DNA of 43,242 nt from the IMG/VR virus record IMGVR_UViG_3300009168_000065, positions 1 through 43,242 of that record; one strand, written 5' to 3'. A program made the translations under genes and the position numbers. This DNA is from a virus. Shown here one piece after another: positions 1 to 43,242 of this stretch (the first letter of the stretch is position 1; the number at the start of each line of letters is the position of its first letter). The notes below the pieces were generated by a model, which made no database searches, was not told where the DNA came from, and worked only from the letters and a program-made list of their open reading frames with translations.

Positions 1-1052
1 ATTATTCAGAATTAAATGATGGTGGTGTTTCTAGTTTAATACCACTCGAACGCGCGTATATAGATAATGATATAAGTAATGCAGATTTTACGCTTGATGT
101 TAAGACAGTATTTACCAATATAAATACTGCAGAATATGAATGCGGCAATTTCACAGATGAGTATACTACTATGGATGATTTTAATTATACAGAAAATGTT
201 ACTTATTTTGATAGTGTTGATACAAATAGTTTAACAGTTGTAAATAGCTTAACAGGTAATAACGAGATCTTATCGCAAGCTTATAAACGTAAGCTAAATG
301 GTAAGCTATATGTAAAAAATCAACGATATTCTACATCGCTTTCACTATCTTCTGCTTTAAGTTCTATATATAATAAATATAACGAAAGTGTTACAGATCA
401 AGTCTATAATCGTATAAGAGATTTTGATGTTATATACGATACTATCGTTTGTGAAACAGATAGCTATCTAGTCTTTGATAAGCTTGTTTATGATGAAGCT
501 GTATTTGTAACCCCTAGTACAAAAAATACATATTTTACAAGAAATTCTGCTTCCTCTGTTAATAAATTCTCTAATAGATTTTTTAATGAGAATAATAAAA
601 TTATTACATTTTGCGCTGTAAATAGTGTACAGAGTTTGTCCGGAGCTAACTACCAAGCATTAATACCTACTATATACCAATACAGTATACTAGATAATTC
701 TACTATACAAGTATTTCCGAGAACTAGTGATACAGAATCTACATTATTTGAAGCCTTTAGTTTAAGAGATGTTTTTACATCTACATTTAATATCAATATT
801 ATTAAGGTTGATAAGCCTGTTATTACATATAACACCTTTAACAGTGTATACAAGTTAACATATACATGTACGGATAATAATAACATGACTTATATCTACG
901 ATATAGATTTTACTATAAAAAATAATACTACCACGCTCTACAATATTAAGTTTTATAAGCAGAATAAAGTTACTAATACAACAAACTTCCAAGATTTAAC
1001 AGGTTACGCGGATATTAATATATTAGATGGTGCAACAACCTGTTTACTTTAA
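1..1052 (+). CDS. Partial structural (tail/baseplate) protein, 3' end of gene
   Basis: The frame is open from the first bases of the window (reading from base 3) to a TAA at 1050-1052, so this is the C-terminal part, about 349 residues, of a larger gene that starts outside the window. An ATG at 171 is internal and has no promoter or ribosome site in front of it. The protein is rich in Asn, Thr, Ser and Tyr with alternating beta-type patterns and no membrane segments, as in the downstream virion proteins. No domain was recognised. Its position at the head of a tail and fibre block suggests a virion structural role; this is inference from context. Confidence 0.75.
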   Translation, partial: YSELNDGGVSSLIPLERAYIDNDISNADFTLDVKTVFTNINTAEYECGNFTDEYTTMDDFNYTENVTYFDSVDTNSLTVVNSLTGNNEILSQAYKRKLNGKLYVKNQRYSTSLSLSSALSSIYNKYNESVTDQVYNRIRDFDVIYDTIVCETDSYLVFDKLVYDEAVFVTPSTKNTYFTRNSASSVNKFSNRFFNENNKIITFCAVNSVQSLSGANYQALIPTIYQYSILDNSTIQVFPRTSDTESTLFEAFSLRDVFTSTFNINIIKVDKPVITYNTFNSVYKLTYTCTDNNNMTYIYDIDFTIKNNTTTLYNIKFYKQNKVTNTTNFQDLTGYADINILDGATTCLL

Positions 1053-1130
1053 ACTTGATACAGACATAATATAGTATACTTTCTAACATGACTTTCTACA
1101 TTAAATACTGTATATACCTGTATCGAGTTT
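1051..1130. repeat. 13-base inverted repeat spanning the intergenic region before 1132
   Basis: AAACTTGATACAG (1051-1063, overlapping the stop codon) can pair with CTGTATCGAGTTT (1118-1130), with one G-T wobble. The 54-base loop contains a TTAAATA late-promoter-like box at 1101-1107. The right arm ends one base before the ATG at 1132, so a transcript carrying both arms would hold the start region in a stem. It could be a terminator, a processing site or a translational control element. No T-run follows directly beyond four T residues. Confidence 0.5.
1101..1107 (+). promoter_or_regulatory. Putative late promoter box (TTAAATA)
   Basis: TAAATA lies 24 bases before the annotated ATG at 1132, farther than at other genes here. 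The surrounding 20 bases match 18 of 20 with the element in front of the gene at 3266. There an ATG begins 6 bases after the box; here the equivalent triplet is ATA (1114-1116), in frame with the 1132 gene. Confidence 0.5.
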
Positions 1131-1131
1131 T

Positions 1132-1884
1132 ATGAAAAATATTAATATAAATTATAGCTTATCTTCAGCTGTTACTCAAACTATTTTTCTGCCTAGCGTC
1201 TCTCTAAAAGGTCAGACAGAAGTTACTTACTTATTATACGATATAAATGAAGATATTAATAATGTATTATTTTTAGATATAAATTGGGGTGATGGTAGTA
1301 GTATAGTCAATTTGCGTAGAAATGCGGTATACGATTATCGTACTCAGTCTATCTTCGATGAAATTTTATACGGTAAAATAGGTGGGTCAGTATGTACATC
1401 ACATAGGCATGTTTATAACAATAATACCATTACATACGGTGTGACATTAACAGCAACGTTCACACTATATTATGATAACGGTGCTATTACTACAATATAT
1501 CAACCTCATACTCTATATTGGGCGTCATTTTATGATGATATAACAGAGCTTGTAGCTATTAATACACAGATACAACCGGTATCAACAAATAGAACATTTG
1601 TTAACTTAGAGAGTAAACGTAATATACAGACACTACCAAGTTTACTTGATATAACAGGATTGCCGGTCCGACGTGGATTTGAAATAGCGCCACTAAATGC
1701 AACTATTATTGTTCCTGAAGTTATAACACCGGATGAGCCTGAATATATACCACCTGATGAAATTATTATAGATTTCGATACAGGTAATTACTTATCAACT
1801 ACAACACTCGATGAATATCTTAGTGGTGGTGTATATAATCTATCCGATATAGACTTTATTGATATATCTATAATACCTGGGTAA
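1132..1884 (+). CDS. Virion protein with PKD-like beta-sandwich
   Basis: This 250-residue protein contains the hallmark of PKD-type Ig-like domains: INWGDGSS near residue 50-57, followed by SHRHVYNNN around residue 92-100 and then a run of alternating hydrophobic strands. PKD-like domains in phages are typically found on tail or fibre proteins and contact carbohydrate or other virion proteins. The C-terminus is rich in Pro, Asp and Glu (VITPDEPEYIPPDE). It sits between two tail genes. The reading frame stays open upstream to an ATA at 1114, which a late promoter box would place at the usual start distance, so six extra residues are possible. The precise role is unknown. Confidence 0.65.
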   Translation: MKNININYSLSSAVTQTIFLPSVSLKGQTEVTYLLYDINEDINNVLFLDINWGDGSSIVNLRRNAVYDYRTQSIFDEILYGKIGGSVCTSHRHVYNNNTITYGVTLTATFTLYYDNGAITTIYQPHTLYWASFYDDITELVAINTQIQPVSTNRTFVNLESKRNIQTLPSLLDITGLPVRRGFEIAPLNATIIVPEVITPDEPEYIPPDEIIIDFDTGNYLSTTTLDEYLSGGVYNLSDIDFIDISIIPG

Positions 1885-1912
1885 TTAAACTAACTACAAT
1901 AGTATATCTTAA

Positions 1913-3196
1913 TTAATACTCATACATAATAGTAGCAAAACCATCACTATTATCGAACTCATCTGATCCACCAACAGTGGTTAACTTTATTTTATCTAAT
2001 ATACTACCCAACCCCTTAAACCCTGAACTTGAATGAACATAATTATTACCAGGAGAACTAACTGTACCAGTTAAATGCCAGGAATTTTCTTCAGATACAA
2101 ATCTAGTTAACACTATAACTCCAATATAATTATTTGCTGCGGTAGTGCTGTCTGTAATAGCAAATGATGAAGTTGATCCAAATCTACCAGCGTCAAATGA
2201 GACAGATGAAACATAGTTTGAAGTTTCATAACCACTGTTAGTTCCTAATACAATTGCAAGTTGACTGGACCCATTTATACTAACACCATTAAACATTAGT
2301 GTAATACGGTTTACATTAGAAGGTATACCTGTAAATTCATAGTCAGTTGAGAGAGAAGGGTTAAGAGTAGCACTATTACCGTAGGTAAATCTGCCATCTA
2401 CATATTCCTTGGTTGTTGCGTGGCTAGGACTAGTAGGTATACTACATAATGTAACGTATGTAGCAGTTACTGTCCCGTTAACATCGAGAGCAGTTGTCGG
2501 AGAAGATTTTTTTATTCCTACATTTCCAGATGAGTTTATTCTAATACCCCCTATTGACGTGGAGTGTGGAGCGATTACTAAATTTCCTGTATCTACGGTA
2601 CCTTCTGTAAAAATAATACCTTTATCGTTATTTAAAGCAATCTGATTGTAGAAACCAGCACATAATGAAACATAAGTAGAAATGTTTCCGGAAGAGCCAC
2701 TTATTCTTAATTCTGGTATTGAATCGTCTACACTACCACCTATTACTTCAAGTTTTGCTCCTGGTGTTGAGGTTCCAATACCAACATTTCCAGAAGAAGA
2801 AAGTACAATATGTCCAGTTCCATTATTTATAATTCTAAAGTTACCATTTGCTCCTCCAGCTCGAGAGAGCCTTGTTTGATAGTCAGTGGGTATTGCTGCT
2901 GTATGGAGATCAACAAAACATTCAAAATCTTGTGCATAACCAGTTCCAAATTCTAATCCGTTTTGTGGAACACTAAAAACACCACCTGTAAGAGCTTCTG
3001 TCCAACTTGGTCCACCGGTTGATAACTTTGATGGAGTAACAGCGCCATTATTAATCTTGCTTGTTGTAATAACATCATTATAAAATAACCCAGACACACT
3101 ACAACGATATGTTTTACCGTCTCTTACGAAGGGTAAGAGTTCAGCTCCATTTATATCTGTCTTATTGGTTAAGTTGTTGATAGGTATACTCGGCAT
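1913..3196 (-). CDS. Tail fibre protein, encoded against the surrounding structural genes
   Basis: The 427-residue product has a fibre-type sequence: repeated SSGNVGIGTSTPGAKLEV-like segments (also SSGNVGIKKSSPTTALDV) and an ATTKEYVD motif, as commonly found in trimeric phage fibres, then a Ser/Gly-rich C-terminal region likely to be the receptor-binding tip. The frame is open to an ATG at 3253, but ATG 3196 is preferred because a TTAAATA late box lies exactly 5 bases before it, matching the spacing at other late genes. The start from 3253 would add 19 residues of unfibre-like character. It is the only minus-strand gene in the 1-14.9 kb block, which suggests an adhesin module acquired or inverted as a unit. 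Confidence 0.8.
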   Translation of the reverse strand: MPSIPINNLTNKTDINGAELLPFVRDGKTYRCSVSGLFYNDVITTSKINNGAVTPSKLSTGGPSWTEALTGGVFSVPQNGLEFGTGYAQDFECFVDLHTAAIPTDYQTRLSRAGGANGNFRIINNGTGHIVLSSSGNVGIGTSTPGAKLEVIGGSVDDSIPELRISGSSGNISTYVSLCAGFYNQIALNNDKGIIFTEGTVDTGNLVIAPHSTSIGGIRINSSGNVGIKKSSPTTALDVNGTVTATYVTLCSIPTSPSHATTKEYVDGRFTYGNSATLNPSLSTDYEFTGIPSNVNRITLMFNGVSINGSSQLAIVLGTNSGYETSNYVSSVSFDAGRFGSTSSFAITDSTTAANNYIGVIVLTRFVSEENSWHLTGTVSSPGNNYVHSSSGFKGLGSILDKIKLTTVGGSDEFDNSDGFATIMYEY

Positions 3197-3201
3197 AATA
3201 G

Positions 3202-3208
3202 TATTTAA
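3202..3208 (-). promoter_or_regulatory. Late promoter box for the minus-strand fibre gene
   Basis: On the minus strand TTAAATA is followed by five bases and then ATG (3196). The spacing equals that of other late genes in the window and decides the start of the fibre gene. Confidence 0.6.
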
Positions 3209-3253
3209 TCGTAATAGCACTATTTGTATACTCTCTAACTCGACTATTGACAT

Positions 3254-3259
3254 TAAATA
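3254..3259 (+). promoter_or_regulatory. Late promoter box for gene 3266
   Basis: TAAATA followed by six bases and ATG at 3266. There is no Shine-Dalgarno sequence. Confidence 0.6.
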
Positions 3260-3265
3260 TTGTAT

Positions 3266-6200
3266 ATGAATTTAACAACATATAGCCTATCTGCTATACG
3301 TACACCAACTGCGACGTATCCAGATGGTTTCTATGAGTATAATCAATCTTCTGTCATTTACGAGCAGGGGCTTAACCTTAATAAAATTGAGGCATTAACT
3401 AATGTTTACGATTCTTCTATTAATAACTATACATCGCAATATTTAACAGGTTACAAACGGTTAGGTGATTTTATAATACCTTCTAAAAAGAATGCTAACT
3501 TAAAAACTATTACTACCCCTCTCATACTTAACAGCCTTACAGATACTTCTATACCAAAGGTTTTAAACGTAAACATAAATCAAGATAATAGCACTTACTT
3601 TAATATATTGAGTACAGTAAATTTTAATAATAATAGTAACTTTTTTGAGTTAGAAGTTATTAGTGAGAAGTATATTAGAGTTTTACATAATACAGGTAGT
3701 GGTTATTTGACTTTAAATGTTCTTAGTAATAATAATGTAGCATTTGCTGAGTATTCTTCATCATATGTTGTATCTATGGCTGACGGTCCTGATATTTTTA
3801 GGTATAGTCTTGATGCTAATGGATATCTACAGCTAATAAAATATTACTACGATATTGCTTATATCGTTTGCTTAGAAGGTAACAACCTTGTACTTAACAA
3901 TATACTGTCAGCTATTGACAATCGCTCAACGTCATTGTTTAAGATTTATTATAACTTCAATAATATTGAACCAAAGTTAAGATCAAGTTGGATCAGCTAT
4001 GATAGCGCCAAGCAAAACAGTCTAGAGATTGCCCCTCTAAAAAGTAATTTTAATAATTCAAATCAGTACTTATTACATACTAACTACAACGAAATATCTG
4101 ATACATTTACTATGAATCATATAGCGTTGAATAATAATAAATCTGAAAAAGGATTTATTAAGCGTGGTACAAGTACAACTGTAGGTGATGCTAATGCACC
4201 GGGTGCTGCATTTAGAGAGTATACAGCACTACGTACTGGTAATGATCAAGAAAAAGGTGATGATCATATATCTCTTTCATATGTATGGTATGATAAAGAT
4301 ATCCAGGTGTATAGCGGTAAAGATACATATTTTACGACACCGTCGTCGTTATATCCTTATGATAGACTTAATATAAACGATACTAAGTTTGTACAAAATG
4401 GTAGTTTAGGTGCTAGTTCGCCTTTATTTGCAGATAAAATTAAAAGCGTTAGATCAAATAATAAGACCTTTAATAACGGTAGGTATTTGTTTACTTGGTT
4501 ATCTGGTGGTGGTATTAATACAACAGGCTTATGGGTAGATAGATATTACTATCCTGACAGAATATCTAAAGTTCAAACCCTATCTGCTATACCTGTATAT
4601 ACACCATCCTTTTACGATCCTATTGATAGCTTACAATATCCTTTTAGAGATACACAATCGTTTGTATTTGATAAAAAAAGCGATCTAACTATTGAACCTA
4701 ATACAATGTATGTTTATACAAGAGCTAGTGAGCAGGAAATAGTAGATTCTATATCAAATTTAACACCATTAGTGAATGGATTTACTAATTTATACGATAC
4801 TAGAAATGTAAGCTTACCGTGTAGTGCTACAGATGTAGTTTATGATGGTACAACGTATAATAAATTTAACGTTAAACAAGAGATAAATTGCTCTTCACAG
4901 TTTACTATTTCTTTTGATATATACATAGATCCAAGTTCAACTTATGGGTACTCAATTGCTAATTCTGATAGGGAGTTTAGTATATTGAACGATATTAAAA
5001 TAACACCATTTATTACACTTCAGAGCGGTAATAAAGTTTATGTCTACAACACCGATTTCGTATTAATTAATACGATAGAGTTTGATAGTACTGTAAAGGA
5101 GGTTATCGTAGATACTTCATTGCAAGACTTTTTTGTTGTATGTAATAATAATTTATTATATAAAGTTAATCTTATTGGTAATAAAATTAAACTTGAAAAT
5201 GTTCCTATTATTGGTCCTGCTACAAGCTATAAGAACTATACCCAAGATAGTAAGTATATATACTTCCTCATAAACACATCAGGACGCGTGCTTAGAGTAG
5301 AGAAACGTACCTTTCATTATAGTTATATAGAATCAAGACCACTCAACTTATATGTTAATGACGTTACACAATCTAAACAGCGAGGTTTGATAATTTATGA
5401 AAACATTCTTTACGGTGTACCTGGTGAAAATGTAAAGTATCTTACCGAAGGTGAAATTTATTACCTTGTAAATAACACACAATTATGGTATTATAATCTA
5501 TATACAGATAGTGTATTACTATTGTTTTGTGCGGGTAGTACAATTAATGATTTTGAAATTACACCAGATAATCAGATTGTGATTATAACAGATAATAACT
5601 GGTATCAGTATACAACCAACCGTCAATACGTATTATCTGGTACTACAACCAACTTTGCACCAAGTAGTTTTAAAAATATACATGTTGATACTATTCGTGA
5701 ATATAGCGATATAGGTTTAAACGAATTTGTAACGGTATTGTCTCTAACAGGCTCTGATATGATTAGCTCCACACAAGGCGATCTTATAGCTACGAATATA
5801 AAAACAGGTGAAACGTTTAGTTTAGGTATAAGTGGTGTTTATTTTGCTGATGTAAGTACAGCTAGACAAAAATATAACTTTACTAATTATAATAGATTTA
5901 AAACGTTAACAGATAATAATTTATCTTTTAATATGACTCTAACTAACTATCTTTCTTCAGAAGATATATTTACAAGTAATATTAATGTGGCTCTATCTGA
6001 TTTAAGTATAGGGTTTCATAAGTTTACATATAGATTTGATGCAGATCAAGGCAATATAAGTCTTTTTGTTGATGGTAATTTATATGAAAATCAGACTATA
6101 TCCCCTGCAAAATATCATATACAACAAATTTTTAAAGAAGAGCTTTATTTTGGTACGGTTGGTATTACAAATGGTTTAGATTTAGCAACCTTACTAAGAC

Positions 6201-6562
6201 AACCCGGTTATTACGTAAGTAATTATAATAAAGATCTTCGTAATTTAGTGATATATAATAAAGCGCTTTCACAGGATGAAATATTTGCTTTGAGCTTTAC
6301 TACTAACAAGGTAGACGATTTAATACTTTCTTTACCTTACGGTCAAAGAAATAACTTTGAAGAGATAGAAAGATACTTTAAGTATTCACCTATTACAAGT
6401 TCTAAGAGTATAAATATCTACGTCAAGAATACGCAAATTACTAATAATACATTAAGAGATAATATTCGAAATGCAATATTGGAGGAAGTTACTTCTACAT
6501 TACCTGTAGGTGTAAGGGTAAATGATATTAAATTTATAGACTTTAACAATGATACAGTATAG
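3266..6562 (+). CDS. Large tail/baseplate-associated protein with LamG-like domain
   Basis: The 1098-residue product is an Asn/Thr/Tyr-rich beta protein. Around residues 860-1010 it reads like a LamG/concanavalin-type jelly roll: IGFHKFTYRFDADQGNISLF, then a VDG turn, and LVIYNKALSQDEIFAL at the end of the fold, a pattern typical of Laminin_G_3 domains. An earlier segment near residue 545-590 (FTISFDIYIDPSSTYG) resembles the first strands of a second such fold. LamG domains bind glycans or other virion components. The ATG at 3266 is chosen over an in-frame TTG at 3260 because a TAAATA box lies six bases before it. It overlaps the next gene by 14 bases, implying translational coupling. Confidence 0.75.
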   Translation: MNLTTYSLSAIRTPTATYPDGFYEYNQSSVIYEQGLNLNKIEALTNVYDSSINNYTSQYLTGYKRLGDFIIPSKKNANLKTITTPLILNSLTDTSIPKVLNVNINQDNSTYFNILSTVNFNNNSNFFELEVISEKYIRVLHNTGSGYLTLNVLSNNNVAFAEYSSSYVVSMADGPDIFRYSLDANGYLQLIKYYYDIAYIVCLEGNNLVLNNILSAIDNRSTSLFKIYYNFNNIEPKLRSSWISYDSAKQNSLEIAPLKSNFNNSNQYLLHTNYNEISDTFTMNHIALNNNKSEKGFIKRGTSTTVGDANAPGAAFREYTALRTGNDQEKGDDHISLSYVWYDKDIQVYSGKDTYFTTPSSLYPYDRLNINDTKFVQNGSLGASSPLFADKIKSVRSNNKTFNNGRYLFTWLSGGGINTTGLWVDRYYYPDRISKVQTLSAIPVYTPSFYDPIDSLQYPFRDTQSFVFDKKSDLTIEPNTMYVYTRASEQEIVDSISNLTPLVNGFTNLYDTRNVSLPCSATDVVYDGTTYNKFNVKQEINCSSQFTISFDIYIDPSSTYGYSIANSDREFSILNDIKITPFITLQSGNKVYVYNTDFVLINTIEFDSTVKEVIVDTSLQDFFVVCNNNLLYKVNLIGNKIKLENVPIIGPATSYKNYTQDSKYIYFLINTSGRVLRVEKRTFHYSYIESRPLNLYVNDVTQSKQRGLIIYENILYGVPGENVKYLTEGEIYYLVNNTQLWYYNLYTDSVLLLFCAGSTINDFEITPDNQIVIITDNNWYQYTTNRQYVLSGTTTNFAPSSFKNIHVDTIREYSDIGLNEFVTVLSLTGSDMISSTQGDLIATNIKTGETFSLGISGVYFADVSTARQKYNFTNYNRFKTLTDNNLSFNMTLTNYLSSEDIFTSNINVALSDLSIGFHKFTYRFDADQGNISLFVDGNLYENQTISPAKYHIQQIFKEELYFGTVGITNGLDLATLLRQPGYYVSNYNKDLRNLVIYNKALSQDEIFALSFTTNKVDDLILSLPYGQRNNFEEIERYFKYSPITSSKSINIYVKNTQITNNTLRDNIRNAILEEVTSTLPVGVRVNDIKFIDFNNDTV

Positions 6563-8525
6563 TAATTATAAGCGGTTTTACGTAGACACAGGCATTTTTG
6601 ATCTTAGTGGTGCTAATTATACAGGTTACGTAGAAGTATTGAGCGGTATACCTTATGTTGCTGCGCTAGAAATTTATTTTAATAAATGCTATACCTCAAG
6701 TGTTTCAACAAGACAGCAACTAGAAAAAAGATTTACCTATAAAACAGACGTATTTTGTTCTGACTTGTTTTATGATAGAGTTATAAGTGATGAGACATCT
6801 CTACCTTATACGCTAGATGATGTATTGTTTGATACAAATGATTTTTTAAATTACGAGCTTTATAAAGATAAGATTAAAAAGTTAAATGAAAATATACTTT
6901 ATACTTATTCGAGATGTTTTGTAGTTGATAACAATCTACCAGTTAGTGTTGGTAACGTTAAGTTCGCTTGCGCGTCTGCTATTTCTGATACTAGGTTGAG
7001 TGTGTTAACAGGCTTTAGAGATATTCCAACTTTCTCAAGTAATGTTAACTTTTTGAATTTAGGTAACGTAAAAGGGTTTGTTGCTGTAAATTATTTACAA
7101 GATGATAACACATCGGTTATTTTTGCACATACTGATACTAATTTCATATCTATTTCATGTACTGAAACTTCAACTAGTATTATTGAGATATCACCTTTCT
7201 ATGAGACAGATACTACCCAGAATAGATTAAAGTTTGCATCGATAGGTGATATAGCGTGTGTAGGTAATTATCTATATATTACAGATACTGGTAATAATAC
7301 TGTTGTAAAGTACGATATAAGTGGATATATTAATAACGATTCCGTTCTTTCAAATAAGCGCACTATAGTTGAGATATTAGGTGGTAAGGGTACTGTTGAT
7401 GATAAGTTATCTTTTAACGGCCCGACGATTATAACAGCTTCTAGTAACTATATTGCTGTATATGATTCTAATAATCGTATTATTAAGGTGTATGATTTAG
7501 ATTTTAATTTTGTTACAAGAATAAGTGGTATTAATTTACGGTCTGAACAACTACTTACAATAGAATATAATAAAATTAATAATTTACTATATATTATAAC
7601 AAAAGTAGCTGATACAGTTAAGTTATATATAATTAATGATTCTTTTATAACTTCTGCAACATATAATCTAGATATTAACTTAAAAGAAAATGAGTTAATT
7701 AATAATATCGATTTCTCGTATAATGATAGTAATTACTTTTATATATGTACTAATTTTAATATATATAAATGTCTTGTTAACAGACCGGAATATATCGTAG
7801 GTAAGTATAGTAGTCAGTCTCTATATACTAATGTTGCTAATGTTTCTTCTACTGATGGTAGTACAACAGGTATTAATAACATATGGAATTATGTTGATAT
7901 TCCGTTTGAGCAGGCCGACTTTACATGGAATACAGGTACTGTTGTAAATACTACAATAACACAATCAGTTTCTGGTACAGTCTCTACATTATATAACGAT
8001 ACATATAAAGGTTTTAGAATTACACCACAAAGAACTAACTTCGATAAAGTCTTTTTGTTTACAGCGGGTAGAATATATTATTTTAAAGAGGAGAATAAAT
8101 TAAACTCTGTGCTTAAATCGGATAATTATGAAAATTTTGGTCCTAATAATTTTACACTCAGTAAGGATGAGTATATACAGTGTAGTTCGCTTAATAAGGA
8201 GTTATATAAGGTAGCATACGATACATTAAATATAAAGAATAATATTATAGGTAGATTTACAGGTACATATGATAGTAACAACGTCTTTACCTATAGTAGG
8301 TATAATTATAATATTGACTTTTCAGTTATTAATGTTAAGACCTTAGATAATTTGTATATTCATGAAAATGAAAAAAATATCTTAGGAGTTTTTAACAGAT
8401 CTATTACTAGATTATATAATTTACAGTTAGATTTAATAAATTTAGTAAAGCCGGATAAGGGTAATGGTATTGTACCCGTTTTTACTGTATGCAATGATAG
8501 TAATAATGTAGTAATAATAGAATAA
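6549..8525 (+). CDS. Virion protein with NHL-type beta-propeller repeats
   Basis: The 658-residue product has a central region (about residues 235-430) with NHL-like blades: GNYLYITDTGNNTVVKYD, then SNYIAVYDSNNRIIKVYDLD, then further blades with the pattern hydrophobic-Tyr-Ile plus D-x-N turns. NHL and related propellers are found in phage tail and baseplate proteins that bind glycans or protein partners. The start codon lies inside the end of the preceding gene, so the two are probably co-translated and may act in one complex. There is no promoter box of its own and no signal peptide. The exact virion position is not determinable from sequence. Confidence 0.7.
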   Translation: MIQYSNYKRFYVDTGIFDLSGANYTGYVEVLSGIPYVAALEIYFNKCYTSSVSTRQQLEKRFTYKTDVFCSDLFYDRVISDETSLPYTLDDVLFDTNDFLNYELYKDKIKKLNENILYTYSRCFVVDNNLPVSVGNVKFACASAISDTRLSVLTGFRDIPTFSSNVNFLNLGNVKGFVAVNYLQDDNTSVIFAHTDTNFISISCTETSTSIIEISPFYETDTTQNRLKFASIGDIACVGNYLYITDTGNNTVVKYDISGYINNDSVLSNKRTIVEILGGKGTVDDKLSFNGPTIITASSNYIAVYDSNNRIIKVYDLDFNFVTRISGINLRSEQLLTIEYNKINNLLYIITKVADTVKLYIINDSFITSATYNLDINLKENELINNIDFSYNDSNYFYICTNFNIYKCLVNRPEYIVGKYSSQSLYTNVANVSSTDGSTTGINNIWNYVDIPFEQADFTWNTGTVVNTTITQSVSGTVSTLYNDTYKGFRITPQRTNFDKVFLFTAGRIYYFKEENKLNSVLKSDNYENFGPNNFTLSKDEYIQCSSLNKELYKVAYDTLNIKNNIIGRFTGTYDSNNVFTYSRYNYNIDFSVINVKTLDNLYIHENEKNILGVFNRSITRLYNLQLDLINLVKPDKGNGIVPVFTVCNDSNNVVIIE

Positions 8526-8528
8526 GTT

Positions 8529-8536
8529 GATAAATA
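8529..8536 (+). promoter_or_regulatory. Late promoter box (GATAAATA)
   Basis: GATAAATA, seven bases before the ATG at 8544 and immediately after the stop codon of the propeller gene. Confidence 0.65.
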
Positions 8537-8543
8537 TTAAAAG

Positions 8544-9362
8544 ATGTCAAATAATTCTCTAAGCAATACAAAAATTAATATAACTTATACTAGTTTATTA
8601 CATGCTAACAGTGTACCTTTGCCTGTAACAAGTCAAGAGGATATTTATGATGGCGCTGGTAATAAATCGTCCCTTAAATTAGGTAGAGCTTGTAACGGCG
8701 CAACTGTTTGCGGTACCTTTACGTGTGATACATTATCAGCTGGTAATCTTTCGACTCCAGGTAACTTAACAATCTCAAACGCTTCACCGTATGTTAATTT
8801 GATAGAGACAGATACAAGTAGATCATGGTTTATTGTTGCAAATAACTCTTCCTTTGATATACGAGCAGATTCAATTACTGGGCTTAGACCTTTCTCAATC
8901 GCATACTCAACCGGTAATATTACACTTAACAATAGTTTAAGTGTTGCAGGTGCGCTATCGGGCGCATCATTAACTACCACAGGAAATGCTATTGCAGCTA
9001 CACCGACATTATCGAATCATCTTACTACAAAGGATTACGTCGATAATACGATTACGTTAAATGAATTTATTCCAGTTGCTAAAGCGTATTGCACAATTTC
9101 GGGGGGAATATTAACTGTACAAGCGAGTGCTGGTTTTACAAGTATTACACGTACCTCTGGTGGTAGATATACCGCAACATTTTCATCTGTACGGAGCAAT
9201 GCTAACTATATTGTATTGTTGACAAGAGAGAATACTGTTAGAGAAGGTGAAATTACAGTTGCACCTGGATCTAAAACAGTAAACGGTTTTAATATTCAAA
9301 ATTCAAATGACGACTCATCTGCTAACGATCCTTACGGTTTTCATGTGGTTGTATTTAAATAA
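8544..9362 (+). CDS. Tail fibre-like protein
   Basis: The 272-residue product is Ser/Thr/Asn/Gly-rich with low-complexity beta repeats (for example LSAGNLSTPGNLTISNASPY) and the motif HLTTKDYVDNTI around residue 155-166. The minus-strand fibre at 1913-3196 carries the same motif as HATTKEYVDGRF. The C-terminal 100 residues form a compact beta region that could be a receptor-binding or trimerisation tip. It has its own late promoter box. It sits between the propeller protein and two further fibre genes, so it probably belongs to the adhesion apparatus. Confidence 0.7.
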   Translation: MSNNSLSNTKINITYTSLLHANSVPLPVTSQEDIYDGAGNKSSLKLGRACNGATVCGTFTCDTLSAGNLSTPGNLTISNASPYVNLIETDTSRSWFIVANNSSFDIRADSITGLRPFSIAYSTGNITLNNSLSVAGALSGASLTTTGNAIAATPTLSNHLTTKDYVDNTITLNEFIPVAKAYCTISGGILTVQASAGFTSITRTSGGRYTATFSSVRSNANYIVLLTRENTVREGEITVAPGSKTVNGFNIQNSNDDSSANDPYGFHVVVFK

Positions 9363-9418
9363 TATTGTATTGATCGTTAGAATATACTATTGATTCATAA
9401 ATTTATACTGGTATATAT

Positions 9419-9440
9419 TTTCTTATACTCGCATAAGAAA
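9419..9440. other. Hairpin downstream of fibre gene
   Basis: A perfect 8-base stem TTTCTTAT/ATAAGAAA with a 6-base loop lies 57 bases after the stop at 9362. The stem is mostly A-T and no T-run follows directly, so it is at best a weak terminator or an RNA-processing or stability element. Confidence 0.4.
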
Positions 9441-9489
9441 TGATAGCATTTATAATTATGACTTTTTCATTGTTATATTTTTAGTTTAA

Positions 9490-9497
9490 TATAAATA
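9490..9497 (+). promoter_or_regulatory. Late promoter box in the 9363-9579 gap
   Basis: A perfect TATAAATA is followed by six bases and an ATG at 9504, exactly the late-gene spacing. However, the ATG opens a frame of only four codons (M-A-I-P-stop, ending 9518). This could drive a short untranslated RNA, a leader for the 9580 gene, or be the relic of a lost gene. Confidence 0.55.
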
Positions 9498-9564
9498 CTA
9501 TAAATGGCGATACCCTAAGATTATTATAATACATTGTATAATAATTTCAACTATAGTATCAACA

Positions 9565-9572
9565 CATAAATA
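9565..9572 (+). promoter_or_regulatory. Late promoter box (CATAAATA)
   Basis: CATAAATA, seven bases before the ATG at 9580. No Shine-Dalgarno sequence is present. Confidence 0.65.
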
Positions 9573-9579
9573 ATAGTAT

Positions 9580-10659
9580 ATGCCTGATATTAAAATTATA
9601 AAGCTTAAAATTAGACGCGGTACAAATACGCAGCGACAATCCATTGTTTTAGAACAAGGCGAGTTAGGCTACACTACAGACACAAGACGTGTATTTATCG
9701 GCGATGGTAACACACTTGGTGGATCTAGTATAGGTTGTACAGCTCATGCACCTACAATAACATCAAACGCACGTTTGAATTTAGTAAATGCTGTAAAGGG
9801 TGATATTGTCTCAGATAATAGTTTATTATATCAGTTAACAGGCTCAGATGTTACACAAGCTGCGAGTTGGGTGTTTATTGGACCTAAGGTTGATGAAAGC
9901 TCTATAACATATACAAGTAATAGTGTAGCGATAAAAGATGGTGGTATTACAGGTAGTAAATTTGCTGCAAGTGCTGCTTCTTCAACAGGTGGTTTAGTAG
10001 CGGGTATCGGCGGTTTATCCGCTAAAGTAGATAATAGCACTTTAATTGTAACTTCTACGAATACACTCTCCGTTAGTCGAATAGATCAACGTCATATCAA
10101 CACTACAGCTTTTGATAAAGGTATTACTGGTGGTCTCGGTACGAAAATTTCTGTAAATGCAGACAGTAATTATTTTGGATATAATGCTAATATACTTACT
10201 CTTTCAGCTTTACCTAATAACACAGTATCCGGTCTCACACTAAGTGCAGCTAGTGTACAATATACTGGAAGCGGTCTTGTAATTAACAGTGATAGAATAA
10301 AGACAGTATTAACAGATGTTGATGATAGTACTATTGAAAAAAATGTTAATGGTGTTATTAGTCTTAAGGGAATTGTGGCGCAAGGAGAAACAGTATTTGA
10401 CCGTATAACTTTTAATACATACGGTCAAATAACAAATATACGACCTTCGATTGTTGAAACGTTATCTTGTTCTCAAGCTGGGGCACTAGCGATATTTAAC
10501 GGTCAAATTGATCAAACTACATTTAGTAATCAAACCCTAATACCAACTATTTCATCTAATGGTAGTGGAAGTACTGCTACAGTTACATTAACATCTGCTG
10601 GCTATATTGTTATCGAAACCAATTATGGTGATATAGCTATACCGATAGCAAGAATATAG
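9580..10659 (+). CDS. Tail fibre/adhesin with Mtd-type N-terminal domain
   Basis: The N-terminus (residues about 6-50) contains LKIRRGTNTQRQSIVLEQGE, then LGYTTDTRRVFIGDG, typical of the major-tropism-determinant/hyaluronidase-type N-terminal domain by which phage fibres join the tail. The rest is Ser/Thr/Gly/Ala-rich, with repeated beta-strand segments ending in a small C-terminal domain. The same N-terminal domain starts the next gene (10686), so the pair arose by duplication or domain sharing. The product is 359 residues and has its own late promoter box. Receptor specificity cannot be read from sequence. Confidence 0.8.
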   Translation: MPDIKIIKLKIRRGTNTQRQSIVLEQGELGYTTDTRRVFIGDGNTLGGSSIGCTAHAPTITSNARLNLVNAVKGDIVSDNSLLYQLTGSDVTQAASWVFIGPKVDESSITYTSNSVAIKDGGITGSKFAASAASSTGGLVAGIGGLSAKVDNSTLIVTSTNTLSVSRIDQRHINTTAFDKGITGGLGTKISVNADSNYFGYNANILTLSALPNNTVSGLTLSAASVQYTGSGLVINSDRIKTVLTDVDDSTIEKNVNGVISLKGIVAQGETVFDRITFNTYGQITNIRPSIVETLSCSQAGALAIFNGQIDQTTFSNQTLIPTISSNGSGSTATVTLTSAGYIVIETNYGDIAIPIARI

Positions 10660-10685
10660 CATAAGAAGCATAACTTTATTATAAT

Positions 10686-12359
10686 ATGGACAACAAAATT
10701 GAAATTTACGAAAATACACTACTCAAGCTTCTTGTAAGGCGAGGTTCTGATGTAGATAGACAGAATGTTATACTTAGTCAGGGTGAGCTTGGCTATACAA
10801 CAGATACTAATAGACTATTTGTTGGTGATGGTACTAATTTCGGTGGTGCTATTGTTGGTAATAAATTTGCAGGTTCTAGAACTGATGTTACTACAATTAC
10901 AAATGTTGTTTCTGGTGATTACGCGTTCGATACAGACGGTAATCAATTATATATCTTTAATGGAGGATCTCCTTCAAATATAGCTAACTGGACATCTATA
11001 GGAGGTGTTTATACAGCAGGTAATGGGTCTATTATTGTATCTCCTTCTACCAATACGATTACTGTAGGTACTCTTTCTGCTAATACCTTTGATGACGACG
11101 CTGTTGGTAACTCTATTGTAATTGATGGTGCAGGTCGTGTTGCACTAAATACATCGCAGATTCAAACTAACAGTATTATACCTTATAGTTCTGTTAATTT
11201 ACAGCTTCCAAGTAGCTTAAGTATTAATAGTGTAAACTATAGTTGGCCGTCTTATATAGCTCCAAGCTCATTTCTTAAAACTGATATTTCCGGTAATTTA
11301 ACATGGAGTGATGCCTCTTCACCTGTATCTGTTTTTGTTGCTGGTGAGACGAGTCAAATACCCGTCGGTTCAATTATGCCGTTTGTATCGTCAGCAAATG
11401 CACCTTTTGGTTGGTTACTATGTAACGGTCAACAAGTAGCAGGTTCTGCATATAGAGAGTTATCAGCTGTAATAGGTACCACGTACGGTGGTAATACAAC
11501 CAACTTTAATGTTCCTAATTTTATAAATAAAGCTCTTTATGGTGTTCAAAATAACCCTGCAGGATCAACTACATATTCGGTTGCAACAGGATCTAATTCA
11601 CAATTAAGTGCAGCTGGTACTCTTTATATTATAAAAGCTAAGCCAGATAGTCTCGTCTCTTCTACTTTTACTGTTAATAATGGTTTAACAAGTACAGTTA
11701 ATGGTATTGACCGAACTAGTACTGCTGTTAGTCCCCTTACGGGTAGTATTAATATAGGGTTAGGTAGTGTTATAGAATCGCAAGAAATAGAGGGGGGAAC
11801 ATCGTTTACTGTTGACACATATGGTCGCGTAGTAGATGTTGCTACTGTAACATCTCACCCCGCAGGAGAAATAACAAACGTAGGCACGTATAATACACCT
11901 GCATATAATACCTTTTCACCTATATCATTCTTACAAACCCCAGCGGTAATATATACTGGTACAGCTCCTAGTGCTTTAAGATTTACACTTTCTGCTTACC
12001 CATCACTAACAAATAGTATTGGTGTATCTTTATCTGTTGGTGTACCACAGAATGCAAAGAATTTAATTGTAGATTGTGATATATCTAAAAATGGTCCTAA
12101 TTCTGGTAGTATCGATCGTTATATTGTTTCAGCACCAAATATTAATCTATTAGGAGCCTTAAGTTCAGTTACTGTAGCAACTACTGAATATGTAATTGCT
12201 GCTGGTAGAGCTTCTGGTAGTGGGGATAATATAAGATCGTCATCACAAGCTTTTATACCTTTATCAGCTAATAGTGTTGGTCTATTACAGTGTGGTATAA
12301 GATTCACATCGTCATCAAGTGATGCTATTACATTACGTGTTATTGGGTATACACTATAA
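10686..12359 (+). CDS. Tail fibre with Mtd-type N-terminus and phage tail collar domain
   Basis: Residues about 13-54 (LLVRRGSDVDRQNVILSQGE, then LGYTTDTNRLFVGDG) repeat the N-terminal attachment domain of the 9580 gene. Residues about 226-282 form a Phage Tail Collar domain: PVGSIMPFVSSANAPFGWLL, then CNGQ, ending in FNVPNF. This domain occurs in T4 gp12-like short tail fibres and many other adhesins. The C-terminal 150 residues are a beta-rich region likely to be the tip. The product is 557 residues. No TAAATA box precedes it; it follows the previous gene by 26 bases and is probably read from the same transcript. Confidence 0.82.
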   Translation: MDNKIEIYENTLLKLLVRRGSDVDRQNVILSQGELGYTTDTNRLFVGDGTNFGGAIVGNKFAGSRTDVTTITNVVSGDYAFDTDGNQLYIFNGGSPSNIANWTSIGGVYTAGNGSIIVSPSTNTITVGTLSANTFDDDAVGNSIVIDGAGRVALNTSQIQTNSIIPYSSVNLQLPSSLSINSVNYSWPSYIAPSSFLKTDISGNLTWSDASSPVSVFVAGETSQIPVGSIMPFVSSANAPFGWLLCNGQQVAGSAYRELSAVIGTTYGGNTTNFNVPNFINKALYGVQNNPAGSTTYSVATGSNSQLSAAGTLYIIKAKPDSLVSSTFTVNNGLTSTVNGIDRTSTAVSPLTGSINIGLGSVIESQEIEGGTSFTVDTYGRVVDVATVTSHPAGEITNVGTYNTPAYNTFSPISFLQTPAVIYTGTAPSALRFTLSAYPSLTNSIGVSLSVGVPQNAKNLIVDCDISKNGPNSGSIDRYIVSAPNINLLGALSSVTVATTEYVIAAGRASGSGDNIRSSSQAFIPLSANSVGLLQCGIRFTSSSSDAITLRVIGYTL

Positions 12360-12362
12360 ATT

Positions 12363-12524
12363 ATGAAAGAAGTTATAATTGAAGGATTAACTGAAGAGGA
12401 TATAGCGCTGTTGAAAGATATTGTTAGTACATATCATATAACTATATCTAATTTTGAACGGGTAGAGAAGATAAAGGAACTTGACAATAAGCTTACACAA
12501 ATACTATCTTATCTAAACGATTAA
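12363..12524 (+). CDS. Small hypothetical protein, coiled-coil-like
   Basis: A 53-residue frame, MKEVIIEGLTEEDIALLKDI at its start, begins four bases after the stop of the fibre gene and ends at a TAA at 12522-12524. It is charged and helical with heptad-like Leu/Ile spacing (VEKIKELDNKLTQILSYL), as in small coiled coils. Its tight spacing to the fibre gene and the promoter of the next gene overlapping its stop support it as real. It may be a fibre assembly chaperone or a small virion part; the function is unknown. Confidence 0.6.
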   Translation: MKEVIIEGLTEEDIALLKDIVSTYHITISNFERVEKIKELDNKLTQILSYLND

Positions 12525-12527
12525 ATA
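12521..12527 (+). promoter_or_regulatory. Late promoter box (TTAAATA) overlapping a stop codon
   Basis: The TAA of the 53-residue gene is part of TTAAATA. Five bases later comes the GTG at 12533 that opens the next gene. Confidence 0.5.
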
Positions 12528-12532
12528 ATTAT

Positions 12533-12745
12533 GTGGCTATAACGGAAAGAGTAATAGCACTCGGTGAAGAGTTCTCCGAGTACATATTAGTCGACGTAGA
12601 GCGTGATAGTATTATAATTAATATTGAAGATAAATATTTTGATATATTATGTCTGGAGTATAAAAGACTTAATTATAAATTAATACATTCATCAACCTTT
12701 AAATCAAAAGATTCTATGACTTGCGTCTTTACAAAGTGTGGTTGA
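12533..12745 (+). CDS. Small hypothetical protein (GTG start)
   Basis: The 70-residue product begins MAITERVIALGEEFSEYILV. It starts at GTG 12533; the overlapping ATG at 12531 is out of frame and stops after three codons. A TTAAATA box five bases upstream supports the GTG. The sequence is a compact alpha/beta pattern with two Cys near the end and no recognised domain. It lies between fibre and lectin-like genes, so a role in tail assembly or lysis is possible but not shown. Confidence 0.55.
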   Translation: MAITERVIALGEEFSEYILVDVERDSIIINIEDKYFDILCLEYKRLNYKLIHSSTFKSKDSMTCVFTKCG

Positions 12746-12759
12746 TATAAATATAAATA
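12746..12759 (+). promoter_or_regulatory. Tandem overlapping late promoter boxes
   Basis: TATAAATATAAATA contains two perfect TATAAATA boxes offset by six bases. The downstream box is three bases and the upstream box nine bases from the ATG at 12763. The same tandem element with the same spacing occurs before the gene at 40507. Confidence 0.7.
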
Positions 12760-12762
12760 AGC

Positions 12763-13926
12763 ATGGTATACCCTACTTTTACGATAGGCACAAAGACAAC
12801 AAATATAGCATCTAAGAATGGTTATTCACCGTACTCAGATATTGTATGGTCGTTTGATTATGCTATTAGCGGTAGTAATACAGAAGCAGGTTTTACTGTT
12901 TTTTTAATGACAGATGTTCCCTTGCAGGGTGGTAACCGTAGTATTGATCTAGGTTATTCGGGGTTATCATCGTGTATATCAACAATCGAGACAATAAACG
13001 TAGGCATTACAGGTGGTGTTATTGCTGTTGGTTTTGATACTACAGGCTTATTTGCTGTTTCAGCTACTGCTACAGAATCAATCTCTTCCACAAGCGTATT
13101 TGTACGAGATGGTATAGATGAATCTAACCGCATTTTAAATAGTGTAAGTATACGTGGTGGGTGGCCTGAGTACTCTTTTGATCAGTATGATTATAACGTC
13201 GCTCTCTCGAGTATTGATGCTTCCTTTAATATTGTTGAACCAGAAGTTAAATATAAAACTATACGAGCACGGCTCGGTAATATAGGTAAAACTATATATG
13301 TAGATTATAGAAATAACCCCGAAGAGGATTTTAAACCGTTAGTAGAACAAGATATTAATTTAGATATCAATAGTACTACAAAATATAAGCCAGGAGTATC
13401 ATTTGCGTCACCTATTAGTAGTAATAGCTTATCAGCTGTTAGTAGCTTCAACATTAAAAATTTCCACACAGAAGGGTCTCTCCTCTCTGGTGACACAACA
13501 GAATTTATAGGTCTTATCGACCCTACTGTTATAGCATTAAAAAAACCGGTAGTAGCACGACCTCCTGAAATACCAGCACCACCTGTAATACAGCAAATTG
13601 TTGTTGATGTTACAGATGGTAACTCTGCTGACGCTATATGTATTAATACATCTATGTCTTACGGTAGGTTAAGTTCTGTTAGTGAAGATAATACTTTTAG
13701 TGAGGATATTTTTAATTTTGGTTATTCAATAACTCTACAAAATATAGGTGTAACTCTAACACGTAAAGATGTGTTTGAATATGAATCCGATAACGGTCAA
13801 TATAAACTATACAGAGACGGAATTTGTAATTACTGGTCGCTGAGCACAAGTAGTTTGTTCGTTACAAATAGTAGCTTTGTACCTATTGGAACCTATAGCC
13901 CAACTATTACAGCAATATACGTATGA
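12763..13926 (+). CDS. Virion protein with L-type-lectin-like domain
   Basis: The first 200 residues of this 387-residue product look like a legume/L-type lectin sandwich: a SFDYAISGS strand, AGFTVFLMTD, GGNRSIDLGYSGLSS and GGVIAVGFDTTG. The last two recall the GY-G and E/A-V-x-F-D-T signatures of that fold. A Pro-rich hinge (VARPPEIPAPPV, about residue 265-276) separates a smaller C-terminal beta domain. It probably binds surface glycans as part of the tail. It has a strong tandem late promoter and overlaps the next gene by four bases (ATGA). The lectin call rests on pattern only. Confidence 0.65.
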   Translation: MVYPTFTIGTKTTNIASKNGYSPYSDIVWSFDYAISGSNTEAGFTVFLMTDVPLQGGNRSIDLGYSGLSSCISTIETINVGITGGVIAVGFDTTGLFAVSATATESISSTSVFVRDGIDESNRILNSVSIRGGWPEYSFDQYDYNVALSSIDASFNIVEPEVKYKTIRARLGNIGKTIYVDYRNNPEEDFKPLVEQDINLDINSTTKYKPGVSFASPISSNSLSAVSSFNIKNFHTEGSLLSGDTTEFIGLIDPTVIALKKPVVARPPEIPAPPVIQQIVVDVTDGNSADAICINTSMSYGRLSSVSEDNTFSEDIFNFGYSITLQNIGVTLTRKDVFEYESDNGQYKLYRDGICNYWSLSTSSLFVTNSSFVPIGTYSPTITAIYV

Positions 13927-14936
13927 TTAACGAAAATATAAATTTAAATATAAAGCTTAGAGGACAATATAAGTTTAATATTATTGAAAACAATAACGTT
14001 GTTTATTCAACACCGTGGTGTAATAATACTATTCTTTCTAGTGGGTTAGTAGACTTATATTCAAATAGTATACCTGATATGCTACAGTATCTGGATATAG
14101 GTGTTAGTGATCAATTACCAGGTTTGAGTGGATATGGTTTAAGTGGGGTTATGATACCGTCTGCTTTTACTAATATATTACGTGATGATATAGAAACATA
14201 TCAAGAAGTGCTTTCTAGTAAATCATACTATACATCTTTTACATCCAGTAAAGCTATATCAAGTGTTGAAATTAAAGAGTTTGCTATTAAGAAGTCAAAT
14301 GATTATACACAAAATGCTTTTGCACGCAATACCTTTGTTGAAAGCTTTACAATATCACCTAATCAAATAATTAATTTTGAATATAAATTGACGGTAAGTT
14401 GGGGATCAACAACTACAACACAATTGCCGATGACAGGTAATAGTGTTAATTATACTTACACTATACCTGTTACATCAACAACATATAATATACCATATGA
14501 TAGAGTATTTTATGATAAAAATTATTTATTTTTAATAAGTAACGTATACGACGAAACAAATCTTCCGCAGACATCTCTACCCGCTATGGGTGATGCGTAT
14601 CCTTATTTTTATGATTGGGGTATAAAAGATTCTGCTACTTCCATTTATAGTCCTACAGAAATATTATCATCTATAAATAACACTACGAGAACATTTAATG
14701 TAACTACTTTATATAAAAACATTACTTGCGGTGTATATTCAGGTGTTTTTAATAATATAACAACTGCTGTACTTGTAAAAGATGCAGATGTTACTTCTTA
14801 TAATCATTTGTTTAATGCAACAAGATTTGCTTTCCCGTTAGCTGTATATAGTGATTTAAATATATGCGTTACACCAAGTACATTTAATTTTAATGTTCTC
14901 TCTCTTGCGTATACTTATACTTGGAGTGAATGTTAA
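13923..14936 (+). CDS. Phage structural protein of tail/fibre region
   Basis: The 337-residue product starts with a pattern often seen in phage tail-associated proteins: RGQYKFNIIENNNVV, then TPWCNNTILSSGLVDLY, then QYLDIGVSDQLP. A Thr/Tyr-rich beta region follows. The ATG overlaps the stop of the lectin-like gene (ATGA), so expression is coupled. Its end overlaps by four bases the end of the convergent minus-strand gene. No enzymatic motif, signal peptide or membrane segment is visible. Confidence 0.7.
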   Translation: MINENINLNIKLRGQYKFNIIENNNVVYSTPWCNNTILSSGLVDLYSNSIPDMLQYLDIGVSDQLPGLSGYGLSGVMIPSAFTNILRDDIETYQEVLSSKSYYTSFTSSKAISSVEIKEFAIKKSNDYTQNAFARNTFVESFTISPNQIINFEYKLTVSWGSTTTTQLPMTGNSVNYTYTIPVTSTTYNIPYDRVFYDKNYLFLISNVYDETNLPQTSLPAMGDAYPYFYDWGIKDSATSIYSPTEILSSINNTTRTFNVTTLYKNITCGVYSGVFNNITTAVLVKDADVTSYNHLFNATRFAFPLAVYSDLNICVTPSTFNFNVLSLAYTYTWSEC

Positions 14937-15175
14937 ATGTTACCCATCATTGCTTCAACAGTAAGATCATGCTTCATGGAATGAAAGCGTTCATCAATAT
15001 ACTTTTGAAACGCTAACGGTTTAATCCAATCATCATTATCTTTACCGTAGCCTAATTCGTCGCATTTATTTGCAACTTGTTCAACTCCTTCAATTAGACA
15101 AGCCCAGCGTGTAAGCTCATCGATACCCATATTAATTTCTTTTCCTGTTTTAAGTTTAATGTTAAATGTTCTCAT
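14933..15175 (-). CDS. Hypothetical protein
   Basis: The 80-residue product starts MRTFNIKLKTGKEINMGIDE and contains a Trp/Cys-containing helical middle (LTRWACLIEGVEQVANKCDE) and a charged C-terminus. The start codon overlaps the stop of the upstream gene (TAATG), indicating an operon with the next two minus-strand genes. No recognised domain. The function is unknown. Confidence 0.6.
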   Translation of the reverse strand: MRTFNIKLKTGKEINMGIDELTRWACLIEGVEQVANKCDELGYGKDNDDWIKPLAFQKYIDERFHSMKHDLTVEAMMGNI

Positions 15176-15594
15176 TATATATTATTATACGGAAGTTCCT
15201 TTGATTTAAGAACATTAAAAGCATTAGCGATATTAAATGGTTCTGTTAACAGTACGGAATCAAACGTTACATTTACACGAAATTTGCTGAGGCATTTTTC
15301 ACAAGTAAAGATATTTTCTGTGTTTAATAGAATCGGTACTGTAATTGTATTTTGACCGCATGGACAATTAACTGATGCAGTTTGCGTCAATAGTAATTCA
15401 TCAAAAGCTGCTTTTTCACTTTCAATAAATGCTTGGGTTTTCTTCTCTGGGTTAAATAGATAGAAAATTAAAAAATGAATAATTATTGCTGCTGTAGCAC
15501 CCTGCCAAAAGCCAATAATATTCTGTAAAACAAACCCAATACCTGCACTAATAAGAATAGTTAAAATAAGAGAAAAACAAATCTTTTTAATCAT
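15175..15594 (-). CDS. Small membrane protein with C-terminal zinc-ribbon-like motif
   Basis: In 139 residues there are two hydrophobic segments (about residues 5-26 and 30-47) joined by a short loop, consistent with a membrane hairpin. A soluble domain follows with Cys77-x-Cys79 and Cys98-x-x-Cys101 about 20 residues apart, a zinc-ribbon layout. The start overlaps the end of the preceding gene by eight bases and its stop overlaps the start of the next, so the three genes from 15934 to 14933 form one operon. A membrane-anchored regulator or host-takeover factor is possible; the function is not known. Confidence 0.65.
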   Translation of the reverse strand: MIKKICFSLILTILISAGIGFVLQNIIGFWQGATAAIIIHFLIFYLFNPEKKTQAFIESEKAAFDELLLTQTASVNCPCGQNTITVPILLNTENIFTCEKCLSKFRVNVTFDSVLLTEPFNIANAFNVLKSKELPYNNI

Positions 15595-15934
15595 ACTTTA
15601 TTGTATTAGATAACTGCACTTTATCAAGCAATTCTGGTATGTCTTGTATTATTTCTTTACCAATATTGTCAATAACTTGTAACATAGAATCTGTATATTT
15701 TCTTTTAATTTGTGAGTTTTTTTCAGCTGCTAGAATCATATTTCTTAAGTCTAACAAGTCCTTATAAAGTTTACTAATTAATTCTTGAGAGCCGTTAAAA
15801 TCAAAAGGCAAAACTTGAGGAGCCATGTGCGTTTTCTCTTCACCCTTATACTTACGTATCTGACTTTGTGTATCTAGATCATAAATAGGATTAGGAGCTA
15901 TACCTGTATTATACGGATTTGTTGCAATTGGCAT
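15587..15934 (-). CDS. Hypothetical protein, first gene of a late minus-strand operon
   Basis: The 115-residue product begins MPIATNPYNTGIAPNPIYDL and has a Pro/Asn-rich N-terminus, then a helical, probably coiled-coil C-terminal half (QELISKLYKDLLDLRNMILA). A CATAAATA box six bases upstream on the minus strand marks it as a late gene, back to back with the promoter of the plus-strand gene at 15968. A small structural or assembly protein is plausible. No known family was recognised. Confidence 0.6.
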   Translation of the reverse strand: MPIATNPYNTGIAPNPIYDLDTQSQIRKYKGEEKTHMAPQVLPFDFNGSQELISKLYKDLLDLRNMILAAEKNSQIKRKYTDSMLQVIDNIGKEIIQDIPELLDKVQLSNTIKYD

Positions 15935-15936
15935 TG

Positions 15937-15966
15937 TAAATATTTATGCTATGACATAAATATTTA
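15937..15966. promoter_or_regulatory. Back-to-back late promoters forming a perfect inverted repeat
   Basis: TAAATATTTATG (15937-15948) and CATAAATATTTA (15955-15966) are perfect 12-base arms around a 6-base spacer. Each arm carries CATAAATA. The minus-strand copy lies six bases before ATG 15934 and the plus-strand copy five bases before ATG 15968. Confidence 0.7.
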
Positions 15967-15967
15967 T

Positions 15968-16405
15968 ATGACTAAGTTTGAAAGCAGATTTTTAAAAGCT
16001 CTTAATGAGCAAGATGAGGAAAGACAGGCAATGGAGCAATCACTTGATCAAGGTACAGATCCAGGTTCTTTTGACACTGATCCTAATGTTGCACCGGAAA
16101 ATGAAGTATCTCAACATACAGCTGCTGCAGCTGAAGCTACAGCTCGTAGACATACAGAGTATGTCAATCAAATAAGAGAGTGGTCAACACGTCTACAAGA
16201 GTTCAATGAATTCTTAAATGGTACACAAAATTCAGTACAGTCAACAATAGCAGATGCGGCTAGTCAAGATACAAAAACAATTCTTGCTGAACTTCAGTCT
16301 GAGCAAAGTAGAATTACACGTGCTGCAACAGAAATATCAGCACTTATACAGAAATTTAATTCAGCTCTTTCCACGGAGAAAGATCCTAGCTACAGAGGAG
16401 TCTAA
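15968..16405 (+). CDS. Predicted virion-internal (prohead) protein, coiled coil
   Basis: The 145-residue protein is Gln/Glu/Ala-rich and helical, with a long coiled-coil-like segment from about residue 55 to the end. The N-terminus MTKFESRFLKALNEQ resembles T4 capsid-targeting peptides (Phe-rich amphipathic start followed by L-x-E, the T4 prohead-protease consensus), predicting cleavage after Glu14. It is a single plus-strand gene inside the minus-strand replication block and is read from a late promoter. Its 3' end overlaps the primase gene by 20 bases, and an intrinsic terminator follows at 16431-16462. A head-internal role is inference. Confidence 0.6.
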   Translation: MTKFESRFLKALNEQDEERQAMEQSLDQGTDPGSFDTDPNVAPENEVSQHTAAAAEATARRHTEYVNQIREWSTRLQEFNEFLNGTQNSVQSTIADAASQDTKTILAELQSEQSRITRAATEISALIQKFNSALSTEKDPSYRGV

Positions 16406-17441
16406 ACTTCTTAATCTCTGAAAGCTTAATAATACCTTCGAGAGATCCGAAGGTATTTTTTTGAATGAATTCCGCTGAAATCTCATCAATTTTGCAGTGT
16501 ATAGCGATATCGTTAAAGTCCTTAAAGCGCGTACCGAACTTTTCCGGCCATATAAATACTTTCTCACCATTAAGCAATAAAGTCTCTGATTTCTTAAGAG
16601 AAGCATTATCGATCCATTGACTATCAAGAACCCATATCTTATCTAACCACTTTAGTGTAGTATCTACCTGCTTTTGCTGCCTTTCGGTAAAGGTAGCATT
16701 ACCTCTTTCAGTAATACCAGCTACAGCAACACTATTCTTAGTAAAAAATGCATTAATAGGACCTTCAAATATAAAAACACTAGAAATATCGTTAGTTACC
16801 TTATCGATATTGAATAATGTCTTTTCAGCATTGATTCTTGAGACGTACTTAGGTCTTGTTTTATTATCTCCTGGTAAAATAGTTCTAGATTGATAAAACT
16901 CTATACTACCGTGTTCATTCTTGAAGGGTAACACTAATCTATTCTTATGAACAGGGTCTGTAAGCGATAAATAAAGGTTGTCAGGGCGGTTTACTGCGGT
17001 ATCTAGTCGCCTATTACGTATTAATGTCAAACAAGCGGAGACAATGGGATTCGCACCGTAAAACTTAAGCTGATAAGGGTCACTCAGATTAATCGAGTCT
17101 TTTGGTAGTGTCTCTGTCTTAGGCTTAACGATAGGTTCGTCAAAGCTAGGTAATATCTCTCGTTCGCCTGTATAGTCCTCTATCTCTGCTATGATCTCCC
17201 TATCGGTCTTACCTGATACTTCTTTAATCCAAGTATATGGTTTACCAGACCATCCACAGTTATGACAGAATATATTGTCATTCTTAGGAATATAGTAACA
17301 CCGCTTCTTCTTACCTAAAGAATTACCTTCTCTACACAAAGGACAAGAACATTGATATGTATTATTATACTTGTTAGTTTTAGGGTAGTAACCTAACTCA
17401 TAAAACTTTTGTATAATATAATCTTCAGGTAAACTAATCAT
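16386..17441 (-). CDS. 61: DNA primase (T4 gp61-like)
   Basis: This enzyme makes the RNA primers for lagging-strand synthesis together with the gp41 helicase. The N-terminus (residues 31-62) is a zinc-binding domain with CSCPLC at 31-36 and CHNC at 59-62. A TOPRIM-type fold follows: FIFEGPINAFF with Glu226, and IWVLDSQWID with Asp273. The length of 351 residues is close to T4 gp61 (342). Its ATG overlaps the stop of the RNase H gene (ATGA), so the two are coupled. The last part of the gene contains, on the other strand, the terminator of gene 15968. Confidence 0.88.
   Translation of the reverse strand: MISLPEDYIIQKFYELGYYPKTNKYNNTYQCSCPLCREGNSLGKKKRCYYIPKNDNIFCHNCGWSGKPYTWIKEVSGKTDREIIAEIEDYTGEREILPSFDEPIVKPKTETLPKDSINLSDPYQLKFYGANPIVSACLTLIRNRRLDTAVNRPDNLYLSLTDPVHKNRLVLPFKNEHGSIEFYQSRTILPGDNKTRPKYVSRINAEKTLFNIDKVTNDISSVFIFEGPINAFFTKNSVAVAGITERGNATFTERQQKQVDTTLKWLDKIWVLDSQWIDNASLKKSETLLLNGEKVFIWPEKFGTRFKDFNDIAIHCKIDEISAEFIQKNTFGSLEGIIKLSEIKKFRLLCS
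16431..16462 (+). terminator. Intrinsic terminator inside the antisense primase gene
   Basis: AATACCTTCG (16431-16440), a 7-base loop, CGAAGGTATT (16448-16457), then an unbroken T-run to 16462: a perfect 10-base stem with a T-tail. It acts on plus-strand transcripts 26 bases after the stop of gene 15968. On the minus strand these bases encode part of the primase C-terminus. Confidence 0.85.
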
Positions 17442-18310
17442 GCAAATATTGATAATAGGCGATGTTTTACAAAAAACAAGTTATACCAGTCTTCTTTTTT
17501 ATTAAGAATAGAGTTAATATCATGTTCTTTACATAGATCAATAAACTGCTGAAATTCAGGTTCGCAACTCGTAACACGAGTCATTTGTTCCTGATAGTAG
17601 AGTAATTCATCGCGATTCTCAATAGCTCTATATTTATCTAAGCGAAATAACTCTAGATTACGTGTAAATATTGAATTTTCTTCATCTGTAAGTTCTACCG
17701 TACCTTCAAGATACTTTTTAACCTTAACCTTACCGAACTTAGGAATACCTGGCACGTTATCAGACTTATCTCCTACTAAACACTTAATAGTCATGAAATT
17801 AACTTGCTCACAACCAGCATTTTCTACAAAATTAGCTGTATTTGTCTCTTTCTTACGAATTGGATCGTAAATAATTACATCTTTGTTAATTAACTGCAAG
17901 AAGTCCTTGTCTACAGAGATAATAACTTTAGAACCTTCAAGTGATTCAGCTAAATAAGCAATAACATCGTCAGCTTCTAATTTTCTTGGAAAAATAGACG
18001 GAATACCTAAGGTATAAAGAAATTCTTTGATCTTCTCGTTGTTTTGATGCGGCGATACATCCTTAGATCTGTTACCTTTATAATCTGAAAAAAGATCTTT
18101 ACGATCATTGCGTTGATAATCAGGTTTTTCATCCCAACAAGCAATAATTTTATCCGGCTTATACGTGTTAACATAGCTCTTAATAGCATTAATTGTAAAG
18201 TATATGTGAAAATTACTTAATTTTGTCGCATCTTCATAACCTACAATATTTTTCGCTGTCCAGTAGGTGCGATGAATTAAATTATTTCCATCAATTATTA
18301 AGCTTTTCAT
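17438..18310 (-). CDS. rnh: RNase H / 5'-3' exonuclease (FEN/PIN-type, T4 rnh-like)
   Basis: The enzyme removes RNA primers and flaps during lagging-strand synthesis. All acidic metal-binding positions of the FEN family are visible: IIDGNN (Asp7), ACWDEKPDYQRN (Asp60), LEADDVIAYL (Glu112, Asp114, Asp115), SVDKDF (Asp134, Asp136) and VGDKSDNVPGI (Asp181, Asp184). The last continues into the helix-hairpin-helix region PGIPKFGKVKVKKYL. ATG 18310 is chosen because MKSLIIDGNN is the typical family start; an upstream in-frame ATG at 18343 adds 11 atypical residues. The length of 290 is near T4 RNase H (305). It is coupled to the primase by ATGA. Confidence 0.9.
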   Translation of the reverse strand: MKSLIIDGNNLIHRTYWTAKNIVGYEDATKLSNFHIYFTINAIKSYVNTYKPDKIIACWDEKPDYQRNDRKDLFSDYKGNRSKDVSPHQNNEKIKEFLYTLGIPSIFPRKLEADDVIAYLAESLEGSKVIISVDKDFLQLINKDVIIYDPIRKKETNTANFVENAGCEQVNFMTIKCLVGDKSDNVPGIPKFGKVKVKKYLEGTVELTDEENSIFTRNLELFRLDKYRAIENRDELLYYQEQMTRVTSCEPEFQQFIDLCKEHDINSILNKKEDWYNLFFVKHRLLSIFA

Positions 18311-18557
18311 TTTCGTAGTATTGTGTCGTAGAAACCTGAACAACGTAGTCAGGAACCTGTTCTACAAACTCTATTATACCAGAGTTCCATGCTAAATCGA
18401 ACGAATTACAAGGAACCGAACGATTTAACATGGTTGGTACAGCAAGAAAGTTATAATTATCTTGACCTTTATCGATGAAAATTAGAAGCTCACCAGCAAA
18501 AGCACCGCTTTGAACCGCATATGTATTACCTGGCTCTAGTGTATGCTCCTGATTCAT
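18291..18557 (-). CDS. Hypothetical protein between clamp and RNase H
   Basis: The 88-residue product starts MNQEHTLEPGNTYAVQSGAF. It has alternating beta-type hydrophobicity (GELLIFIDKGQ, IIEFVEQVPDYVVQV) suggesting a small SH3- or Sm-like barrel. This is a guess from pattern. It is one base from the gene upstream and overlaps the start of the RNase H gene by 20 bases, so it belongs to the replication operon. Confidence 0.6.
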   Translation of the reverse strand: MNQEHTLEPGNTYAVQSGAFAGELLIFIDKGQDNYNFLAVPTMLNRSVPCNSFDLAWNSGIIEFVEQVPDYVVQVSTTQYYENEKLNN

Positions 18558-18558
18558 T

Positions 18559-18900
18559 TTATGCAGTATAAGATGGTGGTGCTGTAAGATTTAAGCCTTG
18601 CGATACACCACGTTCAATTAATACAGTAACGATAACTTCCATTGATGATGTTTTAATAGAGTAGTTTCTTGGAAATAATCTACCACCATCATTAAATTCG
18701 AACATCATTTCACCTTTAAAGTCTTTGTTCTCATAGCATGTAATAAACAAAGAAGTATTACCAGGATCTACCATAATTGTCCATTTTCTTGGATCTGCAA
18801 TTGAATAGTTAGAGCAAATTTTCCATGTATTAAACTCGCTATCTTTTAAGCGTTTAACAAAGTATGATAGAGTCGTAATTTTATTTTTTAAAGGTTTCAT
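18559..18900 (-). CDS. Hypothetical protein next to the sliding clamp
   Basis: The 113-residue product starts MKPLKNKITTLSYFVKRLKD and shows a mixed alpha/beta pattern with aromatic positions (WKICSNYS, KWTIMVDPGNTSLFITCYE). Its position after the clamp gene recalls the place of RegA in T4, but no RegA motif was seen. The start overlaps the stop of the clamp gene by four bases. Unknown function in the replication operon. Confidence 0.6.
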   Translation of the reverse strand: MKPLKNKITTLSYFVKRLKDSEFNTWKICSNYSIADPRKWTIMVDPGNTSLFITCYENKDFKGEMMFEFNDGGRLFPRNYSIKTSSMEVIVTVLIERGVSQGLNLTAPPSYTA

Positions 18901-19631
18901 TGTGTTAAGGATGTTATAATATACTTTAATTTAATACCGTTAGCTTGAATATCAAATACACATACACCGTAATCAGTATTGATACCTATATTAATTTCAC
19001 GTTCTAACACAGAGAGTAATTTAATATTATCAAGATTAAGAGGTAAAGGCTTGAGTTCAAAGTCAACAGGTCCTAGATCTAGACATAACGCATCTGTATT
19101 ATGTCTAGATCTATCTGTAAGCTCTGCTTTTAATACACCTTCTTCAGTATAAAGATATACTTTATTAGTCTCAGTAGCAAACGTACTACCTTTAATTATA
19201 GATTGTAGAATATCTTTTGTAATACTAAAGCTAATATCATAATTGAAGCTTTTAATTTTTTCAATATTAATAGTAGGTTTAGCTAATAGACCATCTTCAT
19301 ATAAATGATACTTAAACTTAATACTATTGCCTTTATACTCATAGTTATTAGAGTTAACAGTAATAGTAATATCTTTTGAATTAATATTATCTACAACACG
19401 AATAAGTTTCTTAATATCAGGAATGTTATTTACACCACTAAAGTTAGTATTAACAGAATCAAGTTCTGCAGAAAGTATTAAAGTATTATCTGCGGAAGAG
19501 ACGAGACAGGATAGTAAGCCAGGATTTTCCTGTACATTTACTATCGCTGACTCGTTGATCTTCGATATCGCATCTAGAAACTTTACAAATTCAGGTCGAT
19601 TTTGTACTCTTAGTTCTTTTTTGTCTGCCAT
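18897..19631 (-). CDS. 45: DNA polymerase sliding clamp (T4 gp45-like)
   Basis: The 244-residue product resembles T4-type clamps: an N-terminal helix with FVKFLDAISKINESAIV aligning with T4 gp45 FATINSGI, followed by two repeats of the clamp fold made of alternating strands. Clamps tether the polymerase and, in T4, also activate late transcription with gp55 and gp33. The start at 19631 is the only upstream ATG. It lies 41 bases inside the end of the preceding gene, so translation is probably coupled. Identification rests on weak similarity, size and operon position. Confidence 0.72.
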   Translation of the reverse strand: MADKKELRVQNRPEFVKFLDAISKINESAIVNVQENPGLLSCLVSSADNTLILSAELDSVNTNFSGVNNIPDIKKLIRVVDNINSKDITITVNSNNYEYKGNSIKFKYHLYEDGLLAKPTINIEKIKSFNYDISFSITKDILQSIIKGSTFATETNKVYLYTEEGVLKAELTDRSRHNTDALCLDLGPVDFELKPLPLNLDNIKLLSVLEREINIGINTDYGVCVFDIQANGIKLKYIITSLTQ

Positions 19632-20019
19632 GGCTTTCTAGTGTAGTCGCAATTCTAGCTAAATTCAAGCTAATTTCTTTAAGAACATCAACAATATCTG
19701 TATTAACTGATACTGGTGGCTGCGGTATAAAGCGCTGTACAGGTTGTATTTCTGCTAACTCTTGTGCTGCTTGTTCAACACCAACAAAATTATCTGGAGG
19801 TGGTTGCTGATATACAATAGGTTCTATAGGTTCTTGTTGAACGTACGGATTATATTGTTGTGGAGGTGTTTGTAGTACTTCGGCAAATTTATTCTGAATA
19901 TCATTACTCATCGGTCGAAGATTAACCGACTGACCAACAATCATTTGGTCAGTCGCTTTTGCTTGACCATGCATTGTACCAGCAAACATTAGGAATGCTT
20001 GTCGTTCTGCTTCGGTCAT
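19591..20019 (-). CDS. Hypothetical Pro/Gln-rich protein overlapping the clamp gene
   Basis: This 142-residue protein has a helical N-terminus (MTEAERQAFLMFAGTMHGQA), a Pro/Gln-rich linker (PPQQYNPYVQQEPIEPIVYQ and more), a coiled-coil-like segment (DIVDVLKEISLNLARIATTL) and a basic tail (GRQKRTKSTKST). It lies between gp32 and gp45; the basic tail is encoded by the 41 bases shared with the clamp start. A disordered adaptor for the replisome or late transcription is possible. No known family was recognised. Confidence 0.6.
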   Translation of the reverse strand: MTEAERQAFLMFAGTMHGQAKATDQMIVGQSVNLRPMSNDIQNKFAEVLQTPPQQYNPYVQQEPIEPIVYQQPPPDNFVGVEQAAQELAEIQPVQRFIPQPPVSVNTDIVDVLKEISLNLARIATTLESHGRQKRTKSTKST

Positions 20020-20022
20020 ATA

Positions 20023-20874
20023 TTATAGGTCTTTAAGAAGTTCGTCGATTTCATCATCAATCGAAGTATCATGCTGCTGTACTACTTTTGAAGGTGTATA
20101 TTCTTCTTGCGGTGTAGTTGGCTTTACAGTAGTATGAACTTCTTGTGTAGCTGCTTCAGTAGAAGATTTGCAGTAATAATGCTCATCAAGCATTTGCTTA
20201 AGCTCATCATACGATTTAAGGGTAAATACCTTAGTAAGATCAAAAACACTATCATAGATTTTCTTCTGTTCATCTTCACTCAAAGCAAGCTTACCAGCAG
20301 ACGTAAATCTTGAAGATACATATGTCGGAAACTCACCTTGATTTTCACACTTAATTTTAAAGTTAACACCAGTAGATCCAAGATCAAAAATACGTGGACC
20401 AAACTCTTCAGAATCCTCACCTTCAATAGCTTCCATAATAATTTTATGAAGCTGTTTACCGTAGCGAAGGAGTTTAACCTTACCGTTATTTTCAGGAGTC
20501 TGAGAATCATCAATTACATAAACGTTAACAAGATACTTCTCAATACGTTTAATTTCTTTAACTTTTTCTTTATCCTCATCAGTACCAGTACGTAGGATCT
20601 TAAAGCGCTCTTCAGCAATGGGATCACGCTCACCGAAAGTCATAGGTGAGAGAGCTTGTACGTATTGACCTGTAGCAAAAGACGGCCATCCATGATTATA
20701 ATAATGGAAGAATGTATTTTTAGGATCTTTAGCAAAAGGTAATAGCCTAACGGTATAGGTATGACCAGGGGTTGTCTTCATGATTTCGTTATAAGTAGCA
20801 TTGCTACCTTCGCTCTCATTTTTAATTAGTGCGTCCTTAATAGACTGAAACATTGTTGTATTGAATGAACTCAT
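20023..20874 (-). CDS. 32: Single-stranded DNA-binding protein (T4 gp32-like)
   Basis: It coats single-stranded DNA in replication and recombination. The core reads TVRLLPFAKDPKNTFFHYYN, SPMTFGERDPIAEERFK, YLVNVYVIDDSQTPENNGKV and LLRYGKQLHKIIMEAI, following the gp32 OB-fold order. The C-terminus is a long linker ending in the acidic DDEIDELLKDL, the typical tail that recruits partners. The length of 283 is close to T4 (301). Where T4 has its Cys zinc ligands, this protein has Ser, Asp and Pro (SPMTFGERDPI), so the zinc site appears to be lost. A putative promoter and an A-rich unstructured leader precede it. Confidence 0.87.
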   Translation of the reverse strand: MSSFNTTMFQSIKDALIKNESEGSNATYNEIMKTTPGHTYTVRLLPFAKDPKNTFFHYYNHGWPSFATGQYVQALSPMTFGERDPIAEERFKILRTGTDEDKEKVKEIKRIEKYLVNVYVIDDSQTPENNGKVKLLRYGKQLHKIIMEAIEGEDSEEFGPRIFDLGSTGVNFKIKCENQGEFPTYVSSRFTSAGKLALSEDEQKKIYDSVFDLTKVFTLKSYDELKQMLDEHYYCKSSTEAATQEVHTTVKPTTPQEEYTPSKVVQQHDTSIDDEIDELLKDL

Positions 20875-20924
20875 ATTTTTATTTTTTTGTTAGTTTAATT
20901 TTGGTTGTATTTTATTATATTATA
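20875..20924 (-). promoter_or_regulatory. Putative promoter and A-rich leader of gene 32
   Basis: On the minus strand two overlapping TATAAT boxes (20924-20919 and 20919-20914) lie about 40-45 bases before the gp32 ATG. The leader between them and the ATG is almost free of G and rich in A. T4 gp32 represses its own translation by binding an unstructured AT-rich leader, so this region may be an operator. Confidence 0.5.
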
Positions 20925-21577
20925 TTTTTTTTCTTTTTCAACAGGTAATCTTCGATAAGTTGAAAAGATTCTCTTATTACTACCTTTAGCTTAACTGATT
21001 GTTGAAAGTTAATACGGGTGTTATTTAGTAACTGGTTAAAATCAGTAATAAAAAACTCTAAGAGATCTGGCTCAACTTGTCTTATAATTCTGTCACATTC
21101 AAGTCCGTGAATGACATAAAAATTTATGTTATGATCACGTAAATGCTGTAACACCAAAGGTGTTGTACCGCTATTTATACTCTTATACTCGTTTAATGTA
21201 AGATTATTTTCCACACAATAACGCATAATAAATTTGCAGCATTGTTTACAGTTATCAATATTTTCTACACTATCTGGTGAGAGAGTCTCTAACTTTCTCT
21301 TGTAAGATGTATAACACTTGATAGCTTTTGGAGTTGTAAAAAACTGCAAATCTAAGTAGTTAGTATCTGCATAATAAACAAATGGTGCTTTAAAAAACTC
21401 CTCAATACTGACGTTTTTATTATTTTGAAATAGTAAAGAAAGCTTCTTAAGAATGACATACGTTTTGTCGTCAATATTGTTGAAGTTTTGCCGTAACTTG
21501 AAAGGTTTGTTTTTTGATGTTCTGCTTGCAATTAGGTATGCGTTATAAATTTGTTTTTCAGATGCTGTTAAAGACAT
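20915..21577 (-). CDS. 59: Putative helicase loader (T4 gp59-like)
   Basis: The length of 220 residues matches T4 gp59 (217), and as in T4 the gene lies directly upstream of gene 32. Weak but ordered similarities are seen: LKKLSLLFQ with the T4 FFQKLSEKY region, TPKAIKCYTSYKRKLETLSP with ADALVFYREYIGRLKQI, and TPLVLQHLRDHNINFYVIHG with the segment ending LLQSNIISFETFIL. gp59 loads the gp41 helicase onto gp32-coated DNA. The ORF ends in a Lys-rich run. The call is by synteny, size and weak similarity. Confidence 0.55.
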   Translation of the reverse strand: MSLTASEKQIYNAYLIASRTSKNKPFKLRQNFNNIDDKTYVILKKLSLLFQNNKNVSIEEFFKAPFVYYADTNYLDLQFFTTPKAIKCYTSYKRKLETLSPDSVENIDNCKQCCKFIMRYCVENNLTLNEYKSINSGTTPLVLQHLRDHNINFYVIHGLECDRIIRQVEPDLLEFFITDFNQLLNNTRINFQQSVKLKVVIRESFQLIEDYLLKKKKNII

Positions 21578-21583
21578 AGTTTA

Positions 21584-21877
21584 TTATAAATCTATCTTCT
21601 GATTAGAATTAAGCCATTTTGTTATATATTTACTTTTAGTGATCGTAGGATCGTACTCTAAGAATAGTTTAACGATTTCATAGTTAGAATCAACACCTAA
21701 AAGGTCTTTTAAAATATTTCTTAATTTTTCGTCTTGTAACGCTAAAATAAACACGTTCTGAAAGGATAGTTTTTTACCTTTTAATAAGGTGCAAAATGAA
21801 CAAAAGGATAAGAGAATATGCTCACTCTCTCTATCTATAATACTTTGCGAAGGGTTTACAATAGATGTTAAATACAT
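21584..21877 (-). CDS. Hypothetical protein, position of T4 gene 33
   Basis: The 97-residue helical protein (NVFILALQDEKLRNILKDLL, then YEIVKLFLEYDPTITKSKYI) lies six bases upstream of the gp59-like gene. In T4 this slot holds gene 33, the late-transcription co-activator of 112 residues that binds RNA polymerase and the clamp. The T4 clamp-binding C-terminus LDFLL is not evident; this protein ends QKIDL. A gp33 role is a guess from order and size only. Confidence 0.45.
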   Translation of the reverse strand: MYLTSIVNPSQSIIDRESEHILLSFCSFCTLLKGKKLSFQNVFILALQDEKLRNILKDLLGVDSNYEIVKLFLEYDPTITKSKYITKWLNSNQKIDL

Positions 21878-22284
21878 GGCTTTAAAGTTTTAGTGAAGTT
21901 AAGAAATTTAGCAGTAAACTTACCTACCGCGGTACCATCACTAAGACCTGTACCGTTACATAATAAGTTGGCTAATTTTGGTAAATCAATGTCACAAATT
22001 TTATCGTTCTTTTTAAATATGACAGTTTTTGTTTGTAACTTTATAATGATAGCAATAGCACTATTATTTAAAATGTGAGTGAATAACTCATCGTGATATT
22101 CTTCCGCAAAACAACTAACTACTCTAAAATCTTTAATTTGACCTTCAAAGAATTGTGTTTTTTCTAACTGATCTTTATACTTTAAGAGGTATAATTTAAT
22201 ATCATTTAACTCTATTGTACTAAAGTCACGCTTACCTTTGCGATAATCGCGAACATTGTCAGTAATAGAAGTAGTTGGTTTCAC
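21868..22284 (-). CDS. Small protein resembling a lone DHHA1-type domain (GTG start)
   Basis: The 138-residue product has a C-terminal half (EYHDELFTHILNN, AIAIIIKLQTKTVIFKK, ICDIDLPKLANLLCNGTGLS, then DGTAVGKF) that follows the layout of DHHA1 domains of RecJ/NrnA-like phosphoesterases, where a GGGH-x-x-AAG loop binds substrate; here the loop reads NGTGLSDGTAVG. No DHH catalytic half is present. The start is GTG, supported by a perfect TATAAATA six bases upstream, so it is read late although it lies in the early cluster. Its function is uncertain. Confidence 0.45.
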   Translation of the reverse strand: MKPTTSITDNVRDYRKGKRDFSTIELNDIKLYLLKYKDQLEKTQFFEGQIKDFRVVSCFAEEYHDELFTHILNNSAIAIIIKLQTKTVIFKKNDKICDIDLPKLANLLCNGTGLSDGTAVGKFTAKFLNFTKTLKPCI

Positions 22285-22290
22285 TACTTG

Positions 22291-22298
22291 TATTTATA
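22291..22298 (-). promoter_or_regulatory. Late promoter box before the GTG start at 22284
   Basis: A perfect TATAAATA on the minus strand, six bases before GTG. It lies in the 29-base gap after the helicase stop. Confidence 0.65.
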
Positions 22299-22313
22299 GT
22301 CAACTCTATTTAA

Positions 22314-23669
22314 TCAACTTCCAAACGATTGCAGCATAGTATAAGAGCTATCTGAAGTTTCATTAGCACTTTCTTCAGCTTGTGTAATTGTTAAGGTAGA
22401 GTAATCAATTCTCATAGCTTGCGTATGTCCTCTAGGTCCGTATCGATTTTTCATCATACCTAAACGTATAATGCTCAATTCTCTATCTTCTTCGTTTTGA
22501 TAAATAGACACAATAACGTCTGCAGTAGCTGCTAGACCTACAGATTCAGATATAGTAGTCAAGTCAGGGTTATTAGAACTAAAACCAGATCGATTTAATT
22601 GAGTTGCAGATATAATAGGACAGTTAAACATATATGTCATAGCGCGTACTTGCTCAGTTACGTTCTTAATACGTTCATATGAATTTGTACCTACAGTAGA
22701 ATGTAAAAGGTTAAGATAGTCTAACACAATTGCATCAATCTTAATACCTTGATCGACGATCTTTTTAATAAATGCTTTTAATTGGTTAGGTGTAATAGTA
22801 CTAGGAGGAAACTCTTTAATAAAGATACTACCTTTACCTTCTTTTTCTTGCTCCTTTAAAGCCTGTCTAAGCGAAGGAGCGTTAATTGCTAGTTCTTTTA
22901 ATGGAATCTTACTAACATTAGTACATATACGTCGTGCGTATAATAGTTCGGACATCTCGAGAGTAATTAGTAGTACATTCTTACCTTGATTAGCGATATT
23001 TGTAGCAACGTTACCTAAAAATATAGATTTACCAATATTAGTTTCACCGGCAAATACATATAACGCACGACCATTCTCTTGGAAGCCACCATTCAACGCA
23101 TCATCAAGCCACGGCCAGTTACTCGGTATAGCTTTTTGAATACTAGTTAAGTCTTCAACAATAAGATCTACATCTCTATATAAATCAAGCCCTCTATCTG
23201 TTACAAGATTTATATTACAGGAAGTTTCAAACTTATTAAGAATTTCTGAAGTATCAATAGAGCCTTTAGCAATATCACTAGCAACTTCAAGCATAGTATG
23301 ATATACAGATTTTTCCTTAATGAATCTCTCTGTGTTATCATACAGCTCACCTTTATCGATATTTTTATCTATATCTTTGAATGATTCAACAAGCTGTTTA
23401 AACGACTCTCTATACTCATCTGTAGTTAAGTATGCTTTAACTTCAGTAATAGTCGGTAACTTCTCACGCTTACCATAAAAGTCATTAATAATCTCGAAAA
23501 TTTTAGCAATATTCTTTGATTTAAAATACTTAGGCTTAACGTAATCAACAATTGAAGCTAAATACGTTGAATCAGTTAAAGAACGGTAACAAACTATACG
23601 TTCAAAATAGTCATTATCAATAGTCATTTGCGTATTTGGAGTTGAATAATTTTGTATAGACCTAGACAC
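22314..23669 (-). CDS. 41: Replicative DNA helicase (DnaB/T4 gp41-like)
   Basis: The hexameric 5'-3' helicase drives fork unwinding and partners with the gp61-like primase. The N-terminal domain (to about residue 150) is DnaB-like. The RecA-type motor has Walker A GETNIGKS (residues 208-215), LLITLEMSELLYARRI (motif 1a), Walker B IDAIVLDYLNLL and the DnaB motif ISATQLNRSGF, ending in a MMKNRYGPRG-type motif 4. The length of 451 is near T4 gp41 (475). The frame begins with GTG at 23669; an internal ATG at 23627 would remove 14 residues. A homing endonuclease gene starts 19 bases away, divergently. Confidence 0.9.
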   Translation of the reverse strand: MSRSIQNYSTPNTQMTIDNDYFERIVCYRSLTDSTYLASIVDYVKPKYFKSKNIAKIFEIINDFYGKREKLPTITEVKAYLTTDEYRESFKQLVESFKDIDKNIDKGELYDNTERFIKEKSVYHTMLEVASDIAKGSIDTSEILNKFETSCNINLVTDRGLDLYRDVDLIVEDLTSIQKAIPSNWPWLDDALNGGFQENGRALYVFAGETNIGKSIFLGNVATNIANQGKNVLLITLEMSELLYARRICTNVSKIPLKELAINAPSLRQALKEQEKEGKGSIFIKEFPPSTITPNQLKAFIKKIVDQGIKIDAIVLDYLNLLHSTVGTNSYERIKNVTEQVRAMTYMFNCPIISATQLNRSGFSSNNPDLTTISESVGLAATADVIVSIYQNEEDRELSIIRLGMMKNRYGPRGHTQAMRIDYSTLTITQAEESANETSDSSYTMLQSFGS

Positions 23670-23675
23670 TTTGAA

Positions 23676-23682
23676 TTAAATA
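23676..23682 (+). promoter_or_regulatory. Late promoter box (TTAAATA) for the endonuclease gene
   Basis: TTAAATA with five bases to the ATG at 23688. It supports this start over an in-frame TTG at 23652 lying inside the helicase gene. Confidence 0.5.
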
Positions 23683-23687
23683 TTAGA

Positions 23688-24431
23688 ATGAAAGATGATG
23701 TGTTTATAATTGAATATTATATTAAAGAAGGTAAAACGCAACTCGAAATAGCTAAAATATTAGAGGTAACTTCAAGTACGATTATTAACAGGCTTCGTAA
23801 AAAGTATGTGAGAGAAAGCTTTCAACAAATTAGAAAAGCTCTTACGGGTAATAGATTAACTATAAACTCACAACAAGTTAGATCTGCTATATCTAGACGT
23901 ACAAAGCGTAAAAAAATAATAAACAAAGATATTCTTATATCTCTAATAAAAAAGGATTTATATCAGGAGGATATTTGTAAAATCTTAAAGGTAACAGAAC
24001 CAACATTAAATAATTTTATAAAGGCTAATTATAATTTTACTTTTAAGTATTTACGAGAGCAAATTACAGGTAGAAAAGTTACAAAGAATACAATAAAAAA
24101 ACTTCAAAATAATATCTTTTATACAACAACTAGTTTAAAAGGTATTGATATAATAGGTAAGCTTTATTTATTAAAAGTTAGCAGTGAGGATGAAGTTTTT
24201 TATAAAATTGGTGTTACAAAGACAAGTATAAATACTCGTTATAAAAATAGTTCACTACATAAAAATTATAAAATTAATATATTAGAAGAAGTAGAGGGTA
24301 ATTTATATGATATGTTTCAAGTTGAGCAATTACTTAAAAAATTATATAGTTTATATAAATACATACCTAAATATCGATTTGATGGGTGTACAGAATGCTT
24401 TTCTATTTTTATACCTTTAAAAATAATTTAA
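23688..24431 (+). CDS. Putative GIY-YIG-type homing endonuclease with HTH repeats
   Basis: The 247-residue product begins with two helix-turn-helix segments (YYIKEGKTQLEIAKILEVTS and LIKKDLYQEDICKILKVTEP) suited to DNA recognition. It ends with a nuclease domain of the GIY-YIG / T5orf172 type: GKLYLLKV, VFYKIGVTKTSINTRYKNSS, and a late acidic VEQLLKKLY and GCTECFSI segment. It lies alone on the plus strand next to the helicase gene, the usual behaviour of a homing gene. The start at ATG 23688 is backed by a late box. Confidence 0.68.
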   Translation: MKDDVFIIEYYIKEGKTQLEIAKILEVTSSTIINRLRKKYVRESFQQIRKALTGNRLTINSQQVRSAISRRTKRKKIINKDILISLIKKDLYQEDICKILKVTEPTLNNFIKANYNFTFKYLREQITGRKVTKNTIKKLQNNIFYTTTSLKGIDIIGKLYLLKVSSEDEVFYKIGVTKTSINTRYKNSSLHKNYKINILEEVEGNLYDMFQVEQLLKKLYSLYKYIPKYRFDGCTECFSIFIPLKII

Positions 24432-24453
24432 GGTAAGTTTATTAAAATACGTT

Positions 24454-25140
24454 CTAAACGGTAAGAATTTTGCCCTTATATTTTTCGTATTTGTTTAAGA
24501 ACCACTTTTGACCCTCTAAAAATTCAGGTGTGAATTCCTTTAATCCTGGAGAAGCATGCGTAATCATAATATCAGATACACCGCATTTAAAGCCAGCTAG
24601 TGTAGCATCTAAACAATATGAAAGATCGTAAAAGTGGAAGTCAGCTGGGTTTGTTTCATCGAATCGAATTTGTTCAAACACACGACGATGGATAGCTAAG
24701 AACACACCATCGAGTAATACAACTCGTTGAGGGTAAGGTCCAAAGGCTGTCATACTTTTTTGAGTTTCATTACCATGAGCTACAGCTCCATGAAGTTTAC
24801 CGCCTTGAAACCCACCACCCATTAGATGCCACAACGCTGGCTCTTGTAATTTACATTCTGTTGTGCCTGCTACACCGATTATATCGAACTCTGTACGTAG
24901 AATATCGGGTAGCTTGTATGCTACATCAGATTCAATAATGACATCATCATGGCATAATACGATATAGTCTTTTTTCTCTTTAATAGCTAAGTCAATAGCT
25001 TTATTATAGAGTACAGGTAGAGGTTGTGTGTTATTTTCTTTAAAAATAAACTTATTATATGCAGAGCTATTTTTAAATAGTAATGTATCTTTACGGCTTC
25101 CCTTTGTAGCAGAGAAATATAGTGTTTTGTTTATTGACAT
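24454..25140 (-). CDS. Glycosyltransferase (GT-A type)
   Basis: The 228-residue protein has the features of small GT-A glycosyltransferases: IVLCHDDVIIES with a DDV metal/nucleotide-sugar motif (Asp65, Asp66), an acceptor-region loop GGGFQGGKLHGAV, LLDGVFLAIHRRVFE and FHFYDLSYCLDATLAGFKCG, ending with THASPG. It starts three bases after the amidotransferase gene, so the two are coupled. The acceptor could be modified phage DNA, a virion protein or a host polysaccharide; operon context favours a base or nucleotide modification route but does not prove it. Confidence 0.78.
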   Translation of the reverse strand: MSINKTLYFSATKGSRKDTLLFKNSSAYNKFIFKENNTQPLPVLYNKAIDLAIKEKKDYIVLCHDDVIIESDVAYKLPDILRTEFDIIGVAGTTECKLQEPALWHLMGGGFQGGKLHGAVAHGNETQKSMTAFGPYPQRVVLLDGVFLAIHRRVFEQIRFDETNPADFHFYDLSYCLDATLAGFKCGVSDIMITHASPGLKEFTPEFLEGQKWFLNKYEKYKGKILTV

Positions 25141-25143
25141 AAA

Positions 25144-25812
25144 TTATAAAAATAAAAATGGTGATTTTGTTTTAAAAGTTTCAACAGCAGTCCATGTTTT
25201 GTAGTTATTACTAAGCATCATTATAACTCCCTCTGGTAATAGCGTAAAACCTTCACCACCAAGAGTTGATACATCTCCATTATCATTATAGTGTAATACG
25301 GATCCCTGCCTTGCAATATAAACATCATTAGAATCTGTATCAATTATACCTAAAGCAAATGTACCTTCAAGTAAATTAAGTACTTTTTTAATTGTTACTG
25401 GTGCAGAGCATTCCCCTACACATTCTTCTGTAAAATGCTGCAATAAACTTGGTATAACTGATGTATCAACTTCATTAACATCCCAAGAAACATATTTACT
25501 TTTAAGATCAGCATCATTGGTTAGTACACCATTATGTATTACAGCCCACGATAGAGATTCAAAGGGATGAGATGTTTCATATGACCATTTTCTCGCTGCT
25601 GAGGTAGGTGCTTGTACATGACCGATATAATAATCACATCTTACATCTAATTGTACATTATCAAAATCAAGAGTTCCTTGTTTTTTAATAGTTTGTTGCT
25701 GATTACCATCATATAAACATACGATACCCGTGGAAAAATTACCTCTTGTTAGGTTGCCTTGATAAAGCACCTCAAATTTAGAGATATTATTGCTCATTAA
25801 TATTGCACACAT
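25144..25812 (-). CDS. Class II glutamine amidotransferase (Ntn hydrolase)
   Basis: The 222-residue protein starts MCAI, placing Cys2 as the N-terminal nucleophile after Met removal, as in GlmS, AsnB and PurF. VIHNGVLTN (HNG at 93-95) gives the oxyanion-hole residues, and VNEVDTSVIPSLL (Asp116) the glutamine-amine ligand. The loop that normally reads H-x-R-x-(S/A)-T reads GHVQAPTSA, with Gln67 at the usual Arg. No synthase domain is fused, so ammonia must be passed to a partner. It is tightly coupled to the HhH gene before and the glycosyltransferase after; a QueC-like gene lies 1.5 kb upstream in transcription order. Confidence 0.85.
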   Translation of the reverse strand: MCAILMSNNISKFEVLYQGNLTRGNFSTGIVCLYDGNQQQTIKKQGTLDFDNVQLDVRCDYYIGHVQAPTSAARKWSYETSHPFESLSWAVIHNGVLTNDADLKSKYVSWDVNEVDTSVIPSLLQHFTEECVGECSAPVTIKKVLNLLEGTFALGIIDTDSNDVYIARQGSVLHYNDNGDVSTLGGEGFTLLPEGVIMMLSNNYKTWTAVETFKTKSPFLFL

Positions 25813-25813
25813 A

Positions 25814-26134
25814 TTATCTTAGATATTCTCTTCTATCTTTTGGAACTCTCCAGAAAAAATCAATTTGTCCAGTAACTGTATTCCTTGCAAGTGAGTTTAA
25901 TGGGTATTCTATACCATCAGGCATCAAATACCAGTTCTTCTTTTCTTTTTTCTCTCTTTCTATACCTAATTTTTTTAGAGTATACGAACCTAATCCTTTT
26001 ACCTTAAAAAGATCACTTTTAGATCTAAACGGTTGCATTTCTACAATACGTTCTGCTACTCTCTTACCTATACCAGGTATATTACATATACCGGTATAAG
26101 ACATTTCGTTAAAATCTTCCCAATTTAATTGCAT
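25814..26134 (-). CDS. Helix-hairpin-helix protein
   Basis: The 106-residue protein has a ComEA-type (HhH)2 domain at about residues 15-56: ICNIPGIGKRVAERIVEMQP, then FRSKSDLFKVKGLGSYTLKKL. Such domains bind DNA backbone without sequence preference. The C-terminal 50 residues (NWYLMPDGIEYPLNSLARNT) are not recognised. It is the first gene of the HhH-amidotransferase-glycosyltransferase set, with one base between its stop and the next start. It could bring a modifying enzyme to DNA. Confidence 0.8.
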   Translation of the reverse strand: MQLNWEDFNEMSYTGICNIPGIGKRVAERIVEMQPFRSKSDLFKVKGLGSYTLKKLGIEREKKEKKNWYLMPDGIEYPLNSLARNTVTGQIDFFWRVPKDRREYLR

Positions 26135-26138
26135 CTTA

Positions 26139-26146
26139 TATAAATA
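26139..26146 (+). promoter_or_regulatory. Late promoter box (TATAAATA)
   Basis: A perfect consensus, six bases before ATG 26153, in an 18-base gap between divergent genes. Confidence 0.7.
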
Positions 26147-26152
26147 GTATAT

Positions 26153-27274
26153 ATGAGTTCCTTTAATAATCTACTTTCCAGATTAACATTTCTTAGTGAA
26201 GCTGCTATTTCTCCTATGGAGAGAATTTTACCTGGGTTTCAAACACAAGCAAGAGGTATAGCTGCATCTAAAGGTGCATCTTCAGGTACTCGTGAAGGTA
26301 GATTGGCTATGTTAAACATTTTATATGATCTCGATATAATTGATGATGCAATAATTAAAATGTTTAAGAATGATCCTTCTGTAAGCCGTATGGTAGAGTA
26401 TTTCGAGCAAAACGGTATTGCAAAACAAATGAAATCCAGAAAGAGTGATATTGAGGATTATATTGCTAATAAATTAGAAGATAAAATTAGCTTTACAACG
26501 GGTAATAGGACAGATGCTGCGCAGCAAAGAATGGAAATGAACAAGCTTAATGCTGAGCTTAAAGCTGCTAAAAAGATCGCACGTATTGAACGTAAAAAAG
26601 ATACAGCTGCTGCACTTAGCTCAATTAGTCAGGTAGTTGATAATTACGATGATCTTGTATCTTCTATTAAAGGTTCATATAGTAAAGATTATATGATTGA
26701 AATTGTTGTAGATAAAGGTAGCGATTTAGGTGATATAAATCGTATCATTAATTACCTTAAGCAATTCGTTAAAGAGTCTGATATTGAATTAGAAGGTAAA
26801 AGTATTGATGCTACATTTGCTGCAGATAGTAAGTTAGGAAGAATTATTAGTAAACTTGGAGCTGAGAAAGTAGAATCACAAATTTCAAACGATCTTGAAG
26901 CTTTTGGTGGTGCTGGTGTTGTTATACACACTCCCGATATTCAAAATAAACCTAATATGGTAGGTGATCTTGGACGAGAAGAAGAAGAAGGTTATGAAGA
27001 TGCAGAGGATATGGAAACTGATTCTGCATTTGATAACCTTGCGGAGGAGTATAAGGGTACTAAATTAGCTCCTGAATTAATGAATGCACAGACAAAAGCT
27101 GTAGAAGCTGCGATCGGTGTAACACCAATAAAAGAAAGTTCTGTATTAAACTATATGTCTGAGCAAAGAGTTTATTCAACTCCAAAGCCTATTGTAGAGT
27201 CTCTAAGCTTTAGAGAGAAATTTAAACCTACTACTTCAAAGCAACTAGCTGAATTAAGAAGTTACGGAATGTAA
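26153..27274 (+). CDS. Predicted virion-internal protein with capsid-targeting-like N-terminus
   Basis: This 373-residue helical, charged protein begins MSSFNNLLSRLTFLSEA, an amphipathic start followed by L-S-E (Glu16), the form of a T4 prohead-protease site before Ala. Acidic segments (REEEEGYEDAEDMETDS) and a Lys-rich middle suggest a soluble core or internal protein. Two more L/M/I-x-E sites lie near the end (YMSEQ, IVESL). It is a lone plus-strand late gene in the replication block, and its end overlaps the QueC-like gene by 13 bases. The virion role is inferred. Confidence 0.6.
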   Translation: MSSFNNLLSRLTFLSEAAISPMERILPGFQTQARGIAASKGASSGTREGRLAMLNILYDLDIIDDAIIKMFKNDPSVSRMVEYFEQNGIAKQMKSRKSDIEDYIANKLEDKISFTTGNRTDAAQQRMEMNKLNAELKAAKKIARIERKKDTAAALSSISQVVDNYDDLVSSIKGSYSKDYMIEIVVDKGSDLGDINRIINYLKQFVKESDIELEGKSIDATFAADSKLGRIISKLGAEKVESQISNDLEAFGGAGVVIHTPDIQNKPNMVGDLGREEEEGYEDAEDMETDSAFDNLAEEYKGTKLAPELMNAQTKAVEAAIGVTPIKESSVLNYMSEQRVYSTPKPIVESLSFREKFKPTTSKQLAELRSYGM

Positions 27275-28011
27275 TTACAGTATTTTAGATCATATATACT
27301 GTCAAGCTTTTCCTGTTGCAGATATTTTATAGGGTCACGGTAACCAGCATCAATAAACCCCTGAATACGTAAACTACTTGAAGGAGTTGTAGCGTCTGCG
27401 AGGCCGTCCTCACGGTTACTATAGCATGTCCACGTGTCTCCGAAGTTTACTCCTAATTCTACACCTTGTCTAACGATACTAGCCTTCGACAGGGAGAGCA
27501 GCGGTGCTCCCACGCGGATCCTATGTTGTCTGTTAAGTGATACTAGTTCATTTATAGATGAAACGAAGAGATCGCTTCCGTCCCAATATCCAGCTAGAGA
27601 ATCAACTTGCGCTGCACCATACCATACTTCGTCTGCTTTTAAACTCTCTGCATAAGCACAACAGATTGTAATAAACATCTGATTTCTAAATGGTACATAA
27701 GATACAGGTTGAGCATCACCAGCAATCTTACTAATATCTGGATTATCAATATCTAAATTAGTTAAGGAAGATGTAGGTGATATATCTTTTAGGTATTTTA
27801 CATCTAATACTTTATTAGTTACTTTAATATTAGGATATTTTTTCTTAATATTTTCTAATTGTATATTAACGCACTTTAATTCTCTATTATGTCTTTGACC
27901 GTAGTCAAAAGATACAGTATGAATCTCGGTATAACCTTGATCCGCTGCCATATATAATAAGACAGTTGAGTCAGCTCCTCCAGAAAACGCTAAAACTAAT
28001 TTTTTACTCAT
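27262..28011 (-). CDS. queC: QueC-like 7-cyano-7-deazaguanine synthase family protein, zinc site degenerate
   Basis: The 249-residue protein carries the ATP-pyrophosphatase loop AFSGGADST (residues 8-16), SFDYGQRHNREL, the QueC substrate region SYVPFRNQMF and GAAQVDSLAGYWDGS, then PLLSLSKASIVRQGVELGV and DTWTCY. QueC enzymes make preQ0 from CDG. They normally bind zinc with four Cys: one in TW(S/T)CY and three in a following C-x-x-C-x-x-C-type cluster. Here only Cys196 remains and the cluster reads ADATTPSSSLR. ATG 28011 is used rather than ATG 28026, as the family starts at this MSKK-type position. It overlaps the uvsX stop by eight bases. Confidence 0.85.
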   Translation of the reverse strand: MSKKLVLAFSGGADSTVLLYMAADQGYTEIHTVSFDYGQRHNRELKCVNIQLENIKKKYPNIKVTNKVLDVKYLKDISPTSSLTNLDIDNPDISKIAGDAQPVSYVPFRNQMFITICCAYAESLKADEVWYGAAQVDSLAGYWDGSDLFVSSINELVSLNRQHRIRVGAPLLSLSKASIVRQGVELGVNFGDTWTCYSNREDGLADATTPSSSLRIQGFIDAGYRDPIKYLQQEKLDSIYDLKYCNYIP

Positions 28012-29119
28012 GATCTTCTGTTTCAATTACTTCTTCCGGTACTTCATGCTCATCATTAGAGTATGACCACTCTTTTTTAATTTTCAACTCAAGCTTAGGA
28101 ATAATAGTCTCTTCCCACAGTTTAGTATCCTTGCGCCAATTACGATAATATCCGAGCTTAGTTCCGTCTTCTAGTGTATATGTAGCACCGCCTTGAATAA
28201 CAATACCGTGACCTACTGCAAGGTCGAGTAGTCCGTAGTAACGATCAAGTCCGGTTGAGAAAGATAAGAACATTTCACCTTCAAGATACTGTTTAATAAA
28301 TCGATTCTTACGAGTAAGAGCTCTAATAATAATACCAGAGTAGTTTTTCTGCCCGACGGCAAGTGTAGTATCTGTAGTCTTACCACCGTCATCCTTTACA
28401 GGTTTACGAGCTAGTTGAACTGTAACAGATGGAAGATAAACGCACGCTTTACCGCCGGGCATATTTTTTTCAATCGATGGAAACATTGCTGTTGGATCGT
28501 CATAGACATGATTAGTAAGTAGAATTGTTGTTTGAGTAATTGAACCAAGATTAGTACATGTTTGTAGTAATGTTTTCATCGCTCGTGCCTTAGATCCCAT
28601 ATCTGAACTCGTACTCTCTTTACCCATACGTGAATGTTCGAGTTCAGATTGAAGGTTACCGAGAGAATCAATAGCTACAATAAATCTACCCTGTAATTTC
28701 TTTTCTTGAACCGAAGTTAAAAATTTATACAACGCGTTTCGGGTTTGTTCGATACTAACACACGGTACATATTTGACCTTAGATACATCTAAACCGAGCC
28801 TTTCAGCACCGTCGCTGTCTACAGCATTTTCTGTGTCAAAAATAACAGGAATAAGACCTTCCTTTTGTGCACTAGCAAGGATTTTTTGTACAAATAAAGA
28901 TTTACCAGTCATACTCTCACCTGCTAGCATAACTACCCTACCTTTAGGTATACCACCATATACGGATCCCGATATAATTGCATTAAGAACGTAGCTTCCC
29001 GTATCTATCCACTCTGAAACTCTACTTAGGGTATTATCACTCAGGTAAGTCGCAAATGGGTTAACTTCATCTATAGAGTCTAATGCCTTCTCAATATCCT
29101 TATTATCAAATCTACTCAT
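28004..29119 (-). CDS. uvsX: RecA/UvsX recombinase
   Basis: This strand-exchange protein acts in recombination-dependent replication. It has Walker A GESMTGKS (residues 67-74), PVIFDTENAVDSDGAERLGL, Walker B FIVAIDSLGNLQSE, and a putative L2 loop around TILLTNHVYDDPTAMFPSIE with a NMPGGKA motif. The length of 371 is near T4 UvsX (390). The C-terminus is acidic (DEHEVPEEVIETEDHE), as is common in RecA-family proteins. The QueC-like gene begins within its last codons. Confidence 0.9.
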   Translation of the reverse strand: MSRFDNKDIEKALDSIDEVNPFATYLSDNTLSRVSEWIDTGSYVLNAIISGSVYGGIPKGRVVMLAGESMTGKSLFVQKILASAQKEGLIPVIFDTENAVDSDGAERLGLDVSKVKYVPCVSIEQTRNALYKFLTSVQEKKLQGRFIVAIDSLGNLQSELEHSRMGKESTSSDMGSKARAMKTLLQTCTNLGSITQTTILLTNHVYDDPTAMFPSIEKNMPGGKACVYLPSVTVQLARKPVKDDGGKTTDTTLAVGQKNYSGIIIRALTRKNRFIKQYLEGEMFLSFSTGLDRYYGLLDLAVGHGIVIQGGATYTLEDGTKLGYYRNWRKDTKLWEETIIPKLELKIKKEWSYSNDEHEVPEEVIETEDHE

Positions 29120-29127
29120 ATCTATAT

Positions 29128-29133
29128 ATTATA
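29128..29133 (-). promoter_or_regulatory. Putative -10 box for uvsX
   Basis: TATAAT on the minus strand, eight bases before the uvsX ATG, so initiation would fall within a few bases of the start codon. No strong -35 at the ideal spacing was found. Confidence 0.4.
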
Positions 29134-29153
29134 GTAATAAACATACAAATCAA

Positions 29154-29161
29154 CATAAATA
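29154..29161 (+). promoter_or_regulatory. Late promoter-like box (CATAAATA)
   Basis: It lies 44 bases before ATG 29206, which would give a leader of about 39 bases. It is the exception to the short spacing at other genes. Confidence 0.4.
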
Positions 29162-29205
29162 TAATTGTAGTTCACGGAATCCTACCTCCTAACTACTCTA
29201 TTGTT

Positions 29206-29940
29206 ATGAAATTAAACCAACAGCATGAACCTATTTATACACCCTATTGCTATTTAATAGGGTGGTCAAAGCAAAACAAATTTTATTACGGTGTTAGGTA
29301 TTCAAAAAAACTAAACTGTATTTACGAATATGGGTGTCATCCTGATGATCTATGGGTATCATATTTTACTTCTTCTAAATATGTTAAAGACTATAGATTA
29401 ATATATGGAGAACCTGATATCATACAAGTGAGACGTACTTTTAAAAATATTAAAAGTGCTTTATTATGGGAGTCTAGAGTTATTAAATATGTTAAATCTA
29501 AATCTAATAATAAATGGATAAATAAAAATTGCGGACGTGCTGTTTATTGGGATGATGAATTAAGACAAAGAGTTACAGGTAGAGTAGGTAGTCGGAAAAA
29601 TAGAACAATGCAGGAAATGCAACCAGGTTGGGTTAATCCTGTTAAAGGTAAGACATCGAAGGAGAGGTATAAAGGTGATTGGGTATGTTATAGAAAAGGA
29701 AAGTCGTTACAGGATATATGGGGAGATGACTACATAGATCCAAGAAGTATTCCATTTATTATTATATCTCAATTTCTAGGTGAGCTTAAATTTAATAATG
29801 TAACTGATTGTATAAAATTAACAGGTTTAGATGGTATTAGTATTATCAATCTTAAACGAACCGGCGTTCGTAAAATTCGTCGTCGGTCAACTACAAAACA
29901 TATTTTTACTGAAGGTGATATACTTTACTTCAAAAAATAA
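29206..29940 (+). CDS. Putative GIY-YIG-like homing endonuclease
   Basis: Residues about 11-110 (PYCYLIGWSKQNKFYYGVRY, GCHPDDLWVSYFTSSKYVK, EPDIIQVRRTFKN, LLWESRVIKYV, KWINKNCG) follow a phage endonuclease family whose CYLI and YYG stretches resemble the GIY and YIG strands, with Arg and Glu further on. The gene at 34602 shares this domain closely. The C-terminal half differs and is basic. ATG 29206 is chosen as the natural family start; the frame is open 41 codons farther but those residues overlap uvsX and are unlike a protein. The 244-residue gene lies next to uvsX, a common site for homing genes. Confidence 0.65.
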   Translation: MKLNQQHEPIYTPYCYLIGWSKQNKFYYGVRYSKKLNCIYEYGCHPDDLWVSYFTSSKYVKDYRLIYGEPDIIQVRRTFKNIKSALLWESRVIKYVKSKSNNKWINKNCGRAVYWDDELRQRVTGRVGSRKNRTMQEMQPGWVNPVKGKTSKERYKGDWVCYRKGKSLQDIWGDDYIDPRSIPFIIISQFLGELKFNNVTDCIKLTGLDGISIINLKRTGVRKIRRRSTTKHIFTEGDILYFKK

Positions 29941-29964
29941 ATACTTTACTCTAAAAATCAAGAC

Positions 29965-30010
29965 AAAAAAGAACCTCCCTTGGTGCGCATTGTTAAGAGG
30001 CGTGGGAGGT
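29965..30010 (-). terminator. Possible intrinsic terminator for gene 30032-30379
   Basis: On the minus strand ACCTCCC (30010-30004) can pair with GGGAGGT (29979-29973), followed by TC and six T residues (29970-29965). The loop is long (24 bases), so efficiency is uncertain. Confidence 0.45.
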
Positions 30011-30031
30011 GTTGTTAGATTTATTTAATAT

Positions 30032-30379
30032 TTAGTCTTCAAAAAGCTTGATTACTTCTGGATCACCAGAAGGTGCTGCTTGAGGCGCAGGAGTATTAAT
30101 ACCGTTATATTGTGCAATAATTTTGCTATCAAGTTGAACTTCAGATTGAACAATACTAGAGCGGTTAAATGTCCAGTGATTTGCTGCTCGTGAAGCTTGT
30201 TCTAGAAACTCCATAAAGATATATGGAATAGATTGAACTTGAAGTTGACCTGTTTGCGGGTTAGGTTGAACGTGAATAATAACAGGGTTATTTAGGGTAA
30301 GTGTTGCTTCTGTTTCAGAAACAAGCTCACCGATAACTGTACGTCCAATATGATCGATAATAGTAGTAATTTTACTCAT
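30032..30379 (-). CDS. Hypothetical protein with Sm-like pattern
   Basis: The 115-residue product has an N-terminal 50 residues reading as short strands (IIDHIGRTVIGELVSETEAT, then LTLNNPVIIHV) that resemble the Sm/Hfq barrel pattern of small phage proteins. The end is Pro/Ala-rich with a short acidic tail (DPEVIKLFED), possibly a protein-binding peptide. It follows a 79-residue gene and may form an operon with it. It is followed by a likely terminator. The function is unknown. Confidence 0.6.
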   Translation of the reverse strand: MSKITTIIDHIGRTVIGELVSETEATLTLNNPVIIHVQPNPQTGQLQVQSIPYIFMEFLEQASRAANHWTFNRSSIVQSEVQLDSKIIAQYNGINTPAPQAAPSGDPEVIKLFED

Positions 30380-30384
30380 GATAT

Positions 30385-30395
30385 ATTATATTATA
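30385..30395 (-). promoter_or_regulatory. Overlapping -10 boxes before gene 30379
   Basis: Two overlapping TATAAT boxes (30395-30390 and 30390-30385) lie ten and five bases before the ATG. A TTGAAA lies at 30415-30410, 19 bases from the inner box. Confidence 0.4.
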
Positions 30396-30404
30396 GTAAA
30401 GATT

Positions 30405-30644
30405 TTATTTTTCAACCTTTTTATTATCAGAAAGTGACTTATCAACTTGGCTTTTCCAAGTGAGAATACCCTTCCTCATTGCTTCGATGCCTGGGTGATT
30501 ATTAACACCTGACCCATCATCATATCCCATCATAATATTAGAAACAATCTCTAATACGCTATTAATGCCAATGTTTTTACCTCTCCAAAAAGCAGGATGT
30601 GCTCTCGGTGTATTATCAAATTCAGGTTGATCTAAATATTCCAT
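30405..30644 (-). CDS. Hypothetical protein next to DNA polymerase
   Basis: The 79-residue protein starts MEYLDQPEFDNTPRAHPAFW and has the pattern R-x-H-P-A-F-W-R-G-K, then GINSVLEIVSNIMMGYDDGS and IEAMRKGILTWKSQVDKSL. No catalytic motif was recognised. It has a sigma70-type promoter of its own just upstream. It lies between the polymerase gene and 30032-30379; co-expression with replication genes is likely. Confidence 0.6.
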   Translation of the reverse strand: MEYLDQPEFDNTPRAHPAFWRGKNIGINSVLEIVSNIMMGYDDGSGVNNHPGIEAMRKGILTWKSQVDKSLSDNKKVEK

Positions 30645-30650
30645 ATTGAT

Positions 30651-30680
30651 ATTATATAGGTGTTAAATTCTATTATGCAA
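30651..30680 (-). promoter_or_regulatory. Sigma70-type promoter before gene 30405-30644
   Basis: On the minus strand TTGCAT (30680-30675), 18 bases, then TATAAT (30656-30651), six bases before the ATG at 30644, predicting a leaderless mRNA. Confidence 0.55.
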
Positions 30681-30685
30681 CTAAC

Positions 30686-33250
30686 TTAAAACCCAAATAG
30701 ATCATCAAGTTCAGTTTGTACATTATCTGTTGGCTTTCTAATACGCCAACCTACAGAGTTATAGAAGCGTTCAATCGAATTAAATAGAATCTTTTCAAAC
30801 ATTAATACATAGTCGATTTTAAAAAGATTCTTAAACTCTGCATTATAGTTATACTTAAAGCCAATATTTGTAATACCATACTTGTTTTGTTTTTCTATGT
30901 AGAGATATCTAATTTTATCTCCGGAAGAAATAGTCTCACTCTTACCGTCAATTTTTGACATAATCAAATTATGGTAGTACGCTGACTTAACATGAATAGG
31001 CATACCTTTAGCAACTAAAAACTCTCTACACAATGGTGCATACTTCTCATATCCCTTAACACCCATAACGAAATCAATCTCCTCTGGCATAAGACTCTTA
31101 AACACATCAAACGTTTCATTAAGAAGCTTATTAGTCTGATTTTGAGACTGAGTTAATAACATTGTCTCGATAATCTTTTTAGCATAGGGTTTAATAGCAT
31201 TAGGCATTGTTGTACGTACAACTTCAACACCTACATACTTAAACTTATCTACTTCAAGTCCTTCATCATCAAGAATATGCATAACGTATCGTTTCTTCTG
31301 AAGAAACACAGCAACATCTGCAATACACTCACGCTTAAACACAAATCGACTATCTTTTGTAAGTAGGTTTTTCTTTGCCCATGTAGTAATACCTGCATTT
31401 AGATAATCTTCAAGATCATTTACAGTTTTATAAAAATCTGCAGATACTTCATTACCATCTTTCAAAGGTACTTTATCTTTAATACAACCTAAAGAGAAGT
31501 AACACGAGTCTGTATCAGAATACACCCAACTTTCATTAAGGGTATGCTTATCAGTAATATTAAAATTCGTAGTTAAGTAATCTTGTAGTAGCTTACCTGC
31601 ATGCTTAATAACAGCTTGACCAGTTAGCGTTACAGACGATGCAATATCATCATCGCCAATAGGAGCTTGTTTATTGCCCATATATCCATAACAGCTGTTA
31701 ACAAGAATCTTAATAACCATTTGCTTTGTGTTAAGACGTTCTACTTCAAACTGTAGTTTTTGATAATCTAGATCTGTCTTTTTGAGAGCTTGAAGCTTTT
31801 TCTTAGCTTTAAATAGTTCATCCTTAATAATAACCCTCTCCTTGTAGTAGTGATCAAGAAATTCAGGAATAATACCTTGCTTCTTCTGCGTAAATAAGAA
31901 ACCTGCCTTAGTAATAGCTAATTCTTCTTGTTTAATAAAAGCGCTAAACTTTTCTTTCGTTAAGTTAAATGATCTACCTGATACATGCTTTACAGTATAG
32001 TTATCATCATCTACTTTTTCTATCTTACCTACTTTCGTTTCGGGTGATAGATTAAGCGCAATCATAACGTTCGGATATAGCGAGTTAGCATCAAACGATA
32101 CTACATTCTCCTTAAAGCCGTGCTTAGGTTCAGCTACATAGGCACCTGGATTCTTTCCTTCAGCTTGGTTACGAACGAAAGTAGATATAACCTCTTTACG
32201 TTTACGTGCTTTAATCGTAAGAGCTCCGTTGATGACTGAAATAGTACCCATCGCACCTTCAAGCGTTGTCAAACCTACATAAGAAAGCATTCGTAATAGC
32301 GATACATATTGTAACTTCTCCTCAAGTCTAACAAGGAGGTTAACGTCTTGAATGTTATATTTTACAAATGTATTCCAATCAGTCTCAGAAAGTGTAGCTA
32401 GGTTAATATCACCATAATCAACCTTACGTTCATTAAGTTCAATCTCACCAATAGCGTCAAGCTTGTAAGATTCACGCAGCTTTAAGCAAAACCTCTTATA
32501 GATATCGAGATAGTCAATACATGCAACGCCATTAATATAGTAACGCTTAACCTCACGACCGAACTTACCCCTAATCATTCTATCATATACTTGACCTACA
32601 GGAGACAACCTATTTACATACTCTTGACCTAATAATCTTTCAATACGGTTAATGATATAAGGAATATCGAAGAACTCTGAGTTCCAACCACTAAGAATAT
32701 CAGGATAATCAGCTTCAATATACTCGATAAACTTAATAAATAAAGCTCTCTCATTTTTACAATGATAATAAATTACATTATCAGCTTCATTAGTATAAGG
32801 ATTGAGACCAAACGTATGAAACTTCTTACTAAATGTATCATAACATGTAATTACGTTAACTGTATGAGTCGGGTCCTCGGTATTAGGAAAAGAGTCTGGA
32901 CTAAATGTCTCGATATCCAGAAACACCATACGCAAAGGATGTTGAGTAAATTCAGGAGCTTCATTCTCACGCCAGAACGCTTCTAGCAAGTATTGCTGTA
33001 CAGTAGGAATATTTTCGAATAACCTACGGTTACCAGAATCAGCAATATACTTATTTCTATCGTACTGCGTATTAAATGTACGCTTCTTAACCTTTGTACC
33101 GTAAATGGACGTCTTATCACCGTCAGGAGATTCGAGATACAGGTACGGGTTGAAAGTTACATCGCGTGTAATACGCTTACCGGACTCATCCCAAGTAAAA
33201 AGCTTGATCGATTGATCTCTGCTATTGTATATTGCGTTTCGATATGCCAT
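30686..33250 (-). CDS. 43: Family B DNA polymerase (T4 gp43-like)
   Basis: The 854-residue replicative polymerase has an N-terminal 3'-5' exonuclease with VFLDIETF (Asp112, Glu114), DILSGWNSEFFDIPYIINRI and YNIQDVNLLVRLEEKL. The polymerase domain has SFDANSLYPNVMIALNLSPE (motif A, residues 385-404), KILVNSCYGYMGN (motif B) and WVYSDTDSCYF (motif C, residues 575-585). The C-terminus TELDDLFGF matches the clamp-binding peptide position of T4 gp43. The length is close to T4 (898). It has its own sigma70-like promoter and starts at the only suitable ATG. Confidence 0.95.
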   Translation of the reverse strand: MAYRNAIYNSRDQSIKLFTWDESGKRITRDVTFNPYLYLESPDGDKTSIYGTKVKKRTFNTQYDRNKYIADSGNRRLFENIPTVQQYLLEAFWRENEAPEFTQHPLRMVFLDIETFSPDSFPNTEDPTHTVNVITCYDTFSKKFHTFGLNPYTNEADNVIYYHCKNERALFIKFIEYIEADYPDILSGWNSEFFDIPYIINRIERLLGQEYVNRLSPVGQVYDRMIRGKFGREVKRYYINGVACIDYLDIYKRFCLKLRESYKLDAIGEIELNERKVDYGDINLATLSETDWNTFVKYNIQDVNLLVRLEEKLQYVSLLRMLSYVGLTTLEGAMGTISVINGALTIKARKRKEVISTFVRNQAEGKNPGAYVAEPKHGFKENVVSFDANSLYPNVMIALNLSPETKVGKIEKVDDDNYTVKHVSGRSFNLTKEKFSAFIKQEELAITKAGFLFTQKKQGIIPEFLDHYYKERVIIKDELFKAKKKLQALKKTDLDYQKLQFEVERLNTKQMVIKILVNSCYGYMGNKQAPIGDDDIASSVTLTGQAVIKHAGKLLQDYLTTNFNITDKHTLNESWVYSDTDSCYFSLGCIKDKVPLKDGNEVSADFYKTVNDLEDYLNAGITTWAKKNLLTKDSRFVFKRECIADVAVFLQKKRYVMHILDDEGLEVDKFKYVGVEVVRTTMPNAIKPYAKKIIETMLLTQSQNQTNKLLNETFDVFKSLMPEEIDFVMGVKGYEKYAPLCREFLVAKGMPIHVKSAYYHNLIMSKIDGKSETISSGDKIRYLYIEKQNKYGITNIGFKYNYNAEFKNLFKIDYVLMFEKILFNSIERFYNSVGWRIRKPTDNVQTELDDLFGF

Positions 33251-33260
33251 TCTTAGTTAT

Positions 33261-33288
33261 AGTATAAACCATAACAAATAATTATCAA
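33261..33288 (-). promoter_or_regulatory. Sigma70-type promoter of the DNA polymerase gene
   Basis: On the minus strand TTGATA (33288-33283), 16 bases, TATACT (33266-33261), then ten bases to the ATG at 33250. This predicts a leader of about four bases. Confidence 0.55.
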
Positions 33289-33292
33289 CCTA

Positions 33293-34504
33293 TTAAGGAT
33301 TCCAACGCTTGAGATATTTCCTCTCTGGTGAGCCGTAAGGTGTATTAAGAACCTCAAGGTAGCAACCGATATTTTCATCAAGTTCTAAGAACCTGCTCGC
33401 GCCAATTTCTCTAAACCTTTCTGTATTACGGTAATATGCAGCTTTATTCTTAAGAATTGCTGCAAGTTTCTCTTCTAGCTCTTCACCTGTTTTAAACTTA
33501 AGCTCTGCTGGTGCTACTTTATACGTTTCCATATCTTGAACAAGACATGGTAGACCTAACACACACGCTTCAATAAATTTAATGTCTGACTTAGAGTTAT
33601 TAAAGCTATTATCCTGTAATGGAGCGATCATTATTTGAGCTCCAAGATTAGCAATAAATCCAGCATACCTATTGAGTGATTGCCATTGATGAAACTCGAT
33701 TTTACCACTTTCAACTAACGGTTGTAAGGGTGGTGGGAAAGATCCGACGAATACCCATTGATATTTGTCAATTGTACGTCTTACTACATCAATTACGTGT
33801 GAAAAGTCATCAATACCACCGTTTTTATTGTCTACGTCGTAGTGAGCGCCTGAACCTGTATAGAGGACTCTTGGTTTACGTTTATTTTTGTCGTAATTAT
33901 TCCAAATACGCTGTTTATTATAATGGTGACCCATCCAATGATATGGAACGAAGTTAGGTACAACAGTAATTTCTTGTTTACCAGTTCGCTTCTGGTATAA
34001 CTTACGCATATAATCACAGGTAACTGTGACTTCGTCGCACATATTAATAATTTCTATACAATTATTACGAATTTCTTCGTTATCGAAAGCAAATTTAAAT
34101 TTATTATAATCAGGAATATCTTCCCTAAATACAACATCATCAACTTCGTATACTAACTTAAATCCACTTTCTTGCTGGATAGATTTAAGATATTTAACGA
34201 ATTCTTTTTGATCATTTGATGCTTGTCGTTGTATCTTAACACACTTCACACCTTTATACCAGCGTGGGTCAAATATCATAGCGGTTTGAGATTGAGAACA
34301 ACCGTAACCTTCAGAGTTAATTAGTAATTCAGGCCATAATATACGCCAGAAACCACATCCTGAATAATCCGCTAAATAATTGACGTATCTTGGAAGTGAT
34401 AGTTCTTTAGGCTGTATATTTTGAACAGGTTGTATTACAACATTGCTTGCGAAAGGTTGAACAACAGCATTAACAAAAGGGCTGACGAATGGCTGAACGT
34501 GCAT
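33293..34504 (-). CDS. GT4-type glycosyltransferase (late)
   Basis: The 403-residue protein has the GT-B layout: an N-terminal domain with YSGCGFWRILWPELLI and LVYEVDDVVFREDIP, and a C-terminal nucleotide-sugar domain with VLYTGSGAHYDVDN, WVFVGSFPPPLQPLV and IKFIEACVLGLPCLVQDMET. The last segment carries the Glu and G-L-P motif of GT4 enzymes. The N-terminus is Val/Pro/Gln-rich (HVQPFVSPFVNAVVQPFASN). A TGTAAATA box sits seven bases before the ATG, so it is read late, unlike its replication neighbours. A late glycosyltransferase may act on virion or host surface glycans; the substrate is unknown. Confidence 0.8.
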   Translation of the reverse strand: MHVQPFVSPFVNAVVQPFASNVVIQPVQNIQPKELSLPRYVNYLADYSGCGFWRILWPELLINSEGYGCSQSQTAMIFDPRWYKGVKCVKIQRQASNDQKEFVKYLKSIQQESGFKLVYEVDDVVFREDIPDYNKFKFAFDNEEIRNNCIEIINMCDEVTVTCDYMRKLYQKRTGKQEITVVPNFVPYHWMGHHYNKQRIWNNYDKNKRKPRVLYTGSGAHYDVDNKNGGIDDFSHVIDVVRRTIDKYQWVFVGSFPPPLQPLVESGKIEFHQWQSLNRYAGFIANLGAQIMIAPLQDNSFNNSKSDIKFIEACVLGLPCLVQDMETYKVAPAELKFKTGEELEEKLAAILKNKAAYYRNTERFREIGASRFLELDENIGCYLEVLNTPYGSPERKYLKRWNP

Positions 34505-34511
34505 CTTGGAT

Positions 34512-34519
34512 TATTTACA
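34512..34519 (-). promoter_or_regulatory. Late promoter box (TGTAAATA) for the GT4 gene
   Basis: On the minus strand TGTAAATA ends seven bases before the ATG at 34504. Confidence 0.55.
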
Positions 34520-34588
34520 TTAATATTCTGAATACTCCACTCGTCTTGTAATACCATTTTCCTTTTCTTTTTCTAAATAGATCTATAT

Positions 34589-34596
34589 AATAAATA
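34589..34596 (+). promoter_or_regulatory. Late promoter box (AATAAATA) for gene 34602
   Basis: AATAAATA with five bases to ATG 34602. Confidence 0.6.
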
Positions 34597-34601
34597 ACTA
34601 T

Positions 34602-35363
34602 ATGAAAGAGTATATGCCTTTTTGTTACCGTCTTAAATGGTCAGCACAAAATATGAATTACTATGGTGTAAGGTATTCACGTAGTTATAAGTGCTTGTAC
34701 AAAACTGGTTGTCATTCTGATGATCTAATGACTGTATATTATACATCGTCAAAAATTGTTAAGCAGTTTATTAATATGTTTGGAATTCCTGATATTGTTC
34801 AGATACGGAAAACTTTTAAAAATGCTGAAGATGCAATTATGTGGGAATCAAAAGTATTACAAAGATTAAATGTTGTTAATAAATCTAATTGGTTGAACGC
34901 TAATGATACTAAAGCAGTTAGAAGGGGTAGTGGTTGGTGTCATAGTGATATTACAAAAGCAAAAATAAGTAGTGTAAATAAATTACAAAAACGCGTTTTA
35001 TCTGCAGATCATAAACATCGTATAAGTGTAGCTAATAAAGGTAAGGTTCTAAGTTTGTATACTAAAATAAAAATAAAAAAAGCTCAATTAGGTGTTAAAA
35101 AATCTATAAAAGCCACTATTAATAACGGACTTGCGCATCGTAAACCTATTTGTATATATTCAAAAGAACAAGATAAAATTTATGTGTGGGAGACGACAAA
35201 TAAATTTAAAGAAGAGACAGGATTTACCAATAATTACCTTAAACAAATGAAATACGGTGGTTTTACTATTAAGCGTAAGACGAAAAAAGTGCGTCATGGC
35301 TTTAATATCGGTGATACATTGTCAATAGTTAATATTCATCAAGATATTCAATCCGTCGTGTAA
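34602..35363 (+). CDS. Putative GIY-YIG-like homing endonuclease with NUMOD3-like repeats
   Basis: Residues 1-110 (FCYRLKWSAQNMNYYGVRYS, GCHSDDLMTVYYTSSKIVK, IPDIVQIRKTFKN, IMWESKVLQRL, NWLNAN) match the nuclease-like domain of the gene at 29206, so the two are paralogues. Basic segments follow (SDITKAKISSVNKLQ, KHRISVANKGKVLSLYTKIK) that look like NUMOD3-type DNA-binding modules, and then an ICIYSKEQDKIYVWETTNKF segment. It is 253 residues. Its 3' end overlaps the 3' end of gene 46 by 35 bases, as if inserted there. Confidence 0.68.
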   Translation: MKEYMPFCYRLKWSAQNMNYYGVRYSRSYKCLYKTGCHSDDLMTVYYTSSKIVKQFINMFGIPDIVQIRKTFKNAEDAIMWESKVLQRLNVVNKSNWLNANDTKAVRRGSGWCHSDITKAKISSVNKLQKRVLSADHKHRISVANKGKVLSLYTKIKIKKAQLGVKKSIKATINNGLAHRKPICIYSKEQDKIYVWETTNKFKEETGFTNNYLKQMKYGGFTIKRKTKKVRHGFNIGDTLSIVNIHQDIQSVV

Positions 35364-37140
35364 TTCCGTCGCATTTCTCAAGAAAAATAATGTCACCGGT
35401 TACAGCTTTTAATGATTCTGTTCTATGAGATATAACAATAGTACATTCATCAAGCGATTCAACACGCTCTTTCAATATTTCTGTAATGAGTTCAATACCC
35501 TTTTGATCGAAAGAAGAGTCAAATAGCTCGTCATATATTGCAATATTGTAGCTTACACCGCCTTGTAGGCGTCTAATATCTGAAAAAGCGAATAAACAAG
35601 CAAGATCAATAGATTTACGTTCAGCTCCGGAAAAGTTAAAGTAGGAACAGATTTTATTCTTATCGTTAACAATTTCTTCTTCAAAATATTCATTGAATAC
35701 ACATGTAGAATTAGAATCGAGCTTCTTAAGATAAAAATATAACTTATTATTAAGCAGTTCGAGCAACTTATTAACAATATATGACTTAACACCTTCCTCA
35801 GATACAATAAATTTAACAATATCGAGCTTACTTAGCTGCTTATTAATAGATAAAACAGTATTCTCTAACTCTTTTAGTCTTATTTCCGTAATACTAATTA
35901 GTTCATCAAACTCATTACTATCATTCGCAAGTGCATCAATATCATCTTTAAGTTCTTCCTGCCATTTATTGAGTTTATCAATACTAGTTTGAATGTTTAC
36001 CTTAGATTGTAGCTGTAAATTAGCATTATTAAGAGACTTTGTTGTCTGTTGTATCAAATCTTTAATCTTATCTTTAAGATTTTTTGCTTCTTGAGTCTTA
36101 GTTAAAGATAATTTAACCTCATCAGCCATTAACACCAGTTCACTCTTAAGAAGTTGACGTTCGCCTTCAATAGTCTCTTTATCATGATCAGCTATTGAAC
36201 GTAAACACACAGGACACTTGGATTCATCAGTACCAATCTTATTGTAATGATCTTTTTTATGATTTAAAACAGACTTCTTACTAGTACTTTCCTCGATAAG
36301 TTGTGATATCTTATCATCACACGTAATTAACTTACCCTCGAGATCTGAAATTTGCTTTTTATACTTGTCGATATTAGTCTCACACTCAATATTATCTATC
36401 TTTTTAGTAAGTTCAATTATCTCTTGACTGTTATTACTTTGTCTTGTAAGGTAGAGCTTACGTTTCTCTTCTTTTTTCTCTAAACTCTTTGTTTTTTGTT
36501 GATTGTAACCATTAAAAGTGGTAGTTACTTCTTCTAGTTTAGTGTTTTGTACATCGTATTCCTTTTTAATCTCATTATATTCAGATCTTAATACAGTAAT
36601 CATCTTACTGAACACTTCCATACCAAAAATATCTTCAATAAACCGACGCTTTTCGGCTTTATTTTTTGCCATAAACGGAATTGCATTATTAACTGTCATA
36701 ATAACACAATTCTGAAAGATTGCAGGTGATGCGCTCAATACTTCACAAATATATTTTGTAGTATTCGCTATACTATCACGTGTTTTATCAGTACCATCCT
36801 TGAATACTGTAAGTTTTGTTGGTGATAGTGTACGTATTACCTTGAATTTATTGTTACCACGCGGTGAATCTACTTCAAAATCAAGTTCTACATGCGTTTT
36901 ACCACCAGTAATATTGTTAACAATAAGATCTTTTTTAATTTCACGTAGTGTTTCACCGAATATAGCGAAATAAAGAGAATCAGCTACGGTAGACTTACCT
37001 ACAGCGTTACGTCTTTCGGGTTTATCTATATTTCTACCTGTAAGTACGTGTAATCCGCGTTTAAAATTAATAATTACAGGTTCTTCCCCCACGGAAAGGA
37101 AGTTCTGGATAGCTATTCTGGTAAAGTTAACTGTTTTCAT
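35329..37140 (-). CDS. 46: Recombination ATPase/nuclease subunit (gp46/SbcC/Rad50-like)
   Basis: The ATPase of the phage Mre11-Rad50-type complex that resects DNA ends. It has Walker A GRNIDKPERRNAVGKST (residues 35-51), long coiled coils, a zinc hook CPVC (Cys309, Cys312) in the middle, the signature FSGAERKSIDLACLFAF, and a Walker B-like YNIAIYDELFDSSFDQKGIE. The length of 603 is near T4 gp46 (560). ATG 37140 is preferred over an in-frame TTG at 37149; it overlaps the gp47 stop as TAATG, so the two subunits are co-translated. Confidence 0.9.
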   Translation of the reverse strand: MKTVNFTRIAIQNFLSVGEEPVIINFKRGLHVLTGRNIDKPERRNAVGKSTVADSLYFAIFGETLREIKKDLIVNNITGGKTHVELDFEVDSPRGNNKFKVIRTLSPTKLTVFKDGTDKTRDSIANTTKYICEVLSASPAIFQNCVIMTVNNAIPFMAKNKAEKRRFIEDIFGMEVFSKMITVLRSEYNEIKKEYDVQNTKLEEVTTTFNGYNQQKTKSLEKKEEKRKLYLTRQSNNSQEIIELTKKIDNIECETNIDKYKKQISDLEGKLITCDDKISQLIEESTSKKSVLNHKKDHYNKIGTDESKCPVCLRSIADHDKETIEGERQLLKSELVLMADEVKLSLTKTQEAKNLKDKIKDLIQQTTKSLNNANLQLQSKVNIQTSIDKLNKWQEELKDDIDALANDSNEFDELISITEIRLKELENTVLSINKQLSKLDIVKFIVSEEGVKSYIVNKLLELLNNKLYFYLKKLDSNSTCVFNEYFEEEIVNDKNKICSYFNFSGAERKSIDLACLFAFSDIRRLQGGVSYNIAIYDELFDSSFDQKGIELITEILKERVESLDECTIVISHRTESLKAVTGDIIFLEKCDGITRRIEYLDEY

Positions 37141-38201
37141 TATATACAATTCTTATACAACTCAAATGTGTAGTCTAACACTTCTTTTTTATTGTCTATC
37201 TCGAGTAGGTTTACAAATTCTTCAATAGCCTGTGATATATCGATACCGGATAGGTCTTTATCCTTATTATCATTACTAATTTTGTTATAGTTAATGTCAT
37301 AGTCAATAGCTAATGTTTGTGGTCGTAATTGATTAAGCTTTGTAGTTAAAATATTAAGATCTTCTTGTGCTATATTACGATCTATCTTTAATTTAACAAT
37401 ATTATTACTAAACAACTCCCGTAATTCTGTAGTTATTGTATTATATGTTATTAACTCACTAAGACTAATCTTAATATATAAGGGAGATATAGTATTTTCA
37501 GTAAAGTTATACTCAAGAGTATCAAGATCTAGTATATAATAACCTTTTTTATTATCAGCGTCACCGAAATCCATTTGGAAGGGGTTACCTACATACAGAA
37601 TAGTACCTGCTCCGAACTTTTTCTCATGTCTCATATGAAAATGACCTGAAATAATTAAGTTACTACGCTGTAAAAGGTCTTTTATACGCATACCCTCTTC
37701 ACATACCTTGTATGTATTCATTTTAAACGTCTCGATCTCAAAGTGACCGAATATAACATCACTTTTAGGTATATCGTTTATATCAGTATTCCATGGACAT
37801 AGAGTAATAGTACGATCAAAAGCAGTAAACGTTACAACACTATCGTAAATAGTAACATTATCACGCGTTTTAAAGATAGAGAGTGAGTTTACATCAGTTC
37901 TATGCTTATAAAACACGTCATGATTACCTGTTATAGCAATTAGGTTAAAGTCTTTAAAGATATCTAGTATATCTGCAGATACTTGTAGTGTATTTACAGA
38001 GATCTCACTGCGATTATGATGCCAATCACCGCAGAAAACTATATCCTTAATATTTTGACGTTTAAACTCACTTGCAAGCCAATTAGCCCATGTAATTGCT
38101 ATCTCATGCCATTGTGTGCTATTGGTATGTACGCCTAAATGTAGATCTGATACAATACCTATTCTTGGTTTATTAATCTTGATCATATTCTTCATCATCA
38201 T
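37140..38201 (-). CDS. 47: Recombination nuclease subunit (gp47/SbcD/Mre11-like)
   Basis: The metallophosphoesterase partner of gp46. Motifs are in the family order: GIVSDLHLG (residues 15-23), VFCGDWHHN (56-63), AITGNHDVF (89-97), then VIFGHFEIE, LIISGHFHMRH and YVGNPFQMDFGD. The start could be any of several clustered ATG codons at 38201-38186; the first is used. The gene overlaps the end of the gp55-like gene by 29 bases and couples to gp46 by TAATG. It is 353 residues, like T4 gp47 (339). Confidence 0.9.
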   Translation of the reverse strand: MMMKNMIKINKPRIGIVSDLHLGVHTNSTQWHEIAITWANWLASEFKRQNIKDIVFCGDWHHNRSEISVNTLQVSADILDIFKDFNLIAITGNHDVFYKHRTDVNSLSIFKTRDNVTIYDSVVTFTAFDRTITLCPWNTDINDIPKSDVIFGHFEIETFKMNTYKVCEEGMRIKDLLQRSNLIISGHFHMRHEKKFGAGTILYVGNPFQMDFGDADNKKGYYILDLDTLEYNFTENTISPLYIKISLSELITYNTITTELRELFSNNIVKLKIDRNIAQEDLNILTTKLNQLRPQTLAIDYDINYNKISNDNKDKDLSGIDISQAIEEFVNLLEIDNKKEVLDYTFELYKNCI

Positions 38202-38607
38202 CTGAAATAGGTTTTACATAAATATAAGCTCCCCCATTTTCGGGGTCGGTCATAATATCTTCGTATAACTTTTCACGATAATTCTTTTCAGCTTCGTGAT
38301 GTCTTTTCTCTTTTTTAATACGATTAATAAATGCATTGAATGCAATCGTTGTAAAGTATGAAAAAGGATTCGATTCAGTATCAAAACTATATTTTTTTCG
38401 TGATAAAGCTGAATACATCTTAATAAGAGCATCACCGATCATATCATCTTTATAAGTATAGTTAATAAAGTTACTATTATAGCTTAAACCATAAGCAATC
38501 TTTTTAACATTCTCAGCGAGATCATCAGTTAATACATCTGTATCATAAAACCTCTTTAAGGATTCCTTAAATTCTTTAGGACTTATATAATAATCAGCTT
38601 TGGACAT
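38173..38607 (-). CDS. 55: Late-transcription sigma factor (T4 gp55-like)
   Basis: The 144-residue protein resembles sigma70 region 2: DDMIGDALIKMYSALSRKKY, then FDTESNPFSYFTTIAFNAFI and NRIKKEKRHH, matching the gp55 pattern that recognises TATAAATA boxes. T4 gp55 is 185 residues. The C-terminus is acidic (SDDDEEYDQD) and does not show the hydrophobic clamp-binding end of T4 gp55. In T4 late transcription this factor works with gp33 and the gp45 clamp. A sigma70-like promoter lies just upstream and the gene is in the same block as gp46/47. Confidence 0.82.
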   Translation of the reverse strand: MSKADYYISPKEFKESLKRFYDTDVLTDDLAENVKKIAYGLSYNSNFINYTYKDDMIGDALIKMYSALSRKKYSFDTESNPFSYFTTIAFNAFINRIKKEKRHHEAEKNYREKLYEDIMTDPENGGAYIYVKPISDDDEEYDQD

Positions 38608-38613
38608 ACCCTT

Positions 38614-38641
38614 ATTGTATTTACCATATCGAAAATATCAA
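38614..38641 (-). promoter_or_regulatory. Sigma70-type promoter before gene 55
   Basis: On the minus strand TTGATA (38641-38636), 16 bases, TACAAT (38619-38614), six bases before the ATG at 38607. The -35 overlaps the end of uvsW. Confidence 0.55.
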
Positions 38642-40089
38642 CATATATCTACATTTTTTTCTGAATACGCTATTTTCTCTTTCTTATATATTTCTACTCG
38701 CTTTTCACAGTGTTTTTCACCGTAATGTAACATATCACACAAATCTATAATAATTAACCGTGTTTTATTAGAGTGTAACCGTAATCCACGACCTATAGAC
38801 TGTACAGTACGTATAAAAGACTTACCTCCTGCAGCAAATATGATGTTATGAAGGTTTTTAATGTTAACACCAGTAGAAAAAATAGCACTAATAGCGATAC
38901 ATATAACATTATCGTTACTTTCCATAATTTTTTTAATGTTTTCACGCTCTTCTACTGTTATTTCACCACGAATAAAGTATACTTGCTTAGTTTTACACGA
39001 TTTCTCTAAGATTTCATATAATATTTCACCGTGTTTGATGTGATTTACCAATATTAGTGTATTATTTGCTAACTTATGACATAATTTTGCAATTAGTTCA
39101 TTTCTTTTACTGTTTTCGTATATAAAATCTAATTCATCACGGTAAGCACTATCTGATATACGTGGAATACGTACATGTCCGTAGTTAATATTGAGAATTT
39201 TAACCTCAACATTTGTTAAGAAGTTCTCTTGCCGTAGCTCTGCACTTGTTTTTTCATACAATATAGGACCTAATTTACCAATTAGAAACCATTTGTCTTC
39301 ATTATTATCGGGTAGAGTACCAGTAAACCCATAACGATGTCTAGTTTTTATTTTTGTAATAACTTTACTGATTTCACTCGTTGATTTTATTTTATGACAC
39401 TCATCTATTACAAGCAAATCAATATATTTTACCCAATCTGATTCAGTAAAACGTGATAATAGTATACCTATATTACAAATAATAACATTAGCTGATAAAT
39501 CTGGCTTAGTTGTACCTGTCCACTTTGTAAGACTGTAAGTTACACCACAGTCGATGAACTCTTGATACGTTTGAGATACGAGAGACAAGTCGGGTACGAG
39601 CATAATGCACTTAAAAGTACTCTTATTATTACTATTACGATAATAATTCTCAATAAGTGCCGCAGTAGTAAGTGTTTTACCTGCTCCTGTACCTAGAATA
39701 CATGTACCCCAACCTAATTTTAAAGCTTTATTGAGTACATCTGCCTGATAATCTCTTAATTCTAAGTTAAAGTTAGTATAGGTCTCATTATTTGAACCTA
39801 TATGTAAGGCTTTTGTTAAATTATCAGAAATTACAACATCTAAAATAATTTGTTTTTCAATAAAATACCTTCTGATCTCCCAATAAAGACCGATATCACA
39901 AATACCTGTAGGTGTAATTACATATTTTCTCGTTGGAATCTTTACACCGCGAGCTTTAAACCGACGTTGCATAAAAGATGCATTTTTATTTTCAACACTA
40001 AAATGCTCTCTTAAGTTATCAAAGGTAAAACTATCGTCACTACGTATTAAGAGCTTATTTGTAGATTTGTTATAATCTAATTCGATCAT
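38638..40089 (-). CDS. uvsW: DNA/RNA helicase (UvsW-like, SF2)
   Basis: The 483-residue superfamily 2 helicase resembles T4 UvsW (503 residues), which unwinds branched recombination and R-loop structures. Motifs: LRDYQADVL (Q-type motif), GTGAGKT (residues 133-139, motif I), LLVIDECHKIKS (DECH, 229-232), YGFTGTLPD (motif III), VICIAISAIFSTGVNIKNLH (motif V) and VQSIGRGLRLH (motif VI). The N-terminal domain (to about residue 105) is the usual small UvsW substrate-binding part. It overlaps the UvsY-like gene stop by four bases. Confidence 0.9.
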   Translation of the reverse strand: MIELDYNKSTNKLLIRSDDSFTFDNLREHFSVENKNASFMQRRFKARGVKIPTRKYVITPTGICDIGLYWEIRRYFIEKQIILDVVISDNLTKALHIGSNNETYTNFNLELRDYQADVLNKALKLGWGTCILGTGAGKTLTTAALIENYYRNSNNKSTFKCIMLVPDLSLVSQTYQEFIDCGVTYSLTKWTGTTKPDLSANVIICNIGILLSRFTESDWVKYIDLLVIDECHKIKSTSEISKVITKIKTRHRYGFTGTLPDNNEDKWFLIGKLGPILYEKTSAELRQENFLTNVEVKILNINYGHVRIPRISDSAYRDELDFIYENSKRNELIAKLCHKLANNTLILVNHIKHGEILYEILEKSCKTKQVYFIRGEITVEERENIKKIMESNDNVICIAISAIFSTGVNIKNLHNIIFAAGGKSFIRTVQSIGRGLRLHSNKTRLIIIDLCDMLHYGEKHCEKRVEIYKKEKIAYSEKNVDIC

Positions 40090-40508
40090 AATTGCTCCAT
40101 TTTTTGAATTTCAATAATATTTTTAATATCAAACCCCATTCCACTCATAATTTTCTCTACTTTCTCCAAATATTCAATGACAAACTCGTAGTCTTTAATT
40201 TCATTAGCAATATTTTGCAAATCTTCTGTCGATTCCGCAGCTACTTCCGCTGATTGTTGTGTAATTCTTATAGGAGCGTCAGCAACAATACGTTTTACAA
40301 GTGATTCTTTTAAAGTTTTCTTACGTTTATTAAGTTTATGTAGTGTGATTTTAGCATCTATTAGACGAGCAGCCCAATAATGCTTACGAGCTGGCAGTTT
40401 TAACTGTATGTCTTTAATATTAAAGTCATTTATTACAAGATCTTTACCAATCTCATCTTTATATCGTTCTATCAATTCCACATAATCATTATAAATATAA
40501 ATAATCAT
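40086..40508 (-). CDS. uvsY: Putative recombination mediator (T4 UvsY-like)
   Basis: The 140-residue, largely helical protein lies directly upstream of uvsW as in T4, where UvsY (137 residues) loads UvsX onto gp32-coated DNA. Similar features are ARKHYWAARLIDAKITLHKL, the Lys-rich RKKTLKESLV, and the end YLEKVEKIMSGMGFDIKNII, recalling T4 AIKSRGFAIKHIQD. ATG 40508 is chosen; an in-frame TTG lies at 40529. The first codons contain, on the other strand, the tandem late promoter of gene 40507. The true start may therefore be farther inside, since the leading MIIYIYN looks promoter-determined. Confidence 0.6.
   Translation of the reverse strand: MIIYIYNDYVELIERYKDEIGKDLVINDFNIKDIQLKLPARKHYWAARLIDAKITLHKLNKRKKTLKESLVKRIVADAPIRITQQSAEVAAESTEDLQNIANEIKDYEFVIEYLEKVEKIMSGMGFDIKNIIEIQKMEQL
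40490..40503 (+). promoter_or_regulatory. Tandem overlapping late promoter boxes
   Basis: TATAAATATAAATA, two perfect boxes offset by six bases, three bases before the ATG at 40507. It is identical in sequence and spacing to the element at 12746-12759. Confidence 0.75.
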
Positions 40509-40728
40509 GAAATCAACTGTAACTTTCAAAGAATTTTTTAAAATGTATGTAGAAAATATGACAGCTGGTGGTGTCGTGGGTGGTAGTAGTGAGGGATTTA
40601 GTCCTGATAATCCAACAAGTTCAGACTTTTATGCTCCTGGTGATGCACGAATAGCAACACCTTCAAAGATCATTCAAAAGAGAAGTGGTGCTTTAAAAAT
40701 AAAATCAAAAAGAAAACGTAAAAAGTAA
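40507..40728 (+). CDS. Small basic virion-like protein
   Basis: The 73-residue product begins MKSTVTFKEFFKMYVENMTA, similar in form to the amphipathic, Phe-rich starts of phage head-internal proteins. A Gly/Ser-rich middle and a strongly basic tail (KIKSKRKRKK) follow, which could contact DNA. Its ATG overlaps the antisense ATG of uvsY (TCATGA). The stop overlaps the next start (TAATG). It is first in the late operon that continues to the end of the window. A head or packaging role is inferred. Confidence 0.6.
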   Translation: MKSTVTFKEFFKMYVENMTAGGVVGGSSEGFSPDNPTSSDFYAPGDARIATPSKIIQKRSGALKIKSKRKRKK

Positions 40729-41162
40729 TGGATTTGGGACACTGGACAACGACTCTTGTAGTAGAAAGTGACAATATACCTTACGGGTTTATATATAAAA
40801 TTACGTGTCTTAGTAATAATAAGCAGTATATTGGTAAAAAACAGTGTAAAACTATATTTAAACGTAAGCCTCTTAAGGGTAAGCGTAATAAAAGGCATGA
40901 AGAACGTGAGACAGACTGGAAGATCTATACATCTTCATCACGTGAACTTAATGAAGATATAATAACTTACGGTAAAGAAAACTTTAAGTTTGAAATTTTG
41001 CGTTGGTGTAGATCAAAATTTGACTTATCTTACTTTGAGGCTAAACTTCAATTTGAAGAGGAAGTATTGCTTAGAGATGATTATTACAACGGAATTATTA
41101 ACCTACGAATTGGAAAACCAAAAAACGGAGATGACTATAGAACACAAGATACCACGTTATAA
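40728..41162 (+). CDS. GIY-YIG endonuclease
   Basis: The 144-residue protein has the GIY-YIG signature as YGFIYKITCLSNNKQYIGKK (about residues 19-38), followed by basic residues, TSSSRELNEDIITYGKENFK and the catalytic-type Glu region SYFEAKLQFEEEVLLRDDYY. It could be a free-standing homing nuclease or a phage nuclease acting on host DNA. It is embedded in the late operon: its start overlaps the stop of the 73-residue gene and its end overlaps the next gene by 32 bases. It is separate in sequence from the endonucleases at 29206 and 34602. Confidence 0.78.
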   Translation: MDLGHWTTTLVVESDNIPYGFIYKITCLSNNKQYIGKKQCKTIFKRKPLKGKRNKRHEERETDWKIYTSSSRELNEDIITYGKENFKFEILRWCRSKFDLSYFEAKLQFEEEVLLRDDYYNGIINLRIGKPKNGDDYRTQDTTL

Positions 41163-41655
41163 TCTTAGATTATTAAATTTTGACTTTGTTCTTAAAGAGA
41201 CTTTCTATAGATTTAATAATGATATAGAACTATATGGTGTTACTAATAATTTTAAAAAGAAAGATACGCAGAAATTATTCATAAATGCACTAATAATCAC
41301 TATTTGCGAAAGAATGAAAAAGGATAAGACTGCACTGTATATTAATAAGGATACCCTATATTTAAATAGTGATGAGAGAGATATAATACTCAATTTATCT
41401 CTCAAAACTATTAAAAAACTACCTTTTCAGTTTATACTTAGCGATATACCAGTTGATTATTTTGTTAACAAGATACATAATAATGTTGTTGAGTCGGTAA
41501 TATTACTTGAAACACAATTACATTACACAATTAATTACGATACCCTCAAGTACTCTTTTAAGGGTTTAGTTAAATTTTTAAAGATATATGAATTAAGCTA
41601 TCTTTACGATGTATACTTCAAGCAGTTAACCAACAAATTACTGGTTGTTAAATAA
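41131..41655 (+). CDS. Hypothetical protein in late operon
   Basis: The 174-residue product starts at ATG 41131 (MTIEHKIPRYNLRLLNFDFV). The frame is open upstream, but those 47 codons overlap the GIY-YIG gene and are Cys/Leu-rich without sense. The protein is helical, with a Leu/Lys/Tyr-rich C-terminal part. It overlaps the nuclease gene by 32 bases and ends where the AATAAATA box of the next gene begins. No recognised family. Confidence 0.6.
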   Translation: MTIEHKIPRYNLRLLNFDFVLKETFYRFNNDIELYGVTNNFKKKDTQKLFINALIITICERMKKDKTALYINKDTLYLNSDERDIILNLSLKTIKKLPFQFILSDIPVDYFVNKIHNNVVESVILLETQLHYTINYDTLKYSFKGLVKFLKIYELSYLYDVYFKQLTNKLLVVK

Positions 41656-41658
41656 ATA
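41651..41658 (+). promoter_or_regulatory. Late promoter box (AATAAATA) overlapping a stop codon
   Basis: AATAAATA contains the TAA of the 41131 gene and lies five bases before ATG 41664. Confidence 0.6.
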
Positions 41659-41663
41659 AAGAT

Positions 41664-42038
41664 ATGAGTAAGTTTTTAAATATAGTAGAAAATAATCTAC
41701 CACCTCAAGATCTCGATAAAAAAAGAGAAGCCTTACGAGAGTTACAACAGCTTTTTGCTAGTAAAGATATTACATCTAGTCTTAAAACTTTTAGCGATAT
41801 TGTTACTATTACTGTAGGTGGTAAAATTATTGATTTAGAACTTAAAAATATATCGAAAAAAATTGGCGAAGAGGATGGTGAGGATGATGTTGTATCTGGA
41901 ATACTTAATACAGATCCTTTACGCTTAAAACGTAATCCGGTAGCACTTAAAGCTAGAAATGATATAACTACCGCAGTTGCAAAAGTCGCAAAAAAAATTA
42001 CAACTGCTGCTAATCAATCAAATACAATGTCTTATTAG
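41664..42038 (+). CDS. Predicted virion-internal/head protein
   Basis: This 124-residue protein starts MSKFLNIVENNLPPQDLDKK, with I-V-E (Glu9) fitting a prohead-protease type site. It has a helical first half (REALRELQQLFASKD), then TITVGGKIIDLELKNISKKI, an acidic stretch and a basic Ala/Lys-rich end (TTAVAKVAKKITTAANQSN). It has a late box of its own. The next gene starts six bases later. A head or core role is inferred from the operon and N-terminus. Confidence 0.6.
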   Translation: MSKFLNIVENNLPPQDLDKKREALRELQQLFASKDITSSLKTFSDIVTITVGGKIIDLELKNISKKIGEEDGEDDVVSGILNTDPLRLKRNPVALKARNDITTAVAKVAKKITTAANQSNTMSY

Positions 42039-42043
42039 AATTT

Positions 42044-42736
42044 ATGAAGACAGATCAATTATTTAAAGAGTATTATAGAATACTTAACGAACAGGAACCT
42101 GCACCTACACCGGAAGCTGCTCCTGCAGAAATGGCACCACCTCAAGAAGCTGCTCCTGTTGAGACTGAACAGGAAGACACAGGGGTAAAGGAACTTGCCG
42201 AAAATGAGAAATATGTCATTAAGATTTTAACTAATGCGTTCATCTTTAATCCCACTCTATTTGATAGTAATAAGCGTAAATATATAGCTAATAAAATAGA
42301 AAATATTAAACAAACTGTAAACGTACCAGTAGCAAAAGTAGTAGAAGAAATAAAAAGTATTCTTAATCTCGATAGCAGCTTACGTGTTGAATCAAAGACC
42401 TTGAATATTTTAAAAAAATATATGGTTATGTTAGAACAGCCTGCTGATGCGACTGAGCCACAAGCAGATACAGCACCAGCTGCTGCCGTAGATGCAAAAC
42501 CGGTTGAAGATGATTCTACTTTAAATAAGTTAAATTTAGCAGAAATATTTCCACTGTATAAAGAACTTATATTGCAATCCTTAGCGCATGTACCAACAGA
42601 AGAAGAGCTAATAATCTTAAAGCCTGTTGTTAATGAGTTTGCTGATTCAGATCCTGAAAAAATAGTAACTGTAATTAAGGATCTCTTGAATCAAGAATCA
42701 GATATAGATATTGAAAAGGATCTTGCAAATGCGTAA
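42044..42736 (+). CDS. Predicted prohead core/internal protein
   Basis: This 230-residue acidic protein starts MKTDQLFKEYYRILNEQEPA: an amphipathic targeting-like helix ending L-N-E (Glu16). An Ala/Pro/Glu-rich linker (APTPEAAPAEMAPPQEAAPV) follows, then two small helical domains with a similar linker between them at about residue 133-160. The repeated architecture linker-helical domain suggests internal duplication (EKYVIKILTNAFIFNP versus PLYKELILQSLAHVPTEEEL). Acidic, Ala/Glu-rich proteins of this kind form phage scaffolds. Its end overlaps the next gene by eight bases. Confidence 0.6.
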   Translation: MKTDQLFKEYYRILNEQEPAPTPEAAPAEMAPPQEAAPVETEQEDTGVKELAENEKYVIKILTNAFIFNPTLFDSNKRKYIANKIENIKQTVNVPVAKVVEEIKSILNLDSSLRVESKTLNILKKYMVMLEQPADATEPQADTAPAAAVDAKPVEDDSTLNKLNLAEIFPLYKELILQSLAHVPTEEELIILKPVVNEFADSDPEKIVTVIKDLLNQESDIDIEKDLANA

Positions 42737-43242
42737 TAGACAATTATCAAATATATACGGTAATATAGTAAGTAAACCAGTTAACTCGCGTTTATATACA
42801 AATGTATTGTATGAAAAAGATGAAAAGCTAAAGAAATATAGTAAAAAAGAACTAGCAACTATTATTGCAGCACAAGATATAAACCTTGAGGTCGGGTCAT
42901 CCGGTAAAGATGTAAGACTACAACCGATAGCTTCTTACGATTCAGATAAGTTTATTCAAACACTTGAGGATGCTGGTTTAAAAGTTATAAGAATAGCAAA
43001 ACCTGGTGAGGAAGGATCTACCTCCGGTCAGCTTCGTACTTATATAGTGCAAGATGAAAATGAAAATGAATATCCTGTTGTCTTAGGTAAGGGTAAAGGG
43101 TTCGGAACTATTGATGAAGACCTTGTTCTCAATAGTTTAGATGATCAAGTTAAAGCTTTACTTTTACAGAATGATGTTGAATATATTAATATTGATATAA
43201 ACGGTTACGTTCAAAAAGTTGACGGTATTAAATCTACCCCTG
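42729..43242 (+). CDS. Hypothetical protein, 5' end only
   Basis: An ATG at 42729 opens a frame that runs to the window edge (171 codons seen), starting MRNRQLSNIYGNIVSKPVNS. It has the only clear Shine-Dalgarno-like site (AAGGA, nine bases before the ATG) in this operon. The sequence shows AGLKVIRIAKPGEEGSTSGQ, then LRTYIVQDENENEYPVVLGK and GKGFGTIDEDLV. Pattern and charge resemble nuclease-fold domains found in large head or portal-associated proteins, but no catalytic set was confirmed. It belongs to the head operon by position. Confidence 0.6.
   Translation, partial: MRNRQLSNIYGNIVSKPVNSRLYTNVLYEKDEKLKKYSKKELATIIAAQDINLEVGSSGKDVRLQPIASYDSDKFIQTLEDAGLKVIRIAKPGEEGSTSGQLRTYIVQDENENEYPVVLGKGKGFGTIDEDLVLNSLDDQVKALLLQNDVEYINIDINGYVQKVDGIKSTP

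Follow-up and report, generated by a model that had tools for sequence, protein, structure and literature searches.

The window considered here, a 43,242-base IMG/VR virus fragment belonging to a T4-like phage, contains genes for UvsX, DNA polymerase gp43, a gp41-type helicase, a gp32-type SSB and a primase, together with gp46/47-type nuclease subunits, a UvsW-like helicase and UvsY. The original prediction for this DNA described a class II glutamine amidotransferase and a QueC-like protein, encoded as separate genes on the same strand approximately 1.5 kb apart, with a helix-hairpin-helix protein and a glycosyltransferase beside the amidotransferase. Pfam matches and motifs confirmed both of the principal assignments, and 1.45 kb was found to separate the two genes, which therefore do not display the fusion that characterizes archaeosine-type Gat-QueC; the two flanking genes were likewise found where they had been described, at distances of 1 and 3 nucleotides from gat (Table 1).

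Table 1. Features of the gat-queC locus, in coordinates of the window.
Feature	Position	Strand	Evidence and remarks
GT2-like glycosyltransferase	24454..25140	-	PF13712, E 5.3e-11; 3 nt downstream of gat
gat, stand-alone class II glutamine amidotransferase, 222 aa	25144..25812	-	Pfam, motifs, phrog_12378
Small helix-hairpin-helix (HhH) protein	25814..26134	-	HHH_3, E 9.7e-9; 1 nt upstream of gat
Inverted ORF	26153..27274	+	occupies the 1.45-kb interval separating gat from queC
queC, QueC-family ATP pyrophosphatase, 249 aa	27262..28011	-	PF06508; without zinc motif
ATTPSSSLR segment of QueC	27367..27393	-	replaces canonical CxxCxxC (zinc ligands)
uvsX recombinase	28004..29119	-	phrog_97, E 1.6e-59; upstream of queC, which it overlaps

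The immediate surroundings of the pair are themselves conserved, with the glycosyltransferase present in 14 of 16 contigs of the same clade and the HhH gene in 12. The inverted reading frame is also found in 12 of the 16, and at its position the distant gat loci instead have queC and gat directly adjacent to one another. The glycosyltransferase may act on a modified base, in which case a glycosylated deazaguanine would result, or may have an unrelated substrate. Three features of the locus had gone unmentioned in the original prediction, namely this inverted frame, the overlap between queC and uvsX, and the missing zinc cysteines of QueC.

The Gat protein scored above the respective Pfam cut-offs for both GATase_6 (32.7 bits against 27) and GATase_7 (29.1 bits against 25), and displays the motifs of class II (Ntn) amidotransferases, including a catalytic cysteine (C2) immediately after the initiator methionine, an HNG motif (H93-N94-G95) and D116. 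Its full length matches phrog_12378, the family of VPFG_00173 from phage nt-1, and the 51 cultured phage records found to contain this Gat label it, for the most part, as hypothetical. No relatives of the family were recovered from bacterial and archaeal genomes in a scan of limited sensitivity. A tblastn search with the window Gat gave unannotated matches in phage records labelled 'Listeria' and 'Staphylococcus', which were set aside because they resemble host-type amidotransferases. In PurF and GlmS, the arginine at the R73 position (within the IGHVRYPT sequence of PurF) binds the carboxylate of glutamine; the residue aligned to it in the window Gat is Gln67, which is invariant across all nine of the aligned Gats and which, as far as an alignment indicates, is a new feature of these proteins.

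The queC gene begins with an ATG at position 28011, and its product is a clear member of PF06508 (167.8 bits, cut-off 22), although its score against the NCBIfam equivalog TIGR00364 falls slightly below the cut-off (144.6 against 150.3 bits). The best structural matches to its AlphaFold model were the QueC structures 2pg3 (Pectobacterium) and 3bl5 (Bacillus subtilis), with Cap9 also among the nearest folds. The protein shares with those canonical enzymes of PF06508 cluster 1 its fold and most of its catalytic motifs, but differs from them in lacking the zinc ligands; ammonia is furthermore the substrate of canonical QueC, for which no Gat partner is known. Three of the four cysteines of the C(x)8CxxCxxC zinc motif are missing, such that only the first (within TCY) survives. 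The same is true of all 29 rows of the window clade in the tree, where the segment reads ATTPSSSLR, CDANSASSALR or similar, while the CxxC cysteines are kept by every comparator (B. subtilis, the Gat-QueC of JenK1, CP20, KVP40, nt-1, pf16 and Vibrio 2.275.O) and by four distant QueCs. The loss maps to a single change on the tree, with support of 99/94, and, by this comparison of sequences, the clade-wide disappearance of the zinc cysteines is a new feature of QueC.

The remainder of the active site appears to have been maintained. The phosphate loop SGGxDS is present as SGGADS (residues 10-15), as are YxQRHxxE (YGQRHNRE), VPFRN and the zinc-region tyrosine of TCY; the YPDC motif has become YWDG, with its tyrosine and aspartate kept, and the catalytic motifs other than the zinc site are retained across the whole of the window clade. 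Mutation of Y35, R99, Y131 or Y189, which belong to these motifs, inactivates the E. coli enzyme (PMC13329287). Their retention, along with the proximity of the model to known QueC structures, argues for a working, metal-free enzyme rather than a dead gene, and would imply that an entire phage clade can dispense with the QueC zinc site without losing the remainder of the active site; nevertheless, the motif that has gone is the hallmark of the family, and QueC activity is therefore not assured.

The fact that the zinc ligands disappeared cleanly on a single branch, and the presence of Cap9 among the nearest folds, could alternatively reflect a change in function, in which preQ0 is supplied by the host QueC and the phage protein carries out some other reaction, such as synthesis of the amide (ADG) only or a Cap9-like conjugation of a nucleobase to a protein. 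Campylobacter phages that contain QueC have been reported to carry dADG (PMC6884629), which would suit the first of those activities. This explanation is nonetheless unlikely, considering that the remaining catalytic motifs are kept clade-wide, that the QueF found in relatives (described below) requires the nitrile, that Cap9 and QatC themselves keep their zinc motifs or variants thereof (PMC13329287), and that no CBASS or Qat partner genes were seen, with a PADLOC analysis of ten proteins returning a weak QueC match only.

The association between Gat and QueC extends well beyond the window. Gat was found in 34 of 43 related viral contigs that had been fetched with QueC, and, conversely, queC lies upstream and on the same strand in 66 of 76 loci that had been fetched with Gat; in the other ten, Gat mostly lies near the end of a contig. 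In most distant lineages, as well as in KVP40, nt-1, pf16 and 6E35.1a, the start of gat is located no more than approximately 11 nucleotides from the stop of queC, and a separate gat directly behind queC is also found in KVP40-like phages, pf16-like phages and many uncultured phages, where it is mostly annotated as 'hypothetical'. Evolutionary distances for the two proteins correlate across 53 loci with r = 0.96 (against a maximum of 0.22 in 2000 permutations), a value to which shared phage ancestry contributes. The co-occurrence in relatives, the same-strand adjacency and this correlation together indicate that the pairing is not the product of chance.

The most likely role for Gat is the supply of glutamine-derived ammonia to QueC, which is also the simplest role that we infer for it; phages that encode QueC and have no known Gat partner nonetheless make preQ0, and Gat is therefore not strictly needed for that step. 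The presence of Gln67 in place of the carboxylate-binding arginine likewise counsels caution about this role. An assignment of Gat to an unrelated pathway, such as that of GlmS-type enzymes, had been named in advance as an outcome that would speak against the original prediction, and the best NCBIfam scores of Gat are indeed to GlmS-type profiles, with matches to both GlmS and PurF that fall far below the family cut-offs. Those scores, and the glycosyltransferase gene 3 nucleotides downstream, might be taken to indicate that Gat serves its neighbor in a GlmS-like amino-sugar chemistry and that the proximity of queC is a coincidence. The chance of this seems very slight: Gat possesses no sugar-isomerase domain, distant lineages have gat right after queC with no such glycosyltransferase among the annotated neighbors, and the distances of Gat and QueC are as tightly correlated as described above.

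The original prediction had also stated that folE, queD, queE and a DpdA-type transglycosylase are absent from the window, and all four were indeed found to be missing from its 43 kb; the proposed search for them elsewhere succeeded in relatives. The window is collinear with the related contigs G001 and G021 from approximately 12.5 kb to its right edge, and in G001 the counterpart of the window's final gene is followed, after approximately 4.8 kb, by folE and then by queD and queE. The absence of folE from the window is therefore what a cut contig would give, and by analogy that gene is expected approximately 4 kb beyond the edge. Long related contigs generally carry folE, queD and queE; in two contigs, a FolE2-type GTP cyclohydrolase near queD replaces FolE (G037, 37943-38992; G032, 7882-8934).

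A distal operon was observed in the three related contigs that extend to the corresponding locus. In G001 and G021 it consists, in order, of a DpdA candidate, a formyltransferase-like gene, a P-loop NTPase and queF, and in G037 of the DpdA candidate, the P-loop NTPase and queF, such that the formyltransferase is present in two of the three; the G021 QueF scored 250 bits to TIGR03138, below its cut-off of 293. A formyl derivative of dPreQ1, and enzymes named DpdA3 and DpdN, have reportedly been described.

The DpdA candidate was recognized by its position and predicted structure. Most clusters of the folE-queD-queE-queC-gat type at distant gat loci include DpdA2 or, alternatively, a conserved protein of approximately 260 residues, homologues of which are found in G001, G021, G037 and Campylobacter phage CP20. 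An AlphaFold model of the orthologue from locus L202 (pLDDT 91.8, from a 10-row alignment) was most similar to tRNA-guanine transglycosylases, which accounted for all of its best 50 PDB matches (best E 1.1e-7, TM 0.65 on the query). Counted by contig, the family was found in 14 of 51 records and DpdA2 in 8 (one by a weak match), with no overlap between the two (Fisher p 0.09), although many of the records are fragments. On the basis of its modelled fold, this small protein is thus a candidate DpdA, and the lack of any DpdA-like gene, one of the outcomes that the original prediction had named as refuting it, does not hold in these relatives.

Searches of the relatives with PF01702, the Pfam TGT profile, gave no match, but the same profile also misses nt-1, JenK1 and CP20; since it is blind even to the known DpdA2 of nt-1, its silence means little, and T4-like phages would accordingly contain a TGT-fold DpdA candidate that is invisible to a Pfam TGT search. 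DpdA2 itself was not found in the window clade by a DpdA2 profile or by profile-profile comparison of 112 gene clusters, and a scan for the DSGG motif returned chance matches only. An open reading frame at position 20139 of CP20, which relatives also have, was set aside as a head-tail adaptor. In a separate locus (L205, 4744-6018), a 424-residue reading frame that adjoins queF, queC and gat contains a DSGG motif, matches DpdA2 weakly, and perhaps represents another DpdA family.

The phage CP20 (Eucampyvirinae) contains the candidate family at 54536-55312 (E 1.6e-76) together with folE, queE and queC, while no Gat and no match to QueF were found in it. Its pathway is presumably of the DpdA3 type, and DpdA3 reportedly has complete-replacement activity.

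The TGT fold predicted for this protein, and the fact that QueF makes the normal precursor for tRNA modification, would also be compatible with a pathway that boosts queuosine precursors for the host's tRNA rather than modifying phage DNA, as has been raised for phages without DpdA (PMC6884629). That reading appears quite improbable, because 6E35.1a, which has the same cluster plus DpdA2, carries the base in its DNA (PMC12028318), and because the sequence of the candidate does not place it among the PF01702 TGTs and clusters of this kind contain it instead of DpdA2.

The nature of the final base is suggested by QueF. Since queF lies beside the transglycosylase, the predicted base is of the preQ1 type rather than deoxyarchaeosine (dG+). 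In the DNA of Vibrio phage 6E35.1a, approximately 15% of dG is present as dPreQ1 (PMC12028318), and its genome was found to contain folE, dpdA2, queF, queC and a 'hypothetical' gene that is a Gat overlapping queC by one base. The DNA of nt-1, whose cluster includes Gat and QueC and lacks QueF, contains only traces of dPreQ0, dADG and dG+ (PMC6884629). These two phages indicate that archaeosine cannot be deduced from the presence of a separate Gat alone.

Production of dG+ by the window pair, with Gat-derived ammonia amidating preQ0, would nevertheless follow a known precedent: the fused Gat-QueC of phage 9g yields dG+ (PMC6884629), and the Gat and QueC domains of the protein from its relative JenK1 correspond to the two window proteins. 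The dG+ traces in nt-1, which has the separate pair, are compatible with such an outcome; however, their level (approximately 0.02% of G) has been ascribed to an ArcS homologue (PMC6884629). In addition, each of the three relatives that extend to the distal locus has queF next to its DpdA candidate, 6E35.1a combines the pair and queF with dPreQ1, and a small search gave only a weak match between the split Gat and the 9g-type Gat domain (E 2.6e-6), all of which makes dG+ an improbable product. Thus, the part of the original prediction that proposed a 7-deazaguanine DNA modification is well supported by the FolE, QueD, QueE, QueF and DpdA-candidate genes of relatives, while the part that pointed to archaeosine is probably wrong in view of QueF and of the dPreQ1 of 6E35.1a. 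An nt-1 gene with a DUF5591 match (ORF388; L136, 21416-22096) is probably the ArcS homologue reported in PMC6884629.

The fused 9g protein is also not the nearest precedent for the window pair. The fused proteins of JenK1 and of archaea, while they likewise combine a class II amidotransferase with a QueC domain, are single polypeptides that keep the zinc cysteines and read Y-P-D where the window QueC reads Y-W-D. A closer counterpart is found in the Schizotequatrovirus/Mylasvirus cluster (KVP40, nt-1 and 6E35.1a), in which genes are arranged as folE-dpdA2-(queF)-queC-gat, folE, queD and queE are present (with queF in KVP40 and 6E35.1a), and a separate gat of the same family, phrog_12378, accompanies queC. 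Those phages differ from the window clade in that gat overlaps queC by 1 nucleotide rather than being separated from it by an inverted reading frame, and in that their QueC keeps its zinc motif and is accompanied by DpdA2, whereas the window clade has a zinc-less QueC and a different TGT-fold protein. The gat gene is unmentioned in two papers (PMC12028318 and PMC8056088), neither of which contains the word 'amidotransferase'; its sequence and position point to a separate glutaminase partner of QueC as the probable missing component of the DNA modification pathway of KVP40-like phages.

The two genes are therefore a real, conserved and largely unannotated arrangement within a known kind of pathway, of which the zinc-less QueC is a new variant. 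Because close relatives carry other genes for the placement of modified guanine in DNA, the pair probably represents a two-protein form of that DNA modification ('camouflage') pathway that had been overlooked. What the data support directly are the gene content and synteny of relatives, the co-inheritance of Gat and QueC, the TGT fold, the retained motifs and the loss of the zinc motif; from these we infer a glutaminase activity, a transfer of ammonia, DNA as the target, a product of the preQ1 type, and the presence of the distal genes in the window phage itself.

In the full model, which is reasonably well favored, Gat and QueC would form the two subunits of the nitrile-making step in a phage pathway for substituting a 7-deazaguanine for guanine in DNA. 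FolE, QueD and QueE, putatively encoded just outside of the window, would convert GTP to CDG; Gat would hydrolyze glutamine, and QueC would use the resulting ammonia and ATP to convert CDG to ADG and then to preQ0; QueF would reduce preQ0 to preQ1; and the small TGT-fold DpdA would insert preQ1 into DNA in place of guanine. The formyltransferase of some relatives may then modify the amine, and the modified base would protect the phage DNA from host restriction. A more specific proposal, advanced tentatively and with somewhat less than even confidence, is that QueC and Gat of this clade constitute a zinc-free, glutamine-dependent, two-protein nitrile synthetase, which would be a biochemically new form of QueC in which the metal site had become dispensable in a lineage that already possessed an ammonia-donating partner, and whose product would end in DNA as a preQ1-type base.

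Additional genes elsewhere in the window were noted. A glycosyltransferase-like gene at 33293-34504 (minus strand), located between gp43 and the gp46-like nuclease gene, is conserved in 13 contigs; its 403-residue product was considered as a DpdA and rejected, since its PHROG match is to a glycosyltransferase. Three endonuclease-like reading frames on the plus strand (23652-24431, 29083-29940 and 34602-35363), with T5orf172 or homing-endonuclease PHROG matches, have no counterpart in the collinear contigs G001 and G021; one of them adjoins uvsX, and all three are probably mobile genes.
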